DNA of 64,000 nucleotides from Sandaracinaceae bacterium (GTDB taxonomy: Bacteria > Myxococcota_A > Polyangia > Polyangiales > Sandaracinaceae), in assembly GCA_040218145.1 (NCBI GenBank), contig JAVJQK010000033.1, positions 310,001-374,000 of the forward strand. Reading direction: 5' to 3'. The notes beneath the pieces were generated by a model that was not told where the DNA came from, did not search any database, and was given only the letters and a program-made list of their open reading frames with translations. Positions 1 to 64,000 of the stretch are shown here, in pieces. How positions within the stretch are numbered: the first letter of the stretch is position 1; the number at the start of each line of letters is the position of its first letter. A program made the translations under genes and the position numbers.

Positions 1-81
1 GGCGCGCGCGTCGGGGTCGACAGCGCGGTGGGCCGGGGAACGACGTTCCGCATCACGATCCCACGGCGCGAGCCGAGCTGA
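1..81 (+). CDS. C-terminal tail of a sensor histidine kinase (partial)
   Basis: Frame 1 is open from the first base and stops with TGA at 79-81. The 26 visible codons end in VGRGTTFRITIP, the typical closing strand of a HATPase_c domain (G-x-G-T-T-F-x-I-x-I-P) in two-component histidine kinases. Everything upstream lies outside the window, so sensor type and start are unknown. The next gene, a Ser/Thr kinase, begins 57 bases downstream on the same strand. Confidence 0.7.
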   Translation, partial: GARVGVDSAVGRGTTFRITIPRREPS

Positions 82-137
82 GAGACGGTCCGAAAACTTC
101 GTCCCCCAGGTAGGCCCATGTAGGCTCGAGGAGCACC

Positions 138-2384
138 ATGGTGAACGCCTCCTCGGCCAACGCGCTCGGCACCGTCGCGGTCCTCCCGGACGCGCGGGAC
201 TCGGGCATCTATCAGACCTCGCCCGGCCTGCTGCGCCGCCGCGCCCTCGGCCCCTGGGCGGAGGGCATCGCGCAGTACATGGCCATCCGCGTCGGTGACG
301 CCGCGCGCGGTCGCGCCGCGTTCCAGTCGCTGTCCCGGCTGTTGAGCAGTCTCCCTCCCGAGGAGCTGCTGGTCGCCCCGGGCCCCCGCGCGCAGCTCTA
401 CCGGCTCGCCCGCTCCATCGCCGAGACCGAGCGGGCCATGCCGGGCCCGATCGCCGAGGATCTCCCCTGGCGCGACCACTCGGGGCGCCACGGCAAAGCC
501 CTCGCGAAGCTGCGCGAGGCGCTCGACCCCGACGACGCGGAGCTGCTCGAGCTCCGGCACGCCCGGGAGCTCTCGGTCGAGGAGATCGCCTGCGTGCTCG
601 AGCGGCCCGTGGACGCGGTGGAGCTCGCGCTCGACACCGCCGAGGCGCTCGCGCGCAAGGCGCTCGGCAAGGCGGCGCCCGATCCCGTGGCGGCGAACGC
701 CACCGTGTACGTCGAGGCGTTCGCGCTCGCGCGCTCGTGGCAGGAGCTCGAGGGCGGCCTGCCTCCGATCGAGGTCGACGAGGAGGCGCTCGAGCCCGGC
801 ACCCTGATCGGGGGCCGCTACGCCGTCGTCGATCGCGTGGGCACGGGCGCGTTCGGCGACGTCTACCGCGCCGAGGACGTGGAGGTCCCGGGCCACCAGA
901 TCGCGCTCAAGCTCCTGCGCCAGCCCTCGCTCAGCGAGGCCGCGAGGCAGTCCGCGTTGCGGGAGCTCAAGCTCAACGCGGCCGTGTTCCATCCCTCGCT
1001 CGTGCAGTTCAAGGATCACGGCTGGTACGAGCAGCGCCTGTGGTTCGTGATGCCCTGGTACGAGGGCGAGACCCTCGAGGCGCGCATGAAGCGCGGGGCG
1101 CTGAGCCGCCGCGAGGCGCGACGGATCTTCGAGCCGCTCGCCCGCGCGCTGGCGGCTCTGCACGAGACCGGGATCCGACACCAGGACATCAAGCCCGAGA
1201 ACATCCTGCTGACCCGCCTGCCCGGCACCGACCCGGAGTCCGACGACGGCATCCTGCCGGTCCTGATCGATCTCGGCGTGGCGGCGACCGAGCAGGAGAC
1301 GATGCTGGGCGGCACGCCGCTGTACTTCGCTCCCGAGGTGGCCAAGCGCTTCGTCCGCGAGCGACACGGGGGGCCGGACGTCACCTCCGCCGCCGACGTC
1401 TTCGCGCTCGCGCTCTCGCTCCGCAACGCGCTCGAGCCCGGGACGCAGGAGGACGTCGCGGCCGGCGCCATCCAGGCGTTCGTCGAGCGACGCGCCGAGG
1501 AGATGCCGCCCCTGCCCGAGGCGCGGGACCTTCGCTACCTCGCGCCGAGCCTCCGCACGTGGCTGTCCCTGGACGCGCTCGAGCGGCCGAGCGCGCTCGA
1601 GCTGGCCGAAGAGCTGGCCATCCTCACCGCGCCGGAGGAGCGACGCGCGCGGCGCGGGCGCCTCCTGCGCTGGCTCGTGCCGCTGATGACCACCCTGGCC
1701 GCGATCTTCGTGCTCGTGGTGTGGGCGCTCGACCGCCGCGCCGCGCAGGAGGAGGTCGCCGCGCGACAGGCGCGCAGCGCCGCCGCCGAGGCGCGGGCCG
1801 ACTACATCGTGGCCGACGCGCGCCGCCAGGCGCTCGAGGAGGGGCACGCCTCGCTCCTCGCCCAGTACGAGCGCAGCCGCATGAGCCGCGAGGAGCTCGC
1901 CGAGAGCCTCGCGACCCAGGGCGGACAGCTGCGCATCGTGCGCGGGGAGCTCGCCCGGACCCTGGAGCAGCTCGAGGGCGCGCAGCAGCAGGCCACTCGC
2001 CTCGGCGGCACGCTCGCGGACGCGCAGAGGGAGAGCGAGCGCCTCCGCGGTGAGCTCGACGCGAGCCGCAGCGAGGCCGGTCAGCGACTCCGCGAGCGGG
2101 ACGCGGCGAGGGCCGAGGTCGAGCGCCTCGCCGCCGGGCTGCAGGGCGCGGAGGCCCGCGCGCGGCGCGAGAGCGACCGGGCCGACGCGGCCGAGACCGA
2201 GCTGACCGAGGCCCGCCGCGCGCGCGACGCGGCGCAGCGCGAGCTGGAGCGCGCGGAGGCGGCGGAGGCCGAGGCCGAGCGCGAGCTGAGCGCGCTCCAG
2301 GGGCGCATCCGCTCGCTGCTGAGCGCCACCGCGGCCGCGGCGGGGCCGGCGTCGACCGAGCCCGAGCCCTCCCCCGAGGAGTGA
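138..2384 (+). CDS. Ser/Thr protein kinase with N-terminal ECF-sigma-like region, one TM and long coiled coil
   Basis: A 748-residue membrane-anchored Hanks-type kinase. Residues about 40-100 resemble sigma-70 region 2 of ECF factors (FQSLSRLL, then YRLARSIAE). Residues about 130-178 resemble region 4 (ELLELRHARELSVEEIACVL), an HTH that would normally read a -35 element. The kinase domain spans about 220-495, with glycine loop GTGAFGDV, Lys258 and catalytic loop HQDIKPEN (Gln replaces the usual Arg). DLG replaces DFG. One transmembrane helix lies at about 511-530, and residues 535-735 are an Ala/Glu/Arg-rich coiled coil. The start is the first ATG after a GAGGAG sequence. A PP2C phosphatase follows, a natural antagonist. 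Activity is plausible but the HRD and DFG changes leave it uncertain. Confidence 0.85.
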   Translation: MVNASSANALGTVAVLPDARDSGIYQTSPGLLRRRALGPWAEGIAQYMAIRVGDAARGRAAFQSLSRLLSSLPPEELLVAPGPRAQLYRLARSIAETERAMPGPIAEDLPWRDHSGRHGKALAKLREALDPDDAELLELRHARELSVEEIACVLERPVDAVELALDTAEALARKALGKAAPDPVAANATVYVEAFALARSWQELEGGLPPIEVDEEALEPGTLIGGRYAVVDRVGTGAFGDVYRAEDVEVPGHQIALKLLRQPSLSEAARQSALRELKLNAAVFHPSLVQFKDHGWYEQRLWFVMPWYEGETLEARMKRGALSRREARRIFEPLARALAALHETGIRHQDIKPENILLTRLPGTDPESDDGILPVLIDLGVAATEQETMLGGTPLYFAPEVAKRFVRERHGGPDVTSAADVFALALSLRNALEPGTQEDVAAGAIQAFVERRAEEMPPLPEARDLRYLAPSLRTWLSLDALERPSALELAEELAILTAPEERRARRGRLLRWLVPLMTTLAAIFVLVVWALDRRAAQEEVAARQARSAAAEARADYIVADARRQALEEGHASLLAQYERSRMSREELAESLATQGGQLRIVRGELARTLEQLEGAQQQATRLGGTLADAQRESERLRGELDASRSEAGQRLRERDAARAEVERLAAGLQGAEARARRESDRADAAETELTEARRARDAAQRELERAEAAEAEAERELSALQGRIRSLLSATAAAAGPASTEPEPSPEE

Positions 2385-2478
2385 TCCGACGCACGGCGGA
2401 GAAGTGCGCGTATGCTAAGCGCGTCGGTTCCGCCCCAGCGCAGGCAATGCTTCACCCCAGCTCTACGACAGGCGCGCG

Positions 2479-3576
2479 ATGATGCTCTGGATCATCGCCG
2501 CGATCGCGGGCGCGATCCTGCTCGCGGGCATCGCGTTCCTCGCGCTCGATCGCGACGGCGAGGCTCCGGCCAAGCAGGCCACGCCCGAGAAGTCCGAACG
2601 GCGAGACGCCGCCGAGCGGGCTTCGGACGCGAGCCCTCCGGGCGGGCCGTGGGACAAGCGCTCCGACGAGCCGCCGGGCTCGCGCCTGGCCAGCGTGCCT
2701 CCGCCCGGGGGCGTGCCGATGCACCCGACGGCCAGCGCCGAGATGAGCGCGGAGATCACCCTGGAGAGCCAGGAGCTGTGGATCGACGACGACGAGCCGA
2801 CCGGCCCGGTCCCGCGCATCGTCCTGTCGGCGGAGGGCCGCACGCACCCCGGGCAGAAACGCAGCCACAACGAGGACGCGTTCCTCGTCGATCCCGAGCA
2901 CGAGGTCTACGCCGTGGCGGACGGGATGGGCGGCTACGCGGCCGGAGAGATCGCCTCCCGCATGGCGATCGAGACGCTACAGAGCGCGTACGCCACCGGG
3001 GCGTTCGGCGCGGTCGAGGACGGGTTCCCGCGGCGCGGCGCGGAGCTGATGAGCGTGGTGCGCGCGGCCAACGCGCGCATCCGCGACGCCGCGAACGAAG
3101 ACGAGCAGAAGCACGGCATGGGCACCACCATGGTCGCCGCGCGCTTCTCCCCCGGCCGCAACCGCGTCTACCTCGCGCACGTGGGCGACAGCCGCTGCTA
3201 CCGCATCCGCGACGACGAGATGAAGCAGCTGACGACCGACCATACCCTCGGCGCGGTCGGCATCAAGGGCCCCTCCGCCGGCAAGCTCAGCCGCGCGGTC
3301 GGCGTGTTCGACGAGCTTGAGGTGGACCTGACCGTCGATGAGCCTCAGCCCGGGGACTACTACCTCCTCTGCTCCGATGGCCTCTTCAAGATGGTGCCCG
3401 AGTCGATCATCACCCACATGGTGATGCGCGAGCGCCCGATCGCCGAGACGGTCGACGAGCTGGTGAAGGAGGCGAACGACCGCGGCGGCCGCGACAACGT
3501 CACGGTCGTGCTGGTGCGCGTCGACGCGCCCGACTTCGATCCGGGCGAGAGCGGCGAGCACCGGCTTCCTGGGTGA
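2479..3576 (+). CDS. Membrane-anchored PP2C-type Ser/Thr protein phosphatase
   Basis: A 365-residue metal-dependent phosphatase that removes phosphate from Ser/Thr residues. It has a transmembrane helix at residues 3-22, an acidic/Pro linker to about 112, then a PP2C domain. The metal-binding motifs are intact: RSHNED (128-133), VADGMGGYAAGE (from 146), HVGDSRCYRI, CSDGL and GGRDNVTVV. A TATGCT hexamer at 2411-2416 is a possible -10 element. Kinase genes lie directly on both sides in the same direction, so this is probably the reversing partner of one or both kinases. The family call is secure; the substrates are unknown. Confidence 0.93.
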   Translation: MMLWIIAAIAGAILLAGIAFLALDRDGEAPAKQATPEKSERRDAAERASDASPPGGPWDKRSDEPPGSRLASVPPPGGVPMHPTASAEMSAEITLESQELWIDDDEPTGPVPRIVLSAEGRTHPGQKRSHNEDAFLVDPEHEVYAVADGMGGYAAGEIASRMAIETLQSAYATGAFGAVEDGFPRRGAELMSVVRAANARIRDAANEDEQKHGMGTTMVAARFSPGRNRVYLAHVGDSRCYRIRDDEMKQLTTDHTLGAVGIKGPSAGKLSRAVGVFDELEVDLTVDEPQPGDYYLLCSDGLFKMVPESIITHMVMRERPIAETVDELVKEANDRGGRDNVTVVLVRVDAPDFDPGESGEHRLPG

Positions 3577-3614
3577 AGGCTCCCCGGGTGAAGGCTCCCG
3601 GGTGACGGCTCCCC
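3571..3614 (+). repeat. Three short tandem repeats after the phosphatase gene
   Basis: Units of 15, 14 and 15 bases (gggtgaaggctcccc and two near copies) run head to tail. The TGA stop of the phosphatase lies in the first unit, so a unit gain or loss would alter the 3' end of the message only. Function unknown. Confidence 0.7.
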
Positions 3615-3663
3615 GGTCGCGAGGTCGTGTGGCTCGGGATCGCCGCGCGCGTACCTCACGATC

Positions 3664-5403
3664 GTGCGGCTCTGTCCCCAGTGTGACCTGCGCGAGCACG
3701 ACCCGAGGCGGCCGCGCTGTCGGGTCTGCGGGGAGCCGCTCATCGAGGTCGTCGATCCGCGCGTCGGGTCCGTGCTCGGGAGCCGCTACCGCGTCGAGGG
3801 GGTGATCGGCGAGGGCGGCATGGCGACCGTCTACCGCGCGCGGCACGCGTTGATGGAGCGCCCCTACGCCGTGAAGGTGCTGCGGCGCGCCCTCGCGAGC
3901 GACGAGAAGCTGGTGGAGCGCATGAAGCGGGAGGGACGCAACATCGCTTCCCTCACCCATCCCAACATCGTACAGGTCTACGACTACGGAGAGACCGACG
4001 ACGGCGCCCCCTACCTCGTCATGGAGCTGCTCGACGGGCAGCCCCTGCGCCAGCTCATGCGGGGCCGCCCGCTCTACGGGCCGCTCCTGCTCGACGTGGC
4101 CATCCAGACCATGCGGGGGCTCGCCCGGGCGCACGACCTCGGCGTGGTGCACCGCGACCTCAAGCCCGAGAACGTCTTCGTCTGCCGGGACGACGAGGGG
4201 GAGCCGCGGGTGGTGATCGTCGACTTCGGCATCGCGCGCTCGCGAGACCAGTCGCGACTGACCCAGGCGGGGCAGCTGGTGGGGACACCGCAGTACCTCG
4301 CGCCGGAGCGCGTCTCCTCACGAGAGGACACCCCGAGCGCGGATCTCTACTCGTTCGGCGTGGTGCTCTTCGAGATGGCGACCGGGCGCCTGCCCTTCCA
4401 GTCGAACAGCGCCACCGGGTACGTGGTCAAACACGTCCAGGAGCCGCCGCCGCGGCCGCGCACGCTGAACCCCAACCTCGAGCCCGAGCTGGAGGCCTTG
4501 ATCCTCGAGCTGCTCGCGAAGGACCCGCGAGAGCGGCCGGTCGACGCCCACCAGGTCCTCGATCGGCTCGAGCTCATGCTGCCGCCCGAGCTGCGGCGAG
4601 AGTCGCGACCGAGCGTCCCCAACCACGACCCGCGCGAGCACACCTCGACGCTCGACGGCTGGCAGATCCGGGCCGAGCTCTTCGAGCGGCTCGTGCAGGA
4701 GGCCTACCCCGGCGGGGCGCCGACGAAGGAGCGCAACGCGCTGACCCAGATGCACGAGGCGCTGAAGCGGATGCGCGAGACGCGCCGCCACGGGCTCCGC
4801 GCGCAGCTCGCGCTGGACGCGCTCGAGACGGAAGGGCGCGAGGCGGGCCTGCGGCTGGGGCACGCCCTGCACGTGCTCGGTCGCGACCTCTCGGTCGCCC
4901 GCGACGCGGCGCGCGGCGCGGGCCTCGCGTCGGACGAGTCGAGCCGCGCGGAGGCGCGCGCTCGTGACGTCTTCGAGCGCGCCGTCTCGAGCCTCGCGGT
5001 CCGGATGGCCGCGCCCCCCGAGCACCCCGACGCGCCGCTCGTCGACGCGGGGCACGCGGTGCAGGCGGCCGTCGACGCGTGGGCGCGCGCGGCGGTGGAG
5101 GCAGAGCACGCCCGCGCGGAGACCGAGCGGGCCAACGCGTCCGTCCGTGACCTCGACTACCAGCTCGGCACGCTGCGGCAGCAGATGCGTCAGCTCGAGC
5201 GCGACTACGCGGCCCGCACCGCGCACAGCCGGGCCGCCCTCGAGGCGAGCGGTCGAGAGCAGCGTCACCTGGCCCGCCGCCTCGCGTCGCTGAGCGAGCA
5301 GCTGATCTCACCGCTTCGGCATCGCACCGATCTGAAGCCGCTCTTCGTGGCCATCGAGGGCACGGGGACCAGCGACCCGTTCCCCTCGCGCGCCTCCGGC
5401 TGA
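3664..5403 (+). CDS. Ser/Thr protein kinase with N-terminal zinc ribbon and C-terminal coiled coil
   Basis: A 579-residue cytoplasmic kinase with no transmembrane helix. Cys4, Cys7, Cys19 and Cys22 form a small zinc ribbon at the N-terminus. The kinase domain covers about 40-295 and is canonical: GEGGMATV loop, YAVKVL lysine, HRDLKPEN catalytic loop, DFG, and GTPQYLAPE. From about 330 onward it is helical, with Arg/Glu/Ala-rich coiled coil. The GTG start at 3664 keeps the zinc ribbon; a TACCTC hexamer ends 6 nt before it. It follows a PP2C phosphatase and meets a convergent kinase gene end to end. The target is unknown. Confidence 0.9.
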
Positions 5404-6756
5404 TCAAGAGGAGCGTCGCGAGCGGGGCGGCGGACGCCACGCCGCGCGACGCGCGAGGAGGCTCTCCGCCATGCCGATGATCTGCAGCGGGTCGAAGGGC
5501 TTGATCACGAAGGCGTCGGCCCCCAGCTGCGAGAGCACGTGCCAGTCGCGCGGGCCGCCCACGCCGGTGGCGACCAGGATGGGCACCTCGCGGGTCGCCT
5601 CGTGGGCGCGCAGCTCGGCCGTCAGCTCGATGCCGTTCATCCCCGGCATGTCGAGGTCGCTGAGCACGAGGTTCGGCGGGTGGCTGCGCGCGAGCGCGAG
5701 GGCGCGCGTTCCGTCGGGCACCGCCTCGACCCGCGCGGTGGGGAAGGCGCGGGTCAGGAGCTTGGTGAGCAGCGATCGGTAGCCCGGCTCGTCGTCGACG
5801 ATGAGCACGAAGGGGCTCCCCGTCTCGTCCCGGGAACATTCCCACGCCGCCGCGAGGGCCTCGCGGAAGTCCTCCACCGTGGCCGTCCGCTCGAGCGGGT
5901 CCTTGGCCAGCGCCTGGAGCACCGCGTCCTCGAAGGGCTTGGGCAGATCGTGCCGCCGGGTGATCAAGCGCGGCGGGGGCGCCTTCACCTGCAGGCGCAA
6001 GGTCTCGCTCAGCGTCGAGGCCGCGAACGGCAGCGATCCGGTGAAGAGCTCGAACGCGAGCACGCCGAGCGAGTAGACGTCGACCCGCGGCACGAGCTCG
6101 GGCGGGATGGCGCGGCCGAGGATGAGCTCCGGCGCCATGTAGGCCGGCGTCCCGCTCACGATGGTCTCCCCGCTGTGCTCCTCGACCAGGCGCGCGAGCC
6201 CGAGGTCGGCGATCAGCACCCGGAAGTCGGGCCCGATGAGCAGGTTGCTCGCCTTCAGATCACGGTGCGCGGTGCCGGAGTCGTGGATCGCTTGCGCGCC
6301 CGCGCAGGCCTGATCGAGGACCGTCCACGCCTCGCCGAGCGAGGGGCGGCTGCCCCGCTGGCCGAGCCAGCGCTCGAGGTCGGTGCCCGGCACGTACTCC
6401 ATCACGAAGTAGGGCGCGCCTTCGAGCTCCCCGAAGGCGTGGATCTCGACCACGTTCGGGTGCGCGACGCGCGCCATCGCTCGCGCCTCCTCCAGGAAGC
6501 GGGCGCGGGCCTTCGGCCGACAGACCTGCTCCGGGTGGATGAGCTTGAGCGCGACGAGCCGGTCGAGCCGCTCGTCGCGCGCCTTGAAGACCACCCCCAT
6601 GCCGCCCTCTCCGAGCGGCTCGAGGATCCGGTATGCGCCGTCGATCAGCGCGCCGGGCTCCGGGTAGCTCTCCTGCAGGGCCTCTCGGACGCTCGTCCCC
6701 CAGCCCTCGCGGATCGTGGGCAAGGTCAGAGGCTCGCCACCGACATCGGGCGTCAT
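5404..6756 (-). CDS. Ser/Thr protein kinase fused to a C-terminal response-regulator receiver domain
   Basis: A 450-residue protein. The N-terminal two thirds are a Hanks kinase: [16 protein letters not shown] lysine, HRDLKASN catalytic loop, DLG in place of [12 protein letters not shown]. The last 120 residues are a CheY-like receiver with acidic pair VDDE, phospho-acceptor Asp in [13 protein letters not shown], and Lys in VIKPFD. The architecture suggests that His-Asp phosphorelay input could tune the kinase. ATG 6756 was chosen; an in-frame ATG at 6792 is possible. The stop directly abuts the end of the convergent zinc-ribbon kinase gene. The divergent gene is an SPL-like radical SAM protein. 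Confidence 0.88.
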
Positions 6757-6789
6757 TGCGCACCACGTACGCACGCATCGGGACTGTGT

Positions 6790-6795
6790 CATGCT
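6790..6795 (+). promoter_or_regulatory. Candidate -10 element for leaderless radical SAM gene
   Basis: CATGCT ends 6 nt before GTG 6802 and no Shine-Dalgarno sequence is present, the same arrangement seen before many genes here. No convincing -35 was seen. Inferred. Confidence 0.4.
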
Positions 6796-6801
6796 CGTAC
6801 G

Positions 6802-7929
6802 GTGGAGCTCGGCGAAGCGCTCATCTCTCTGGTCGCGCCGCTGAGGCCCGGAGACGAGCTGGCCGGCGCGCGCCTCAGCCACGCGTCGACGGAGCTCGGG
6901 CTACGGCTCACCTTCGAGCGCGGCGAGGGGCGCGTCCACGTGGAGGTCTTCCCCGACGAGGAGGGTCGCGCGCACGCCGCCCGCAGCGCGCGTCTCCGCT
7001 TCGCCTATCGCCTCGGGCGTGGACACGGCGCGGTGAGCGAGGCCGAGGGCAAGGCGCTGTGCGAAGCCGTCGCCGCGCTCGCCCGCGAGAACGAGGCGCA
7101 GGTCCTCGCCGCGCTGCACGAGCGTGACGTCGAGGCCCGAGACGGCCGCGTGCGAGAGGTGACGGGCGGCACGCTGCTCGAGCCCGCCGGGCCGCCCGAG
7201 GCCCCGCACTACACGCTCAGCCCCTACGTGGGCTGTCTGATCGGCTGCCGCTTCTGCTACGCCCAGGACCGGGTGGGCCTCGCCCGGCGCCTGCGTGGGC
7301 TGCCGCCCGCGCCCTGGGGAAGCTACGTGGACGCGCGGGTCGACGCGCCCGAGCGGCTGCGCGAGGAGCTGGCCACGCGCCCGCCCTACCCGATCAAGCT
7401 CTGCCCGATCGTCAGCGACCCCTATCACGCGATCGAGGCGAAGCTCCGGCTGACGCGCGGATGCCTCGAGGTGCTGCGGGACGCGCAGCCCCGGACGGTG
7501 CTGGTCCTGACGCGCGCGCGGCTGATCGAACGGGACGTGGACGTGCTCGAGGCGATGCCGGGCGCGCACGCGGGCTTCTCCATCCCCACCGCGGACGACG
7601 CGGTGCGCGCGCACTTCGAGCCGCGGGCCGCGTCGATCGACGCCCGCCTCGAGGTCCTCCGCGCCATGCGACGGCGAGGCGTACGGACCTTCGCGATCGT
7701 ACAGCCCATGCTCCCCGGCCCGCTCGACGCGCTGGCCGACGCGCTCGCCGCGGCCGTCGACAGCGCCAGCCTCGACGTGCTCCGCGGCGAGGAGGACGCC
7801 GGCGCGCTCTTCGACGCGTTCCCCGACGCCCGTGAGGAGGCGTGGCAGCGAGAACGATTGGAGCAACTGGCGGAAGCGCTCGAGGCGCGCGGCGTGGCCA
7901 TCTGGTCGAGCGAGCTGCCGCCCTCCTGA
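6802..7929 (+). CDS. Radical SAM protein of the spore-photoproduct-lyase-like group
   Basis: A 375-residue protein. Cys145, Cys149 and Cys152 (YVGCLIGCRFCYAQ) form the CxxxCxxC site for the SAM-bound 4Fe-4S cluster, with the YTLSPYxGC lead-in typical of SplB-like and Rv2578c-like radical SAM proteins. Residues 1-125 form an N-terminal extension without recognised motifs. No SPASM cysteines are seen at the C-terminus. GTG 6802 follows a -10-like hexamer. It is divergent from a kinase-receiver gene and not obviously linked to the radical SAM cluster further right, whose signatures it lacks. A DNA-repair role is possible but not shown. Confidence 0.8.
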   Translation: MELGEALISLVAPLRPGDELAGARLSHASTELGLRLTFERGEGRVHVEVFPDEEGRAHAARSARLRFAYRLGRGHGAVSEAEGKALCEAVAALARENEAQVLAALHERDVEARDGRVREVTGGTLLEPAGPPEAPHYTLSPYVGCLIGCRFCYAQDRVGLARRLRGLPPAPWGSYVDARVDAPERLREELATRPPYPIKLCPIVSDPYHAIEAKLRLTRGCLEVLRDAQPRTVLVLTRARLIERDVDVLEAMPGAHAGFSIPTADDAVRAHFEPRAASIDARLEVLRAMRRRGVRTFAIVQPMLPGPLDALADALAAAVDSASLDVLRGEEDAGALFDAFPDAREEAWQRERLEQLAEALEARGVAIWSSELPPS

Positions 7930-7966
7930 CCCATTCCGCGGACGCGTGCTGGGCGCGCGGCTGATC

Positions 7967-7972
7967 TACGCT
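7967..7972 (+). promoter_or_regulatory. Candidate -10 element, leaderless gene
   Basis: TACGCT ends exactly 6 nt before ATG 7979, with GATC directly upstream and no Shine-Dalgarno sequence. Confidence 0.4.
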
Positions 7973-7978
7973 GCGTCC

Positions 7979-8350
7979 ATGGACGAGCGCATGGACGAGA
8001 TCCTCGCGCGCCTCGCGGCGCTCGAGCGGAGGGTGGCGGAGCTTGGCGGGGAGCCGCCGGAGCACCCCGAGACGCCGGAGCCGAGCGCCCCGGAGCGCAC
8101 CTGCTTCTTCCAGCAGGAAGAGCAGCGGATCGTGGATCTCATCGTCGGGCTCACCGCGGAGCGAGTGATCGCGGCGATGGACGAGCGCATGGAGCGCGAC
8201 GAGCGCTACGGGCGGCACGAGCGGGAGGGCGGCGAGTACCCGCGCCGCGAGGGCGGACGCGACGACGGGAGGCGAGGCCCGCCCCCGCCCGGCTGGGGTC
8301 CCCCGCCTCCCGGAGGGCCGCCGCCGGGGTGGCCCCGGGGCGGCCGCTGA
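7979..8350 (+). CDS. Small hypothetical protein with coiled-coil start and Pro/Gly-rich tail
   Basis: A 123-residue protein of unknown function. Residues 1-22 form a heptad-like helix (MDERMDEILARLAALERRVA), a middle segment is acidic, residues about 50-75 are helical and Glu/Arg-rich, and the last 35 residues are low-complexity Pro/Gly/Trp (repeats of PPPPGWG type). No signal peptide. The start is supported by the adjacent TACGCT hexamer; longer upstream frames overlap the radical SAM gene and look non-coding. Confidence 0.6.
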   Translation: MDERMDEILARLAALERRVAELGGEPPEHPETPEPSAPERTCFFQQEEQRIVDLIVGLTAERVIAAMDERMERDERYGRHEREGGEYPRREGGRDDGRRGPPPPGWGPPPPGGPPPGWPRGGR

Positions 8351-8412
8351 GCCCGTTCGCCCCCGGAGTGTGCACGCTTCGGTCAGGTGGTGATATGCTG
8401 GCGCGCGACGGG

Positions 8413-9477
8413 ATGGGCGTACGCGCGAACATAGCGGCGATGATCGCAGCCTCGATGCTCGCGGCATGCGCCACGGGCACGGGGGACGAGGACGGCGGCA
8501 CCGGTGGCATGGACACCGGCACCGTGCGCGACACCGGCGTCGGCGACACCGGGGTGACGCCGCCGGGCGACGCGATGCCGATGGACGACGGCGGCGACGA
8601 GTTCTGCTCGGGCGTGGAATGCGAGCCCTTCCAGTACTGCGACAGCGGCTCGTGCCGGGACTACCCGGCGTGCCGCGGCGACGGCAGCTGCGATCGCCCC
8701 GGCGACGTGTGTCACAACCGGCGCTGCGTCCCCGGCACCGTGGACGTCGACGGGGACGGCTCGCCCGCCTCGGAGGACTGCGACGAGACGGACCCCGAGC
8801 GCTACCCCGGCAACACCGAGACCTGCAACATGGTCGACGACGACTGCAACGAGATGGTCGACGACGGCGATCCCGCGGTGCTCTGCGAGAGCAACCCGGG
8901 CGGCGGCATCTGCATCGACGGCTCGTGCGGCTGCCCCGCGGGCACCTACGACCTCGACCGCAGCGTGCCCGGCTGCGAGTGCGTGGCCGCGCCTCCGCTG
9001 GAGCAGGGGACCTCGTGCGAGGCGGCCGTCGACCTCGGCACGCTCGACGACAGCGGCCAGATGATCACGGTCAGCGGCAACGTCATGCCCGACGATCGCG
9101 AGGTCTGGTATCGCTTCCGCGGCGTCGACAACACCGACACCGCCTGCGACAACTACCATGTCCGCGCGCACTTCCTGACCAACCCGACCGACACCTTCGA
9201 GCTGACGGTGGCGAGGGGCGACTGCGCGACCATCGAGTGCGGTGACATGGGCTTCACCGACTACAACTGGGCCACCGACTTCCGCCAGACGCTGGCCGGG
9301 ACGCTCACCGGCCAGTGCCCCTGCGCGGCCGCCGGCTCGACGCCCGCGACGGACGTGAGCGTCTGCACCGACGACAGCGCCGACTACTACATGCGCGTCC
9401 GCCGTCGCGCCGGCTCCACGCTCAGCTGCGAGAGCTACACGATCGAGCTCAGCAACGGCGTCTACGACAGCCCCTGA
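8413..9477 (+). CDS. Secreted lipoprotein with MopE-like metal-binding motif
   Basis: A 354-residue lipoprotein: hydrophobic signal and lipobox LAAC at the N-terminus, then a Thr/Gly/Asp linker. Cys-rich segments follow, with an acidic motif of the MopE type (DVDGDG, then EDCDETDPE, then CNMVDDDCNE), which in related proteins binds metal at the cell surface. The C-terminal half is a beta-rich domain with paired cysteines. The start is uncertain: ATG 8395 has AGGTGG upstream, but a GATATGCT -10-like element (TATGCT at 8394-8399) overlaps that ATG, so ATG 8413 is preferred. Function unknown. Confidence 0.8.
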   Translation: MGVRANIAAMIAASMLAACATGTGDEDGGTGGMDTGTVRDTGVGDTGVTPPGDAMPMDDGGDEFCSGVECEPFQYCDSGSCRDYPACRGDGSCDRPGDVCHNRRCVPGTVDVDGDGSPASEDCDETDPERYPGNTETCNMVDDDCNEMVDDGDPAVLCESNPGGGICIDGSCGCPAGTYDLDRSVPGCECVAAPPLEQGTSCEAAVDLGTLDDSGQMITVSGNVMPDDREVWYRFRGVDNTDTACDNYHVRAHFLTNPTDTFELTVARGDCATIECGDMGFTDYNWATDFRQTLAGTLTGQCPCAAAGSTPATDVSVCTDDSADYYMRVRRRAGSTLSCESYTIELSNGVYDSP

Positions 9478-9611
9478 TCGAGCGCCCCGGCCTCCGAGAC
9501 GCCCGAGAACCACGGTGCGCGCCGTGACCGCGGGTTCACGTCGCCGCGAGCCCGCAGCGCCGCCAGCTCCCGCCAGGGCGTCGTGGCACGGCGTTCGCTG
9601 TGCTCTCGCGC

Positions 9612-10154
9612 ATGGTGCGCCGCCTCCTCTTCGCCCTCACCGCCTTCGGGCTCCTCGTCATCGCGGCGCCGGCCTCGACCCGCGCCGACACGGGGCACGT
9701 CGGCATGCTCGGCGGCGTCGCGGTCGTCGACGAGTCGGGCGAGACGCAGTGGCGGCCGCACGCGCGCACCGAGATCGGGTTCCGGCTCTGGGGCCCGTTC
9801 GAGCTGGGCGGCTTCCTGCAGCTGACGACGCTCGGGTTCCCCATGGAGATGGCCTCGTTCGGCGGCGGCCTCTTCGTGCAGCTCCGGCCCGACACCGCGC
9901 TCTTCGGGTTCGTGCCCTACCTGGAGGGGTCGGGGAGCCGGGTGACGCTCCCCGTCGCGGACGGGCGCGTGGACGCCTGGGGCGTGAGCGCGGGCGGAGG
10001 GCTCGGCTACGAGGTCGGCGCGGGCGTGGTGATCGAGGCGCGCGTCCTGCACCACTGGTACTTCGACCTGCCCGGCAACAGCCCCTCCGGGACGGGCGAA
10101 GTCGGGGTGGACGGCTGGAGCCTCACCGCCGGCGTCACGTACCGGATGCCGTGA
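9612..10154 (+). CDS. Predicted outer-membrane beta-barrel protein
   Basis: A 180-residue protein with an N-terminal signal (LLFALTAFGLLVIAAPAS) and probable cleavage near TRA-DT. The mature part alternates Gly-rich turns and amphipathic strands (GGFLQLTTLGF, GGGLFVQL, GGGLGYEVGAGVVIEA) and ends in an aromatic/basic strand (AGVTYRMP), as in small porin-like barrels of myxobacteria. GTG 9600 in frame would add four residues. The 3' end overlaps the convergent radical SAM gene by 20 bases. Confidence 0.7.
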   Translation: MVRRLLFALTAFGLLVIAAPASTRADTGHVGMLGGVAVVDESGETQWRPHARTEIGFRLWGPFELGGFLQLTTLGFPMEMASFGGGLFVQLRPDTALFGFVPYLEGSGSRVTLPVADGRVDAWGVSAGGGLGYEVGAGVVIEARVLHHWYFDLPGNSPSGTGEVGVDGWSLTAGVTYRMP

Positions 10155-11970
10155 GCCCCGCGGGCAGGACCGGCTCGAGCATCGCGTAGCCGTGCGCCCG
10201 CACCTGGTTGATGTGCGCGCCCTCGCAGGTCGCGTCGTGCACGCACTGGCGACAGCGGAGCGACTTGCTGCGGTAGTGCGCGAGGATGTAGCGCTTCGCG
10301 TAGCGGAAGATCTCGAGGCGTCCGTCCGGCCGGGTCATCGCCGCGTCGAACGTCTTCGGCGGCAGACGCGGCGCGCGACCGAGCACGCAGGCCGGCACCC
10401 CCTCGACCGGGACCTCGCCCGTGAAGCGCGCCGTGAAGCGCGAGAAGAAGGCCGGCAGATCGAGGTCGTGGTCGCTCGCCTCCGTGAGCCGCTCGTACGT
10501 AGGCTGCCGGAGCGCGAGCCGGGCGGGCACCGCGTCGAGCGCCTCGAGCCACGCGCCGGTCTCGCGGGTGAGCAGCACCTCGACCTCGAAGGGCGCGTCG
10601 ATCGCGAGCAGCGCCTCGGCCTGAGCGACGGTCTTCGCGGTGGCCTTCACCACGGGGAGCGCGCTCTCGCCCAGCCCCGCGTAGTCGTCCAGCTCGAGCT
10701 CCAGCGCAGGCGCGTCGTAGCCCTCGAGCGCCGCGCGCGCGTCCTCCACGTCTGCCGCGATCACCCAGAAGCGCTCCACCCCGGCGCGCGCCGCGCGCTC
10801 GGCCAGCGGCAGGTGCTCGAGGGTGGCGCCGACGCCCCCGAGCACGGGCAAGCGGGCCTTGCCATCGCTCGGGCGCTCGCGCGCCTTCTTCGCAGACGCC
10901 GGGTCGCCGCCGTAGACCGGCCCGAGGCTCGCCTCCCAGCGGGTGTCGAGCCGCAGCCGCGAGAACGTGTGCGCGTGCTGGGTGTGCTGCGCGTCCTCGA
11001 GCACGTCGCAGAGCTGCTCGAGGTAGCAGTACTGGCAGCGGTCCGGGTCTCGACAGTCCAGCGGCTCGCCGCGCTCGAGCTGACGCTCGAACTCTTCTTT
11101 GCGGCCGCGGACCTCGTCGTTGAGCTTGTAGGGGTCCTGGATGAGGTGCTCGAAGCCCTCGAGGTGCGGCGGCGGGAAGCGGTTCAGCCAGACGTGCACG
11201 TCGGGGCGCGTCGAGAACTCGAGCGCCTGCCGCACGTAGGGCGCCGCCTCCTCGAGGTCGTAGAAGAGCACGTCGCGCCCGTCCCGGAAGGCGTTGCCGA
11301 AGGGGACCACCTGAAGGAGATCGAACTCGCGCACGCCCCAGCCGTAGAAGGTCTCGAGCATCTCGGGCAGCACCTTGACGTTGCCCCGGTTGATCACGAT
11401 GTCGACGTTGACGATCGGCCGGCCGTCGTCGAGCGCGCGCCGGAGCCCCGCGCTCTCCTGCTCGAACGCGCCCTTCACGCCGACGAGCGCGTCGTGGATC
11501 CGCGCGTTGGGGCCGTGGAGCGAGAAGGTGATCTCCTGCAGGCCGGCCTCGAGGCATCGGTCGAGGAACTCCTGATAGGCGAAGAGCCGCCCGTTGGTGA
11601 CCGTCTGGATCCGGCGGTAGCCCGCGAGGCGCCCGAGCTTGATGAAGTCCAGGTAGCGCGGGTGGATGGTGGGCTCGCCGCCCGAGAGGATCAGGCGCGT
11701 GGCGCCCTTGCGCCTTCCGTCCAGGATCTGCTGCTTGACCTCCTCGGCCGCGCGGTTCTCGCCGTCGTGCACGTCCATGTCGAGGCAGAAGATGCACTTG
11801 TTGTTGCAATCGTAGGTGAGGCGCACCCAGTTTCGCTTCTCGTGCGCCGCCGCCTCGTGTTGGGCGACCTTCCCCTCAGCGGCCGTCCCATCAGCGGCCG
11901 TCCCGTCGGCGGCCGCGTCACCGGCCCTCGCGTCGGCCACGCCGCTCGCGTGCACTTCTTCGGTGAGCAT
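10135..11970 (-). CDS. Radical SAM protein with a second, degenerate radical-SAM-like half
   Basis: A 611-residue enzyme. Residues 1-45 are Ala/Gly-rich with a short repeat (AADGT twice, AAEG). Cys55, Cys59 and Cys62 (CNNKCIFC) bind the SAM cluster, followed by [15 protein letters not shown] and [12 protein letters not shown] first cysteine knot ([10 protein letters not shown]) closes the active barrel near residues 300-320. Residues about 340-560 look like another barrel without cluster cysteines, ending in VPACVLGR and [12 protein letters not shown]. These P-x-C and CxxC-x5-C signatures recur in four other proteins of the region. It is divergent from the double radical SAM gene, with starts only 46 bases apart. 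A peptide-modifying role is inferred from the family and context. Confidence 0.85.
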
Positions 11971-11977
11971 CGCGCGG

Positions 11978-11983
11978 ATCGTA
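11978..11983 (-). promoter_or_regulatory. Candidate -10 element, leaderless radical SAM gene
   Basis: Read on the minus strand, TACGAT ends 7 nt before ATG 11970, with no Shine-Dalgarno sequence. Confidence 0.4.
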
Positions 11984-12004
11984 TCGCGCCTCGATAGGCA
12001 CTAC

Positions 12005-12010
12005 CATGCT
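12005..12010 (+). promoter_or_regulatory. Candidate -10 element, leaderless double radical SAM gene
   Basis: CATGCT ends 5 nt before ATG 12016. With the minus-strand element at 11978-11983 it forms a compact divergent promoter pair. Confidence 0.35.
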
Positions 12011-12015
12011 CGCGA

Positions 12016-14283
12016 ATGAGTCACGTGCTCGTCGTGCATCCGCCCGTGACCATCGCGCGGGCCTTCATCGACTATCCGTACTTCGCGGATCTGGGCGCGG
12101 TGCAGCTCGCGGGCGCCCTGCGCGCGGGCTCCGACGTGACCCTGATCGACGCCTACGCGATGCCGCGGAGCACGCTCTTCTGGCGACGCGACGAGCGCGG
12201 TCACCTCGGCGCGCCCGTCGACGACGTGCTGCAGGCGGCGAGCGAGGCGGCCCCCTTCGACGCCGTGGTGGTCTGCGTCACGCCGTTTCACCGCCCGCCG
12301 CACCGCGACGACGTGCTCGCCGCGGTCCTGCGCGGGCTGCGCGCGATCGCGCCCGAGGCCTTCCTCCTGCTGGCCGACGCGTACCAGTCCGGCCAGCACT
12401 ACGTGGAGAGCGACGCGGTGCTCGACGCCTACCCCGAGGCGGACGCGTGGGTGAAGTACGAGGGCGAGCGGACCGTGCCCGCGGTCATCGAGGCGCGCGC
12501 CGTCGGCGTGCACCGCGGGGCTCGGCCCGAGCTCGACGCCTTGCCGCTGCCGGCCTGGGATCTCGTGGACCTCGACGCCCACGACCGCTTCCGCGCCCGC
12601 GTGGTGGAGCGCTCCGGCCGCGCCGCGTTCCAGTTCCCCATCGACGGCCGCACCCTGCCCGCCGTCACCTCGCGCGGCTGCCCCTTCCGGTGCGCGCACT
12701 GCTCGTCCAACCCCGACCGCGTCGGCGACGAGCCCAAGACCCAGCGCCGCTTCTCCGAGGCCTCGCTGCGGGCGCGCGTCGCCCAGCTGGCGGAGCTCGG
12801 CGCCACCCGCGTCGCCTTCCTCGACGAGCTGATCAACGTGCGCGCGTCCCACTTCGACGCGGTGCTCGACGCCGTCGAGGCGCACGATCTCGCCTTCGAG
12901 GTCCCGAACGGATACCGCGCGGACTACCTGGGCCGCGCGCACCTCGCGCGCATGAAGGGGCGCGTCACCACCGTGAGCGTCAGCGCGGAGAGCGGCGACC
13001 AGCGGGTGCTCGACGAGATCGTGGGCAAGCAGCTCGACCTCGAGGACATCGCCCGCGTGGCCGAGGACGCGCACGCCGAGGGCGTGCCGCTGATGGTGCA
13101 CTGGATCATCGGCATGCCCGGCGAGACCGCGGCGGAGGTGAACCGGACGCTCGAGATGGCGCTCGATCTCTACGATCGCTTCGGCGCCGAGCCGGCCGTG
13201 CAGTACGCCACGCCGCTGCCCGGGACGCGCCTCGCGGAGGGGCGCACCCTGCCCGTGGTGGACGACTGGGGGCCCTGCTTCCAGACGACGCCCACCCAGC
13301 CCGAGGCCCTCGACGCGGAGACGCTCGAGAAGTTCCGCTGGACCTTCGACAAGCGCCTCGCCGCCTCGCGGGGGCCCGAGAAGCTCATCGTCAACGTCAC
13401 GTATACTTGCAACAACCACTGCACGTTCTGTGCGGTGGGCACGCGCACGCAGGTCGACGGGCACCCCACGCGCCAGCGCGAGTACCTCGACGCCTACCGC
13501 GAGCGCGGGGTGACGATGGTCGACTTCGACGGCGGCGAGCCGACGCTCAACCCGGAGCTGGTCCCGCTGATCAAGCACGCGCGCGCCGTCGGCTACGAGC
13601 GCGTCAACGTGACGACGAACGGCCGCCGCTGCGCCTACGACGCCTACGCCAAGGGGCTGGTGACCAGCGGCCTGACCACGCTGCTCTTCAGCGTGCACGG
13701 GCCCGACGCGCGCATTCACGCGCAGCAGGTCGGGGTCGCCGAGGCGTTCGCCCAGACCACCGAGGGCGTCCGCCGCTGCCTCGCGCACGCGCCCCCCGGC
13801 GTGGAGCTGGGCATGAACGTGACCATCACCAAGGGCAACCACGACAAGCAAGAAGAGATGACGCAGCTGGCGTGGGACCTCGGCCTGCGCTGGCTCAACG
13901 TGCAGTTCCTGACCCCGTTCGGGCGCGCCACCAAGTGGGTCGCGCCCGACACGCGGGCCGCGGCCGAGCGGACCATGCGGGTGATCGATCGCTGGAAGGA
14001 CCGGATGAAGATCCAGGTCATCAACCTGCCCTTCTGCTTCATGCCCGGCTACGAGGCGCACCTCGAGGGCGACCTGGCGAAGCTCGGCCGGCACATGGTC
14101 TTCGTGAACAACGAGACGGTGAACCTCGCCGCCTACCTGGCCGAGCGGCGCACGCGCGAGCCCGTCTGCGAGGGCTGCGCGCACGCCTGCTTCTGCGGCG
14201 GCTTCTACCAGCTCGACGACGCCCCCGAGCCGCCCTGGCTGATCGCGCCCGAGGACCTGGTGCGCCCGATCCGGCCGGCCTGA
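12016..14283 (+). CDS. B12-binding-domain radical SAM protein fused to a second radical SAM module
   Basis: A 755-residue double enzyme. Residues 1-170 resemble a cobalamin-binding Rossmann domain (lacking an obvious DxHxxG). Cys222, Cys226 and Cys229 (GCPFRCAHC) form the first radical SAM site, with a B12-radical SAM style barrel (IIGMPGET at about 365). Cys465, Cys469 and Cys472 (CNNHCTFC) form a second site, followed by [17 protein letters not shown] and [13 protein letters not shown]. The C-terminus has [10 protein letters not shown] and [10 protein letters not shown], matching its neighbours' auxiliary-cysteine signatures. All six cluster-binding cysteines are intact, so both modules may be active. 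B12-radical SAM enzymes often methylate or rearrange unactivated carbons; the substrate here is unknown. Confidence 0.88.
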
Positions 14284-14336
14284 CGCGCCCGCCTTTCAAG
14301 GTTCGGGGAGGCCCGCCGTTGGCTCCTTTCGGGCCC

Positions 14337-16709
14337 ATGACCGCCCCCGCACCGCCAGAGCCGTCGCTCGACGGCCGCCCCGCGCTCCGCGGGGCGATGC
14401 GCGCGCCGATCAGCCTCGGGGCGATCGGCTTCGTCGCGGCCGCGGCGGGGACCGGGTTCCTCGCCGCGACCCCCTGGCTCTGGCTCACCCTGGCCGGAGC
14501 GGCCGCGTTCGCCTCGTTCTGGGCTCCCCGGCGCGGCGCGCCCCTCGGCTTCGGTCTGACCGCGGCCCTCACGGCGATCGGCCTGGCCCTGGACGCGGAC
14601 GACGTCACGGTGGCCCTCGCGCACGCGGCGCTCCTCGCGCTCCCGGTCCCCTACCTGGCGCGCTGGCAGCGCCGCCCCGATCGCTGGCTGCTCACCGGCG
14701 CCGCGACCGGGGGGCTCGCGTTCGTGTTCCTCTGGCGCGGCGACCTACCCTGGCTCGCCGGGCTGCCGCTCACCGCGGCGCTGGCGAGCGGCGTGCGCTT
14801 CGCGTTCCGGGTGGACCGGGAGGCGGCCGCGTACGACGCCGCCCTGGGCGCGGCCCAACGGCGGATCACGACCCTCGAGGAGGACGCGCTCGTGCTCGCG
14901 GAGGCCGCCGCGGGCGCGGCGCACGCCAAGGCCGAGTTCGTGGCCAACGTCAGCCACGAGGTGCGCACGCCGATGAACGCCGTGATGGGGATGACCGGGC
15001 TCCTGCTCGGTACGTCGCTGGACGCCGAGCAGCGCGGCTACGCGCGCACCGTCCGCACCGCGACCGAGCAGCTCCTCGCCATCGTCAACGAGATCCTCGA
15101 CTTCTCGGCCATCGAGTCGGGGCGGCTCGAGCTCGAGCGCTCGGAGCTGGAGATCGCGGCCCTGCTCGGAGAGGTGGTCGACCTCTTCGCGGACCCCGCG
15201 CGCGAGCAGGACCTCATCCTGGCCGCGTGGAGCGAGGCGGACGTCCCGGCGCGCGTGTTCGGAGACTCCGGCCGCCTCCGCCACGTGCTCGTCAACCTGG
15301 TGGGCAACGCCCTGAAGTTCACCACCCACGGCGAGATCACGCTGTCGGTGACCCGGGGGGATCGCCCCGAGGTGCTGCGCTTCGAGGTGCGAGACACCGG
15401 CTGCGGCATCCCCCAGGGCCGCATCGAGGCGCTCTTCGCGCCCTTCGTGCAGGGCGACGCCTCGAGCCGCAAGCGCTTCGCGGGCACCGGCCTGGGCCTC
15501 GCCGTCGCGCGCCGCCTGACCGCGCTGATGGGCGGCGCGATGGGGGCCGAGAGCGACGTCGGTGAGGGCTCGCTCTTCTGGTTCACCGCGCGACTCCCGG
15601 AGGAGCGCTCCGAGACGCGACCGCCGCTCGAGGGCCGTGAGATCCGCGTCGCCGTGCGCGGCACGGCGGCGCTCGCCTTGTCGCACCACGTCGCGTGGCT
15701 CGGAGGCGACGCCCGACTCGTCCCGCCCGAATCGATCGATCCCGACGACCCCACGCCGACGCTCGTCGCGAGGGACACCCTCGACGCGCGGCGCGACGTT
15801 CGCGCGACCGCGATCCCGATCGACGTGTGCACCCTGCACCCCGAGGAGACGCGCCGGGCCCTGGCCTCTCTCTTCGAAGCCGAGCGCGCCTCGGGCGACA
15901 CCCCTCCGCTGCGCCGGGGGCGCGTGCTGGTGGTGGAGGACAACGCCGTCAACCAGCGCGTGGCGGTGCGCATGCTCGAGCGCCTGGGTCTGCACGCCGA
16001 CGTCGCGGCCAACGGCTTCGAGGCGCTGCGGGCGACGGAGCAGGTCCCCTACGACCTGGTCCTGATGGACTGCCAGATGCCGGAGATGGACGGCTTCGAG
16101 GCGACCGCCACCTTGCGCCTCCGCGAGGTGGGCCAGCCTCGACACACGGTGATCGCGGCGATGACGGCGAACGCGATGGCGGGGGATCGCGAGCGCTGCC
16201 TGGCCGCGGGGATGGACGACTACCTGAGCAAGCCCGTGGAGGAGCGCTCCCTCGTCACGCTCCTCGAGCGCTGGTTGCCGGACGCGCACATCGAGGCGCC
16301 CACGAGATCGGGAACCATGAACGTACAGACCACGACCCGCGCCATCGCCCCGCCCGCGCTCGACCCCGACGCGCTCGCGGAGCTGATGATGTTGCTCTCG
16401 GAGGTGGGAGCCGAAGCGCTGATGGACATCTTCGAGCTCTATCTCGACGACGCGCCGGAGAAGGTGGCGCGCATTCGAGAGCTGGCCGGCGCGCAGGATC
16501 ACGTCACGCTCGCGCGCGCGGCCCACGCGCTGTGCGGGAGCAGCGCGAGCATCGGCGCGCGGCACCTCTCGGAGCTCTGCCGGACCCTGGAGAACGCCCC
16601 GATGGACGCGGATCACGCCACGATGGTCGACGCCATCGAGAGCGAGAGCCACCGCGTGCGCGAGGCGATCGAGGCGCAGATCGCCGAGCTGCGCTCGTCG
16701 GCCGCGTAG
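14337..16709 (+). CDS. Hybrid sensor histidine kinase with receiver and HPt domains
   Basis: A 790-residue phosphorelay protein. The N-terminal 155 residues hold several hydrophobic helices, so the sensor is membrane-embedded without a large periplasmic loop. A coiled linker leads to the H-box [14 protein letters not shown] (His207). The N and G boxes ([23 protein letters not shown]) make up HATPase_c. A poorly conserved receiver-like segment follows, then a true receiver ([31 protein letters not shown]). The HPt His at about residue 730 (AAHALCGSS) completes the relay. The output partner is not in the window. It starts 53 bases after the double radical SAM gene; a functional link is not shown. 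Confidence 0.92.
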
Positions 16710-16720
16710 CGAATCAGTAG

Positions 16721-17614
16721 CTACGGCCAGAGCCAGGCGGCGCCGCGGACCCCGCTGCTGTCGCCGTGCGTGGGCGGGACGAGCCGCGTGCGCACCTCGT
16801 CGCTGAAGACCCACCGACCCCAGCGGGCGGGGATGGCCTCGTAGAGGTGTGCCATGCGCCCGACGCCTCCACCGAGCACGACGACGTGCGGGTCCAGCAC
16901 GTTGATGACCATCGCCAGCGAGCGCGCGAAGCGATCGGCGTGACGCTCCAGCGTGGCTCGCGCCCCGGCGTCGCCCGCCGCCGCGCGCTCGGCGATCGCC
17001 GGGCCGTCGAGCGACTCCCCGGTCGCGCGCGCGTGGTCGGCCGCCAGCCCCGGGCCCGAGATCCACGTCTCGACGCAGCCGCGCAGGCCGCAGTAGCAGG
17101 CCGGCCCGGGGAGCTCGTCCGCGTCGGGCCACGGCAGCGCGTCGTGGCCCCACTCCCCCGCGATCGCGTTCGGCCCAGCGAGCAACCTGCCGTTTATGAC
17201 CACCCCGGCGCCCGTGCCCGTGCCGGCGATGACGCCGAACACCGTCGGCGCCCCGGCCGCGGCGCCGTCGCTCGCCTCCGACAGCGCGAAGCAGTCGGCG
17301 TCGTTGGCCATCCGGACCTCGCGGCCGAGGGCCGTCGCGAGATCACGGTCGAGCGGGCGCCCGTTCAGGCAGGTGGTGTTCGAGTTGCGGAGCCGCCCGG
17401 TCGCGGGGGAGATGGCGCCTGGCGCGCCGACGCCGACCGTGCCCTCCCGCCCGAGCTCCGACTCGACGGCGCGCACGAGCCCGACGACCGCTCGGACGAT
17501 CGCGTCGTACCCCTCGGCGGCCGGGGTCGGGACGCGACGGCGCGCGCGCGCCTCGCCGCCCTCGAGCGCGATGGCCTCGATCTTCGTGCCGCCGAGATCG
17601 ACGCCGATCCTCAC
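16721..17614 (-). CDS. ROK-family sugar kinase
   Basis: A 297-residue kinase that should phosphorylate a hexose or amino sugar with ATP. Seen: phosphate-binding loop DLGGTKIEA, catalytic region MANDADCF, GTGTGAGVV with EWGHDALPWP, and the ROK zinc site CYCGLRGCVE. EWGH-x-LPW resembles the NagK/fructokinase branch. The GTG start at 17614 overlaps the TGA of the upstream radical SAM gene by four bases (GTGA), so the two are translationally coupled. The pairing of a sugar kinase with a radical SAM enzyme is unusual. The end lies 11 bases from the convergent hybrid kinase gene. Confidence 0.88.
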   Translation of the reverse strand: MRIGVDLGGTKIEAIALEGGEARARRRVPTPAAEGYDAIVRAVVGLVRAVESELGREGTVGVGAPGAISPATGRLRNSNTTCLNGRPLDRDLATALGREVRMANDADCFALSEASDGAAAGAPTVFGVIAGTGTGAGVVINGRLLAGPNAIAGEWGHDALPWPDADELPGPACYCGLRGCVETWISGPGLAADHARATGESLDGPAIAERAAAGDAGARATLERHADRFARSLAMVINVLDPHVVVLGGGVGRMAHLYEAIPARWGRWVFSDEVRTRLVPPTHGDSSGVRGAAWLWP

Positions 17615-18537
17615 GGCAGCACCTCCAGGCGCGTCGGCTGCACGCTCGACGGCGCGCCGCGCGCGGCCGCGATCTCGGCGTCGCCGTACACCTCGAGGTA
17701 GTCGGGCCGGACGCCGCGACAGCGGGCCCGGTCGGCGCAACCTTCGCAGGCGGGCACATGAACCTGCGGCGTGAGCTTGCTGCCCTCGAGGTCGAAGAGA
17801 TCATCGGGGGTGAGCACGCGGACGCGCTCCGCCGCCGGATCGTGCGCCCGATCCGCGTACGCCCCCAGCAGGCACCGTGGGAGGTGCAGCGAGCGCAGCG
17901 TCACGCCGAGCGCGTCGCCGACGTCGAACGCCTCGGCCATCACCTCCGCCACCCGCGTCATGCGGGGCAGCGACGCGATGGCGTCCCGGTTGCCGTCGGT
18001 GAGCGAGACCAGCCAGAGATCCGCGCGCCGCACGCCGCGCGCCTCGAGCCACCGGATGGCGTCCGGGAGGCGAGGCAAGGTGTCCGCTTTCAAGATCACG
18101 TCGGCCACGGGATCGAGGCCCGCCGCGGCGACGTGGCCGAGCCCCGCCACCATCGCGTCATAGGTGCCTGCGCGCCGGACGAGGGCCTCGTAGGGCTCAC
18201 GCAGGTGCGTGTGGATGGAGACGTGGAACGTCGTGGCCCCCGCCTCCACGAGCCGCTCGAGGTTGGGGCGATGGGCGAACAGGAGCCCGTTCGACTGCAC
18301 CTTGATGTCGCGGTAGCCGACCTGTCGCGCGGCCCTCACGAGCCCGAGCAGGTCGGTCCGGATGGTGGGCTCGCCGCCCGTGAAGCTCACGCGGTCGAAG
18401 CCCTCGGCGACGGCGGACTTCAGCGCGTCGAGCACGCGGCGGGTCGAGAGCGCGCGCCGACGCATCTCGGGCGTGATGGTGCAGTAGTCACACGCGAGGT
18501 TGCAGTCGTAGCCCAGGATGACGTCGAGGAGCGCCAT
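17611..18537 (-). CDS. Radical SAM protein of the local family
   Basis: A compact 308-residue enzyme. Cys12, Cys16 and Cys19 (CNLACDYC) bind the SAM cluster only a few residues from the N-terminus. SFTGGEPTIR, SNGLLFA and SIHTHLREPYE follow. The auxiliary cysteine in LPRCLLGAY and the C-terminal CEGCADRARCRGV (Cys264, 267, 273) plus YLEVYG match the signature shared with neighbouring radical SAM proteins and with the chimera at 19282. ATG 18537 is preceded by GGAGG and, 8 nt upstream, by TAAGCT. It is followed by the coupled ROK kinase. A peptide or small-molecule substrate is unknown. Confidence 0.87.
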   Translation of the reverse strand: MALLDVILGYDCNLACDYCTITPEMRRRALSTRRVLDALKSAVAEGFDRVSFTGGEPTIRTDLLGLVRAARQVGYRDIKVQSNGLLFAHRPNLERLVEAGATTFHVSIHTHLREPYEALVRRAGTYDAMVAGLGHVAAAGLDPVADVILKADTLPRLPDAIRWLEARGVRRADLWLVSLTDGNRDAIASLPRMTRVAEVMAEAFDVGDALGVTLRSLHLPRCLLGAYADRAHDPAAERVRVLTPDDLFDLEGSKLTPQVHVPACEGCADRARCRGVRPDYLEVYGDAEIAAARGAPSSVQPTRLEVLP

Positions 18538-18545
18538 GCCTCCGG

Positions 18546-18551
18546 AGCTTA
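18546..18551 (-). promoter_or_regulatory. Candidate -10 element for the radical SAM-ROK pair
   Basis: TAAGCT on the minus strand ends 8 nt before ATG 18537; the same hexamer precedes the genes at 31578 and 61946 and the precursor gene. Confidence 0.45.
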
Positions 18552-18601
18552 CCGTGGATGCGCGACCTTGACCGTGGCGCCGTGCCACCGATACCCTTCC
18601 C

Positions 18602-19204
18602 GTGCACGGAGGGCATGGGTTGAGCGTCGACGAGAACGAGCGGTTGGGACGGCGTGATGCGCTCTTGGGTATCGCCGCGACGATCTCCACCGTAGCGGTG
18701 GCGGGCGCGAGCGTCGGAGTCGGCCTCGGCAGCGCTCGAGCGGACGACCGCGCAGAGGCGGAGGCCTCCTCACCTCCCCCCGCCCAACCCGACCCTCTCC
18801 ACGGCCTGCGGCAGCCCGACGAGGCGGTCCGCGCCCTCTTCGGCGACCTGCGGGGACGCGTGATCGAGGGCCACTGGCGAGTCGAGGCGGTGCACGCGGT
18901 CCGCGCCGGCGCCATCCCGGTGGTGCTCTCCATTCGCACCGGCGCGCGCTTCGCGGCGGAGGTCTTCCGCTGGGATGCGAGCGACCCGGAGCCGATCGGC
19001 CGCGCCGAGGGGCTCGCGCTGTACCTGGTCAACGGGGGCGACGGCCAGACCGCGACGGACGAGATGGCGGGGCTGGGCGTGCGCGCGCTCGGCCGGGCGC
19101 TCGACGCCCGGCTCGCGGAAGGCGCGTCGATCCCGCAGGGTCTGAGCACCCTCGGGGAGCGGTCCCGCGAGCACCCAGGCGGTGCGTTCCATGTGCCGAC
19201 CTGA
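18602..19204 (+). CDS. Tat-exported hypothetical protein
   Basis: A protein of up to 200 residues with a twin-arginine signal: GRRDALLGIAATIST, then a hydrophobic Ala/Val/Gly helix and a cleavage-like SARA-DD. Tat export implies folding, often with a cofactor, before secretion. The mature domain of about 150 residues has no recognised motif. Start choice: GTG 18602 follows TACCCT by 4 nt, but TTG 18620 has GGAGGG at ideal distance; both keep the Tat signal. It is divergent from the radical SAM-ROK pair and lies just before the chimeric oxidoreductase, so it may belong to the same pathway. Confidence 0.65.
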   Translation: MHGGHGLSVDENERLGRRDALLGIAATISTVAVAGASVGVGLGSARADDRAEAEASSPPPAQPDPLHGLRQPDEAVRALFGDLRGRVIEGHWRVEAVHAVRAGAIPVVLSIRTGARFAAEVFRWDASDPEPIGRAEGLALYLVNGGDGQTATDEMAGLGVRALGRALDARLAEGASIPQGLSTLGERSREHPGGAFHVPT

Positions 19205-19266
19205 TTCGGGCCGACCTGACTCGGGCCGGCCTGACACGGGCCGACCTGACGCTGGCCGACCTGTCC
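19195..19266 (+). repeat. 15-bp tandem repeat (four full copies plus part of a fifth)
   Basis: Units of the form gccgacctgactcgg run from 19195 and overlap the stop of the Tat-protein gene. In the frame of the downstream gene each unit reads Ala-Asp-Leu-Thr-Arg, the pentapeptide-repeat pattern A(D/N)LxX, and stays open into ATG 19282, but no ATG, GTG or TTG start was found upstream of it in that frame. Confidence 0.75.
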
Positions 19267-19281
19267 GGCTCGCCTGACGCG

Positions 19282-20802
19282 ATGCCGGACGCCATCGAGC
19301 CGTCGCACGTCGCCCACCCGTCGGACGTCGCCGCGCGCGCTCAGCAGGGGGCGACGGCGCTCACCGTGTCGCTCTACGGGGCGCGGCCGCCGATCCACGA
19401 CTTCCACGCGGGAGAGGGTGACTTCGCCCGCGCCCTGGCGACGATCTCGGCCGTCCGCGCTCACGGGCTGCGCGCCGTGGTCTGGACCGAGGTGACGCGC
19501 AGCAACGCACGCAGCCTGCGCGAGCTGCCGAGCCTGCTCCGAGCGCGGGGCGTCGCGCGGTGGGTGCTCGCCTGGCCGCGCGCGGAGGGCGCGGGCTTCA
19601 CCTCCACCGTGCCGCGCTTCGGGCTCGCGGTCCCACCCACGCTCGCGGCCGTGAAGGCGGCGCGCGCCCTCGGCATCGACGTGCGCCTCGTCGGCTTCCC
19701 GCGCTGCGTGCTCGGCCCGTACTCCGAGCTGGCGGGCTCCGGCGGCGCCCAGCGCAGCTTCGACGCGCCGTGCGAGCGCTGCGGCGTCCGCGTGAAGTGC
19801 GCGGGCGTGGACGCCGCCTACCTCGCGCGCTTCGGCCCCGGGGAGCTGCACGCCATCGACGCGAAGCCCGAGGACGACGCTCCGCTGCGCGTCCTCCTGG
19901 TCGGCAGCGGGGGGCGCGCGCGGCGGCTCGCCGAGCGCCTCGGAGAGGTCTCCGGCCTCGCGCTGGTCGGCGTCACGTCGCCCAGCGCGGGCGGCGGAGG
20001 CTGGTGGGGCGCGGTCTCCGCGTTCGCCGAGCTGGACGAGGCGCTCGAGGCGACCCGACCCGACGCCGCCATCGTCGCCTGCGCGACGCCCGCGCATCGC
20101 GCCGCGGCCGAGGCCTGCGCGGCCCGGAGCGTCCCGGTCCTGCTCGAGAAGCCGGTCACGGCCCGCCCCGAGGACGCCGAAGCGCTCGCGGGCGCCTGGA
20201 TCAGCTGCGCTCTGCAGGAGCTGTTCGAGCCCGGCCTGGCGCCGCTGCTCACCCGCGAGGGGGCGCTCCGCTGGAGCCGCCGCGTGCCCGCGGAGTCGCC
20301 CGACGCGCCGAGCTCGTGGCACCGGGGCGCGCTCTTCGAGACCCTTCACCACGCGCTCACCCTCCCCTGCGCGGCGCGAGGACCGGTCGAGGAGGTGCTG
20401 AGCGCGACCTTCGAGGGCGAGCGGCGACCGACCCGGGTCGCGGCGCGCCTCCGCCACGCACGGGGCGAGACCGAGATCGACCTGGACTTCGACAGCCCCG
20501 TGGACGTGGCCCAGTTTTTTTCGGGGGGGCTCGAGTGGCGCCGCGAGGGCCGGTCGATCACCCGCGAAGGCGCCCCCTTCGAGCGCGGCGGGGCGGCCGA
20601 GACCGAGATGCTCAGGGCATTCCAACACGCTGTGATCCATGGAGAATCTCCCCCCGTGCCGCTCGCGCTGGGGGTCGACGTGTTGCGCGCCACGGGGCGC
20701 CTGCTCGAGGCGCTTCTGGAGGCGGGCGCGCCCCTCGAGCCGGGCGATCGACCCAAGCAATCGTCGGTTCACACGTACCCAACGGAGGGCTCGCGCCGAT
20801 GA
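19282..20802 (+). CDS. Chimera: radical-SAM-like barrel lacking cluster cysteines, fused to Gfo/Idh/MocA-type domain
   Basis: A 506-residue protein. Residues 25-185 align by eye with the later part of the neighbouring radical SAM barrels (VSLYGARPPIHD against their [29 protein letters not shown]). They end in Cys164, Cys167 and Cys173 (CERCGVRVKCAGV) and YLARFG, but the CxxxCxxC motif and GGEP are absent. From about 190 a Rossmann fold begins (VLLVGSGGRARRLAE) with LLEKPVTA, the hallmark of Gfo/Idh/MocA oxidoreductases. Radical chemistry is therefore unlikely; the barrel may bind the peptide while the second half acts as a dehydrogenase. A T7-C-G7 homopolymer at 20515-20529 lies in the coding region. 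Confidence 0.78.
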   Translation: MPDAIEPSHVAHPSDVAARAQQGATALTVSLYGARPPIHDFHAGEGDFARALATISAVRAHGLRAVVWTEVTRSNARSLRELPSLLRARGVARWVLAWPRAEGAGFTSTVPRFGLAVPPTLAAVKAARALGIDVRLVGFPRCVLGPYSELAGSGGAQRSFDAPCERCGVRVKCAGVDAAYLARFGPGELHAIDAKPEDDAPLRVLLVGSGGRARRLAERLGEVSGLALVGVTSPSAGGGGWWGAVSAFAELDEALEATRPDAAIVACATPAHRAAAEACAARSVPVLLEKPVTARPEDAEALAGAWISCALQELFEPGLAPLLTREGALRWSRRVPAESPDAPSSWHRGALFETLHHALTLPCAARGPVEEVLSATFEGERRPTRVAARLRHARGETEIDLDFDSPVDVAQFFSGGLEWRREGRSITREGAPFERGGAAETEMLRAFQHAVIHGESPPVPLALGVDVLRATGRLLEALLEAGAPLEPGDRPKQSSVHTYPTEGSRR

Positions 20803-20884
20803 GGTAGCCAGCCGGACGGAAAAGGCCGGCCCCGCGCGTTGCCGAACGACCCGCGATTCCGTACCGTTGTCTCGGAGATTTTCG

Positions 20885-22675
<1,791 letters not shown>

Positions 22676-22701
22676 GCTCAAGCGAGGGGCGCGTTCGCCC
22701 G

Positions 22702-23316
22702 ATGGGTGGGGTGATGCAACACCCCGCTCCCTTCGCGCCCGGCCTCCACGCCGGATGGTGCAACTACCTCGACGCCGCGCACGACGCGGGGCTCGTCGAG
22801 GGCTTCAGCTACGCGCAGCTCTGGCGCGCGCTGGGGGCGGACGCCGCGCGGCCGCCGGACCCGGACAGCTTCGTCGAGGTGATGCACGCCTGGTACGACG
22901 CGGGCGGCGACCCGGAGATGTCGCTCGGGCGGCGGCGCGGCGATGGGTACGCGGCGGTGCGCCTGGGCGAGCCGATGAACGCGATGGCGTGGCTGGCCCG
23001 GCTCGTCGGCGCGGCGCCGGTGCTCGCGGGCGTCACGGTGGACCGCCGGCCCTTCCCCGCGCTTCGCCGGGACGCGCGCCTCGAGCGGCTCGACGTCGAG
23101 GGTGGCTGGGTGCAGCTGGTGGACGTGGTCGACGCGGCCAACGCGCTGCTCGCCTCCCGCTCGGACGAGCGCTTCGTGCCGCTGCTCGTCAGCTTCGAGC
23201 GCGAGGCGTACCTGCGCCTGGACTGGGCCCGCGCGGCCCTGCTCGACCAGCACCAGCTCCTCGAGATGGAGTGGGAGCGCAGCTTCGACGACGCCCCCTT
23301 CGCGCGCGCCGCCTGA
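22702..23316 (+). CDS. Hypothetical protein
   Basis: A 204-residue soluble protein of unknown function. It has no signal or membrane helix; Trp, Asp and Ala are frequent, with predicted helices throughout (DVVDAANALLASR, YLRLDWARAALLDQHQLLEM). A second ATG four codons in could be the real start. It ends two bases before the convergent FIST gene. No family was recognised. Confidence 0.6.
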   Translation: MGGVMQHPAPFAPGLHAGWCNYLDAAHDAGLVEGFSYAQLWRALGADAARPPDPDSFVEVMHAWYDAGGDPEMSLGRRRGDGYAAVRLGEPMNAMAWLARLVGAAPVLAGVTVDRRPFPALRRDARLERLDVEGGWVQLVDVVDAANALLASRSDERFVPLLVSFEREAYLRLDWARAALLDQHQLLEMEWERSFDDAPFARAA

Positions 23317-23318
23317 GG

Positions 23319-24515
23319 TCACTCGGGGATCGCGGCGACCACGACCGTGTGGTTGTGGTAGCCGTCGAGCTTGTCCTTCACCCGCGCCACCTCGCCGTAG
23401 CTGAGGAAGCCGGCCAGCGGCACCCCGCGCCCGAACACGTCGACGATGGCGCGGATCTCCTCGGGGTAGCGCTCGCCGAGGATCGTCCCCCGCGTGACGC
23501 AGCTGAAGAGCAGCACGCCCGCGGCGGGCCCGTCGAGCGCCGCGCGGGCTCGCTCCGCGGCTCCGCGCGCGGCCGCGATCAGCCCGAGCGGCTCCCCCCG
23601 GACGACGGCCACGCTCGCCCCCTCGGGCACCTCCCCCGCGTAGCGAACCCCGCCGTCGGCGGTGAGCCCGATGCCGGCGCGGACGCGCACGATGTCGTCG
23701 AAGAAGTAGATCCCGAGCTCGTTCTGGACGAGATAGGCGCCCGGGGCGGCCGGGTCGAAGGCGTCACCGCGGGCCCGCGCGTACTCCGCGAACACCGCGA
23801 GCGCCGGCTGCTCGTCGAGCTCGTACACCACGTTGCCGACCGACCGCGTCACGGTCATGCGATCGGACGACGGCGTCACGCCCTGCCCGATGCCCACCCC
23901 CCAGCCGCGACTGGAGGCCACGTGGAGCGCGGTCACCCCACCCTCCAGGGCGGACTCCCCCGTCCCCACGAACGTCCCCACGAACGTCCGGGCGAGCGCG
24001 CCGTCATCGCCCGCGCCCGCGCCGACGAGGGTCTGGTGGCCTGGGACGACGCGACGGATCTCGGCGATGAGGGCCTCGAACCCGGGGTGGAGGCCGTCTC
24101 CGAGGAGCAGCGACGCCAGGTGCGTGCGGCCAGCGCCGCGCTCGCCCTCGAGCAGCGCCGCGCACCGGGCCGCGAGCTCTTTGGCGATCCCGTTGGCGGC
24201 CCCCTGCAGCGGCCGCACCGCGTCGAGCCGATGGGACGCGTCCCCCCAGCCGATCAGAAAGGTCGAGACCCCACCCTGGGTGAGCCCCAGCTCGGTGATC
24301 TCCCCCGCCGTGGTGCACCCGAGCCAGTCGATCCCGGCCAGCCGCTTGCGCGCCGCACGGAGCGCGCGCGCCAGATCGTGGACCGGGGAGACGAAGAGCA
24401 GCCCGAGCGTGGGGCGGGTCTCACCGAGCCGAGGGCGCGCGTCGTCGATCGCCTGCTCGACCGCCTCGACGGTGTCGGCCGCCGTCGCGCTCCCGCTCCC
24501 ACAGATCGTACCCAT
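23319..24515 (-). CDS. FIST-domain sensory protein
   Basis: A 398-residue stand-alone FIST protein. The N-terminal FIST half starts with VEAVEQAIDDARPRL and includes GCTTAGEI and LLLGDGLHPGFEALI; the FIST_C half includes GVLLFSCVTRG and PLAGFLSYGEV near the end. FIST domains are predicted to sense small ligands for chemotaxis or signal transduction, usually as parts of kinases or receptors. Here no output domain is attached, so it probably works through a partner. TACCCT lies 10 nt before the ATG on the minus strand. Confidence 0.85.
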   Translation of the reverse strand: MGTICGSGSATAADTVEAVEQAIDDARPRLGETRPTLGLLFVSPVHDLARALRAARKRLAGIDWLGCTTAGEITELGLTQGGVSTFLIGWGDASHRLDAVRPLQGAANGIAKELAARCAALLEGERGAGRTHLASLLLGDGLHPGFEALIAEIRRVVPGHQTLVGAGAGDDGALARTFVGTFVGTGESALEGGVTALHVASSRGWGVGIGQGVTPSSDRMTVTRSVGNVVYELDEQPALAVFAEYARARGDAFDPAAPGAYLVQNELGIYFFDDIVRVRAGIGLTADGGVRYAGEVPEGASVAVVRGEPLGLIAAARGAAERARAALDGPAAGVLLFSCVTRGTILGERYPEEIRAIVDVFGRGVPLAGFLSYGEVARVKDKLDGYHNHTVVVAAIPE

Positions 24516-24551
24516 CGCCTCCCCCAGGGTACGGCGCGGCTCCGGGTTCGG

Positions 24552-25043
24552 CTACGGCGTGGGCGGCCGCGTCCCGTTGAAGGCCTGCGTGTTCCGACAG
24601 GTGTCCAGCTCCCCGCAGTCGGCGTGCATGTTCGTCAGGGGCACCCACGTGATCGTGCCCTCGAGGAGGTCTCCGCTCGCGGTCGCGTCCACGTCGAGGC
24701 GCCACTCGTAGGTGCACATGCCCGACCGATACGTGATGTCGCCGATGAGCGCGGCCGTGACCGCGCTGCCCGCGACCTCGCCCGTGAACATCGTGTCTCC
24801 CACCGTGCGCCCCAGGAAGAAGCCGGTGGTGCCGCCCACATCCATCACCACGCCGCCCTCTGGATCCTGGGTGACCCGGAGGTCGATGCCGTCGGCGGTG
24901 CCGCCCTCCTCCCAGAGATCCGGGGTCGGACAGCCGCGCGCGCCGTTGGTCACCGTGATGGAGTAGTCACCGGAGACGTCGGCGCTGGCGCAGCCGGCGA
25001 GGAGCGCGAAGAGGGGGATGCACGGGCGGATGTCGAGGCGCAT
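24552..25043 (-). CDS. Lipoprotein, beta-rich, unknown function
   Basis: A 163-residue lipoprotein with signal and lipobox FALLAGC. The mature part starts DVSGDYSITVTNG and contains alternating beta segments and four cysteines that could pair (GCPTPD, MCTYEW, DCGELDTC). The style is that of small secreted myxobacterial lipoproteins that coat the cell. A TACCCT hexamer ends 6 nt before the ATG, giving a leaderless start. No function can be assigned. Confidence 0.75.
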   Translation of the reverse strand: MRLDIRPCIPLFALLAGCASADVSGDYSITVTNGARGCPTPDLWEEGGTADGIDLRVTQDPEGGVVMDVGGTTGFFLGRTVGDTMFTGEVAGSAVTAALIGDITYRSGMCTYEWRLDVDATASGDLLEGTITWVPLTNMHADCGELDTCRNTQAFNGTRPPTP

Positions 25044-25049
25044 CGCGCG

Positions 25050-25055
25050 AGGGTA
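25050..25055 (-). promoter_or_regulatory. Candidate -10 element, leaderless lipoprotein gene
   Basis: TACCCT on the minus strand ends exactly 6 nt before ATG 25043. Confidence 0.4.
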
Positions 25056-25277
25056 GTGCGGAGATCTGACCGATAGAAGGGGAGATGGCGCTGGACCGGC
25101 GCTGCAGGGCAAGGCGCGCCGACGAGTCGATGCACCGCATCGGCGAGGAAGCGCAACGCCGCCCTGGAGCGTCGGGACAAGCCAGGTCCCTTCTACCGGG
25201 ATGGATCTCGCACCAGCTCGACCGCGGCCCGAGGGCCGGCGCTTCCGCCGCGCGATCCGACGTGGCAGCCTGCGGCT

Positions 25278-26987
25278 GTGGCGCTCCCTCCCCTGCTCCT
25301 GGCGGCTCATGGCGACGGCGCCCGGCGCTGGGCCGAGGTGGCGAAGCGCTCGCGTCAGGTCGAGCTGCTCGCGGCGATCGATCTGGCCGCCGGGGGGGTC
25401 GAGGGGATCGAGGAGGTGCTCGCGGCGCGCCCCGACGCGGCCATCGCGGTCTGGGCCGCGGGCCCGCGCGAGGCGGCGCGCGTGGCCGAGCACCTGAAGG
25501 CCCACCCGGGCCCCGCGCTCCTCCACCCACCGCCCGCTCGCCCCCCGCCGGGCGACCACCTCCAGCTGGTCCACGGCTGGCTCACCCTCTCCGGCGTCGG
25601 CGCGCTCGAGCGGCTCTTCTCGTCTCGCGGCGTCGAGTCGGTGCGCCTGGAGGTGCGCGGCCTGCCCGAAGGCGCCGCGCCGGGCATCACCGAAGCATTG
25701 CAACACGCCATGACCGTCGTCCGGCGCTTCGGGCGCGACGTCGCGGTGGAGAGCGCGGTGCTCGCGACCGAGCACGAGCTGTCGGTGGAGCTCACCGTCG
25801 ACGGCCGGCCCTGGCACGTGAAGGTGGCCGTGCGGGGTCGGGAGCTCGACCTCGTCGTGCGCACGCGCGAGGGCGAGTACGGCTGGGCGAGCGATGGGGT
25901 GAGCGAGACGCTGCGCCGCCCGCGGGCGGAGCCGCGCGCCATCCCCGCGCTCCCGTGGGAGGAGCGGTGCCTGCGGCAGATCACGCACCCGGTGAAGGGG
26001 TGCACGCTGGCCGACGCGCGCGAGGTGACCCGGCTCGTGGACGAAGTGGAGCTGCAGCTCGGCCGGCGGCTTCCGCCCGATCACGTGATCCCGCGCGGGA
26101 GCGGGCTGGCCGCGCTCGGGCTGCGAGGCGAGGTGCCCGACGCCGCCCCGCTCGCGCCCACCGCGCCGCCCACCCCCACCCTGCGGCCGTCCACCTCGCT
26201 CGGGTTCGACGCGTTCGCCTACATGCACGGCCTGCTCCCGGCGGTGCGCGTCACGGTCGCGCCGCAGGACGAGGCGAAGGTCCGCGAGGCGCTCCCGGGC
26301 ACGGTGCTGCGACGAGAGCGCCGACCCGACGCGGGGCCTCCCGGGGAGCCGCGCGTGACGCTGTGCGCCGCGCGCGAGCCAGAGGCCGCCCGAGCGCTCG
26401 CTCGCCTCCAGGAGCCCACGTCGACCGACGCGCTGACCCGGCTCGGCGCCCTGCTCGGACACCCCGCGTGCTGCGTCCAGGCGTTCGCGGCGCAGGTCGA
26501 CCGGGCCGACGCCAGCTTCAACCGGCTGGCGGTCGCGACGCGCACCTCCGCGGGGCCCGGCCCGTGGCCCGCCGTGCTCGACGACACCGCCCTGAGGTTG
26601 CTCCCCCACTTCCCCTGCACCTACCGCTGCGAGCGCAGCAAGGAGCGCGCGATGGCGCTGCTGCGCGTGCTGGCCGACGAAGCACCCGCGCTCCACACGC
26701 GCGTCTCCGACTACCTGGGCGGGCCGGTCCTCTACTTCGACCAGGGCCGGCAGCTCCGCTTTCGCGGACACGTCGACGCCATGGCCATTCGCTACGAGGC
26801 CGTGTTCCTCCCGTGGCACGCGGACGACGCCTTCGCGCGGCTGGCCGGCGCGGTGGCCCAGGGCGACCGGCTGGTGCTCGGCGCCGACCACCTCAGCGTG
26901 TACGCGGCGGGCGAGCGGCTCTTCTCCCTGGACCGCACCGACCCGGGCCTGGGCCTCGTCTTCCCGTTCGGCGCGTTCGCTACGTGA
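25278..26987 (+). CDS. Chimera of dehydrogenase-like domain and DUF483-like domain, beside the Hxs cassette
   Basis: A 569-residue protein. Residues 1-200 follow the layout of the Gfo/Idh/MocA half of the chimera at 19282 (LLLAAHGDGARRWAEVAKRS; ARPDAAIAVWAAGPREAARV) but lack a clean GxGxxG, so NAD(P) binding is doubtful. Residues about 375-500 resemble DUF483: LGALLGHPACCVQAFA, then FPCTYRCERSKERA, a Cys/His-bearing pattern. GTG 25278 was chosen because the homology to the Rossmann part begins there. The end overlaps the HxsC-like gene by 8 bases, tail to tail. Its position suggests a role in handling the peptide product. Confidence 0.7.
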   Translation: MALPPLLLAAHGDGARRWAEVAKRSRQVELLAAIDLAAGGVEGIEEVLAARPDAAIAVWAAGPREAARVAEHLKAHPGPALLHPPPARPPPGDHLQLVHGWLTLSGVGALERLFSSRGVESVRLEVRGLPEGAAPGITEALQHAMTVVRRFGRDVAVESAVLATEHELSVELTVDGRPWHVKVAVRGRELDLVVRTREGEYGWASDGVSETLRRPRAEPRAIPALPWEERCLRQITHPVKGCTLADAREVTRLVDEVELQLGRRLPPDHVIPRGSGLAALGLRGEVPDAAPLAPTAPPTPTLRPSTSLGFDAFAYMHGLLPAVRVTVAPQDEAKVREALPGTVLRRERRPDAGPPGEPRVTLCAAREPEAARALARLQEPTSTDALTRLGALLGHPACCVQAFAAQVDRADASFNRLAVATRTSAGPGPWPAVLDDTALRLLPHFPCTYRCERSKERAMALLRVLADEAPALHTRVSDYLGGPVLYFDQGRQLRFRGHVDAMAIRYEAVFLPWHADDAFARLAGAVAQGDRLVLGADHLSVYAAGERLFSLDRTDPGLGLVFPFGAFAT

Positions 26988-28011
26988 CGGGCGCCATCTC
27001 GTCCCAGCCGAAGCGCGAGAGGTAGTTGGCCCAGACGCCCTCGCACACGGAGTCGTACTTGCAGTCGCGGCAGGCGTCGCGTTTGACCCGCACCTCCGCG
27101 TCGAGGTCGGCGCGGCGGATCTGCACGAGGTCCCCGTCCGGCCCGGTGCGCGGCCCCTCTCGCTCGGCGCGGAGCGTGACGTCGTGGCTGCCGAGGTCCG
27201 GCGGCTCGTAGTGGGCGTAGCTCTCGACGTAGCCCCGGTTGAAGTCGGGCAGGCCTTCGGTCGTGCAGAGCGGGATGTCGACGAAGAACGCCATCACCCG
27301 CGACTCGCGCTCACGCTGCTCGGCCACGAACGCGCGCGCCTGCGCGGCGATGTCCGTGTACCGAGGGAAGATCTTCTCGAAGTACGTGTCGGCGCGGCCG
27401 TTGGCCTGCATCACGTTGAAGACCACCTGCTGGACCCCGAGCCCGCGCAGGAAGCGGTAGATGTCGCCGATCTCCGGCAGGTTGCGCTTGGTGACCACGG
27501 TCGACGTGTGCAGCTCGACCCCGCGCGGCAGGTAGCGGGCCACGGTGCGGATCCCGTCGACGGTCTGCGCGAACGAGCCGGGGGTGCGGGTCAGCCCCTC
27601 GTGGAGCTTCTCCGTGTGGCCGTGGATGCTGACGTAGAAGCGGCGCATCCCGGCCGCGAGCAGCTTCCGCGTGTAGCGGTCGTAGCTCAGCGCCCGGCCG
27701 TTGGTCATCACGCTCACCCGACGCGCGCCCGCGTCCTTGGCCATCTTGGTCCACTTGGGCAGCGACGGATTCGTCGTCGGCTCGCCGCTCGTGAAGCAGA
27801 TCTCCTCCGCGCCCGGGTTCTGCTCGAGGATCCAGCGGACGAGCGCGTCGTCGGTGCGCGCGTTGGTGACCTTCCGGCCCTCGCGGTCCTCCTCCATGCA
27901 GAAGATGCAGTTGTTGTTGCACACCTGCCCGGTGAGCACGTGGACGCGCTCGCGCTTCTCCGCGATGCGCTCGCGGATGTCCGTCCGCGCGTCGGGCGCG
28001 CCGGCGCTCAC
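26980..28011 (-). CDS. Radical SAM maturase in the HxsC position of the His-Xaa-Ser cassette
   Basis: A 343-residue enzyme expected to use SAM and a 4Fe-4S cluster on the neighbouring precursor. Cys31, Cys35 and Cys38 (CNNNCIFC) bind the cluster. CFTSGEPTTNP, MTNGRALS and SIHGHTEKLHE follow. The auxiliary cysteines are in IPLCTTEGL and in CRDCKYDSVCEGV (Cys314, 317, 323) with YLSRFG near the end. The GTG start overlaps the precursor's TGA by four bases (GTGA), which couples translation tightly. HxsC proteins share the CNNxC lead-in; the N-terminal domain of typical HxsC is missing here, so the orthology is tentative while the radical SAM call is firm. Confidence 0.85.
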   Translation of the reverse strand: MSAGAPDARTDIRERIAEKRERVHVLTGQVCNNNCIFCMEEDREGRKVTNARTDDALVRWILEQNPGAEEICFTSGEPTTNPSLPKWTKMAKDAGARRVSVMTNGRALSYDRYTRKLLAAGMRRFYVSIHGHTEKLHEGLTRTPGSFAQTVDGIRTVARYLPRGVELHTSTVVTKRNLPEIGDIYRFLRGLGVQQVVFNVMQANGRADTYFEKIFPRYTDIAAQARAFVAEQRERESRVMAFFVDIPLCTTEGLPDFNRGYVESYAHYEPPDLGSHDVTLRAEREGPRTGPDGDLVQIRRADLDAEVRVKRDACRDCKYDSVCEGVWANYLSRFGWDEMAPVT

Positions 28012-28325
28012 CAGCTGCCGTGGCTGCCGTGGCTGCCGTGCGACCCGTGGCTGCCGTGGCTGCCGTGACTGCCATGCGAGCCGTGGCTGCCGTGGCTGCC
28101 GTGCGAGCCGTGGCTGCCATGGCTGCCGTGCGAGCCGTGGCTGCCGTGCGAGCAGTGCTGGCCGGGAGGTGCGGTTCCGTCGCCCGGCGCGAAGCCGTTC
28201 TCGTCCGCGTTGGCGCGAGCCCGCTCGGAGATCTCTCGCTGGTCCGCGTCGAGCACGCCCGCAGCGTCACGCGTGAAGCTCGGCAGCTCCTCGAGGTCGT
28301 CCGACTGGTTCTGGTCCTCGGCCAT
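28008..28325 (-). CDS. hxsA: His-Xaa-Ser repeat precursor peptide (HxsA-like RiPP precursor)
   Basis: A 105-residue protein. Residues 1-56 are an acidic leader-like region (LEELPSFTRDAAGVLDADQR) without signal peptide. Residues 57-104 are sixteen His-X-Ser triplets, HCS then fifteen HGS, and Trp105 is the last residue. Cys58 is the only cysteine. His-Xaa-Ser repeat proteins (HxsA) are the presumed substrates of the paired radical SAM enzymes HxsB and HxsC; both kinds of gene flank this one. GGGAG lies before the ATG and a TAAGCT element 18 nt upstream. The repeat could alternatively bind metal ions. No exporter gene was seen nearby. Confidence 0.85.
   Translation of the reverse strand: MAEDQNQSDDLEELPSFTRDAAGVLDADQREISERARANADENGFAPGDGTAPPGQHCSHGSHGSHGSHGSHGSHGSHGSHGSHGSHGSHGSHGSHGSHGSHGSW
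28014..28157 (-). repeat. 9-bp tandem repeat encoding (His-Xaa-Ser)16
   Basis: Sixteen 9-base units within the precursor gene. Units vary at wobble bases and in Ser codon choice (AGC or TCG), so amino-acid identity is kept better than DNA identity, which argues for selection on the peptide. Copy number could change by slippage in 3-residue steps without a frameshift. Confidence 0.9.
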
Positions 28326-28343
28326 CTACCACTCCCGTCCGCG

Positions 28344-28349
28344 AGCTTA
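28344..28349 (-). promoter_or_regulatory. Candidate -10 element of the precursor gene
   Basis: TAAGCT (minus strand) lies 18 nt before ATG 28325 and overlaps the stop codon of the protease gene. It would give the precursor its own short-leader transcript, so it can outnumber the enzymes, as is usual for RiPP precursors. Confidence 0.4.
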
Positions 28350-29189
28350 GCGCGACCTTGGGGAAGCTGTCACGCCGTTGGACCCGATGCGTGACCTCGA
28401 CCGCTGGGGGAGCCCCCAGGGCGCGTCGGCGGAGGCGAAGCCGAGGTCTCGGCCGAAGTCCCCTCCCAGGGTCCTGACGAGCCACGACGCGTTCAGCGGA
28501 GCGTCGGTGGCGGCGTAGACCGACTCGGGGGACCCGCGGGAGAGCCCGCCGAAGAGCACGCCCACCACCGCCTCCGCGCCGCCGTGTCGGAGCAGGGCCG
28601 GGCCCCCCGAGTCGCCGATCCGGGTCCTGGGTCCGCCCGGCGAAGCGGGCGCGGTGACGAAGGTGGCCCCGTCGTGGGCGACGATCTGGTTGGGCCCGGA
28701 GAGCCGCTCCAGCGTCCCGACCAAGGCCGGTCGACGATGCCAGCCCACCAGACGGACCGTGCGCGCGTGCCACCAGGCCGGTGAGAGCGACGGCGGCGCG
28801 AGCAGCACGGGGAGCGGTCGCGCGGCGGTGACGGGGCGCTCGAGGCGCAGCACGGCGAGGTCGTGGGCGGGGCGCGTCCCGCTCCCTGCTGGTCCGGCTC
28901 CGCATGACGTGGGGCGATCGTAGGCGAGCGGGTGCACGGCGCATCGCGTGACCGCGACTCGCTCCCGCCCTCCGACCCAGACGGACCATGGGCTGCGCTC
29001 CTCCACGCAGTGCGCCGCGGTCAGCACCGCGTCGCGGGCGATCAGCGTCCCGGTGCACTCGCTGGAAACGAACACCACGGCCGCGTCCGAGCTCGCCTCG
29101 CCGAGCGGATGAGCGAGCCCGCTGCCCGCCAACGGATGCCCGCAAGCCGACAGGAGCGTGGCCGCGAGCGCGGCTGCGATCGAGGGCAT
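28347..29189 (-). CDS. Trypsin-like (S1) serine protease lipoprotein inside the Hxs cassette
   Basis: A 280-residue protein with signal and lipobox LLSAC at the N-terminus. The S1 triad is readable: His in LTAAHC, Asp in HDLAVLRLERP, Ser in RIGDSGGPALL. The lipid anchor places it at the periplasmic or outer face. It sits between hxsB and the precursor gene in the same orientation, 34 bases after hxsB and 21 before the precursor. It could trim the exported peptide, but the leader has no obvious tryptic junction with the HGS core, so this is inference. A second S1 protease is encoded divergently from the cassette at 31578. Confidence 0.85.
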   Translation of the reverse strand: MPSIAAALAATLLSACGHPLAGSGLAHPLGEASSDAAVVFVSSECTGTLIARDAVLTAAHCVEERSPWSVWVGGRERVAVTRCAVHPLAYDRPTSCGAGPAGSGTRPAHDLAVLRLERPVTAARPLPVLLAPPSLSPAWWHARTVRLVGWHRRPALVGTLERLSGPNQIVAHDGATFVTAPASPGGPRTRIGDSGGPALLRHGGAEAVVGVLFGGLSRGSPESVYAATDAPLNASWLVRTLGGDFGRDLGFASADAPWGLPQRSRSRIGSNGVTASPRSR

Positions 29190-29223
29190 GGCCGTGAGAC
29201 GCGCGAGCGCCCTGGACGATCCG

Positions 29224-30720
29224 TCAGCCCTCGGGGGCGTGCAGGAAGTGCTCGCGAGCGCGGATGGTCGTCCAGCGGTCGAAGGCCTCGAGCACGTGAG
29301 GCTCCGCGTCGGCCAGCTTCTCGAAGAGGTAGTCCTGGATGCCCTTGTGGACCGCGCAGATGTTCGACTCGCGCATCCGACCGAAGACGCTGCCCTGCGT
29401 CTTGTGGTTGTGGGTGGTCTGGATGCCGCAGTACGGATTGTACGTGCACGACACGCAGTCGGGCTGGCTGTCCAGGTTCGACGCGATCACCATCGCGCGC
29501 ACGGTCGGGTGGCCGACGATGTCCCGGTACTTCGACTCCGCGACGTGCCCGAGCCGGAAGGTCTGGTCCCCCTGCGCGGCCAGCATCCGGCCCTCGTCGC
29601 AGGTGTAGACGCTGCCGTCGTAGCTGTAGGCGAGCTGCCCGATGCCGGCCCCCGCGGGGCTGCGGATGTCGAGGAAGTTCGGGTCCTCGCCGCGCAGGAT
29701 CTTGGTGAGGAAGATCGCGCCGAAGCGCTCGATCATCTGCACGCCCTGGCGGTTCTTCTCCAGGATGTAGTCCGTCGCGTTCCGATAGAAGTCGAGGTAC
29801 GCCGCGCGCGGGTACTCGACCGTCTTCTTCGTCTTGCCCGCGAAGCCGAAGGGATCGATCGGCCGCAGGAAGAGCGCGCGGCAGCCGAGGTCGGCGTAGG
29901 TGTCGACGATCTCCTTCCAGCGCGGCAGCGCGGCGCGGGTCGTCGTGAGCAGGGCCTCCACGTGATAGAGCGTCGGGTCGAGCCCGCGGTCCGTGTAGGC
30001 CTGGTTGATCTTCGGGATCCAGTGCGAGACCGCGTCGTAGCTCGAGAGCGTCGGCAGCTTGCGCTGCTTGTCGTGCAGCTCCTTCGGCCCGTCGATGCTC
30101 GTGCAGATCTGGACCTTGTGGTCGAGGAGGAAGTCGAGCTTCTCGTCGTCCATCAGCGCCAGGTTGGTCACGAGGGTGAACTCGAGGGTCTTGCCGATCG
30201 CCTCGTTCTTCTCCTTGGCGTAGTGGACGATGTGCTTCAGCACCTCGAAGTTCACCAGCGGCTCGCCGCCCTGGAACTCGATGGTGATGCCCGGGCTGGT
30301 CGAGGAGAGCGCGAGGTCCACCGACTGCTCGGCGGTCTCCTTGGTCATGTCCGTGTGCGTCGCGTCCATGTCGGCCCGCGACGCGTGACAATACACGCAC
30401 GTCTCGTTGCACCTCAGCGTGATCACCATCACGTGCAGATTCGGGCCGTAGCCGAGGAAGCTCTTGCGGCGGGCCAGCGCCTCGCGGGCTGCGGTCTCGT
30501 CCCAGCCCTGCCGCAGGAAATTCTTGTCGGCCAGCTCGGCCTTCAGGGGGCTGCCGTCCTCGAGCGCGCCGGTCGCGAAGCGGGTGAAGCCCTCGTCGCT
30601 CAGCACCATCCAGCGGCCCTCGAGGTTGGTGATCAGCGTCCGATCGGGGCCGATCCGTCGGAAGCGGAAGAACGCCTGGCTCGTGGTGTCGAGCTTCGGG
30701 CGGAGGTCCAGAAGCTGCAT
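29224..30720 (-). CDS. hxsB: His-Xaa-Ser system radical SAM/SPASM maturase HxsB
   Basis: A 498-residue radical SAM enzyme. Residues 15-85 form a small N-terminal domain (FFRFRRIGPDRTLITNLEG, WMVLSDEGF) like that at the start of HxsB proteins and suited to leader recognition. Cys104, Cys108 and Cys111 (CNETCVYC) bind the SAM cluster; EFQGGEPL and TSIDGPKELHDKQR follow. A SPASM domain carries auxiliary-cluster cysteines, including CDEGRML, CVSCTYNPYC (from Cys422) and Cys455. Length and order fit HxsB. The ATG starts one base after the stop of the small gene upstream, so it is co-translated. The reaction on His/Ser residues is not known to me. Confidence 0.9.
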   Translation of the reverse strand: MQLLDLRPKLDTTSQAFFRFRRIGPDRTLITNLEGRWMVLSDEGFTRFATGALEDGSPLKAELADKNFLRQGWDETAAREALARRKSFLGYGPNLHVMVITLRCNETCVYCHASRADMDATHTDMTKETAEQSVDLALSSTSPGITIEFQGGEPLVNFEVLKHIVHYAKEKNEAIGKTLEFTLVTNLALMDDEKLDFLLDHKVQICTSIDGPKELHDKQRKLPTLSSYDAVSHWIPKINQAYTDRGLDPTLYHVEALLTTTRAALPRWKEIVDTYADLGCRALFLRPIDPFGFAGKTKKTVEYPRAAYLDFYRNATDYILEKNRQGVQMIERFGAIFLTKILRGEDPNFLDIRSPAGAGIGQLAYSYDGSVYTCDEGRMLAAQGDQTFRLGHVAESKYRDIVGHPTVRAMVIASNLDSQPDCVSCTYNPYCGIQTTHNHKTQGSVFGRMRESNICAVHKGIQDYLFEKLADAEPHVLEAFDRWTTIRAREHFLHAPEG

Positions 30721-30721
30721 C

Positions 30722-30940
30722 TCAGGCGCCTCCCCGGCTGCGAATGGTCAGACCGAGCGCGAAGTTGCTCAGCTCGTCCGCCACCCGCCGCTCCCTCGCG
30801 GCGGTCCCCGACTCGACGCGGACCACCCAGTAGTCGTCCTCTTCGTCGCGAGACAGAGTGGCGTAGCGGTCGAAGGTCTTGATCGCCTCGTCGACCGACT
30901 CGCCGCGGTAGAGCGTGCGGTGGAAGCGCAGCTCCCTCAC
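30722..30940 (-). CDS. Second, shorter HxsD-like protein
   Basis: A 72-residue protein starting at GTG 30940, which overlaps the TGA of hxsD by four bases. Its layout echoes HxsD: an N-terminal strand, LYRGESVDEAI, an Asp-Arg pair (TFDRY), a hydrophobic strand DDYWVVRV and a C-terminal helix DELSNFALGL. This matches LYPLEALYGAAYVFIDR and GELANELVSAAWR in the upstream protein. I infer a paralogue that could form a complex with it or help present the precursor to HxsB. Too short for a firm family call. Confidence 0.7.
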   Translation of the reverse strand: MRELRFHRTLYRGESVDEAIKTFDRYATLSRDEEDDYWVVRVESGTAARERRVADELSNFALGLTIRSRGGA

Positions 30941-31479
30941 GCGCCCTCTCCTTCTGCCTCGGCACTGGCTGCCTCGGCACTGGCCGCTTCGGCACTGGCC
31001 GCCTCGCCCTGGGCGTCCTTCTTCTTGGCGTACTTCTCCTCCCAGCTCATCGCGATGCCGAGCGGGTCCTCGAACGCCTCCTCGGTGAAGTCGAAGTCCT
31101 CGAGATCGTCGAGCGAGGGCGGGCCCATCGCGCCGGAGATGGCCTGCATCGTCACCGACTCGATCTGCGCCCGGTTCTCCTGGGTGATCTGGTGACGCCA
31201 GGCGGCGCTGACCAGCTCGTTGGCGAGCTCCCCCACCATGGCGCGCAGCGCCTCGGCCGCGTCGTCCTCCCCGAGCTGCTTCGGCGTCAAGACGACACGC
31301 AGCGTCTTCGGATCCGGCCGATCGAGGAAGACGTAGCAGCGGTCGATGAAGACGTAGGCGGCTCCGTAGAGCGCCTCGAGGGGGTAGAGGCTCGCGTCCA
31401 CGTCGAGGATGGCGCGCGAATCGTCGAGGTCGATCCGCGCCACGTCCTCGGGGATGCCTTCGATCGCGGTCGTGCTCAT
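30937..31479 (-). CDS. hxsD: His-Xaa-Ser system protein HxsD-like
   Basis: A 180-residue protein, longer than the usual HxsD of about 100. Residues 25-130 carry the family pattern: DASLYPLEALYGAAYVFIDR, a strand pair (CYVFLDRPDPKTLRVVL), and a long helix with ELANELVSAAWRHQIT and MQAISGAMG. HxsD is a conserved non-enzymatic member of the Hxs four-gene cassette. The extra C-terminal tail is acidic and ends in a repeat (EAASA three times). ATG 31479 was chosen because the longer upstream frame is Arg-rich and unlike a protein. First gene of the cassette; a TGCTACTCC sequence upstream might be an extended -10. Confidence 0.78.
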   Translation of the reverse strand: MSTTAIEGIPEDVARIDLDDSRAILDVDASLYPLEALYGAAYVFIDRCYVFLDRPDPKTLRVVLTPKQLGEDDAAEALRAMVGELANELVSAAWRHQITQENRAQIESVTMQAISGAMGPPSLDDLEDFDFTEEAFEDPLGIAMSWEEKYAKKKDAQGEAASAEAASAEAASAEAEGEGA

Positions 31480-31565
31480 GCGCCCGAAGGAGTAGCACGA
31501 ATGCTCACCCGCTCGCAGCGGTGCCCGTCGGGCAGATCGGCGAGGCGCGGACCCCCGAGGCGGGA

Positions 31566-31571
31566 TAAGCT
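31566..31571 (+). promoter_or_regulatory. Candidate -10 element, leaderless protease gene
   Basis: GATAAGCT, with TAAGCT ending exactly 6 nt before ATG 31578. It lies in the 98-base region between this gene and the divergent Hxs cassette. Confidence 0.5.
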
Positions 31572-31577
31572 CACCCG

Positions 31578-33086
31578 ATGCGCAGCTGCAGCTCGCTCGC
31601 GTGCCTCCTCCTGTTGGCCTGCCAGCCCGACGTGGGCGCCTCCCCCGCCGCCGTCGTCTACGGCGAGGACGGCCGCACCGAGCCATACGCCCACCCGTCC
31701 GCGGCCCTGCGCGCAGTGGCGAGGAGCGCGATCGCGATGAAGGTCGGCGCCCGCCACGTGGACGACAGCGCCCCCTCCGACGTGCGCATCACCTACACCC
31801 GGACCCTCAGCGAGGCGCAGGACCTCTGCGCGGGAGAGCCCTTCGAGGATCAGATCGAGCCGGGGACGTGCTCGGGCACGCTGATCGACGAGCGTCACCT
31901 GCTGACGGCGGGTCACTGCATGGACACGGCCCGCGACTGCGACGAGTCGGTCTGGGTCTTCGGCTTCGAGGTCGACGCGGCGGGCGCGATCGCGCCGCTC
32001 GAGCGGGACGACGTCTACGCCTGCGCGGGCGTCATCGCGTACTTCGACGACGGCGAGGTGGACCACGCGGTGGTGCGCCTCGATCGCCCGGTCGTCGGGC
32101 ACACCCCGGTCGAGATCCGCCTCGAGCCGCGCGGCCTCTCGCCGGGCACGCCCATCGCGCTCATCGGACACCCCAACGGGCTCCCGATGAAGATCGACTC
32201 GGGCGGCGAGGTGACCTGGACGTCGGGGGATGGCCTCAGCGCGCGGGGCACGGTCGACGCGTTCAACGGCAACTCGGGCTCGGGCGTCTTCGACCACGAC
32301 GGGCGCCTGGTCGCGCTGCTCCGGGGCGGAGAGACCGACTACGTCGACGCCGGCGGCTGCAACGTGGTGAACGTCATCGACCCACCGCCCGCGGACGACG
32401 GCGAGGGCCTGACCTACGTCCGGCCGGCGCTCGAGGCGTTCTGCGCGAGCCCTGGCGTCGTCTCGCCCCTCTGCGACTGCGGCGGCGAGCCGTGCGTCCC
32501 GGGGCTCGAGGGCGACGCGTGCGCCGACGCCTACGTCATCGAGCCCGTGTCCCAGACGCTGACGGGCACCTTGACGGGCTACGCGCCGCTGACGAGCGGG
32601 AGCTGCGGCGGCGCCGGACCGGACCGCGTCTTCTCGTTCACCCTAGGAGCAGAGACCGGGTTCGAGGCGCGGAGCGAGGGCTTCGACAGCGTGATGTACC
32701 TGCGCGCGGGCTGCGACGGCGCGGAGCTGGACTGCCACGACGACGTGGACCGCGACACCGACCGCGGCTCGCGGCTGAGCCGCGTGCTCGCGCCCGGGAC
32801 CTACCACCTCTTCCTGGACGCCTACGACGGGGACGTCGGCCCCTACACGCTCACGCTGACCTTCGAGCGAGAGGCGGACCTCCCGGACGCCGGCCCCCCG
32901 GTGGTCGACGCGGGCACACCGTCCGAGCCGGACGCGGGCGCTCCGGTCGCGGACGCCGGCGGCTCACCTCCCGCGAGCGGAGGATGCCGCGCCTCGAGCG
33001 GCGGCGGCCGCGGCGAGCCCTGGCTCCTGGTCGCGCTCGCGCTGCTCTTCCTGCGACCGCGTAGAAGTTCCATCCCACGCGATTGA
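31578..33086 (+). CDS. S1-type serine protease lipoprotein with MYXO-CTERM-like tail
   Basis: A 502-residue secreted protease. Lipobox LLLLAC follows a short signal. The triad is His in LLTAGHC, Asp in DHAVVRLDRP and Ser in NGNSGSGVF, closer to V8/trypsin-like enzymes than to classical trypsin. A C-terminal beta domain (residues about 310-430) resembles pre-peptidase-type domains. The end has Asp/Ala/Pro-rich linkers, GGCRASSGGG, a hydrophobic helix WLLVALALLFL and RPRR: a MYXO-CTERM-like sorting signal. A lipobox and a C-terminal sorting tail together are unusual. Divergent from the Hxs cassette. Confidence 0.85.
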   Translation: MRSCSSLACLLLLACQPDVGASPAAVVYGEDGRTEPYAHPSAALRAVARSAIAMKVGARHVDDSAPSDVRITYTRTLSEAQDLCAGEPFEDQIEPGTCSGTLIDERHLLTAGHCMDTARDCDESVWVFGFEVDAAGAIAPLERDDVYACAGVIAYFDDGEVDHAVVRLDRPVVGHTPVEIRLEPRGLSPGTPIALIGHPNGLPMKIDSGGEVTWTSGDGLSARGTVDAFNGNSGSGVFDHDGRLVALLRGGETDYVDAGGCNVVNVIDPPPADDGEGLTYVRPALEAFCASPGVVSPLCDCGGEPCVPGLEGDACADAYVIEPVSQTLTGTLTGYAPLTSGSCGGAGPDRVFSFTLGAETGFEARSEGFDSVMYLRAGCDGAELDCHDDVDRDTDRGSRLSRVLAPGTYHLFLDAYDGDVGPYTLTLTFEREADLPDAGPPVVDAGTPSEPDAGAPVADAGGSPPASGGCRASSGGGRGEPWLLVALALLFLRPRRSSIPRD

Positions 33087-33134
33087 AGACAAAGTACGCA
33101 ACCGTCCATGACGCGCACCGATGCGGGGCGTGTC

Positions 33135-34247
33135 ATGTCGAAATCCGCCCTTCTTTCGCTCGCCGCGTGCCTCCTGCTGGCCTGCGGCTCCCGCAGCCAG
33201 CTCCACGTCCCACCCCCGAACGAAGCGAGCGTGGCCGGCCCTCGCTCCGCGCGCCTGGAGGCCCGCTTCACACATTCCTGTCACGCAGACGAGGACGGCC
33301 GCGTGCGCTGCTGGGGCCGGAACACCCGCGGCGCGCTGGGCCCCGGAGTGTCGATCGCCGAGACGCCGGTCGAGCTCCCCCTCGGTGGCTTCATCACCGC
33401 GGTCATCGTCGGGCAGTCCCACACCTGCGGCCTGCGAGACGACGGGGACGTAGTGTGCTTCGGGCAGGTCGGGACGGCGCTCGCGCTGGACGCGCCCCGC
33501 GTCGTGCTGCGCGGCGCGCTGGCCGTCGGGTCGAGCCTGCTCTCGGTCTGCGGCGTGATGGCCGACGGCGGCGTCGAGTGCGCGGGCATGGCGCCGACCG
33601 CCCCCGACGGCTGCGGGGCGCTCGAGGCCCACGCGGCGCGGCCCGTCGAGGGGCTGAGCGACGTGGTCGCGCTCGAGGGAGGTGACGCCCACATGTGCGC
33701 CCTCGACGCGCGCGGGGAGATCCGATGCTGGGGCTGCAACGCGGGCGGGCAGCTCGGGGACGGCACCTTCGAGCCGCGCTCGGCGGCCCGTCGGGTCGTC
33801 GGCTTGCCGCCCGCGACTGCCCTCTCGAGCGGCGACCGACACGTCTGCGCGCTCGACGCGCAGGGAGGCGCGTGGTGCTGGGGCGACTGGGATCTCGCGC
33901 CCACCCCGGTCCCCGTCGCGCTGGATCTTCCGCCGGCCCGCGCGGTGCTCGCGCGCGGCCCCGGCACGGTCTGCGCCGTGCTCGAGGGGGGCACGGGTCC
34001 CGACGATGGCACGGTTCGTTGCAACCTCCAGTTCCTCGACGAGCCGACGGCGGGCGAGTGTCTCTACGCCATCGAGCGCCCGGCGAGCACGGTCCCGGGG
34101 CTGACCGGCGTGCGGGGGCTGACCGGCCACGCGTACGGGCTCTGCGCCGAGACCGAAGACGGCGTGTCGTGCTGGGGCTGCAACCACCTGGGCACGGTCG
34201 GTGACGGCTCGTTCGCGCTCCGCGCGGCGCCGGTGTCGGTGCTCTGA
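33135..34247 (+). CDS. RCC1-repeat lipoprotein
   Basis: A 370-residue surface lipoprotein: signal with lipobox LLLAC, then tandem RCC1-type blades, each with a Cys-x-Trp-Gly motif (RCWGRNTRGALG, RCWGCNAGGQLGDGT, WCWGDWD, SCWGCNHLGTVGDG), predicting a beta propeller. Such proteins are abundant in Polyangiales and are thought to bind partners at the surface. ATG 33108 in frame, preceded by a TACGCA hexamer, would add nine residues before the signal. Same direction as the protease gene, 48 bases after it. Confidence 0.85.
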   Translation: MSKSALLSLAACLLLACGSRSQLHVPPPNEASVAGPRSARLEARFTHSCHADEDGRVRCWGRNTRGALGPGVSIAETPVELPLGGFITAVIVGQSHTCGLRDDGDVVCFGQVGTALALDAPRVVLRGALAVGSSLLSVCGVMADGGVECAGMAPTAPDGCGALEAHAARPVEGLSDVVALEGGDAHMCALDARGEIRCWGCNAGGQLGDGTFEPRSAARRVVGLPPATALSSGDRHVCALDAQGGAWCWGDWDLAPTPVPVALDLPPARAVLARGPGTVCAVLEGGTGPDDGTVRCNLQFLDEPTAGECLYAIERPASTVPGLTGVRGLTGHAYGLCAETEDGVSCWGCNHLGTVGDGSFALRAAPVSVL

Positions 34248-34260
34248 CGCGCGTCGCGGG

Positions 34261-34455
34261 TCAGCGGGCCAGGCGCAGGTCCTCGGCCCGGAGCCACACC
34301 TTCGCGCCCCGGTCCAGGATCACGCCGACCCGGATGCCGTCGCGCGCCGTGCTCGGGCCGATCCAGAAGACCTCGCCGCCCAGCGGGCGTGGCCCGTCGT
34401 CGGGCACCACGTGCACACGGGCCCCCACCTCAAGCTCTGTCACCGCGCTCGGCAT
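34261..34455 (-). CDS. Small hypothetical protein, SH3-like
   Basis: A 64-residue protein of strands and short turns (GARVHVVPDDGPRPLGGEV, IRVGVILDRGAKVWLRAEDL), consistent with a small beta barrel of KOW/SH3 type. No signal peptide. It is convergent with the RCC1 gene (13 bases apart) and divergent from the metalloprotease gene. Short and without recognised family, but the codon pattern looks real. Confidence 0.5.
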   Translation of the reverse strand: MPSAVTELEVGARVHVVPDDGPRPLGGEVFWIGPSTARDGIRVGVILDRGAKVWLRAEDLRLAR

Positions 34456-34572
34456 CCCCGAAACAGCCCGTACCCTTCCCCGGAGGCGACGCCAGCCCGT
34501 GGCGCGACGTGATCGATCGTCGGCGTGAATTGGTGGAGAGGCCCGGCCCAGGCTCGCGCGCGTTCCAGGGTG

Positions 34573-34578
34573 TAATGT
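34573..34578 (+). promoter_or_regulatory. Candidate -10 element, leaderless metalloprotease gene
   Basis: TAATGT ends 7 nt before ATG 34586; no Shine-Dalgarno sequence. Confidence 0.4.
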
Positions 34579-34585
34579 CCAGCGA

Positions 34586-35656
34586 ATGGGACGGCTTCTC
34601 GCGGTGTGGCTCGCGCTCGCGTCGCTCGCGCCGAGCGCCGCGTCCGCGTGGTGTCAGAGCCTCTCGGTGACGCGCGCGACCGGGCGCTGCGACGCGCCGT
34701 GTCTCTCGCTGAGCGACTTCTCGGCGGAGGAGATCGCGGAGCGCCGCATCGCGCCGCTCGCGTGGCGTCAGCCCTGCATCCGCTGGACGCTGCACCCTCG
34801 TGGGACCGACGACCTGCCGCGGGACGCGGTCCAGCCCGTGATCGCGGGCGCGTTCTCCCGCTGGGAGAGCGTGGACTGCGGCGGGGCGCCGGTCGGCTTT
34901 CGTGTGGAGGAGCGCGAGGTCCCCGGGCTGCTCTGCGACTACGTGGACTTCGACCGCGATCGCCCGGACATGAACGTGATCCTCTTCGCCGAGGACTGGT
35001 CCGATCGGCGGCTCGACCCGCGCGCGTTCGCGCTGACGACCACCTGGTTCGACGTCCCGACGGGCGAGATCCTCGGCGCGGACATCGAGCTCAACGACGA
35101 GCGCCGCACCTGGGCCGTCTGCCCGGAGGACGGCTGCCGCGACGGCCGGATCGACCTCGAGAACGTCGTCGTGCACGAGCTGGGGCACTTCTTCGGCCTC
35201 GCGCACTCCCCCGATGACGCCCTCGCCACGATGTGGGCCTGCGCCGAGGCGGGGGAGACCTTCAAGCGCACGCTCGAGGCCGACGACCGCGAGGGCTGGT
35301 GCGCCATCTACGCGGGCGCCCTGGAGAGCACGTGCAGCCCGCCCCCCGCGGGCGAGCTCCCGCTCCGCTGCACCTTCGTCGGCGACGACTGCGCCGAGAC
35401 CGAGCCCGCCGCGTGTGGGTACTGCGAGGACCTCGGGAGCGGTCCGGTCTGCACCATCCCGTGTGAGTCCGACCCCGACGTCTGTCCGGACGGCTTCGCG
35501 TGCGAGCCCCTCGGCCCGGGGGACGCGCCCCGCTGCGTGGCGACGGGCTGCGGTTGTCGGGTGACGCCGCGGTCCCCCAGTGCGAGCTGGGCGTTCGCGC
35601 TCCTGGCGCTCTCTGCCCTGGCGCGCCGTCGACGCGGGTCTCAGCGCCGCCGGTAG
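34586..35656 (+). CDS. Secreted matrixin-like metalloprotease with MYXO-CTERM-like tail
   Basis: A 356-residue protein with signal peptide (LLAVWLALASLAPSAASA). The catalytic zinc motif HELGHFFGLAH gives three His ligands and the general base Glu, as in matrixins/metzincins; upstream WFDVPTGEILGADIEL is the edge strand and calcium-like region. A Cys-rich segment follows (CGYCEDLGSGPVCTIPC). The C-terminus has GCGCRVTPR, a hydrophobic helix (WAFALLALSAL) and ARRRR, a MYXO-CTERM-like signal for surface sorting. It overlaps the end of the convergent radical SAM-methyltransferase gene by 16 bases. Confidence 0.87.
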   Translation: MGRLLAVWLALASLAPSAASAWCQSLSVTRATGRCDAPCLSLSDFSAEEIAERRIAPLAWRQPCIRWTLHPRGTDDLPRDAVQPVIAGAFSRWESVDCGGAPVGFRVEEREVPGLLCDYVDFDRDRPDMNVILFAEDWSDRRLDPRAFALTTTWFDVPTGEILGADIELNDERRTWAVCPEDGCRDGRIDLENVVVHELGHFFGLAHSPDDALATMWACAEAGETFKRTLEADDREGWCAIYAGALESTCSPPPAGELPLRCTFVGDDCAETEPAACGYCEDLGSGPVCTIPCESDPDVCPDGFACEPLGPGDAPRCVATGCGCRVTPRSPSASWAFALLALSALARRRRGSQRRR

Positions 35657-37434
35657 CGGAGCATCCAGAGCGTGCTCGTGCCCGGACCGACGTCGTGCAC
35701 GGCGAGTTGCTCCCAGGTCGCGCCGTCGAAGTGGTGGGTCGCGTCGGCCGCGGTGTCGTTCCGGTAGTGCTCGAACGCCGCGCTCGATCCCTCCGCGCGG
35801 GCCGCGTGCGGGCGGGTGCGCGCGAGCCCGAAGGCGGAGTCGTCGACCACCGTCAGCTCGCCGCCCGACCGCAGCGCGCGCGCCGCCTTGCGGACGAACG
35901 CCGCGGGATCCGGGAGGTGGTTCCAGCTCCGGAGCGCGAGCACGTGGTCGAGGCCGTCCGGGTCGGGGCGCCAGTCCGCGTCCGTGCCCACCCACACGTC
36001 GGCCTCGGGGTGGCGCGCCCGCACCGCCTCGATCCGGCTCGGCTCGGGATCGAAGGCCGCGTAGCGGATGGCGCCGGCCTCGATGCGCGCGGAGAGCACC
36101 TCCCCGTAGCGCCCCTCGCCGCAGCCCACGTCGAGCACGTCGCCCTCGATCGTCTCCAGCAGCGCGCGCACCCGGGCGTCGTCTCGCCCGAAGACGTCCT
36201 CCTCGAGCCGCGGCTCGAACAGCCCGGTGCACGCGCCGCGCTCCGGGCACCCGTCGCACAGCGCGCTCCGGACCAGCGGCCGGAGGTCGGTGGTGAAGTC
36301 GTCCGGCGCGTCCTTGCGCGAGACGTCGAGGTAGACCTGCCCCCGCTCGAGCTTGAGGGCGCGCATCTCGGCGTCGGAGAAGTCGCGACTCTCGGCAAAG
36401 AAGCGCGCCACCCGCGCGCCGTTCTGTACGAACAGGTGCCGCCCCGGCTCCCACGGCGTCACGCCGCCCTCGCGCAGCACGCAGCGCCCCTCGGGGGCGT
36501 CGGCGGTGACGAGCCCGTCGAAGACGTAGTTGAAGGAGTTGCTGCGGGGCCGGTCGCGGAGCGGCGTCAGCTCCTCGTGCCCGAAGACCGCGTCGTATCC
36601 GCGGTAGAGCCCGGGGCACGGGCCGCTCAGGCTGCATCCGTGGCAGGTCTCTTCGGGCTGCACCTTGTTGAGATCGTCGACCGGGTAGAAGTCCGGCTCG
36701 CCGACCTCGATCATCGTCGCGAAGCGGTGCGTCTTGAGATCGTCGAAGCGGTCCTCGTAGCCCTGCATCAGGCACAGCGGGATCGCGCCGTGCGTGACCC
36801 GCTCGACCACGCCGAGCGACGCCGCGTGATCGATGGCGTCCTTGACTCGGTCGGCGACGAGCGAGACCCGCGGCATCAGGTGCTCGAAGAGCTTCTCGCC
36901 CCCGCCCTTGGGCTCGACCATCGAGAACTTGATGCGCACGTCGGGGTACGGGGCGACGGCGTCGACGACCCCGCGCAGGTGCGCGACGTTGTGGCGCGTG
37001 ATCACGCAGTTGACGGTGAAGTCGAGCCCGCGCCCGCTCAGCACCGCGACGGCGCCGAAGGTCTGCTCGAACGCCTCCGAGCGGACCATCAGGTCGTGCA
37101 CCTTCGCGGTGCCGCCGTGGAGCGACAGGTAGACGTAGCGCAGGCGCCGCTCCATCAGCTGCTCGGTCAGCGCGGGGTAGCTGAGCATGCGCCCGTTGGT
37201 CACGAGCCCGAAGTCCATGCCGAGGCGCGCGACGTGCTCGGCCCAGCGGACCAGCTCCGGTCGGATCGTCGGCTCCCCGCCGCTGAGCACGACCATGCTG
37301 TGGCCGAGCTGCTTCGCTCGCTCGATCTTGGCGTGCACCTCGCTCGCCTCCGCGTCGATGTGGCGGACGTCGAGCGTGTGACAGAAGGAGCAGTGGTCGT
37401 TGCAGCCGTAGCCGACCTTGATGAGCGCCTTCAT
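35641..37434 (-). CDS. Radical SAM protein fused to a class I methyltransferase
   Basis: A 597-residue fusion. Cys11, Cys15 and Cys18 (CNDHCSFC) bind the SAM cluster directly after the start. [17 protein letters not shown] and SLHGGTAKVHD follow. Auxiliary cysteines: IPLCLMQGYE, CHGCSLSGPCPGL with YDAVFG, and a further CDGCPERGACTGLF near residue 360. The last 200 residues are a SAM-dependent methyltransferase (DVLDVGCGEGRYGEV, FDPEPSR, HVLALRSWNHLPD). One polypeptide could thus do radical chemistry and ordinary methylation on the same substrate. ATG 37434 is preceded at 9 nt by TACCCT. It shares both signatures with the HxsC-like enzyme. Confidence 0.88.
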   Translation of the reverse strand: MKALIKVGYGCNDHCSFCHTLDVRHIDAEASEVHAKIERAKQLGHSMVVLSGGEPTIRPELVRWAEHVARLGMDFGLVTNGRMLSYPALTEQLMERRLRYVYLSLHGGTAKVHDLMVRSEAFEQTFGAVAVLSGRGLDFTVNCVITRHNVAHLRGVVDAVAPYPDVRIKFSMVEPKGGGEKLFEHLMPRVSLVADRVKDAIDHAASLGVVERVTHGAIPLCLMQGYEDRFDDLKTHRFATMIEVGEPDFYPVDDLNKVQPEETCHGCSLSGPCPGLYRGYDAVFGHEELTPLRDRPRSNSFNYVFDGLVTADAPEGRCVLREGGVTPWEPGRHLFVQNGARVARFFAESRDFSDAEMRALKLERGQVYLDVSRKDAPDDFTTDLRPLVRSALCDGCPERGACTGLFEPRLEEDVFGRDDARVRALLETIEGDVLDVGCGEGRYGEVLSARIEAGAIRYAAFDPEPSRIEAVRARHPEADVWVGTDADWRPDPDGLDHVLALRSWNHLPDPAAFVRKAARALRSGGELTVVDDSAFGLARTRPHAARAEGSSAAFEHYRNDTAADATHHFDGATWEQLAVHDVGPGTSTLWMLRYRRR

Positions 37435-37443
37435 CCGAGGGCG

Positions 37444-37449
37444 AGGGTA
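37444..37449 (-). promoter_or_regulatory. Candidate -10 element of the radical SAM-methyltransferase gene
   Basis: TACCCT (minus strand) ends 9 nt before ATG 37434. Confidence 0.35.
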
Positions 37450-37506
37450 GCAATCCGGCACGCGGCGCGCTCATGCTGCCCTCGAGCCGCGTGCCGGATG
37501 AGTGAT

Positions 37507-37734
37507 TCAGCGGCGACGGCGCGCGGCGTCGTAGCGCACGAGCTCGCCGTCGCGGAAGGTCATCGCGACGCGACCGTCTCCGCGCACGGCGCGGACGGGG
37601 TAGCTCTGCTCGCGGCTCAGGGACTTCGCCCGGCGCACGGCGCGCATGCGACCTCGGACGGGCTCCGGCGCTTCGGCCGAGCTGGGGATGAACACTTCGA
37701 AGGGGCGGGGACTCTGTTTCTTGCTCTCGTTCAC
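37507..37734 (-). CDS. Small basic hypothetical protein
   Basis: A 75-residue Arg/Pro-rich protein with GTG start (37734), no signal peptide and a basic end (YDAARRRR). A strand-like segment (YPVRAVRGDGRVAMTFRDGE) suggests a small folded core. GGAGG lies rather far upstream of the GTG, so the start is uncertain. Function unknown. Confidence 0.45.
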   Translation of the reverse strand: MNESKKQSPRPFEVFIPSSAEAPEPVRGRMRAVRRAKSLSREQSYPVRAVRGDGRVAMTFRDGELVRYDAARRRR

Positions 37735-37886
37735 GGATTCGATGATGGATCCTCCAGGTTGGGGTTCGCCCTCACACCTAACATCCGAGCGGGTTTTCTC
37801 AAGGATCTCGACGTAAGACCGCTGTTAGCTCGTCTGGGCGCGCCCGGACTCGCTACGGTGCTCCGGCTCTCATCGGAGGTCCCGTC

Positions 37887-39311
37887 GTGCAAACTCGCCC
37901 CCTCTCCTTCTGCGCCGCTCTGTGCGCGCTGGCGCTCTGCCTCGCCGCCTGTGAGGCCGGCGTGGCCGCTCCTGTCCGCCGAGACTCCGGCGTCGCGACG
38001 AGCGACGACGGCGCCACGCCGCCGCCCCCTCCGCGGACCGACGCCGGCCCCCCGCCCCCGCCGCGTGACTCCGGCCCTCCGCGCCCGGGCGACGCGGACA
38101 ACGACGGCCTGCCGGACGCGGACGAGGTGGCCCGCGGCACCGATCCCTCCAACCCCGACAGCGACGGCGATGGGGTCGAAGACGGCGTCGAGGTGCTGGC
38201 CGGGACGGACCCCACCGACGCGAGCAGCACCATCGCGCCGACGGACTTCTACGTCGTCCTGCCCTACGAAGATCCGGCGCAGCAGCGAGAGCTGGACTTC
38301 AGCGCGCGCCTCGGCCGCGGCGACATCTTCTTCCTCGTCGACACGACCGGCTCGATGGGCGCCGCGATCAACAACGTCCGCAGCTCGCTGTCCTCCACGA
38401 TCGTGCCCGCGGTCACCGAGGCCATCGCCGACGTGGTGATGGGCGTGGGGGACTTCCGCGACTTCCCCGTCGACCCGTACGGCGACTCCGGCGACTGGGC
38501 GTTCCAGGTCCGCCAGCCGATGACGAGCGACGTCGCCTCGGTGCAGAGCGCGCTCAACGGCCTGCGCGCGGGCGGCGGCAACGACGGCCCGGAGGCGGCG
38601 GTCGAGGGGCTCTTCGAGGCGGTGGGCGGGAGCTGCGCGAGCGGCTTCGGCGCCGCGTGCTTCCGCGAGGCCAGTCACCCCATCGTCGTCGTGGTGACCG
38701 ACGCGGAGATGCACAACGGCCCGAGCGGCGCGAACGCCTACAGCGGGCTCAGCGCGCGCACGTGGTCGGAGATGACGAGCGCGCTGAACGCGCAGTCGGT
38801 CAAGGTCGTCGGCGCCGCGGTCGACCCGATCTCGTTCGGGCTGCCCTTCCCGCTCCCGAACGCCGCCCGCCCGCACCTCGAGGAGCTCGCCCGCGCCACC
38901 GGCTCGCGCGCCGCGAGCGGCAGCCTGACCGTCTACGACGCGCCCGGAGGCTCGGTGAGCACCGCGGTGGTGGACGGCATCATCGATCTCGTCGGCGCGA
39001 CGACCCAGGACATCACCAGCGCGCAGCGCGACGACGCGAGCGACGAGGTCGACGCGACGCGCTTCATCCAGGCGGTCACCCCCGTCCGCGCCACCCGCGC
39101 GACGACCTTCGACGCGACGACCTTCTATGGCGTCGCGGGCGGCACGACCGTCACGTTCCAGGTCACGTTCCAGAACGACTTCTTGCCCCAGCAGACGTTC
39201 GTGCAGATCTTCCAGGCCTTCATCGACGTGCTCGACACGGCGAGCGGCACGGTGGTGGACACCCGCAACGTCTACATCGTCGTCCCGGCCATCGGCGGCG
39301 TGCTCATCTAG
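37887..39311 (+). CDS. von Willebrand factor A-domain lipoprotein with calcium-binding repeats
   Basis: A 474-residue lipoprotein: signal and lipobox CLAAC, Asp/Pro-rich linker, then two thrombospondin type 3-like calcium motifs (DADNDGLPDADE, DSDGDGVEDG) and a vWA domain. The MIDAS-like motif is FFLVDTTGSMG; VVVVTDAEM is a later strand. The C-terminal beta region is unassigned. GTG 37887 has GGAGG at 7 nt, a strong ribosome site. vWA proteins mediate adhesion or complex assembly at the surface; the partner is unknown. Confidence 0.85.
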   Translation: MQTRPLSFCAALCALALCLAACEAGVAAPVRRDSGVATSDDGATPPPPPRTDAGPPPPPRDSGPPRPGDADNDGLPDADEVARGTDPSNPDSDGDGVEDGVEVLAGTDPTDASSTIAPTDFYVVLPYEDPAQQRELDFSARLGRGDIFFLVDTTGSMGAAINNVRSSLSSTIVPAVTEAIADVVMGVGDFRDFPVDPYGDSGDWAFQVRQPMTSDVASVQSALNGLRAGGGNDGPEAAVEGLFEAVGGSCASGFGAACFREASHPIVVVVTDAEMHNGPSGANAYSGLSARTWSEMTSALNAQSVKVVGAAVDPISFGLPFPLPNAARPHLEELARATGSRAASGSLTVYDAPGGSVSTAVVDGIIDLVGATTQDITSAQRDDASDEVDATRFIQAVTPVRATRATTFDATTFYGVAGGTTVTFQVTFQNDFLPQQTFVQIFQAFIDVLDTASGTVVDTRNVYIVVPAIGGVLI

Positions 39312-39475
39312 CAGAGTTGAACCGCTTACCGGACCGAGCATGCCGTTTCCCGCGTTTTCTGGGCAATGCGCGACGAGGGAGCGTGCTCTCAGCACGTGAC
39401 CGAGGAAGCAACGCAGCCCAGGAATCGCGGGGGACGGCAGGCGACGGGAGGGAAGTGGATCCACTCTCCAGTGCC

Positions 39476-40741
39476 TCAGCGCGCGACGGTGAAGGTCGCC
39501 GAGACCACCTCGGCGCCGCTCTCTCGGCTGACCCGCGCGGTGACCTCGTGCTCGGTCGGCGCCAACATGTCCGTCTCGAGCCGGCGCGGGAACGCATACG
39601 GTCCGTCGTCCGTCCCCAGCAGGTCATAGGGGGCGCGCTGCTCGGTTCCGGTGGGCGGGCCGGTGAAGCCCGGGTCGTCCAGGAAGAGCTCCACCTCCGT
39701 GACGTCGTCGCGCGGGCCGGGCGCCCAGACCACGTAGACATCGCCGGTCACCGTGGCCCCGTCGAGCGGCGCGAGCTCGGTGCGTTGCTGCGACGTCGAC
39801 CAGAAGAACCCCTCTCTCGCCCCGGCCACGGTGAAGGTCCCCGACAGGGAGGCGTCGCCGCCCGTGTGGTGGTCGACTTCGACGTGGAACGAGTGGAATC
39901 CGTCCCAGAGGAGGCTGGTGTCGAGCGGGGTCGGCTCGCCCGAAGGCCCGGGCGGGGAGAGGTCCCAGGGAGGCGCGCGCACGACCTGGGGGTCGAGCCC
40001 CAGCGGCCGCTGATCGAGCCGGAAGCGCACCTCGGCGAGGTGTGGCTGGTCGGGCACGAAGATGAAGACCTCGCCCGAGAGCCGAGCGTTCTGGAGAGGG
40101 CTCGGGGCGGCGCGGTCGGGTGTGTTCGAGACGAGGACCTCGAGCGGCACGGTGGGCACGTCCCGCGTGGCGCGGCAGCCGAAGTCGGGATCGCAGAAGG
40201 CGCTCGGGCCGCACGAGCCGTCGTCGGTCGCGAGGCAGCGCCCCTCCTGGCAGATCGCGGCCACGCAGGCGAGCTCCGATCCGCAGTCGGCGTCGGCCGC
40301 GCACTCGGCCTCGGGGCACGCCTCGGGCGTCTCCGGCGTACACTCGGGCTCGACGCACATGGCCCCGAGGCACGCGCGCGCGAGCGGGCCCGCCCCGCAG
40401 TCCACGCCGCGGCAGTCGCGCGTGATGAGCACCGTGAACACCTGCGGCCCGGTCACCTGGACCGCGAGCACCTGCGTCGCCACCCGGGTGCCCTGGAAGC
40501 TCACCTCGACCCGGACGCGGTGGGGGCCCTGGACGACGCGGTCGAGCTCCGCGATCCGGACGCCGGCGGCGTAGTCCCCGTCCTCCAGCCCCCCGCGCGC
40601 CACCTCCACCTCGTCGAGGAAGATCGTGAACTGGTCGATCTCCTCCAGGACGACGAGGTCGGTGCGCAGATCCAGGGCCACGAGGTGCTCCGCGCTACAG
40701 CCGCTCAGGCAGAGCAGGCCCAGCACAGCCAGACGATTCAT
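39476..40741 (-). CDS. Cys-rich lipoprotein, unknown function
   Basis: A 421-residue lipoprotein with lipobox CLSGC. The first 110 residues are beta-rich (FTIFLDEVEVARGGL). A Cys-rich stretch at about 110-190 (CRGVDCGAGPLARAC; CGPSAFCDPDFGC) resembles EGF-like/Dickkopf-type modules of myxobacterial surface proteins. The rest holds Ig-like beta repeats (VTGDVYVVWAPGPRDDVTEV; HEVTARVSRESGAEVVSATF). TATCGT ends 6 nt before the ATG. Likely surface-exposed; no enzyme motif seen. Confidence 0.78.
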   Translation of the reverse strand: MNRLAVLGLLCLSGCSAEHLVALDLRTDLVVLEEIDQFTIFLDEVEVARGGLEDGDYAAGVRIAELDRVVQGPHRVRVEVSFQGTRVATQVLAVQVTGPQVFTVLITRDCRGVDCGAGPLARACLGAMCVEPECTPETPEACPEAECAADADCGSELACVAAICQEGRCLATDDGSCGPSAFCDPDFGCRATRDVPTVPLEVLVSNTPDRAAPSPLQNARLSGEVFIFVPDQPHLAEVRFRLDQRPLGLDPQVVRAPPWDLSPPGPSGEPTPLDTSLLWDGFHSFHVEVDHHTGGDASLSGTFTVAGAREGFFWSTSQQRTELAPLDGATVTGDVYVVWAPGPRDDVTEVELFLDDPGFTGPPTGTEQRAPYDLLGTDDGPYAFPRRLETDMLAPTEHEVTARVSRESGAEVVSATFTVAR

Positions 40742-40747
40742 CGGGGC

Positions 40748-40753
40748 ACGATA
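40748..40753 (-). promoter_or_regulatory. Candidate -10 element, leaderless lipoprotein gene
   Basis: TATCGT (minus strand) ends 6 nt before ATG 40741 and touches the stop codon of the thioesterase gene upstream. Confidence 0.4.
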
Positions 40754-41191
40754 TCACGCGGTCGGATCATCTCCGTCGCTCGAAGGCTCGAGGTGCTGCT
40801 CGAACAGAGCCCGGTACGCGTCCGGGATGCGTCGGCCGCGGAACGTGTCCATGTCGATGCAAGCGACGGTGACGCTGCCGCGACAGGCGAGCGGCCCGTC
40901 CTCGAGGTGGGCGGCGAAGTCGAAGGTGGCGCTCTTGTCACCGACGCGGGTCACCGACACGACGGTGCGGAGCCACTGGCCGAACTGGACCGGCTTCTGG
41001 AAGTCGGCCTCGGCGTGCACGGCGGGCCAGCCGACGCGATCGACGTCGAGGCAGTGGCGGTAGGGGAAGCCCTGCTCGTCGAAGAAGTCCTCGAAGGCGC
41101 AGTGGAAGAAGTGGAAGAAGCGCGGGTAGTAGACGATCTGCGCGTGATCCTCGTCCCCGAAGCGCACCCGGATGCGGCTCTCGAACGCCAT
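40754..41191 (-). CDS. 4-hydroxybenzoyl-CoA-type acyl-CoA thioesterase
   Basis: A 145-residue hotdog-fold thioesterase that should hydrolyse acyl-CoA. The family motif is present near the N-terminus: VRFGDEDHAQIVYYPRFFHFF (the Asp/His region, then the Tyr-Pro of the hot-dog helix). ATG 41191 was preferred over a longer Arg-rich frame. It lies just upstream of a lipoprotein gene and 41 bases downstream of ssb on the same strand. The substrate chain length cannot be told. Confidence 0.88.
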   Translation of the reverse strand: MAFESRIRVRFGDEDHAQIVYYPRFFHFFHCAFEDFFDEQGFPYRHCLDVDRVGWPAVHAEADFQKPVQFGQWLRTVVSVTRVGDKSATFDFAAHLEDGPLACRGSVTVACIDMDTFRGRRIPDAYRALFEQHLEPSSDGDDPTA

Positions 41192-41232
41192 GCGGCGCGA
41201 GTATGGGGGCCGCCGCACCCGGGCGCACGGGA

Positions 41233-41610
41233 TCAGGCCGCGTTTTCGGTCGGGGGTCGCCCGACCTTCGCCGGCTCGCGCTGCCCGCCGAGCATCAAGA
41301 CGTCGCGCGCCACGATCTCGGTCTCCCAGCGCGGCGGCGTCTCCCCCTCGCGCTTCCAGTGCGAGATCCGTCCGTCCACCGCGACGTGACAGCCCGCGTA
41401 CAGCTCGCGCGAGAGCGCCTCGGCGCGCGGCCCCCACACGACGACGCTCAGCCAGATCTGGCGCGGCCGCATGACGCCCTCCTGGTCGGGCAGCTCCTCC
41501 AGGCAGTGGAGCCGAAACCAGAGCCGGGCCTTGCCGTGCTTCAACGAAAAGTAAGTGCGGCCGTCGACGCGACCGATGAGCGTGACCTTGTTCAATCCCT
41601 GACTCGCCAT
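41233..41610 (-). CDS. ssb: Single-stranded DNA-binding protein
   Basis: A 125-residue OB-fold protein. LNKVTLIGRVDG at the N-terminus, FRLHCLEELPD, WLSVVVWGPRAEAL, LYAGCHVAVDGRISHW and WETEIVARDVLML follow the SSB strand order. It is short and lacks the long acidic tail of the replicative SSB, so it is probably a secondary paralogue. ATG 41610 has a perfect AAGGAGG five bases upstream, one of the few strong ribosome sites here; it rules out the ATG nine codons earlier. Confidence 0.87.
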   Translation of the reverse strand: MASQGLNKVTLIGRVDGRTYFSLKHGKARLWFRLHCLEELPDQEGVMRPRQIWLSVVVWGPRAEALSRELYAGCHVAVDGRISHWKREGETPPRWETEIVARDVLMLGGQREPAKVGRPPTENAA

Positions 41611-41688
41611 GATGTCCTCCTTGGTTGGCGGGTTCATGGCGGACCCATCAGCTTGCGTGCCGGAGGGGCGGGATGTGATTCCGGGTAC

Positions 41689-42246
41689 TTACGAGCGCGG
41701 ATCGGCGGGGGTGGCGGGCTCGGGGGTGGCGGACGCCGGCCGGGAGGGGGGTCCGAAGCGCTCCCCGAGCTCGGCGCAGATCTCCTCGAGCTCCCGCTGG
41801 TCGACCTCGTCGAAGGCGGCGCGGGCGTCCGAGTCGACGTCGAGCACGGCGAGCAAGGTCCCGTCCGGCGCCACGACGGGCACCACGATCTCGCTCTGGG
41901 TGCTGCTCGCGCAGGCGATGTGGTCGGGGAAGGCGTTCACGTCCGGCACCAGCTGGGTCTCGCGCGTCCGCGCCGCGGCGCCGCACACGCCCCGCGTGAA
42001 CGGGATGCGCAGGCAGCCGTGGCCGCCCTGATAGGGCCCGATCACGAGCAGATCCTCGCCCACCACGCGATAGAAGCCCGTCCAGTCGTAGTAGCCGAAC
42101 GCGTGGTGCAGCTCGCACGCGACGGTGGCCATCGCCGCCACCCAGTCGTCCTCGCCGTCGAGGAGCGAGGCGAGCGCGTCGCGCACGCGGTGATAGGTCA
42201 GCTCGCGCTGCTCGGGGGTCGCGGGGAGTGAAAGCGGCTCTTCCAT
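41689..42246 (-). CDS. msrC: Free methionine-(R)-sulfoxide reductase (GAF-type)
   Basis: A 185-residue GAF-domain enzyme that reduces free Met-R-sulfoxide. All three family cysteines are present with the right spacing: Cys in GGHGCLRIPF, Cys ten residues later in TRGVCGAA, and the catalytic Cys in FPDHIACASS, followed by QSEIVVPVV. YYDWTGFYRV is also characteristic. A Pro/Ala-rich tail of about 20 residues is extra. It is 15 bases downstream of a hypothetical gene on the same strand. Confident family call. Confidence 0.9.
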   Translation of the reverse strand: MEEPLSLPATPEQRELTYHRVRDALASLLDGEDDWVAAMATVACELHHAFGYYDWTGFYRVVGEDLLVIGPYQGGHGCLRIPFTRGVCGAAARTRETQLVPDVNAFPDHIACASSTQSEIVVPVVAPDGTLLAVLDVDSDARAAFDEVDQRELEEICAELGERFGPPSRPASATPEPATPADPRS

Positions 42247-42261
42247 GCCCCGATGGTGGTC

Positions 42262-42756
42262 TCACTTGCCCATGCAGGCTTTGAGCTTGCGCAGCCAACG
42301 GGTCGGCGCGGGCGCGAAGGCGTCGGCCTCCTCGAGCGCGTCCATCTCGTTCACCGGCGCCGCCGCGGGGGAGGCCTCGAAGGCCTGAAACGCGTCGCTC
42401 GAGCCCTTCGGCTGCACGCCGCTCTCCTCGGCCCAGAAGGGCGGCGCGGGCTCGGTCTCGATCACCGGCGGCGCGGGCGGCGCGCTCCCGAAGTCCCGCT
42501 GCACCTGCGCGAGGAGCGACCAGGCGGCCTGCGCCGCGTCGGGCGGCGGCGGCGGGCGCGTGCCGAAGTCGCGCTGCACGGCCGCCAGCAGGTCGCGGGC
42601 GAGCTGGGCCGAGGCGGGGGAAGGCGGTGGCCGCATGCTGGAGACTCGTGACCGGGGTCCAGCGTCCCCGGCTCCGCGCCGCGGCGCGGGCGGGATCTCC
42701 CGGAATTCGGGGAGAATCGTCTCTTCGGTGGGCTCGTCGGCGAGGGTGGCGGACAT
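42262..42756 (-). CDS. Hypothetical protein with internal duplication
   Basis: A 164-residue Pro/Ala-rich protein. Two copies of a short motif follow each other: LLAAVQRDFGTRPPPPP and LLAQVQRDFGSAPPAPP. Each is a helix then a Pro run, suggesting a repeated docking element. No signal peptide; the basic end contains LRKLKACMGK. It lies just upstream of msrC on the same strand. No function recognised. Confidence 0.55.
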   Translation of the reverse strand: MSATLADEPTEETILPEFREIPPAPRRGAGDAGPRSRVSSMRPPPSPASAQLARDLLAAVQRDFGTRPPPPPDAAQAAWSLLAQVQRDFGSAPPAPPVIETEPAPPFWAEESGVQPKGSSDAFQAFEASPAAAPVNEMDALEEADAFAPAPTRWLRKLKACMGK

Positions 42757-42801
42757 CGTGCTCCGTCTCCCTGCGCGCGCCGTGCCAGCGGCTGCGGCCT
42801 C

Positions 42802-44274
42802 TCAGAAAGAGGGATCGTTGACCGTCACGAAGTAGCCGCTCGCCATGCCCGGCGGATGCAGCTGCCGCACGTCGCAGCCGACCGTCTCCCCCGCCGCGTT
42901 CACGCGCACCGTCACGTCCGCCACACGCCACATCGCGCCGATGGCCCGGTTTCCGTCGGGCCCCGTGTAGCCGGTCACCGTGTCGGGCGCGCGGCCGAAG
43001 GTCGAGATGCGCCGCCCACCACAATAGACGTTGACCACCGGTCGCGCCGCGACGCCGGAGAAGTTCTGGACCATGATCCGGAACGTCTCGCCGTCGTTCG
43101 GGTTGTCGACGTTGATGTTCTCCGGGAGGCCGATCGCGTCGCCGGAGAGGTTGTTGTCGATGTCCAGCCGCGGGTTGGCGCAGCTGCCGCGCGCGCGCCA
43201 GCGATCCCCGGCCGGGCCGTTCTCGCAGGCGGACAGCGGGCTCTCCTCGTAGCCCCAGTTGGCGCGCGACACGGGGCGCCCCGTCACGGGGTGGGTCCGC
43301 AGGCGGACCTCGGCCTCGCAGTTGTGCCAGCCGCAGGACGCCTCGGGCAGCGGCTCGAAGGCGGTGGCGCGGGGCGGGTACCACGCGGTGGTGGTGCCGG
43401 GGCGGTGCAGGAAGAGATCCAGGTCCTGGGTCTCGCTCTCCGGGTAACACATCTCGACGCGCAGCCCGGGCCCCGCCACGTTGACCTCCCAGGAGCAGCT
43501 CAGCACGTCCCCCGCGGGCGTGGTCACCGAGAGCGTGACGCGATAGTCGCCGCTCAGCTTCGGCACGAAGGTCGCGACCTCGCTCGACGGACCGCGCAGC
43601 TCGAAGCTCTCGAGTCGCGGGGACAGCTCGTCGCACGGGCCGCCCTCGATCCGCCAGCGCCAGGCGCGCGCCGGGCCGACGTAGAAGTCGCGGCCGTTCA
43701 GGACGTAGTCGGCGAAGGGCTGCCCGACCGGGACGCGCGGATCGCCGGGGCTCGGGCAGTCCAGGCCGCAGATGCGCTCGTCCGAGCAGCCGTTGCAGAG
43801 GTCGTCGCGACCCGTGCACACCGTGTCGTCGGGGAGGACGCCGCCCTCGCAGGCGCCCCAGGTGCCGCCGGAGCCGCAGACCTGCGAGCCGTCCTGGCAC
43901 GCGCCCACGTCGCGTCGCCCCGGAGCACCGAGAAAACAGTCTTGCACCGCGCCGGGCTCGCAGGGGCAGCCCTCGTCGACCGCCATGTCGCAGTCGTCAT
44001 TGCTACCGTTGCCGCAGATCTCCGCCATGCCGCACACGTCGGGGAGCGGCGCGCAGCCACCGTCCACGCCCGAGTCGAGCCCGGAGTCGGTCGCGGCGTC
44101 CGGCCCGGCGTCGAGCGACGCGTCCGGCCCGGCGTCCATCGCGGGGCCTGGGCCGAGCCCCCCGTCGCCGCGGCGGATCGGATCCTCGTCGAGCGTCGAG
44201 GTGCGCGCCCCACAGCCGACGAGGACAGAGAGGAGGGCGAGCGAGAGGAGGCGCAGGCAGATCGTACGTTGCAC
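42802..44274 (-). CDS. Large Asp/Cys-rich lipoprotein, unknown function
   Basis: A 490-residue lipoprotein with GTG start, signal and lipobox VLVGC. An Asp/Gly/Ala linker (MDAGPDASLDAGPDAATDSG) precedes Cys-rich modules with MopE-like acidic spacing (CGNGSNDDCDMAVDEGC) and a C-terminal beta domain (ETQDLDLFLHRPG, DNNLSGDAIGLPENINVD, FRIMVQNFSG). TACGTT lies 9 nt before the GTG. The style is shared with the lipoproteins at 8413 and 44352. Probable metal or calcium binding at the surface is inferred. Confidence 0.8.
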   Translation of the reverse strand: MQRTICLRLLSLALLSVLVGCGARTSTLDEDPIRRGDGGLGPGPAMDAGPDASLDAGPDAATDSGLDSGVDGGCAPLPDVCGMAEICGNGSNDDCDMAVDEGCPCEPGAVQDCFLGAPGRRDVGACQDGSQVCGSGGTWGACEGGVLPDDTVCTGRDDLCNGCSDERICGLDCPSPGDPRVPVGQPFADYVLNGRDFYVGPARAWRWRIEGGPCDELSPRLESFELRGPSSEVATFVPKLSGDYRVTLSVTTPAGDVLSCSWEVNVAGPGLRVEMCYPESETQDLDLFLHRPGTTTAWYPPRATAFEPLPEASCGWHNCEAEVRLRTHPVTGRPVSRANWGYEESPLSACENGPAGDRWRARGSCANPRLDIDNNLSGDAIGLPENINVDNPNDGETFRIMVQNFSGVAARPVVNVYCGGRRISTFGRAPDTVTGYTGPDGNRAIGAMWRVADVTVRVNAAGETVGCDVRQLHPPGMASGYFVTVNDPSF

Positions 44275-44351
44275 GGCGAGGCGAACGTAGCAGGCCCTCG
44301 AAGTCGTGAGGAATCGGTTCGAGCCACGGGGAGATGTCTCCCCGTCCGGCG

Positions 44352-44870
44352 TCACTCCGACGGCGGCTCACGCACGCAGATGCGGCCGACGAACGCGATG
44401 TCGGTGCACTGCGGCAGCATGCCGGCGCAGTCGCTCGCGTCCACGCACTCGTCCGAGCAGTAGAAGTCGCCGCCCGGGCCCTCGACGCAGAGCGCGCTCG
44501 CGCAGTCGTTCTCGTCCACGCAGCGGTCGACGCCCACCTGTCCGGTGCCGCGCACGCCCATCATGCAGAAGCAGCCGGTCGCCTCGTCGCACTCGCAGCG
44601 CTGGTCGGCGCGGCAGTCGCGGTTGAAGCCGCAGACCGCCCCCTCGGCGGCGTCGCTCCCGATGACGGCCGCGTCCTCGGCCACGCCGGAGTCGCTCGGC
44701 CCCGCATCCATCGACGGCACCCCCGAGTCCGCGCGGCCGGCGTCGGCGGGGGGGCCGCCGTCGCGGCCGCAGTCCACGCAGCCGGCGTCTCGTTCGGGGG
44801 CCGGCGCGTCGTCGCAGCCGGAGAGGAGGAGCATCGAGAGGAGGAGCGGGAAGAGAAGAGTGAAACGCAT
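44352..44870 (-). CDS. Small Cys-rich lipoprotein
   Basis: A 172-residue lipoprotein: signal and lipobox LLLSGC, then an Asp/Gly/Ser-rich linker (PADAGRADSGVPSMDAGPSD), then about 80 residues with fourteen cysteines in EGF-like spacing (CRADQRCECDEATGCFC; CVDENDCASALC). TAGAGT ends 7 nt before the ATG. It is read ahead of the large lipoprotein gene on the same strand. Function unknown, probably surface-exposed. Confidence 0.75.
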   Translation of the reverse strand: MRFTLLFPLLLSMLLLSGCDDAPAPERDAGCVDCGRDGGPPADAGRADSGVPSMDAGPSDSGVAEDAAVIGSDAAEGAVCGFNRDCRADQRCECDEATGCFCMMGVRGTGQVGVDRCVDENDCASALCVEGPGGDFYCSDECVDASDCAGMLPQCTDIAFVGRICVREPPSE

Positions 44871-44877
44871 TCGGCGG

Positions 44878-44883
44878 ACTCTA
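44878..44883 (-). promoter_or_regulatory. Candidate -10 element, leaderless lipoprotein gene
   Basis: TAGAGT (minus strand) ends 7 nt before ATG 44870. Confidence 0.35.
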
Positions 44884-44905
44884 GATCAGATGCCAACCTC
44901 CGTGG

Positions 44906-45271
44906 GTGGAAGACCGCCCCGTCTTCGTGATCGATCTGCGCGACCTCGAGGCCGACCGCGCGGCCCTCGGCGCGCCTGCGCCCCGCGCGCTGCCCAGCGT
45001 GGACGAGGCCGTCCGTGACGTGGCGCTGCTGGTGGAGGGCGCCGACCCGATCCTCCTGCCCATCGCGCCCACCGACGACGCTCGGCTGCTGGACGCGCTC
45101 GCGCGCCTCGTCCGCTTCGCCGTGCTCCGGCAGCGACCCGTGGCCGAGATCGCGGCGCGCTACGGCGGCGACTACGAGCGGCAGCTCGTCCGGGAGAGTC
45201 GGCTCCCCGGCTGGGCGCTCGACGGCGTCGACGCGCCGCTACCGCCGGCGCTGCAGGTCCTGGCGCGCTGA
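44906..45271 (+). CDS. Hypothetical protein
   Basis: A 121-residue soluble protein with GTG start, an N-terminal strand (VFVIDLRDLE), then helices (DEAVRDVALLVEGA, DDARLLDALARLVRFAVL). No signal or known motif. It overlaps the end of the convergent membrane-protein gene by 33 bases, so one of the two ends may be read differently. Function unknown. Confidence 0.5.
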   Translation: MEDRPVFVIDLRDLEADRAALGAPAPRALPSVDEAVRDVALLVEGADPILLPIAPTDDARLLDALARLVRFAVLRQRPVAEIAARYGGDYERQLVRESRLPGWALDGVDAPLPPALQVLAR

Positions 45272-45760
45272 CGCCTCGAGCTCCACCTCCTCCACCTCCT
45301 CCAGGACGCGCTCCTCGAGCGCGACGCGGGCGTCGAGGGTCCGCGCGAGCGCGTCTCCCAGCCGCTGGCCCCGCGCCAAGCGGAGCCCGCGCAGGAAGAG
45401 CCCCGTCGTCCAGTACGAGGCCGCCATGCAGATCGCCACGACGGCGGCCACGCCGAGCGAAGGGAAGAAGAGCGAGGCCACCGTCACCAGAGACGCGAGC
45501 CCCGTCAGCGTGAGCGCGGCCAGCGGCAGGAGGCTCGGATCGGCCGGATCCGCCACGCGGACCTCCGCGCCCCCCGCCTCGAGGGGGACGATGAGCACCT
45601 CGTGGCGCTCCGCGTCCGCCAGCCCGATGGCGCGCCCGACCACGGCGGTCGAGACCTCGCGCTTCGTGACGCTCTTCATCACGGCCTCGAGCACGGGCGC
45701 GTCGGCCGTCGTGGCGCGCGCGTTCGTGCGCGCGATGTGAACGATGCGGTCTTCCTTCAT
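45239..45760 (-). CDS. Small membrane protein
   Basis: A 173-residue protein with two or three hydrophobic helices in the middle (PLAALTLTGLASLVTVASLF; GVAAVVAICMAASYWTTGL) and a C-terminal acidic helix (EERVLEEVEEVELEA). The ATG overlaps the TGA of the next upstream gene by four bases (ATGA), so it is the last of three coupled membrane-protein genes. No family recognised. Confidence 0.65.
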   Translation of the reverse strand: MKEDRIVHIARTNARATTADAPVLEAVMKSVTKREVSTAVVGRAIGLADAERHEVLIVPLEAGGAEVRVADPADPSLLPLAALTLTGLASLVTVASLFFPSLGVAAVVAICMAASYWTTGLFLRGLRLARGQRLGDALARTLDARVALEERVLEEVEEVELEASARQDLQRRR

Positions 45761-46422
45761 GCGACTCCCCCCAGCTCCTCCTCCGTCTCCCCCACGAGCT
45801 CCTCCGTGCCCTCCTCGTGCCCGAGCGCCTCGACCCGCAGACGCGGATGGGACGCCCGGGACTCACGCGCCAGGTCCTCGGCGCGCTCCACGCACTGCCG
45901 CGCCTCCCAGGACCGGCGCCGCGCGACCCGTCGGAGGACGAGCCTCGACCACACCCAGGTGGCCAGCAGCACGAGCAGGGAGAAGCCCGTGAGCACGAGA
46001 CTGCTGCGGGGCGCGAGCGCGGAGAGGAGCGCCACGGTCGCCCACACCGCCGTGCTCGCGTGATGGCGAATCGACGAGCGCCGGTCGCGCACGGTCAGCG
46101 TCGCCTCGTCGAGACGCACCTCCACCTGCCTGGGCTGCGGCTCGGGGTGGCCACGCCATACGTGCACGCCCCCCTCGTCCGCCGAGATCCCGTCCACGCC
46201 GAACGTCTCGCGGCAGAGGGCGCGCAGCGCGTCCGGGTCGAGCGGCTGCTCCAGGTCGATCGTCTCCTCGATCACCGCGGGTCCGCCCACGAGGGTCTGC
46301 CAGAGGCCCCGCTCGCGGGGCAGCGCGCGCAGCCGCGTCTCCGTCGCGCGGAGCTCCCCGAGGCGCTCCTCGAGCTGGCTCACCTGCGCCCGACGTGTCT
46401 CCAGCGCGTCACGATACCCCAC
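45757..46422 (-). CDS. Membrane protein with coiled-coil N-terminus
   Basis: A 221-residue protein. The N-terminus is a heptad-rich helix (ALETRRAQVSQLEERLGELR), a soluble middle part follows, and two hydrophobic helices lie at about 145-185 (STAVWATVALLSAL; LVLTGFSLLVLLATWVW). GTG 46422 overlaps the end of the upstream gene by 14 bases. Layout matches the gene upstream, suggesting duplication. Function unknown. Confidence 0.62.
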   Translation of the reverse strand: MGYRDALETRRAQVSQLEERLGELRATETRLRALPRERGLWQTLVGGPAVIEETIDLEQPLDPDALRALCRETFGVDGISADEGGVHVWRGHPEPQPRQVEVRLDEATLTVRDRRSSIRHHASTAVWATVALLSALAPRSSLVLTGFSLLVLLATWVWSRLVLRRVARRRSWEARQCVERAEDLARESRASHPRLRVEALGHEEGTEELVGETEEELGGVA

Positions 46423-47083
46423 GACGCACCTCCGCCTCACGAACCACCTCGACCTCTTCCGCCACCGTCGCCACGGGCTCGGCCGCGGAGACACGCACCT
46501 TCGCGAGCGGGAGCCGCGCGCCGATCCGGTCGGCCAGCGCGGTCAGCTCCTGGCGCGTCGAGCGTCTCCCGTGCAGGCTGGCGCCGAGCCCCGCGGCCAC
46601 GCCGATCAGCAGCAGCGTCGTCACCGCAACGCCAGAGGACGCGCCGGCGACCAGGAGCCCCAGGGTCGCCGCCAGCCCGAGGAGCACGCCCGCCGCGCCG
46701 GCGCCCGCGACGTCCCGAGGGCAGATCCGGGTGCCCCGCCGGATCGACAGGCGGGTGTCCCGCGCGTCCGCCAGGAGGCGCACCTCGAGCCCGAGCCGGG
46801 CCTGCTGCGCGCGCAACGGCCGCCAGACGAAGTCCCCGCCCTCCGTGTGCGCGGCGCCCACGAGCCCTGCGCTGGCGTGCAACGTCTCCGCGATGACCTC
46901 GTGGGCTCGCGCGGGGTCGGTAGGCGGCAGCGTGCGCTCCACCTCGACGGTGAGCACACCATTGGCCGACCCGGCCGCGCGCCCCACCGACCGCCCCTGC
47001 AGCTTCGCGATGCGCGCCTCGGCGTCGTCGATCTCGCGCTGCAGCGCGCGAGCCCGCTCCATCAGCGTCTCGGTCTCTTCCAT
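46409..47083 (-). CDS. Membrane protein, first of three coupled genes
   Basis: A 224-residue protein. Coiled-coil start (METLMERARALQREIDD type), soluble middle, and a Gly/Ala-rich pair of membrane helices at about 125-170 (AAGVLLGLAATLGLLVAGA; VAVTTLLLIGVAAGLGASL). An AGGGGG sequence precedes ATG 47083. Same architecture as the next gene. The three may form a small membrane complex, but no homologue is recognised. Confidence 0.62.
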   Translation of the reverse strand: MEETETLMERARALQREIDDAEARIAKLQGRSVGRAAGSANGVLTVEVERTLPPTDPARAHEVIAETLHASAGLVGAAHTEGGDFVWRPLRAQQARLGLEVRLLADARDTRLSIRRGTRICPRDVAGAGAAGVLLGLAATLGLLVAGASSGVAVTTLLLIGVAAGLGASLHGRRSTRQELTALADRIGARLPLAKVRVSAAEPVATVAEEVEVVREAEVRRGVS

Positions 47084-47163
47084 GTCCCCCCTGGCCACCC
47101 GAACCCCGAGCTGCCCCGCGGTCTTCCAGAAACCGGGCCAGGGAGGGCCGATCTGGATCGCGC

Positions 47164-47186
47164 TTGACACTGCTCGAGTGTTCAGT
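47164..47186 (+). promoter_or_regulatory. Candidate promoter/LexA-like operator of the imuA-imuB-dnaE2 operon
   Basis: TTGACA at 47164-47169 is a perfect -35. It is followed at once by CTGCTCGAGTGTTCAGT (47170-47186), which contains inverted arms ACACT and AGTGT (47167-47181) and ends in GTTCAG, like the LexA-type box I recall for Myxococcus. ATG 47199 is 12 bases downstream, so a repressor here would block transcription. Not tested. Confidence 0.4.
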
Positions 47187-47198
47187 CATCGATCAGGC

Positions 47199-47828
47199 AT
47201 GGTGGCCGCCGTCGTCCTACCGCTCGCAGCGGCGCTCCCGAGGGGGTCCGAGCTCGCGCCCACCGAGGCGCGGGAGGGCCTGCCCCGCGGGCGTGTGATC
47301 GAGCTGGCGGGGGGGCCCGACGCGGGGCGCACGAGCGCCGCGGTGCAGATCGTCATCGAGAGCCAGCGCGAGGGCGACCCCGTCGCGTGGATCCAGCCGC
47401 GCGGCGGGGCGCTCTATCCGCCCGATCTGGCCGCGGCGGGCGTCGACCTCGACGCGCTGCTCGTGGTGCACGTGCCCGAGGACGCGGGGCGGGCCGGGGC
47501 GGCCAAGGCGGCGGAGCTGGTGCTGCGGACCGGCGCGTTCGGCGCGGTGGTGGTCGACGCGAGCGACGCGCGCGTGCCGCGCGGCGAGGCGTGGCTGGGC
47601 CGGCTGGCGTCCCTCAGCCGCGAGCACGACTGCCGCACGGTCTTGCTCGGCCCCGAGGAGGCCAGCGGCTCGCTGGGGCCGCTCGTGTCGATGCGGCTCA
47701 GGGCGCGGAGACGGCGCGTGCGCTTCGGCCAGTACCGGATGGAGCTGGAGGTCCTCAAGGACAAGTCGGGCCACCGCCCCACGCTCCCCGGACCGCGCGA
47801 GTGGGCCGGGCCGGAGGGCATGCCGTGA
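47199..47828 (+). CDS. imuA: ImuA-like RecA-related mutasome protein
   Basis: A 209-residue RecA-like protein. PRGRVIELAGGPDAGRTSAA holds a degenerate Walker A (Lys replaced by Arg), and LDALLVVHV with GAVVVDASD is the Walker B-like strand. ImuA proteins are inactive or weak RecA relatives that act with ImuB and DnaE2 in damage-induced mutagenesis. The gene order (imuA, imuB, dnaE2) and tight coupling support the call more than sequence does. The start is ATG 47199, right after the candidate operator. Confidence 0.8.
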   Translation: MVAAVVLPLAAALPRGSELAPTEAREGLPRGRVIELAGGPDAGRTSAAVQIVIESQREGDPVAWIQPRGGALYPPDLAAAGVDLDALLVVHVPEDAGRAGAAKAAELVLRTGAFGAVVVDASDARVPRGEAWLGRLASLSREHDCRTVLLGPEEASGSLGPLVSMRLRARRRRVRFGQYRMELEVLKDKSGHRPTLPGPREWAGPEGMP

Positions 47829-49290
47829 GGGCGCGGGTCGCCTGCCTCGACGTGCCGGCGCTCCCGCTCCAGCTGCTCTCGCGCATGCACCCGGAGTGGG
47901 CGGACGCGCCGCTCGCGGTGGTCGAGGAGGATCATCCGCAGGCACGCATCCTGTGGGTGGACCGGCGCGCGGCGCGCAAGCGCGTGCGGATCGGCATGCG
48001 CTACGCGTCCGCGCTCCAGCTGACGCGGGAGCTGCGGGCGGCGCCCGTCCCCGCGGAGGCGCTCGCCGCCGCGCGCGCGGAGGTGCTCGAGGCGCTGCAG
48101 GCCCGCACGCCGCGCGTGGAGCCGGATCCTTCGCGGGCGGGCGTCTACTGGCTGGACCCCGCGGGCATGGGCAACCTCTTCGGTCCGCTGGAGCGCTGGG
48201 CCGCGAACGTGCACGACGCGCTGACGGTGCTCGGCTTCGATGGGGCGGTGGTCGTCGGCTTCGGGCGGCTGCCGTCGTGGGCCATCGCGCGCATGCGCCG
48301 CGGGCCGTTCGTGCTCGAGTCACCCGCCGAGGAGGCGCGACTCGCGGCCCGGGTCCCCCTCACCCGACTCGAGGTGCCGCCGGAGCTCCGCGACGCGCTG
48401 CTCGCGCTCGGCATCACGGACCTCGGCGGCTTCCTCGCCCTGCCCCGCGGCGACGTGGGGACCCGCTTCGGGTCGGAGGCGCGGGCGCTGCACGCGCGCT
48501 TCGCCGACGCGCTGCGCGACCCGATGCAGCCGGCGCCCTTCGTCGAGCCGATCGTGATGGACGCGGAGCTCGATCCGCCCGACGACGACCAGCATCGCCT
48601 GCTCTTCTGCATCAAGGGCGCCCTGCACGCGCTGCTGCACGAGCTGGCCCGGCGCTCGCTCGCGCTCGGCGCGCTGACGATCACCTTCGAGCTCGAGCGC
48701 GCCGACCCGCACGTGGAGCGCATCGAGCCCGCGCGCGCTACCCGGGACGGGCTGTCGGTGCTCGAGCTGGTGCGGCTGAGGCTCTCGTCGCTGTCGCTCG
48801 CGTCCCCGGTCGAGCGCCTCGTGCTGACGGCCGAGCCGGCCAGCCTGGACGGGACCCAGCTGGCGCTCTTCGGCGGGCGCCGCAAGGACCCGGAGGCGTC
48901 GGCCCGGGCCATCGCCCGGCTGCGCGCCGCCTTCGGGGACGAGAGCGTGACCAAGGCGCGCCTGACCGACGGATGGCTGCCCGAGAACGGCTGGGCCTGG
49001 GAGCCGATCGCGCACATCGACGAGCCGCGCCCGCGGCCCGAGCCGGCGCGCGGGGTGCTCGTGCGGCGCGTGCGCCCGACCCCGGAGCCGCTGCCCCGCG
49101 GCGCCGACGGCCGGCCCCAGACGAGGCCGGGGCTGACCGCCCTGACGGGGCCCTATCGCTTGCAAGGCGGCTGGTGGGTGCGCGAGGCCGCGCGCGACTA
49201 CTACTTCGGCGAGCGCGAGGACGGCGCGCTGCTCTGGCTCTTCTTCGACCGGCGCCGCGAGCGCTGGTTCCTGCACGGCCAGGTCGACTG

Positions 49291-49291
<1 letters not shown>
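47825..49291 (+). CDS. imuB: ImuB, catalytically degenerate Y-family polymerase homologue
   Basis: A 488-residue protein of the DinB/UmuC fold. The GTG start overlaps the imuA stop by four bases. The first acidic region (ACLDVPALPLQL) keeps one Asp, but the SIDE motif of active polymerases has become WLDPAGM, so it lacks the catalytic Glu, as is typical for ImuB. Palm and finger-like regions (LTRLEVPPELRDALLALGI) and a long C-terminal region follow. It acts as the clamp-binding adaptor for DnaE2. The dnaE2 ATG overlaps its stop by one base. Confidence 0.9.
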
Positions 49292-52377
<3,086 letters not shown>

Positions 52378-52416
52378 CCGTCGCTCGGGGCGGGGCACGT
52401 GTGATAGGGACGGTGC

Positions 52417-52971
52417 GTGCCCCGCGACAAAGCCGAGAGGGTCGACGACAACCGCGTCGTGACCCTCACCTTCACCCTCGAGGACGAGACCGGCGCGCCG
52501 ATCACCGAGGCCCCGCCGGCCGCCCCGTACGTCTATCTGCACGGCCACGGACAGCTGCTGTCCGCCTTCGAGGAGGCGCTGGACGGCCGCGAGGTCGGAG
52601 AGCGCTTCAGCCTCACCGTGCCCCCGGACGAGGCGTTCGGGCGCCGGCGCGAGGCCCCCGAGCGGGTCCTCCCGCGCGACGCGCTGCCGAGCGCTGGTGA
52701 GCTCGTGGCGGGCGCGCAGCTGACGATCGACGACGACGGCGCGTCGATCCCCGCCTGGGTGGTCCGGTCCACCGCCGCGCACGTCGTCGTGTCGCTCCAG
52801 CACCCGTGGGCGCGAGACGGCGCGGTGAAGATGGACGCGGAGGTGCTCCAGATCCGCGAGGCGGACGCCGAGGAGCTCGAGCGCGGACGCGCGGCGCCGC
52901 GCCGGGAGGACGCCGCAGCCGAGGTAGAGCCGCCCGACACGACCCCGGAGCAAGGACAGGAGGAGGAATGA
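52417..52971 (+). CDS. FKBP-type peptidyl-prolyl isomerase, SlyD-like
   Basis: A 184-residue protein with GTG start. The FKBP core covers about 12-70 (VVTLTFTLEDETG, YVYLHGHGQLLSAFEEAL, DEAFGRRREAPERVLPRDAL), with an insert-in-flap region as in SlyD. The C-terminus is acidic and disordered (PPDTTPEQGQEEE). No signal peptide, so cytoplasmic. It ends with ATGA overlap on the ornithine-cyclodeaminase-like gene, so they are coupled. Confidence 0.85.
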   Translation: MPRDKAERVDDNRVVTLTFTLEDETGAPITEAPPAAPYVYLHGHGQLLSAFEEALDGREVGERFSLTVPPDEAFGRRREAPERVLPRDALPSAGELVAGAQLTIDDDGASIPAWVVRSTAAHVVVSLQHPWARDGAVKMDAEVLQIREADAEELERGRAAPRREDAAAEVEPPDTTPEQGQEEE

Positions 52972-53927
52972 GCACACGCATCCTGACGCGCGCCGACGTC
53001 GAGTCGTTGCTGGAGATCGAGGGCGCCGTGCACGCGGTCGAGGGCGCCTTCGAGGCGCACGGGCTCGGCCACGCGCGCATGCCGGCCAAGGTCTACCTCG
53101 ATCTGCCGGAGCACGACGGCGACTTCCGCGCGATGCCGAGCTTCATGGACGGCTCCGCGGGCGTGAAGTGGGTCAACTCGCACCCGAAGAACCCGGAGCG
53201 ACACCAGCTGCCGAGCGTGATGGGCGTCTACATCCTGAGTGACCCGGCCACCGCCGCGCCGCTCGCCGTCCTCGACGCCACCTGGATCACCGCCGTGCGC
53301 ACCGGCGCGGCGGCGGCCGTCGCGTCCAAGCACCTCGCGAAGCAGGGCGCGCGCACCATCGGCTTCGTGGGATGTGGGGTGCAGGCGCGCACCATGCTCG
53401 CCGCCCACCGCGTGTACTTCGACGACCTCGAGGTCCTCGGCGCCGACGTCTTCGCGGACGCGGCGCAGCGCTTCGCGACCGAGGTCGGGGGCCGCGCGGT
53501 GACGCTGCGCGAGGCGTGCGGATGCGACATCGTCTGCTGCGCGACGCCCGTCCGCACGCCGGTGGTGCAGCGCGCCTGGATCCAGCCCGGCGCGCACGTC
53601 AACGCGATGGGCGCGGACGGGCCCGGCAAGCAGGAGCTCGAGGCGGACATCCTCCTGCACGGCCGCGTGTTCATCGACGACTGGGATCAGGCGACGCACA
53701 GCGGCGAGGTCAACGTGCCGCTCCACGCGGGCACGCTGAGCCGCGACGACATCGCCGGCACCATCGGCGAGGTCGTCGCGAAGAAGATCGCCGGCCGTAG
53801 CGCGCAAGACCAGATCACCGTCTTCGACTCGACCGGGCTCGCCATCCAGGACCTCGCGGTCGCCCGCGCGGCCTACGAGGCCTCGCTGGAGAAGGGCGTG
53901 GGCCTCGAGGTCGCGCTCGTCGGCTGA
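52968..53927 (+). CDS. Ornithine cyclodeaminase/mu-crystallin family protein
   Basis: A 319-residue NAD(P)-dependent enzyme. The family motifs are readable: MPAKVYLDLPEHDGDFRAMP, GVKWVNSHPKNP, LAVLDATWITAVRTGAAAAV, and the nucleotide-binding GFVGCGVQARTML. AWIQPGAHVNAMGAD is typical of alanine dehydrogenase/OCD. ATG 52968 overlaps the FKBP stop and has AGGAGG upstream. Substrate specificity (ornithine, alanine, or a ketimine) cannot be decided. Confidence 0.9.
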   Translation: MSTRILTRADVESLLEIEGAVHAVEGAFEAHGLGHARMPAKVYLDLPEHDGDFRAMPSFMDGSAGVKWVNSHPKNPERHQLPSVMGVYILSDPATAAPLAVLDATWITAVRTGAAAAVASKHLAKQGARTIGFVGCGVQARTMLAAHRVYFDDLEVLGADVFADAAQRFATEVGGRAVTLREACGCDIVCCATPVRTPVVQRAWIQPGAHVNAMGADGPGKQELEADILLHGRVFIDDWDQATHSGEVNVPLHAGTLSRDDIAGTIGEVVAKKIAGRSAQDQITVFDSTGLAIQDLAVARAAYEASLEKGVGLEVALVG

Positions 53928-54608
53928 TCACGCCGCCCGGTACGAGATGATCGGCGTCTGCCGCACGTAGTGGCCGCCTCTCAGCGCGCCGAGGATGAGG
54001 TCGGCGACGTCGGCGCGTGAGATGGCGATGGAGAGCGTCGACCAGTCCTCGACCTCGCCGTGCGCGTAGTCGCCGGTGCGCGGGCCGTCGGTGAGGTTCG
54101 GCGGGCGCACCACGGTCCAGTCCAGGTCGCTCTCGCGCAGGCTCGCCTCCTGTCGCTCGTGCTCCTGGACCGGGCGGCGCAGGTACGTCGGGAAGAGGAC
54201 GCGGCGGAGGAAGAACGGGAGCTTCGCCCGCGACGCGCCCGCCCCCATGATGCCGACCACCGCGACGCGGCGGATCCCGAGCTCGGCCATCGCGTCCGTG
54301 ATCGCGCGGAGGCCCTCGCTGCGGACCTTCGAGCGGCTGAGCGCGGGGGCGCCGAGCGCGCAGACCACCGCGTCGACGCCCGCGAGCGTGGCCGCGACCG
54401 CGTCGGGATCCGTGGCGCTGCCCTGGACGACGCGCAGGCCGTCGCGCGGGGCGAGCTTCGACGGGTCTCGCGCGAGGGCGGTGACCGCGAGGCCGGCGTC
54501 GAGCGCCTGGTCGAGGACGGCCCGACCGATCCCGTTCGTGCCCCCGAAGAGGGCCACGTGGCGGACGGAGAGGCGGGTGGATTCGTGCTTGCTGAGGACC
54601 TGTTGCAT
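53928..54608 (-). CDS. NAD(P)-binding SDR-like protein
   Basis: A 226-residue Rossmann protein of the NAD(P)H-binding/NmrA-like group. VALFGGTNGIGRAVLDQALD is the dinucleotide loop; DAVVCALGAP, VAVVGIMGAG and WTVVRPPNLTDGP are typical later motifs. AAAGGAG lies at good distance before ATG 54608. The gene is divergent from a LysR regulator that probably controls it, the usual layout. The stop abuts the OCD gene. Confidence 0.85.
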   Translation of the reverse strand: MQQVLSKHESTRLSVRHVALFGGTNGIGRAVLDQALDAGLAVTALARDPSKLAPRDGLRVVQGSATDPDAVAATLAGVDAVVCALGAPALSRSKVRSEGLRAITDAMAELGIRRVAVVGIMGAGASRAKLPFFLRRVLFPTYLRRPVQEHERQEASLRESDLDWTVVRPPNLTDGPRTGDYAHGEVEDWSTLSIAISRADVADLILGALRGGHYVRQTPIISYRAA

Positions 54609-54682
54609 GGAGAGCTCCTTTCGCTCGCCCTCAATCTGCTGCCGCTCTTGCCGTGAATCGAACGAATGACTTGAATGGGGCC

Positions 54683-55660
54683 ATGAGCAACGTTCATGAC
54701 ACCGCCGCGCTCCATCAGCTGGACCTGAACCTGCTCGTGGCCTTCGACACCCTGGCCCGCGAGCGCAGCGTCACGCGGGCCGCCGAGCGCGCGGGGGTCA
54801 CGCAGTCGGCCATGAGCCACACCCTGCGGCGCCTGCGCGAGCGCTTCGACGACCCTCTCCTCGTGCGCGGCGCCTCGGGCATGACGCTGACCCCTCGGGC
54901 GGAGGCGCTGGTGGTCCCGCTGCGGGGCGCGCTGGTGGGCCTCGCGCGCGCGCTCGAGGCGCCCGAGGCGTTCGATCCCGCGGCCTCGACGCGTGAGCTC
55001 CGCGTGGTCGCGCCCGATCTCTTCGAGCTGCTCGCCTTGCCGCGGCTGTGGGCGCGCCTCTCGGAGGCCGCGCCGCGCGCGCGCCTCGCGTTCCAGCCGC
55101 CGCCTCGCGAGCTGTCCGATGCGCTGGAGACGGGGGAAGTGGACGTGGCGATCGCGCCGGTGCTGCTGGGAGAGGAGGCGACGGACCTCGGCGTGCGCAC
55201 CGGGCCTCAGCTGCGGCGCCAGACCCTCTTTCGCGATGGCTTCCGGTGCTTCGTGCGCGCGGATCACCCGGCGCTCTCGGGCCGCAAGCGCATGACCGCG
55301 GCGCGCTTCGCGGCGCTCGACCACCTGCTCGTCTCGCCGACCGGTCGGGGCCCCGGCTTCGTGGACGGCCTCCTCGCGGCGCAGGGGCTCGAGCGGCGCG
55401 TGGCCCTGCGCGTGCCGCAGCACACGACCGCGCTCTCGATGGTGCGCCAGAGCGACCTGGTGCTCACGGCGCCCGCGTCGCTCGAGGCCGCGTGCGAGGA
55501 CGGCCGGGTGCGCTCCGTGGCGCCGCCCTTCCCGCTCCCCGAGCACGCGATCACCCTCGTCTGGCACCCGCGCTTCTCGGACGACCCCGCCCATCGCTGG
55601 CTGCGAGAGCAGGTGGCCGCGGTCGCGCGCGCGATCCGATCGGTCAGTCCGCGGCGATGA
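54683..55660 (+). CDS. LysR-family transcriptional regulator
   Basis: A 325-residue regulator. The winged HTH is at the N-terminus (LDLNLLVAFDTLARERSVTR, AAERAGVTQSAMSHTLRRLR). The effector domain follows, with RADHPALSG and a C-terminal WHPRFSDDPAHRWLRE that is like NodD/LinR-type regulators. ATG 54683 was preferred over 54653. The divergent SDR gene is the probable target; the 74-base gap would hold the operator. The 3' end overlaps the acyl-CoA dehydrogenase gene by 17 bases. Confidence 0.9.
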   Translation: MSNVHDTAALHQLDLNLLVAFDTLARERSVTRAAERAGVTQSAMSHTLRRLRERFDDPLLVRGASGMTLTPRAEALVVPLRGALVGLARALEAPEAFDPAASTRELRVVAPDLFELLALPRLWARLSEAAPRARLAFQPPPRELSDALETGEVDVAIAPVLLGEEATDLGVRTGPQLRRQTLFRDGFRCFVRADHPALSGRKRMTAARFAALDHLLVSPTGRGPGFVDGLLAAQGLERRVALRVPQHTTALSMVRQSDLVLTAPASLEAACEDGRVRSVAPPFPLPEHAITLVWHPRFSDDPAHRWLREQVAAVARAIRSVSPRR

Positions 55661-56804
55661 GCTTGGTGAGATCCTTCGTGAGGTTCTTCTGGTGCGCCTC
55701 GATCGTGCCGCCGCCGATCTCGAGGAGCTTGGCGTCGCGCCAGAGCCGCTCGACCGGGTACTCGCGGCAGTAGCCCGCGCCGCCCATCACCTGCATCGCC
55801 CAGTCGGCGACCTGCTTGCCCACGGGCGCCGCGAAGAGCTTCGCCGCGTCCGAGCCGACCCGCGCGCGGTTCCCCGGCGCGACGTCACGGGCGACGTTGT
55901 AGGTGAGGCAGCGCGCCGCCTCGGTCATCGCGTAGCCGTCGCCGATGTAGCGCTGGATCTGGCCGTAGCGGTTGATCGGCTCGCCGAACGCCTTCCGCTC
56001 CGCGCCGTAGCGCACCATGATGTCGACGCAGCGCGAGGCGATGCCGCAGCTCATGGCCGCGAGCGTGACGCGCTCGATCTCGAGGTTGCGCATCATGTGC
56101 GTGACGCCGCCCCCGATCTCGCCGAGCAGGTTCGCCTTCGGGATCTTGCAGTTCTCGAAGATGAGCTCGGACATCGTCGAGCCGCGCATGCCGAGCTTGT
56201 CGATGTGGTTCGAGGTGCTGAACCCGGGGCAGTCGCGGTCGACCACGAAGGCGGTGATGCGGCCGTCGACCTTGGCGTAGACGAGGAAGCAATACCCCTC
56301 GCAGCCGTTGGTGATGTAGGTCTTGGTGCCGTTCAGCACCCAGTGGTCGCCCTCGAGGGTGGCGGTGGTGCTCATGCCGAGCACGTCGGTGCCGGCGCCC
56401 GGCTCGGTCATGCCCATGCCCGCCACCCACTCGCCGCTGATGGTCTTGGGCAGGTAGCGCTGCTTCTGCTCGTCGTTCGCGCAGTGGTAGAAGTTGTTCA
56501 CGAAGAGCATCGAGTGCGCGAGGTACGCGAGGCAGAAGCCCGGGTCGCTCTTGCTCAGCTCCTCGTGCACGATGACCGCCGCGAGGGTGTCCATGCCCGC
56601 GCCGCCGTCCTCCTCCGGGATGGTGATGCCGAGCAGGCCCAGCTCACCGAGCTTGCGGAACAGCGCCACGTTCAGCTCGCCCGACTCGTCGTGCGCGGCG
56701 GCCTGCGGCTCGACCTCTTTGCGCACGAAGTCGGCGACCGTCTGGCGGAGCATCTTGTGCTCGTCGGTCGGGTGGAAGAGGGCGTCGGACGTGGGGTTCT
56801 GCAT
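55644..56804 (-). CDS. Acyl-CoA dehydrogenase with isovaleryl-CoA-dehydrogenase-type base
   Basis: A 386-residue FAD enzyme that forms the alpha-beta double bond of an acyl-CoA. Seen: GITIPEEDGGAGMD, GMTEPGAGTD, and the C-terminal RDAKLLEIGGGTIEAHQ. The catalytic Glu of medium-chain enzymes (YEGT) is replaced by Gly; instead LEIERVTLAA carries a Glu at the place used in isovaleryl-CoA dehydrogenase. This suggests a branched or amino-acid-derived acyl-CoA, but specificity is inferred. Convergent with the LysR gene. Confidence 0.9.
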   Translation of the reverse strand: MQNPTSDALFHPTDEHKMLRQTVADFVRKEVEPQAAAHDESGELNVALFRKLGELGLLGITIPEEDGGAGMDTLAAVIVHEELSKSDPGFCLAYLAHSMLFVNNFYHCANDEQKQRYLPKTISGEWVAGMGMTEPGAGTDVLGMSTTATLEGDHWVLNGTKTYITNGCEGYCFLVYAKVDGRITAFVVDRDCPGFSTSNHIDKLGMRGSTMSELIFENCKIPKANLLGEIGGGVTHMMRNLEIERVTLAAMSCGIASRCVDIMVRYGAERKAFGEPINRYGQIQRYIGDGYAMTEAARCLTYNVARDVAPGNRARVGSDAAKLFAAPVGKQVADWAMQVMGGAGYCREYPVERLWRDAKLLEIGGGTIEAHQKNLTKDLTKLIAAD

Positions 56805-56887
56805 GGTCGAAACGTGCCGTCAGGCGCCGGAGAGGGACAGGGGCCGTGTGCGTTTTCACAAGCGCGGGACGCGCGGCGAAAAGGGAG

Positions 56888-56893
56888 TAAGGT
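56888..56893 (+). promoter_or_regulatory. Candidate -10 element, leaderless gene
   Basis: TAAGGT ends 7 nt before ATG 56901. Confidence 0.4.
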
Positions 56894-56900
56894 CGGGCCG

Positions 56901-57866
56901 ATGCGCGGATTCATGGCCTTCCTGTTGACGTGCGCGCCGATGGTCGCGTCGGCGCAGCGCGACGAGGACCCCGAGGAGCTGGAGCGCGTCGAGATCCATG
57001 CCGAGTCGCAGGCCGAGGCGCAGGCCGAGTCAGACGCCGAGACGGCCGAGCCCGAGGCCGAAGCGGCCCCCGATCCCTCCGAGGAAGAGAGCGAGGCGCG
57101 ACCGATCGGGCTCGTGCTCGTGCTCGGCGGAGACGACGCGGCGGCGGGAGCGCGGGCCCGCGCCGCGGTGGTCGAGCGGCTCGACGAAGACGGGCTGCGC
57201 GCGCTCGCCGAGGCCGACGTGGCGATGCGGGTCTCCCCCGCCCGCGTGCGCGCCTGCGCCGCGACCGACTGCGCGCTGTCGATCGGCCGCGCGGTCGGCG
57301 CGTCGATGACGGTCGGGATCACCGCCTGGGGAGGCGAGGCTCCGACCGTGACCGTGACCCTGGTGCTGGGCCCCGACCGGAGCTTCACCGCCACCGAGGC
57401 GGTGCGGGACGGCGCGGTGGAGATCGCGGCGCGCGACGCGCTCGTGGCCGCCCAGGCGGAGCGGCGCCGCGCGCTGATCGTCGGCGGCATCGTGGGCAGC
57501 GGAACCGAGCAGGAGGCGGAGGAGGAAGACGTCAACGTGCCCGTGATCGAGGATCCCGTCGCGGCCGAGCGCCCGCTCGAGCAGCTGGTGCTGCCCACCC
57601 TGCTCGGCGCGATCGGGCTCGTGGCGGTCGGCGTCTCGGTCTACGCGATGATCGACGAGCAGTGCGCGGTCCGGGGCCCCGTGTCCGGTATCTGCCTGCG
57701 CGGCGACGGCCCCAACTACGGCATCGGCGCTCTGTTGGCGGTGACGGGCGGCCTCTCGATCGCGGGGGCGATCCTCTGGCTCACCCTCGGCGGCACCCCG
57801 CCCGAGATGGGCGACATCGACGTGGTGATCGGGCCGGGCGGCGCGGCCGTCCGGGGGAGCTTCTGA
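56901..57866 (+). CDS. Exported membrane protein, unknown function
   Basis: A 321-residue protein with a signal peptide ([15 protein letters not shown]), an acidic Glu/Ala/Asp linker, a soluble domain at about 70-190 with paired cysteines ([19 protein letters not shown]), and two C-terminal membrane helices ([40 protein letters not shown]). The layout resembles accessory proteins beside myxobacterial kinases. Its stop overlaps the ATG of the next lipoprotein (TGATG). Confidence 0.65.
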
Positions 57867-58177
57867 TGCGCTGGGCGGCGCTGTGCTTCTGCCTCGCGCT
57901 CGCGGGCTGCCTGCGGGTGGACATCGATCGCTGCGGCGACGATCCGCCGCACCCGGAGTGCGCGCTCCTCGACGGGGGCGGGGACGGCGCGATCGCGGAC
58001 AGCGCCGTCCGAGACGGCGGGACGATCGACGGCGGCGCGGAAGACGGCGCGGTCGACGGCGGCCCGGACGACGGCGGCCCTCGGGACGGCTCGGTCGACG
58101 GCGGCCGGGACGACGGCGCGGTCGACGGTGGGGCCCCCGGCGACGCGAGCCCGGACGCGAGCAGAGACGCCGGGTAG
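57866..58177 (+). CDS. Small Asp/Gly-repeat lipoprotein
   Basis: A 103-residue lipoprotein. The signal and lipobox are CLALAGC; after two cysteines ([10 protein letters not shown]) the rest is low-complexity Asp/Gly with Ala, Arg and Val ([14 protein letters not shown]). The repeated DGG/DDG pattern could bind calcium. It is translationally coupled to the membrane-protein gene before it. Function unknown. Confidence 0.65.
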
Positions 58178-58272
58178 GCGCGCGCGTGTCGCCCGAGCGC
58201 CACGCGCCCTGGGATCCCCGCGCATTGGCTCCACCCATCCGCCCGTGTAAAGCCAAGCGGAGTGAGTCCGAG

Positions 58273-59067
58273 ATGAGCGGCGCCGAAGAGAGCACGTCCA
58301 CGGAGGGATCGCCGTCGTCGAAGATGGAGACCCGGGGGCTCGGTGTGCGCTACGGCAAGACCTGGGCGCTCGAGGACGTCTCCGCGCCGATCGTGCGAGA
58401 GCGGGTGACCGCGCTCATCGGGCCGAGCGGGTGTGGCAAGAGCACCTTTCTCCGCGCGCTCAACCGGATGAACGACGTCATCGACGGAGCGCACACCGAG
58501 GGGACCGTGCTCCTCGACGGGCAGGACATCTACGCGCGGCAGGTCGACGCGGTCGAGGTCCGGCGGCGGGTCGGTATGGTCTTCCAGAAGTCGAACCCCT
58601 TCCCCAAGAGCATCTTCGAGAACGTCGCCTTCGGGCTGCGGATCGCCGGGGAGAAGGACCCGAAGAAGATCGAGGCGCGGGTCGAGGAGTCGCTCGCGCA
58701 GGCGGCGCTGCTCGACGAGGTGAAGGACCGGCTCGACGAGTCGGCGCTCGGCCTCTCCGGCGGGCAGCAGCAGCGCCTCTGCATCGCGCGCGCGCTCGCC
58801 GTGCGGCCCGAGGTCGTGCTGATGGACGAGCCCGCCTCGGCGCTCGACCCCATCGCGACCGCGCGCATCGAGGCGCTCATCCGTGAGCTCGCCGAGCGCT
58901 ACACCCTCGTCATCGTCACCCACTCGATGCAGCAGGCGGCGCGGGTGAGCGACTTCACGGCGTTCTTCTATCTCGGCAAGCTCGTCGAGTACGGGGAGAC
59001 CCAGAAGATCTTCACGCGGCCCACGCAGCAGCGGACCGAGGACTACATCACGGGGCGCTTCGGCTGA
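58273..59067 (+). CDS. pstB: Phosphate ABC transporter ATP-binding protein PstB-like
   Basis: A 264-residue ABC ATPase. Walker [11 protein letters not shown]-loop [12 protein letters not shown] (the family-specific NPFP), signature [15 protein letters not shown] and Walker [14 protein letters not shown] are intact, with the switch His in [11 protein letters not shown]. The N-terminal 17 residues are extra and Ser-rich. PhoU follows with a one-base overlap, but PstS, PstC and PstA are not in the window, so the membrane partners must be elsewhere. Confidence 0.93.
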
Positions 59068-59747
59068 TGGCGCGGCCGCACACCAGCCGCGCCTTCCAGG
59101 AGGAGCTCGAGGCCCTCTCCGCGCGCCTCGTCGGCATGGGCCAGCGCTGCACGGAGCTCATCGAGATGGCGAGCCGCGCGATGAGCGAGCGCGACGTGGA
59201 GCTGGCCGCCCGCGTCGAGGCGGCGGACCGGGAGATCGACACGCACGAGATGGAGATCGACGAGCTCGCGGTGCGCATCCTCGCCCTCCGCCAGCCCGCG
59301 GCGCGGGATCTCCGCTTCCTCGTCTTCGCGCTGAAGGTCGTCACGGATCTCGAGCGCATCGGAGACGAGGCGGCCAACCTCGCCGAGCGAGGCGCCCAGC
59401 TCGCGGCCCAGGGCGTGCCGCGGACGGACCTGCAGCCCGCGCTCCAGGAGATGGCCGCGCTCACGCGCGTGCAGGTGGAGCGGGCGCTCGAGGCGTTCGT
59501 GGCCGGCGACGAGGCGCTCGCGCGCGAGGTGAGCGCCCGGGACGACGAGGTGGACGAGCGCTACCGCCACCTGATCGACGCCTGCCGCGACCACATCGAG
59601 GCGCACCCCGATCAGACCGAGGTCGCGATCTGCCTGGCGTCGAGCGCGAAGTACCTGGAGCGCATCGCGGACCACGCCACCCACATCGCCGAGATGGTGG
59701 TCTTCGTCACCAGCGGCGAGGACGTCCGGCACCCGGAGAAGCGCTGA
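59067..59747 (+). CDS. phoU: Phosphate signalling regulator PhoU
   Basis: A 226-residue all-helical protein with the two PhoU repeats; LRFLVFALKVVTDLERIGDEA and SAKYLERIADHATHIAEM carry the metal-binding E/DxxxD pattern. PhoU restrains the Pst transporter and the PhoR-PhoB system. Coupled to pstB by one-base overlap (ATG at its stop). A leaderless kinase gene follows after 26 bases. Confidence 0.94.
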   Translation: MARPHTSRAFQEELEALSARLVGMGQRCTELIEMASRAMSERDVELAARVEAADREIDTHEMEIDELAVRILALRQPAARDLRFLVFALKVVTDLERIGDEAANLAERGAQLAAQGVPRTDLQPALQEMAALTRVQVERALEAFVAGDEALAREVSARDDEVDERYRHLIDACRDHIEAHPDQTEVAICLASSAKYLERIADHATHIAEMVVFVTSGEDVRHPEKR

Positions 59748-59761
59748 GCCGCCCGAGCGGC

Positions 59762-59767
59762 TACCCT
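59762..59767 (+). promoter_or_regulatory. Candidate -10 element, leaderless kinase gene
   Basis: TACCCT ends exactly 6 nt before GTG 59774. Confidence 0.45.
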
Positions 59768-59773
59768 GGCCAC

Positions 59774-61609
59774 GTGGACGGGGGCGAACGTCGGCGGTTC
59801 GGGCGCTACGAGACGCTCTTCCCGATCGCGCAGGGCGGCATGGCCGAGGTCTGGGCCGCGCGCGCGCTGGGCGCCGCGGGCTTCCAGAAGCTGGTGGCGC
59901 TCAAGCGGATGCGCCCCGAGCTCGCCGCGGACGCGAAGTTCGTGACCATGTTCCTCGACGAAGGTCGGGTCGCGGCCAACATCACCAGCCCCCACGTCGT
60001 CAGCACCCTCGATCTCGGTCGCGCGGACGACGACTCGCTCTATCTCGTCATGGAGCTCGTCACGGGCGCCTCGCTCGAGCAGCTCATGCGCGAGGCGACG
60101 CTGCGCGGCGAGCGGCTGCCGGTCGGGCTCGCGGTCGACATCGTCGCCCAGGCCGCCCAGGGGCTGCACGCCGCGCACGAGGCGCGCAGCCCGGCGGGCG
60201 AGCCGCTCGAGATCGTTCACCGCGACTGCTCGCCGCACAACATCCTCGTCGACGTGCACGGGCAAGTGAAGATCACCGACTTCGGCATCGCCAAGGCCAT
60301 GGAGCGGCAGACGCGGAGCCAGGCCGGGGAGATGAAGGGCAAGCTCAGCTACCTCAGCTACGAGCAGGCGCGGGGCCACGCGGTCGATCGGCGGAGCGAC
60401 ATCTTCATCCTCGGCATCGTCGCGTGGGAGGTGCTCGCGGGGCGGCAGCTCTTCGAGGCGCGGAGCGCGGTCCAGGCCCTGCACCGCATCGTCACGATGG
60501 AGATCCCGCGCCTCGACCAGATCAGCGACGTCAGCGCCGACCTCGCGGACGCGGTGGCCCAGGCGCTGGTGCGCGAACGCAACGAACGCTACTCCACCGC
60601 CGCCGCGTTCGCGAACGCGCTGCTCAACGCCCACGGGGTGCGCACGCCCCCTCCGAGCGAGCTGGGGGCGCTGGTCCGCCGCTTCGGGGGCGATCAGCTC
60701 AGGAAGGTCGAGGGCGGCATCCGGGAGTCGATGGGCGGCAGCGCGGTCGACCTGATGAGCGCCTCGGAGCCGGAGTATCCGATCCCGCTCGCCGCGGTGA
60801 AGTCGAGCCCGCCCCCTCCCCGCGAGCGCATCCGGACCAAGCCGCTGGCCGCGCTGGCCTCCCCGCCGCCGCCCGCGTTCTCCACCACCGGATATCCGGA
60901 GGGCGACGCGAAGCCGCCGTTCCCGCAGACCGCGGTTCAGGACGTGAACGACGCGGTCGACCATGAGGTGGACGACGACTCCCCGCGCGAGCGCGCCGCG
61001 ACCTTGCCGATGCACGGCGCGCCCGCGCCGCGCGTGAGCCACGCCACCGTCGCCCTCCCCTCCGAGCCCCCGCCCAGCGGCCCGCTCCCCTCCGAGCCCC
61101 GGCTGCCCACTCCGCGCGAGCGCGCTCGGACGCAGCCCCTCTCCACCCCCGAGGCTCCGCCGTGGGAGCGCCGCCCGAAGCGCTCGCGCGCCGGCGTCTG
61201 GGTCGCGCTCGCCGCGCTCCTGGTGATCGCGCTGGGCGGCGCGGGCGGCTGGTGGGTGGCCACGCGCGGCCCCTCGGACACGCCGTCCGAAGCGCCCCGC
61301 GCGGCGACGGCGCCCGAGGCGAGGCCGGAGACGCCCGCGCCCGCGCCCGCGCCCGCGCACGCTGTGGAGCCGGTCGAGCCGGTCGAGCCCGTCGAGCCCG
61401 TCGAGGCCGCGACCGAGGCCGGCGAGATCGAGGCGTCCATCGATCACCAGCCCGCGCCCCGCGAGCGGCACCCCGCGGCGAAGGCGCTCCGGCCGCGGCC
61501 GCCCCGCCCGCGCCCCGTGGGCCGAAGGCCGGCCGCGATCCGGGACGAGGCGAGCCCACGGGGCGATCGCGAGGCCGCGCTCGACGAGATCCCGGGGCTC
61601 GGCGATTAA
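59774..61609 (+). CDS. Membrane Ser/Thr protein kinase
   Basis: A 611-residue kinase with GTG start. The domain at about 10-290 has AQGGMAEVWAA, VALKRM lysine, the catalytic loop HRDCSPHN (the CSPHN variant common in myxobacterial kinases), TDFGIAK, and GKLSYLSYEQ. A Pro/Ser/Arg linker leads to one membrane helix (VWVALAALLVIALGGAGGWW) and a low-complexity C-terminus with a Val-Glu-Pro repeat and Arg/Pro end. It follows pstB-phoU but has its own candidate promoter. Confidence 0.9.
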   Translation: MDGGERRRFGRYETLFPIAQGGMAEVWAARALGAAGFQKLVALKRMRPELAADAKFVTMFLDEGRVAANITSPHVVSTLDLGRADDDSLYLVMELVTGASLEQLMREATLRGERLPVGLAVDIVAQAAQGLHAAHEARSPAGEPLEIVHRDCSPHNILVDVHGQVKITDFGIAKAMERQTRSQAGEMKGKLSYLSYEQARGHAVDRRSDIFILGIVAWEVLAGRQLFEARSAVQALHRIVTMEIPRLDQISDVSADLADAVAQALVRERNERYSTAAAFANALLNAHGVRTPPPSELGALVRRFGGDQLRKVEGGIRESMGGSAVDLMSASEPEYPIPLAAVKSSPPPPRERIRTKPLAALASPPPPAFSTTGYPEGDAKPPFPQTAVQDVNDAVDHEVDDDSPRERAATLPMHGAPAPRVSHATVALPSEPPPSGPLPSEPRLPTPRERARTQPLSTPEAPPWERRPKRSRAGVWVALAALLVIALGGAGGWWVATRGPSDTPSEAPRAATAPEARPETPAPAPAPAHAVEPVEPVEPVEPVEAATEAGEIEASIDHQPAPRERHPAAKALRPRPPRPRPVGRRPAAIRDEASPRGDREAALDEIPGLGD

Positions 61610-61656
61610 AGCTCGGCCAGACGCAACCGCGCCGCGCCCGGCGCGATGCGCGCGGC

Positions 61657-61932
61657 ATGTCAGCCTTCCAGCCCCCGAGAGACCCGAAGCTCGCCTCCAC
61701 GATGGTGCTCCCCGCCTGCGACCCTACGGGCGCGTCGTCCGGGTTCACGGCGCCCGCCCAGGACTTCGCGGACACCGTCCTGGACCGACCGGTCATCGAC
61801 CTCGACGCCCTCCGCGCGGCCGAGCCCCAGAGCCACCGAGGCGTGATCGTCTTCCTGGTGCTCACCCTCGGCGCCACGGGGCTGCTCTTCCTGGCCGCGC
61901 TCGCGGCGGGACTCGCGCTCCACTTCAGCTGA
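61657..61932 (+). CDS. Small single-pass membrane protein
   Basis: A 91-residue protein with a soluble N-terminal part and a C-terminal transmembrane helix (VFLVLTLGATGLLFLAALAA), a tail-anchored layout. No recognised family. It follows the kinase gene on the same strand; the next gene's -10-like element starts one base after its stop. Confidence 0.55.
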   Translation: MSAFQPPRDPKLASTMVLPACDPTGASSGFTAPAQDFADTVLDRPVIDLDALRAAEPQSHRGVIVFLVLTLGATGLLFLAALAAGLALHFS

Positions 61933-61938
61933 TAAGCT
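61933..61938 (+). promoter_or_regulatory. Candidate -10 element, leaderless metalloprotease gene
   Basis: GATAAGCT, with TAAGCT ending 7 nt before ATG 61946; identical in form to the element before 31578. Confidence 0.5.
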
Positions 61939-61945
61939 CCGCGCC

Positions 61946-63226
61946 ATGAACGCGCGAACGTGGGGGGCGATCGCCGCGGCGACGCTCGCGATCTCGGGGT
62001 GCTCGAAGCTCGCGGACCTGCTCGGGGACGACGAGGCGGACGTCGCGCCGACGGCGAGCGACCCGTCGCTCGTGCCCGTGCAGCCGGTGGAGCCCGAGCC
62101 CGTCGCGCCTCCGCCCGAGCCCACGCCCGTGCCCGAGGCCCAGCCGGCGCCGGGCGGCTTCACGCTGCCTGGCCTCGAGGGCTTGCCCATCCCGCTTCCG
62201 ATCCCCCAGGGCGAGGCGCGCGATCCCGAGCCCCCCGCGCGCGGCTCCCTCGGCGCCGCGCCCGCGGGCTCGTGGGACGCGAACGGTCACATGACGCGGG
62301 CCTTCCTCGAGCAGGAGACCCGCGAGATCCACCGCGCGCTGCTCGCCGCGCTCGATCCGGCCCAGCGCGCGCAGGTGGAGAACATCCCCTTCGAGATCGT
62401 CGACGAGCGGAGCGAGCCCAACGCGGCCGCCGCGTGCCTCCGCTCGCAGCACGCGCGCATGATGATCACGAGCGCGATGATCGAGCTCGCGGCCGGCATC
62501 AGCGAGGCCAAGGCCTACGACGAGCTGGCCGACACCCAGACCTACGAGACCTACGTCACCAGCGTGGTGGACCAGGTCCGGCGCGAGCAGCCGGTCACGG
62601 GCGTCGACCCGAGCCTGCACACCGCTCCGCACGCGACGGACGCGCACAAGCTCGCGCGGCAGCGCCACCTCTTCGACCAGCAGATCGCCTTCATCCTGGG
62701 CCACGAGCTCGGCCACCATCACCTCGGACACACGAACTGCGTGGGCGGCCGGACGCAGGCGCAGATCGAGCGCGACGAGATGGCCGCCGTCCTCTCGCAC
62801 ACGGTCCCGCCCTTCGAGCAGCCCCGCGAGATCGAGGCCGACATGTGGGGCCTGACGAACGTGCTCGAGGCCGGACACGAGCGCCCCGGCGGCACCTGGA
62901 ACCACGAAGGCGCGTTGCTCAACATGGACTTCTTCCGGCGCCTCTCGGACCACGGCGGCGCGGAGCTGGTGCTGGCCTTCCTGAGCACCCACCCGCCGAG
63001 CATCATCCGCATCCCGATCATCCGCTCCACCGCCCAGCAGTGGACGCCCGGGTGGCGTCCGCCCCGGATGCCGACGCCGGGCGACGCGCCGGGCGGGGAC
63101 GGCGACGCGGTCGAGATCCCCACGCCCGGAGGGCCGATCCGTCTCCCGGGCAACCTGCCGATCGATCCCCGCCAGCTGCCGATCGATCCCCGCGCGCTCC
63201 CGATCCCGCTGCCTCAGCCGCGCTGA
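61946..63226 (+). CDS. M48-like metalloprotease lipoprotein
   Basis: A 426-residue protein with signal and lipobox AISGC. A Pro/Glu-rich linker (residues 45-95) leads to the protease domain. The zinc motif is FILGHELGHHHLGH, with a third-ligand Glu in REIEADMWG about 40 residues later, as in M48 gluzincins. The C-terminus is Pro-rich with an 8-residue near-repeat (LPIDPRQL, LPIDPRAL). It probably acts in envelope protein turnover. Convergent with the oxyR-like gene, two bases apart. Confidence 0.85.
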   Translation: MNARTWGAIAAATLAISGCSKLADLLGDDEADVAPTASDPSLVPVQPVEPEPVAPPPEPTPVPEAQPAPGGFTLPGLEGLPIPLPIPQGEARDPEPPARGSLGAAPAGSWDANGHMTRAFLEQETREIHRALLAALDPAQRAQVENIPFEIVDERSEPNAAAACLRSQHARMMITSAMIELAAGISEAKAYDELADTQTYETYVTSVVDQVRREQPVTGVDPSLHTAPHATDAHKLARQRHLFDQQIAFILGHELGHHHLGHTNCVGGRTQAQIERDEMAAVLSHTVPPFEQPREIEADMWGLTNVLEAGHERPGGTWNHEGALLNMDFFRRLSDHGGAELVLAFLSTHPPSIIRIPIIRSTAQQWTPGWRPPRMPTPGDAPGGDGDAVEIPTPGGPIRLPGNLPIDPRQLPIDPRALPIPLPQPR

Positions 63227-63228
63227 GC

Positions 63229-64000
63229 TCAGGCCCTCGGGTCCAGGACCAGGGCGCGGCGCGGGGAGCGGCCGAGGGCTTCGGCGAGGCGCTCGCGGAT
63301 CAGAGCGACGAGCGGCTCGTTCACGCTGCGACGCAGGTCGTCGCGCGCGGTGACGAAGCCGATCTCGCGGACGGGGATCGGCGCCACGAGCGACCGCACC
63401 TGCGCCTCACGGACGGCCGGGTCGAGGCGCTGCACGACGAGCGCGGGCAGCAGCGTGCCGCCCAGCCCGCCGTCGACGAGGCGGATGAGCGTCTCGAAGC
63501 TGCCGCTCTCGAAGTGCACCGGCGGGCGGGCCGCCTCGGCGCCGGCCGCGCAGTAGCTCAGGACCTGTGAACGAAAGCAGTGCCCCTCGGGCATGATCCA
63601 GAGCGGCCGCCCCTCGAGATCGGCCTGGGTCACCTTGCGCTTCCGCAAGAGCGGATCCGCCGGCGGCAGGTACGCGTAGAGGCGCTCGCGACCGAGCGCC
63701 GCCTCCGAGAGCCCGGGCGCGTCGAGGGGCGTGGCGGCGAGGCCCCCGTCGAGGGTGTCCGCGCGCAGCCGATCGATCATCACCTCCGTCTCGAGCTCCT
63801 CGATGGTGAGCTCCACCCGCGGGAAGCGCGCGAGGAAGGTCGGCAGGAACAGCGGGACCACCGACGGCGAGAGGGTCGGGATCACGCCCAGCCGATAGGG
63901 CCCGGAGGGCTCCCCGTGCGCCACGACGACCTGACCGAGCCGCTCGGTCTCGCGCAGCACCGCGCGCATCTGGGCGATCGCGGCCTCCCCCTCGAGCGTG
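63229..64000 (-). CDS. oxyR: OxyR-type LysR regulator (5' end outside window)
   Basis: At least 256 residues of a LysR-family regulator; the reading frame continues to the window edge, so the HTH and start are not visible. The effector domain has YRLGVIPTLSPSVVPLFLP and the redox pair in EGHCFRSQVLSYC: two cysteines eight residues apart, the OxyR signature (Cys199/Cys208 in E. coli). Such proteins form a disulfide with peroxide and activate antioxidant genes. No catalase or peroxidase gene is seen in this window. Confidence 0.87.
   Translation of the reverse strand, partial: TLEGEAAIAQMRAVLRETERLGQVVVAHGEPSGPYRLGVIPTLSPSVVPLFLPTFLARFPRVELTIEELETEVMIDRLRADTLDGGLAATPLDAPGLSEAALGRERLYAYLPPADPLLRKRKVTQADLEGRPLWIMPEGHCFRSQVLSYCAAGAEAARPPVHFESGSFETLIRLVDGGLGGTLLPALVVQRLDPAVREAQVRSLVAPIPVREIGFVTARDDLRRSVNEPLVALIRERLAEALGRSPRRALVLDPRA

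Follow-up and report, generated by a model that had tools for sequence, protein, structure and literature searches.

The locus described here, a run of minus-strand genes around a His-Gly-Ser (HGS) repeat peptide, raises the question of which genes make up a working pathway, what that pathway would do to the peptide, and where the product goes. It lies in a 64,000-nt window of a Sandaracinaceae bacterium (GTDB lineage Bacteria; Myxococcota_A; Polyangia; Polyangiales; Sandaracinaceae; assembly GCA_040218145.1, contig JAVJQK010000033.1, positions 310,001-374,000 of the forward strand), to which all coordinates refer. Hxs (His-Xaa-Ser) systems have been known for years as genome-based predictions; the literature searched holds nothing on their chemistry or purpose. 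An earlier note had read six genes at 26980-31479 as a diverged Hxs-type RiPP cassette with an added protease and an added HxsD paralogue. The reading favored here, with a probability of about 0.6 and on sequence evidence, is that the cassette represents the A4/C4 Hxs branch within a larger, scattered pathway whose HGS peptide would be modified by radical enzymes and exported by Tat.

All six minus-strand open reading frames are present at 26980-31479: hxsD (30937-31479; 180 aa), hxsD2, which encodes an HxsD-related protein (30722-30940; 72 aa, GTG start), hxsB for a radical SAM/SPASM enzyme (29224-30720; 498 aa), a trypsin-like protease gene (28347-29189), hxsA4 for the precursor peptide (28008-28325; 105 aa), and hxsC4 for a second radical SAM enzyme (26980-28011; 343 aa, GTG start). 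Two GTGA overlaps (28008-28011 and 30937-30940) and a single-base gap ahead of hxsB match the earlier description exactly; the array is mostly tight, being slightly looser around the protease gene (34 bases to hxsB, 21 to the peptide gene). Convergent with hxsC4 is a plus-strand gene (25278-26987) for a 569-aa protein whose similarity to DUF483 is weak (PF04467 at 16.7 bits, under the cut-off). Considered as a candidate pathway member, it has full-length homologues, among neighbors of Hxs loci, in the host's family only (G309 and G313).

Family membership was assessed by the search against NCBIfam Hxs models that the earlier note had proposed, and the scores are far above chance. HxsB (TIGR03978, 557 bits; cut-off 370), HxsC4 (NF038332, 606 bits; cut-off 500), HxsA4 (NF038313, 82.5 bits; cut-off 55) and HxsD2 (NF038315, 72 bits; cut-off 41) all exceed their thresholds, bearing out an Hxs-type system, and HxsD falls marginally under its own (TIGR03976, 49.5 bits; cut-off 50; E 4e-13). 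The classical HxsC model TIGR03977 is not reached (90 bits; cut-off 267.9); since HxsC4 takes the place of HxsC, the membership claimed is that of the A4/C4 variant and not of the classical set. By profile score, then, the cassette is the HxsA4/HxsC4 branch of His-Xaa-Ser RiPP systems, already modeled in NCBIfam. It is no diverged singleton, as 70 of the 318 Polyangia genomes surveyed have an HxsC4 that passes the model threshold, and the second HxsD is no addition but a regular part of the variant, with a model of its own. In most loci hxsD2 sits between hxsD and hxsB, often followed by the precursor and hxsC4, and hxsA4 comes immediately after hxsB in many; the order D-D2-B-A4-C4 is found in several relatives (loci L034, L035, L036, L037 and L045, and L127 and L128 of Enhygromyxa). 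Both radical enzymes keep their cysteines: C104/C108/C111 and C422/C425/C431 of HxsB are retained in relatives, and the CNNNCxFCMEEDR motif and C249/C314/C317/C323 of HxsC4 are conserved.

The predicted structure of HxsD is a beta-alpha-beta-beta-alpha core (pLDDT about 98) with a long helix. The HxsD2 model (pLDDT 96.5) has the fold of that core, and a profile comparison matches HxsD2 to HxsD at 93.7% (E 2e-7). PqqD-type recognition domains, which are winged helices, were considered for the two proteins but look unlikely, as the modeled fold appears to be another one. Foldseek/VIA-align searches gave no clear structural relative (best Z about 7 to 9, with every E at or above 0.001); the middling matches are to KH and eIF2-alpha domains, RNA polymerase dimerization subunits, and type III secretion chaperones, and none is telling. 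HxsD and HxsD2 may act as small binding proteins through which HxsA4 is presented to HxsB.

A genome-neighborhood survey, also proposed in the earlier note, found the D-D2-B order recurring in Polyangia together with further co-inherited genes. Three of these lie in the window: a 597-aa radical SAM-class I methyltransferase fusion (35641-37434, minus strand; PF04055 and PF13649), a 200-aa Tat-signal protein (18602-19204, plus strand; RLGRRDALLGIAATISTVAVAGA), and a 611-aa radical SAM enzyme (10135-11970, minus strand). Among the 318 Polyangia genomes HxsB accompanies the fusion in 75 of 77 carriers, the Tat-signal protein in 82 of 87, HxsC4 in 75 of 76 and HxsA4 in 88 of 92, with Fisher p from 1e-45 to 1e-56, values that overstate the association because the genomes are related and not independent. 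Within the order (180 genomes), 59 carry the 611-aa enzyme, and HxsB is present in 56 of these. Homologues of two further radical SAM genes recur in such neighborhoods, those of a 308-aa enzyme (17611-18537, minus strand) next to Hxs loci and next to the Tat-signal protein, and those of a 755-aa double radical SAM protein (12016-14283, plus strand) near Hxs loci.

The fusion gene appears to be a displaced member of the hxsD operon. Of 61 loci, 15 have it immediately upstream of hxsD by a strict count that leaves out weak matches; two contig-edge fragments raise the number to 17, and a count that includes the weak matches gives 21. In a genome of a sister genus (G313), hxsD is immediately preceded by the end of the fusion gene. 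Here the two are separated by a block of about 4 kb (31578-35656, plus strand), which by gene calls holds four genes, with one small minus-strand ORF inside, and which is likely an insertion. The compact clusters of Enhygromyxa salina bring together D, D2, B, A4 and C4 with the fusion and the Tat-signal protein. No NCBIfam model covers the fusion, the 611-aa enzyme or the Tat-signal protein, and no paper or family model searched links co-inherited radical enzymes or an export-tagged partner to the cassette. What is new here is that, judged by co-occurrence and neighborhood, the cassette belongs to a larger, partly scattered pathway co-inherited in Polyangia; the six-gene set of the earlier note holds for five genes, which form the Hxs variant, and it both included a protease that is no member and missed the real extra genes outside 26980-31479.

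The Tat-signal protein belongs to no Pfam or NCBIfam family; 31 of its 39 listed homologues carry a Tat signal. Precursors with Tat signals of their own are found only in genomes without the Tat-signal protein (7 of 11 genomes vs 0 of 31; p 1e-5). Most likely the HGS peptide undergoes its radical modification in the cytoplasm and leaves it afterwards. Export would go through Tat, in some lineages by way of a signal on the precursor itself and in the others aided by the separate Tat-signal protein, and the mature peptide would act outside the cytoplasmic membrane, metal binding by its closely spaced histidines being a first guess at its role. Three genomes (G160, G188 and G278) have HGS precursors with neither a Tat signal nor the Tat-signal protein, two of these MAGs being rated 94% complete; no useful paper was found on Tat export linked to radical SAM RiPPs.

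More tentative is the fuller proposal of an exported HGS peptide served by at least four co-inherited, scattered radical SAM enzymes (HxsB, HxsC4, the fusion and the 611-aa enzyme), with a Tat signal supplied in cis, or in trans by a dedicated partner that would carry the signal-less modified peptide. The Tat-signal protein may instead have no part in peptide export, a reading with a real though lesser chance of being right: it could be an exported protein, enzyme or scaffold, that makes use of the modified peptide, or else a radical SAM substrate in its own right, modified in that case by the adjacent 308-aa and related radical SAM enzymes. Its own conserved domain of about 110 residues would suit such a role, as would the small radical SAM genes that flank its gene more often than hxsA4 does, whereas the restriction of precursor Tat signals to genomes in which the protein is missing speaks for export.

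The peptide itself carries 15 perfect HGS units (28014-28148) and ends in Trp, the (HGS)15-Trp array read from the sequence (28011-28148) being the likely modified region. The codons of the units are mixed (AGC/TCG/AGT, CAC/CAT, GGC/GGG), which indicates that the repeat is kept at the protein level and does not reflect simple DNA slippage. His is just as invariant as Ser across the repeats of all precursors, and several precursors have Ala, Ser or Gly in place of the Cys of HCSHGS, so the target must be His, Gly, Ser or Trp. A thioether on the core Cys, as in ranthipeptides or sactipeptides, was rejected as the general chemistry, the Cys being single and replaced in other precursors.

These genes read most naturally as making a radical-modified HGS product, although no report of modification of any Hxs peptide was found in the literature. 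HxsB would modify the HGS units one by one, and the most likely step is a joining of the His ring to the C-beta of the Ser two residues on, comparable to three-residue cyclophanes; His C2-to-C-beta links at i/i+2 are known for HaaB and ScaB, and MscB offers a precedent for a Phe-to-Ser C-beta link (PMC11002830). HxsC4, the methyltransferase fusion and the 611-aa enzyme may add further modifications. By profile score HxsB is nearer to thioether-forming and Ser/Cys-oxidizing SPASM enzymes than to cyclophane formers (PapB 119, sulfatase maturase 91, YhhB 59 with cut-off 445, XyeB 50 with cut-off 450), and by the cut-offs it falls outside the known cyclophane-forming maturase families XyeB and YhhB, as the second HxsB of the genome falls outside FxsB (46 bits; cut-off 370). 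Both HxsB proteins score higher on the sulfatase maturase model (91 and 108 bits) than on those of the cyclophane formers, which lends some weight to an unlikely alternative, that HxsB oxidizes the Ser of each unit, for instance to formylglycine, or modifies the Gly, with no His cross-link. Formation of formylglycine from Ser is anaerobic sulfatase maturase chemistry; Ser oxidation alone leaves the invariant His of the repeat unexplained. A His-Ser cross-link and Ser oxidation each remove 2 Da per unit, and mass alone cannot separate them.

Less probable still is that the HGS protein is just a plain repeat protein, metal-binding or collagen-like, with the radical SAM enzymes acting elsewhere. 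A His at every third residue would bind metals, and the collagen model PF01391 narrowly clears its threshold (31.8 bits; cut-off 27.2); that match follows from the periodicity of Gly at every third residue, the repeat has no proline, and the collagen-like assignment was rejected. The adjacency of hxsA4 to hxsB in many loci and the presence of HxsB in nearly all genomes with HxsA4 argue instead for the peptide as substrate.

The protease (PF00089, 65 bits) was one of the two "added" components of the earlier note, and here the evidence is against it. It is intact in this species only, is not beside the cassette at other loci, and in G313 is cut to 79 aa without the catalytic core, next to an intact precursor. 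Between two genomes of the species it has 7 nonsynonymous and 4 synonymous changes (pN/pS 0.71) vs 0 and 19 for hxsB, hxsC4 and hxsA4 together (pN/pS 0), and it alone among the six genes has an excess of amino-acid change. By distribution and substitution pattern it is a passenger, and a six-gene system in which it works, for example by removing the leader peptide, is highly improbable despite the same-strand position of its gene between hxsB and hxsA4 and its intact His-Asp-Ser triad, the more so as its lipoprotein signal would place it outside the cytoplasm.

The survey thus offers a fuller parts list for this branch and the name of a gene to exclude, a first pointer to the destination of an Hxs product, and a cultured carrier with a compact cluster, Enhygromyxa salina; Nannocystis is another cultured carrier. 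It also describes a RiPP pathway whose genes are inherited together although they do not stay in one cluster, of a kind that cluster-based genome mining would miss.

Compared with classical Hxs systems (TIGR03976-TIGR03978), the locus shares an HxsB well over cut-off and a His-Xaa-Ser repeat precursor with two radical SAM enzymes, while its HxsD scores marginally short of the cut-off; it differs in having HxsC4 in place of an HxsC (90 of 268 bits), an extra HxsD-related protein, and a repeat that is strictly HGS and ends in Trp. All three models of the NCBIfam A4/C4 variant (NF038313, NF038332, NF038315) recognize the cassette as a member, but that variant as modeled is without the fusion, the 611-aa enzyme and the Tat-signal protein. 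With the triceptides (MscB, HaaB, ScaB) the peptide would share an aromatic-Xaa-Ser spacing, and links from His to C-beta are known chemistry there (PMC11002830); HxsB, however, lies outside those enzyme families by profile, the units here are many and in tandem, and it is the spacing alone that fits. TvgA, with its Thr-Val-Gly-Gly repeats, likewise has a repetitive core in which many positions are altered by a radical SAM enzyme (PMC9062424, PMC11002830), but with other residues and enzymes and, no Tat partner being described for it, in a tvg cluster that has its own membrane-associated transporters.

The six minus-strand genes that the earlier note had claimed for an Hxs cassette lie where it placed them, overlaps included: hxsD (30937-31479), hxsD2 (30722-30940), hxsB (29224-30720), a protease gene (28347-29189), the precursor gene hxsA4 (28008-28325), and hxsC4 (26980-28011). 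HxsB (557 bits, cut-off 370), HxsC4 (606, cut-off 500), HxsA4 (82.5, cut-off 55), and the HxsD-related HxsD2 (72, cut-off 41) exceed their NCBIfam thresholds, and HxsD scores 49.5 (cut-off 50). The Hxs assignment holds for these five, but the protease does not belong to the known His-Xaa-Ser variant; on model scores the cassette core is a member of that variant, already in NCBIfam. HxsD and HxsD2 are paralogues by profile-profile comparison (match 93.7%, E 2e-7) and have a common predicted fold (beta-alpha-beta-beta-alpha); structure searches with both gave no telling relative.

The protease, trypsin-type with a lipoprotein signal and intact catalytic triad, had been taken for an added part of the system, which its distribution and substitutions contradict. 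It survives intact only in this species' two genomes (the window's and the MAG Sandaracinaceae bacterium MED-G138, G314, contig SHBB01000238.1); G313, of a sister genus, keeps a 79-aa remnant that lacks the catalytic core and adjoins an intact 15-repeat precursor, and at the other surveyed loci the cassette never has this gene as a neighbour. Between the species' two genomes it differs by 7 nonsynonymous and 4 synonymous changes, and hxsB, hxsC4, and hxsA4 summed by 0 and 19. Such a pattern is that of a passenger.

Among 318 surveyed Polyangia genomes (HxsC4 at E up to 1e-60, HxsA4 over cut-off), 104 hold HxsB, 92 HxsA4, and 76 HxsC4, 75 of the last together with HxsB. The order hxsD-hxsD2-hxsB is constant across loci; the precursor gene and hxsC4 follow in many and elsewhere each is also solitary, hxsB and hxsC4 often lying megabases apart in one genome (e.g., G284). 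By this survey the cassette is common and its genes are often dispersed. The three-gene set also occurs on a contig (L187) bearing the label of a Klebsiella pneumoniae MAG, where HxsB is 54% identical to the window's; this is probably a mislabelled or contaminated bin. The window's genome has a second cassette (L074, G000:C70:235000-254000, 8982-14822) of hxsD, hxsD2, hxsB (518 bits), an HGS precursor that ends in HGQW and has a different leader, and three more radical SAM genes replacing hxsC4; L091 and L092 are similarly laid out. Near it is an aKG-HExxH-type peptide beta-hydroxylase (L074 5192-6472, minus strand; TIGR04267, 100 bits) with homologues in 10 surveyed genomes; it lies between a radical SAM gene (617 aa) and one more HxsD-like protein. 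Another radical SAM group in this genome (L076, G000:C7:105000-123000), some members with two radical SAM motifs, has no evident HGS peptide.

Judged by co-occurrence, three more window genes are missing members alongside the cassette. One (35641-37434, minus strand) is by domain matches a radical SAM-class I methyltransferase fusion, with no NCBIfam model over cut-off; it occurs in 77/318 genomes (75 with HxsB). Of the 61 fetched HxsB loci having hxsD, 15 carry its homologue (48-61% identical) as the next gene upstream of hxsD in the same orientation, and 2 others carry a contig-edge fragment there; in G313 the end of the gene is directly upstream of hxsD, and a block on the plus strand (31578-35656) lies between the two in the window. 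The fusion suggests methylation as an additional modification. Within the order, 59 of 180 genomes encode the second, a 611-aa radical SAM protein (10135-11970), and 56 of these also have HxsB. The third is a 200-aa protein (18602-19204, plus strand) of no known family by family-model searches; most of its homologues (31 of 39 listed rows) bear a twin-arginine signal, and it occurs in 87/318 genomes (82 with HxsB). Enhygromyxa salina (L127, L128) has the Tat-signal protein, the fusion, and all five core genes together. Also on the plus strand are a radical SAM-like domain without CxxxCxxC fused to a Gfo/Idh/MocA oxidoreductase (19282-20802), adjoining the Tat-signal gene; a 755-aa double radical SAM protein (12016-14283; motifs CPFRCAHC and CNNHCTFC), recurring near Hxs loci; and, convergent with hxsC4, a 569-aa HPACC-motif protein weakly similar to DUF483 (25278-26987), with full-length homologues only within the family.

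HxsA4 (105 aa) has 15 perfect HGS repeats and then a C-terminal Trp; in its relatives the repeats number about 8 to 52 and close with HGSW or HGQW, and the leaders vary. Codon use in the repeat is mixed, which therefore points to selection at the protein level. The precursor of G144 (L106, 8059-8754, plus strand) has 52 repeats, about three times the usual number, and that of a related genome (L162) 41. HxsB, which retains its radical SAM and SPASM cysteines, would form one His-Ser three-residue cyclophane per HGS unit; we prefer this reading, giving it a chance of perhaps one in three, because HaaB and ScaB link His C2 to the C-beta two residues on and MscB links Phe to Ser C-beta (PMC11002830). 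The main rival is Ser oxidation by HxsB, since by profile score the enzyme sits closer to sulfatase maturases and thioether formers. A Cys thioether is excluded as the general modification, since some relatives have Ala, Ser, or Gly in place of the Cys of HCSHGS.

We infer that the mature peptide acts outside the cytoplasmic membrane. In most HGS-precursor lineages without the Tat-signal protein (families f14, f19, f21, f27, and f32), the precursor has its own Tat signal (e.g., RRDFLSSSSLLLLTLGTSTLAQA), which is missing from all 40 precursors whose genomes encode that protein. Counted by genome, the signal is present in 7/11 without versus 0/31 with it (p 1e-5, overstated as related genomes are not independent); G160, G188, and G278 have neither the signal nor the protein, and the G001 precursor has a hydrophobic stretch with no clean Tat motif. 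These complementary Tat signals, the split layout, and the protease's status as a passenger were absent from the literature and family models searched, as was co-inheritance of the fusion, the 611-aa enzyme, and the Tat-signal protein with Hxs. In the least certain step of the scheme, the Tat-signal protein may supply export of the peptide in trans, as is known for Tat hitchhiker complexes.
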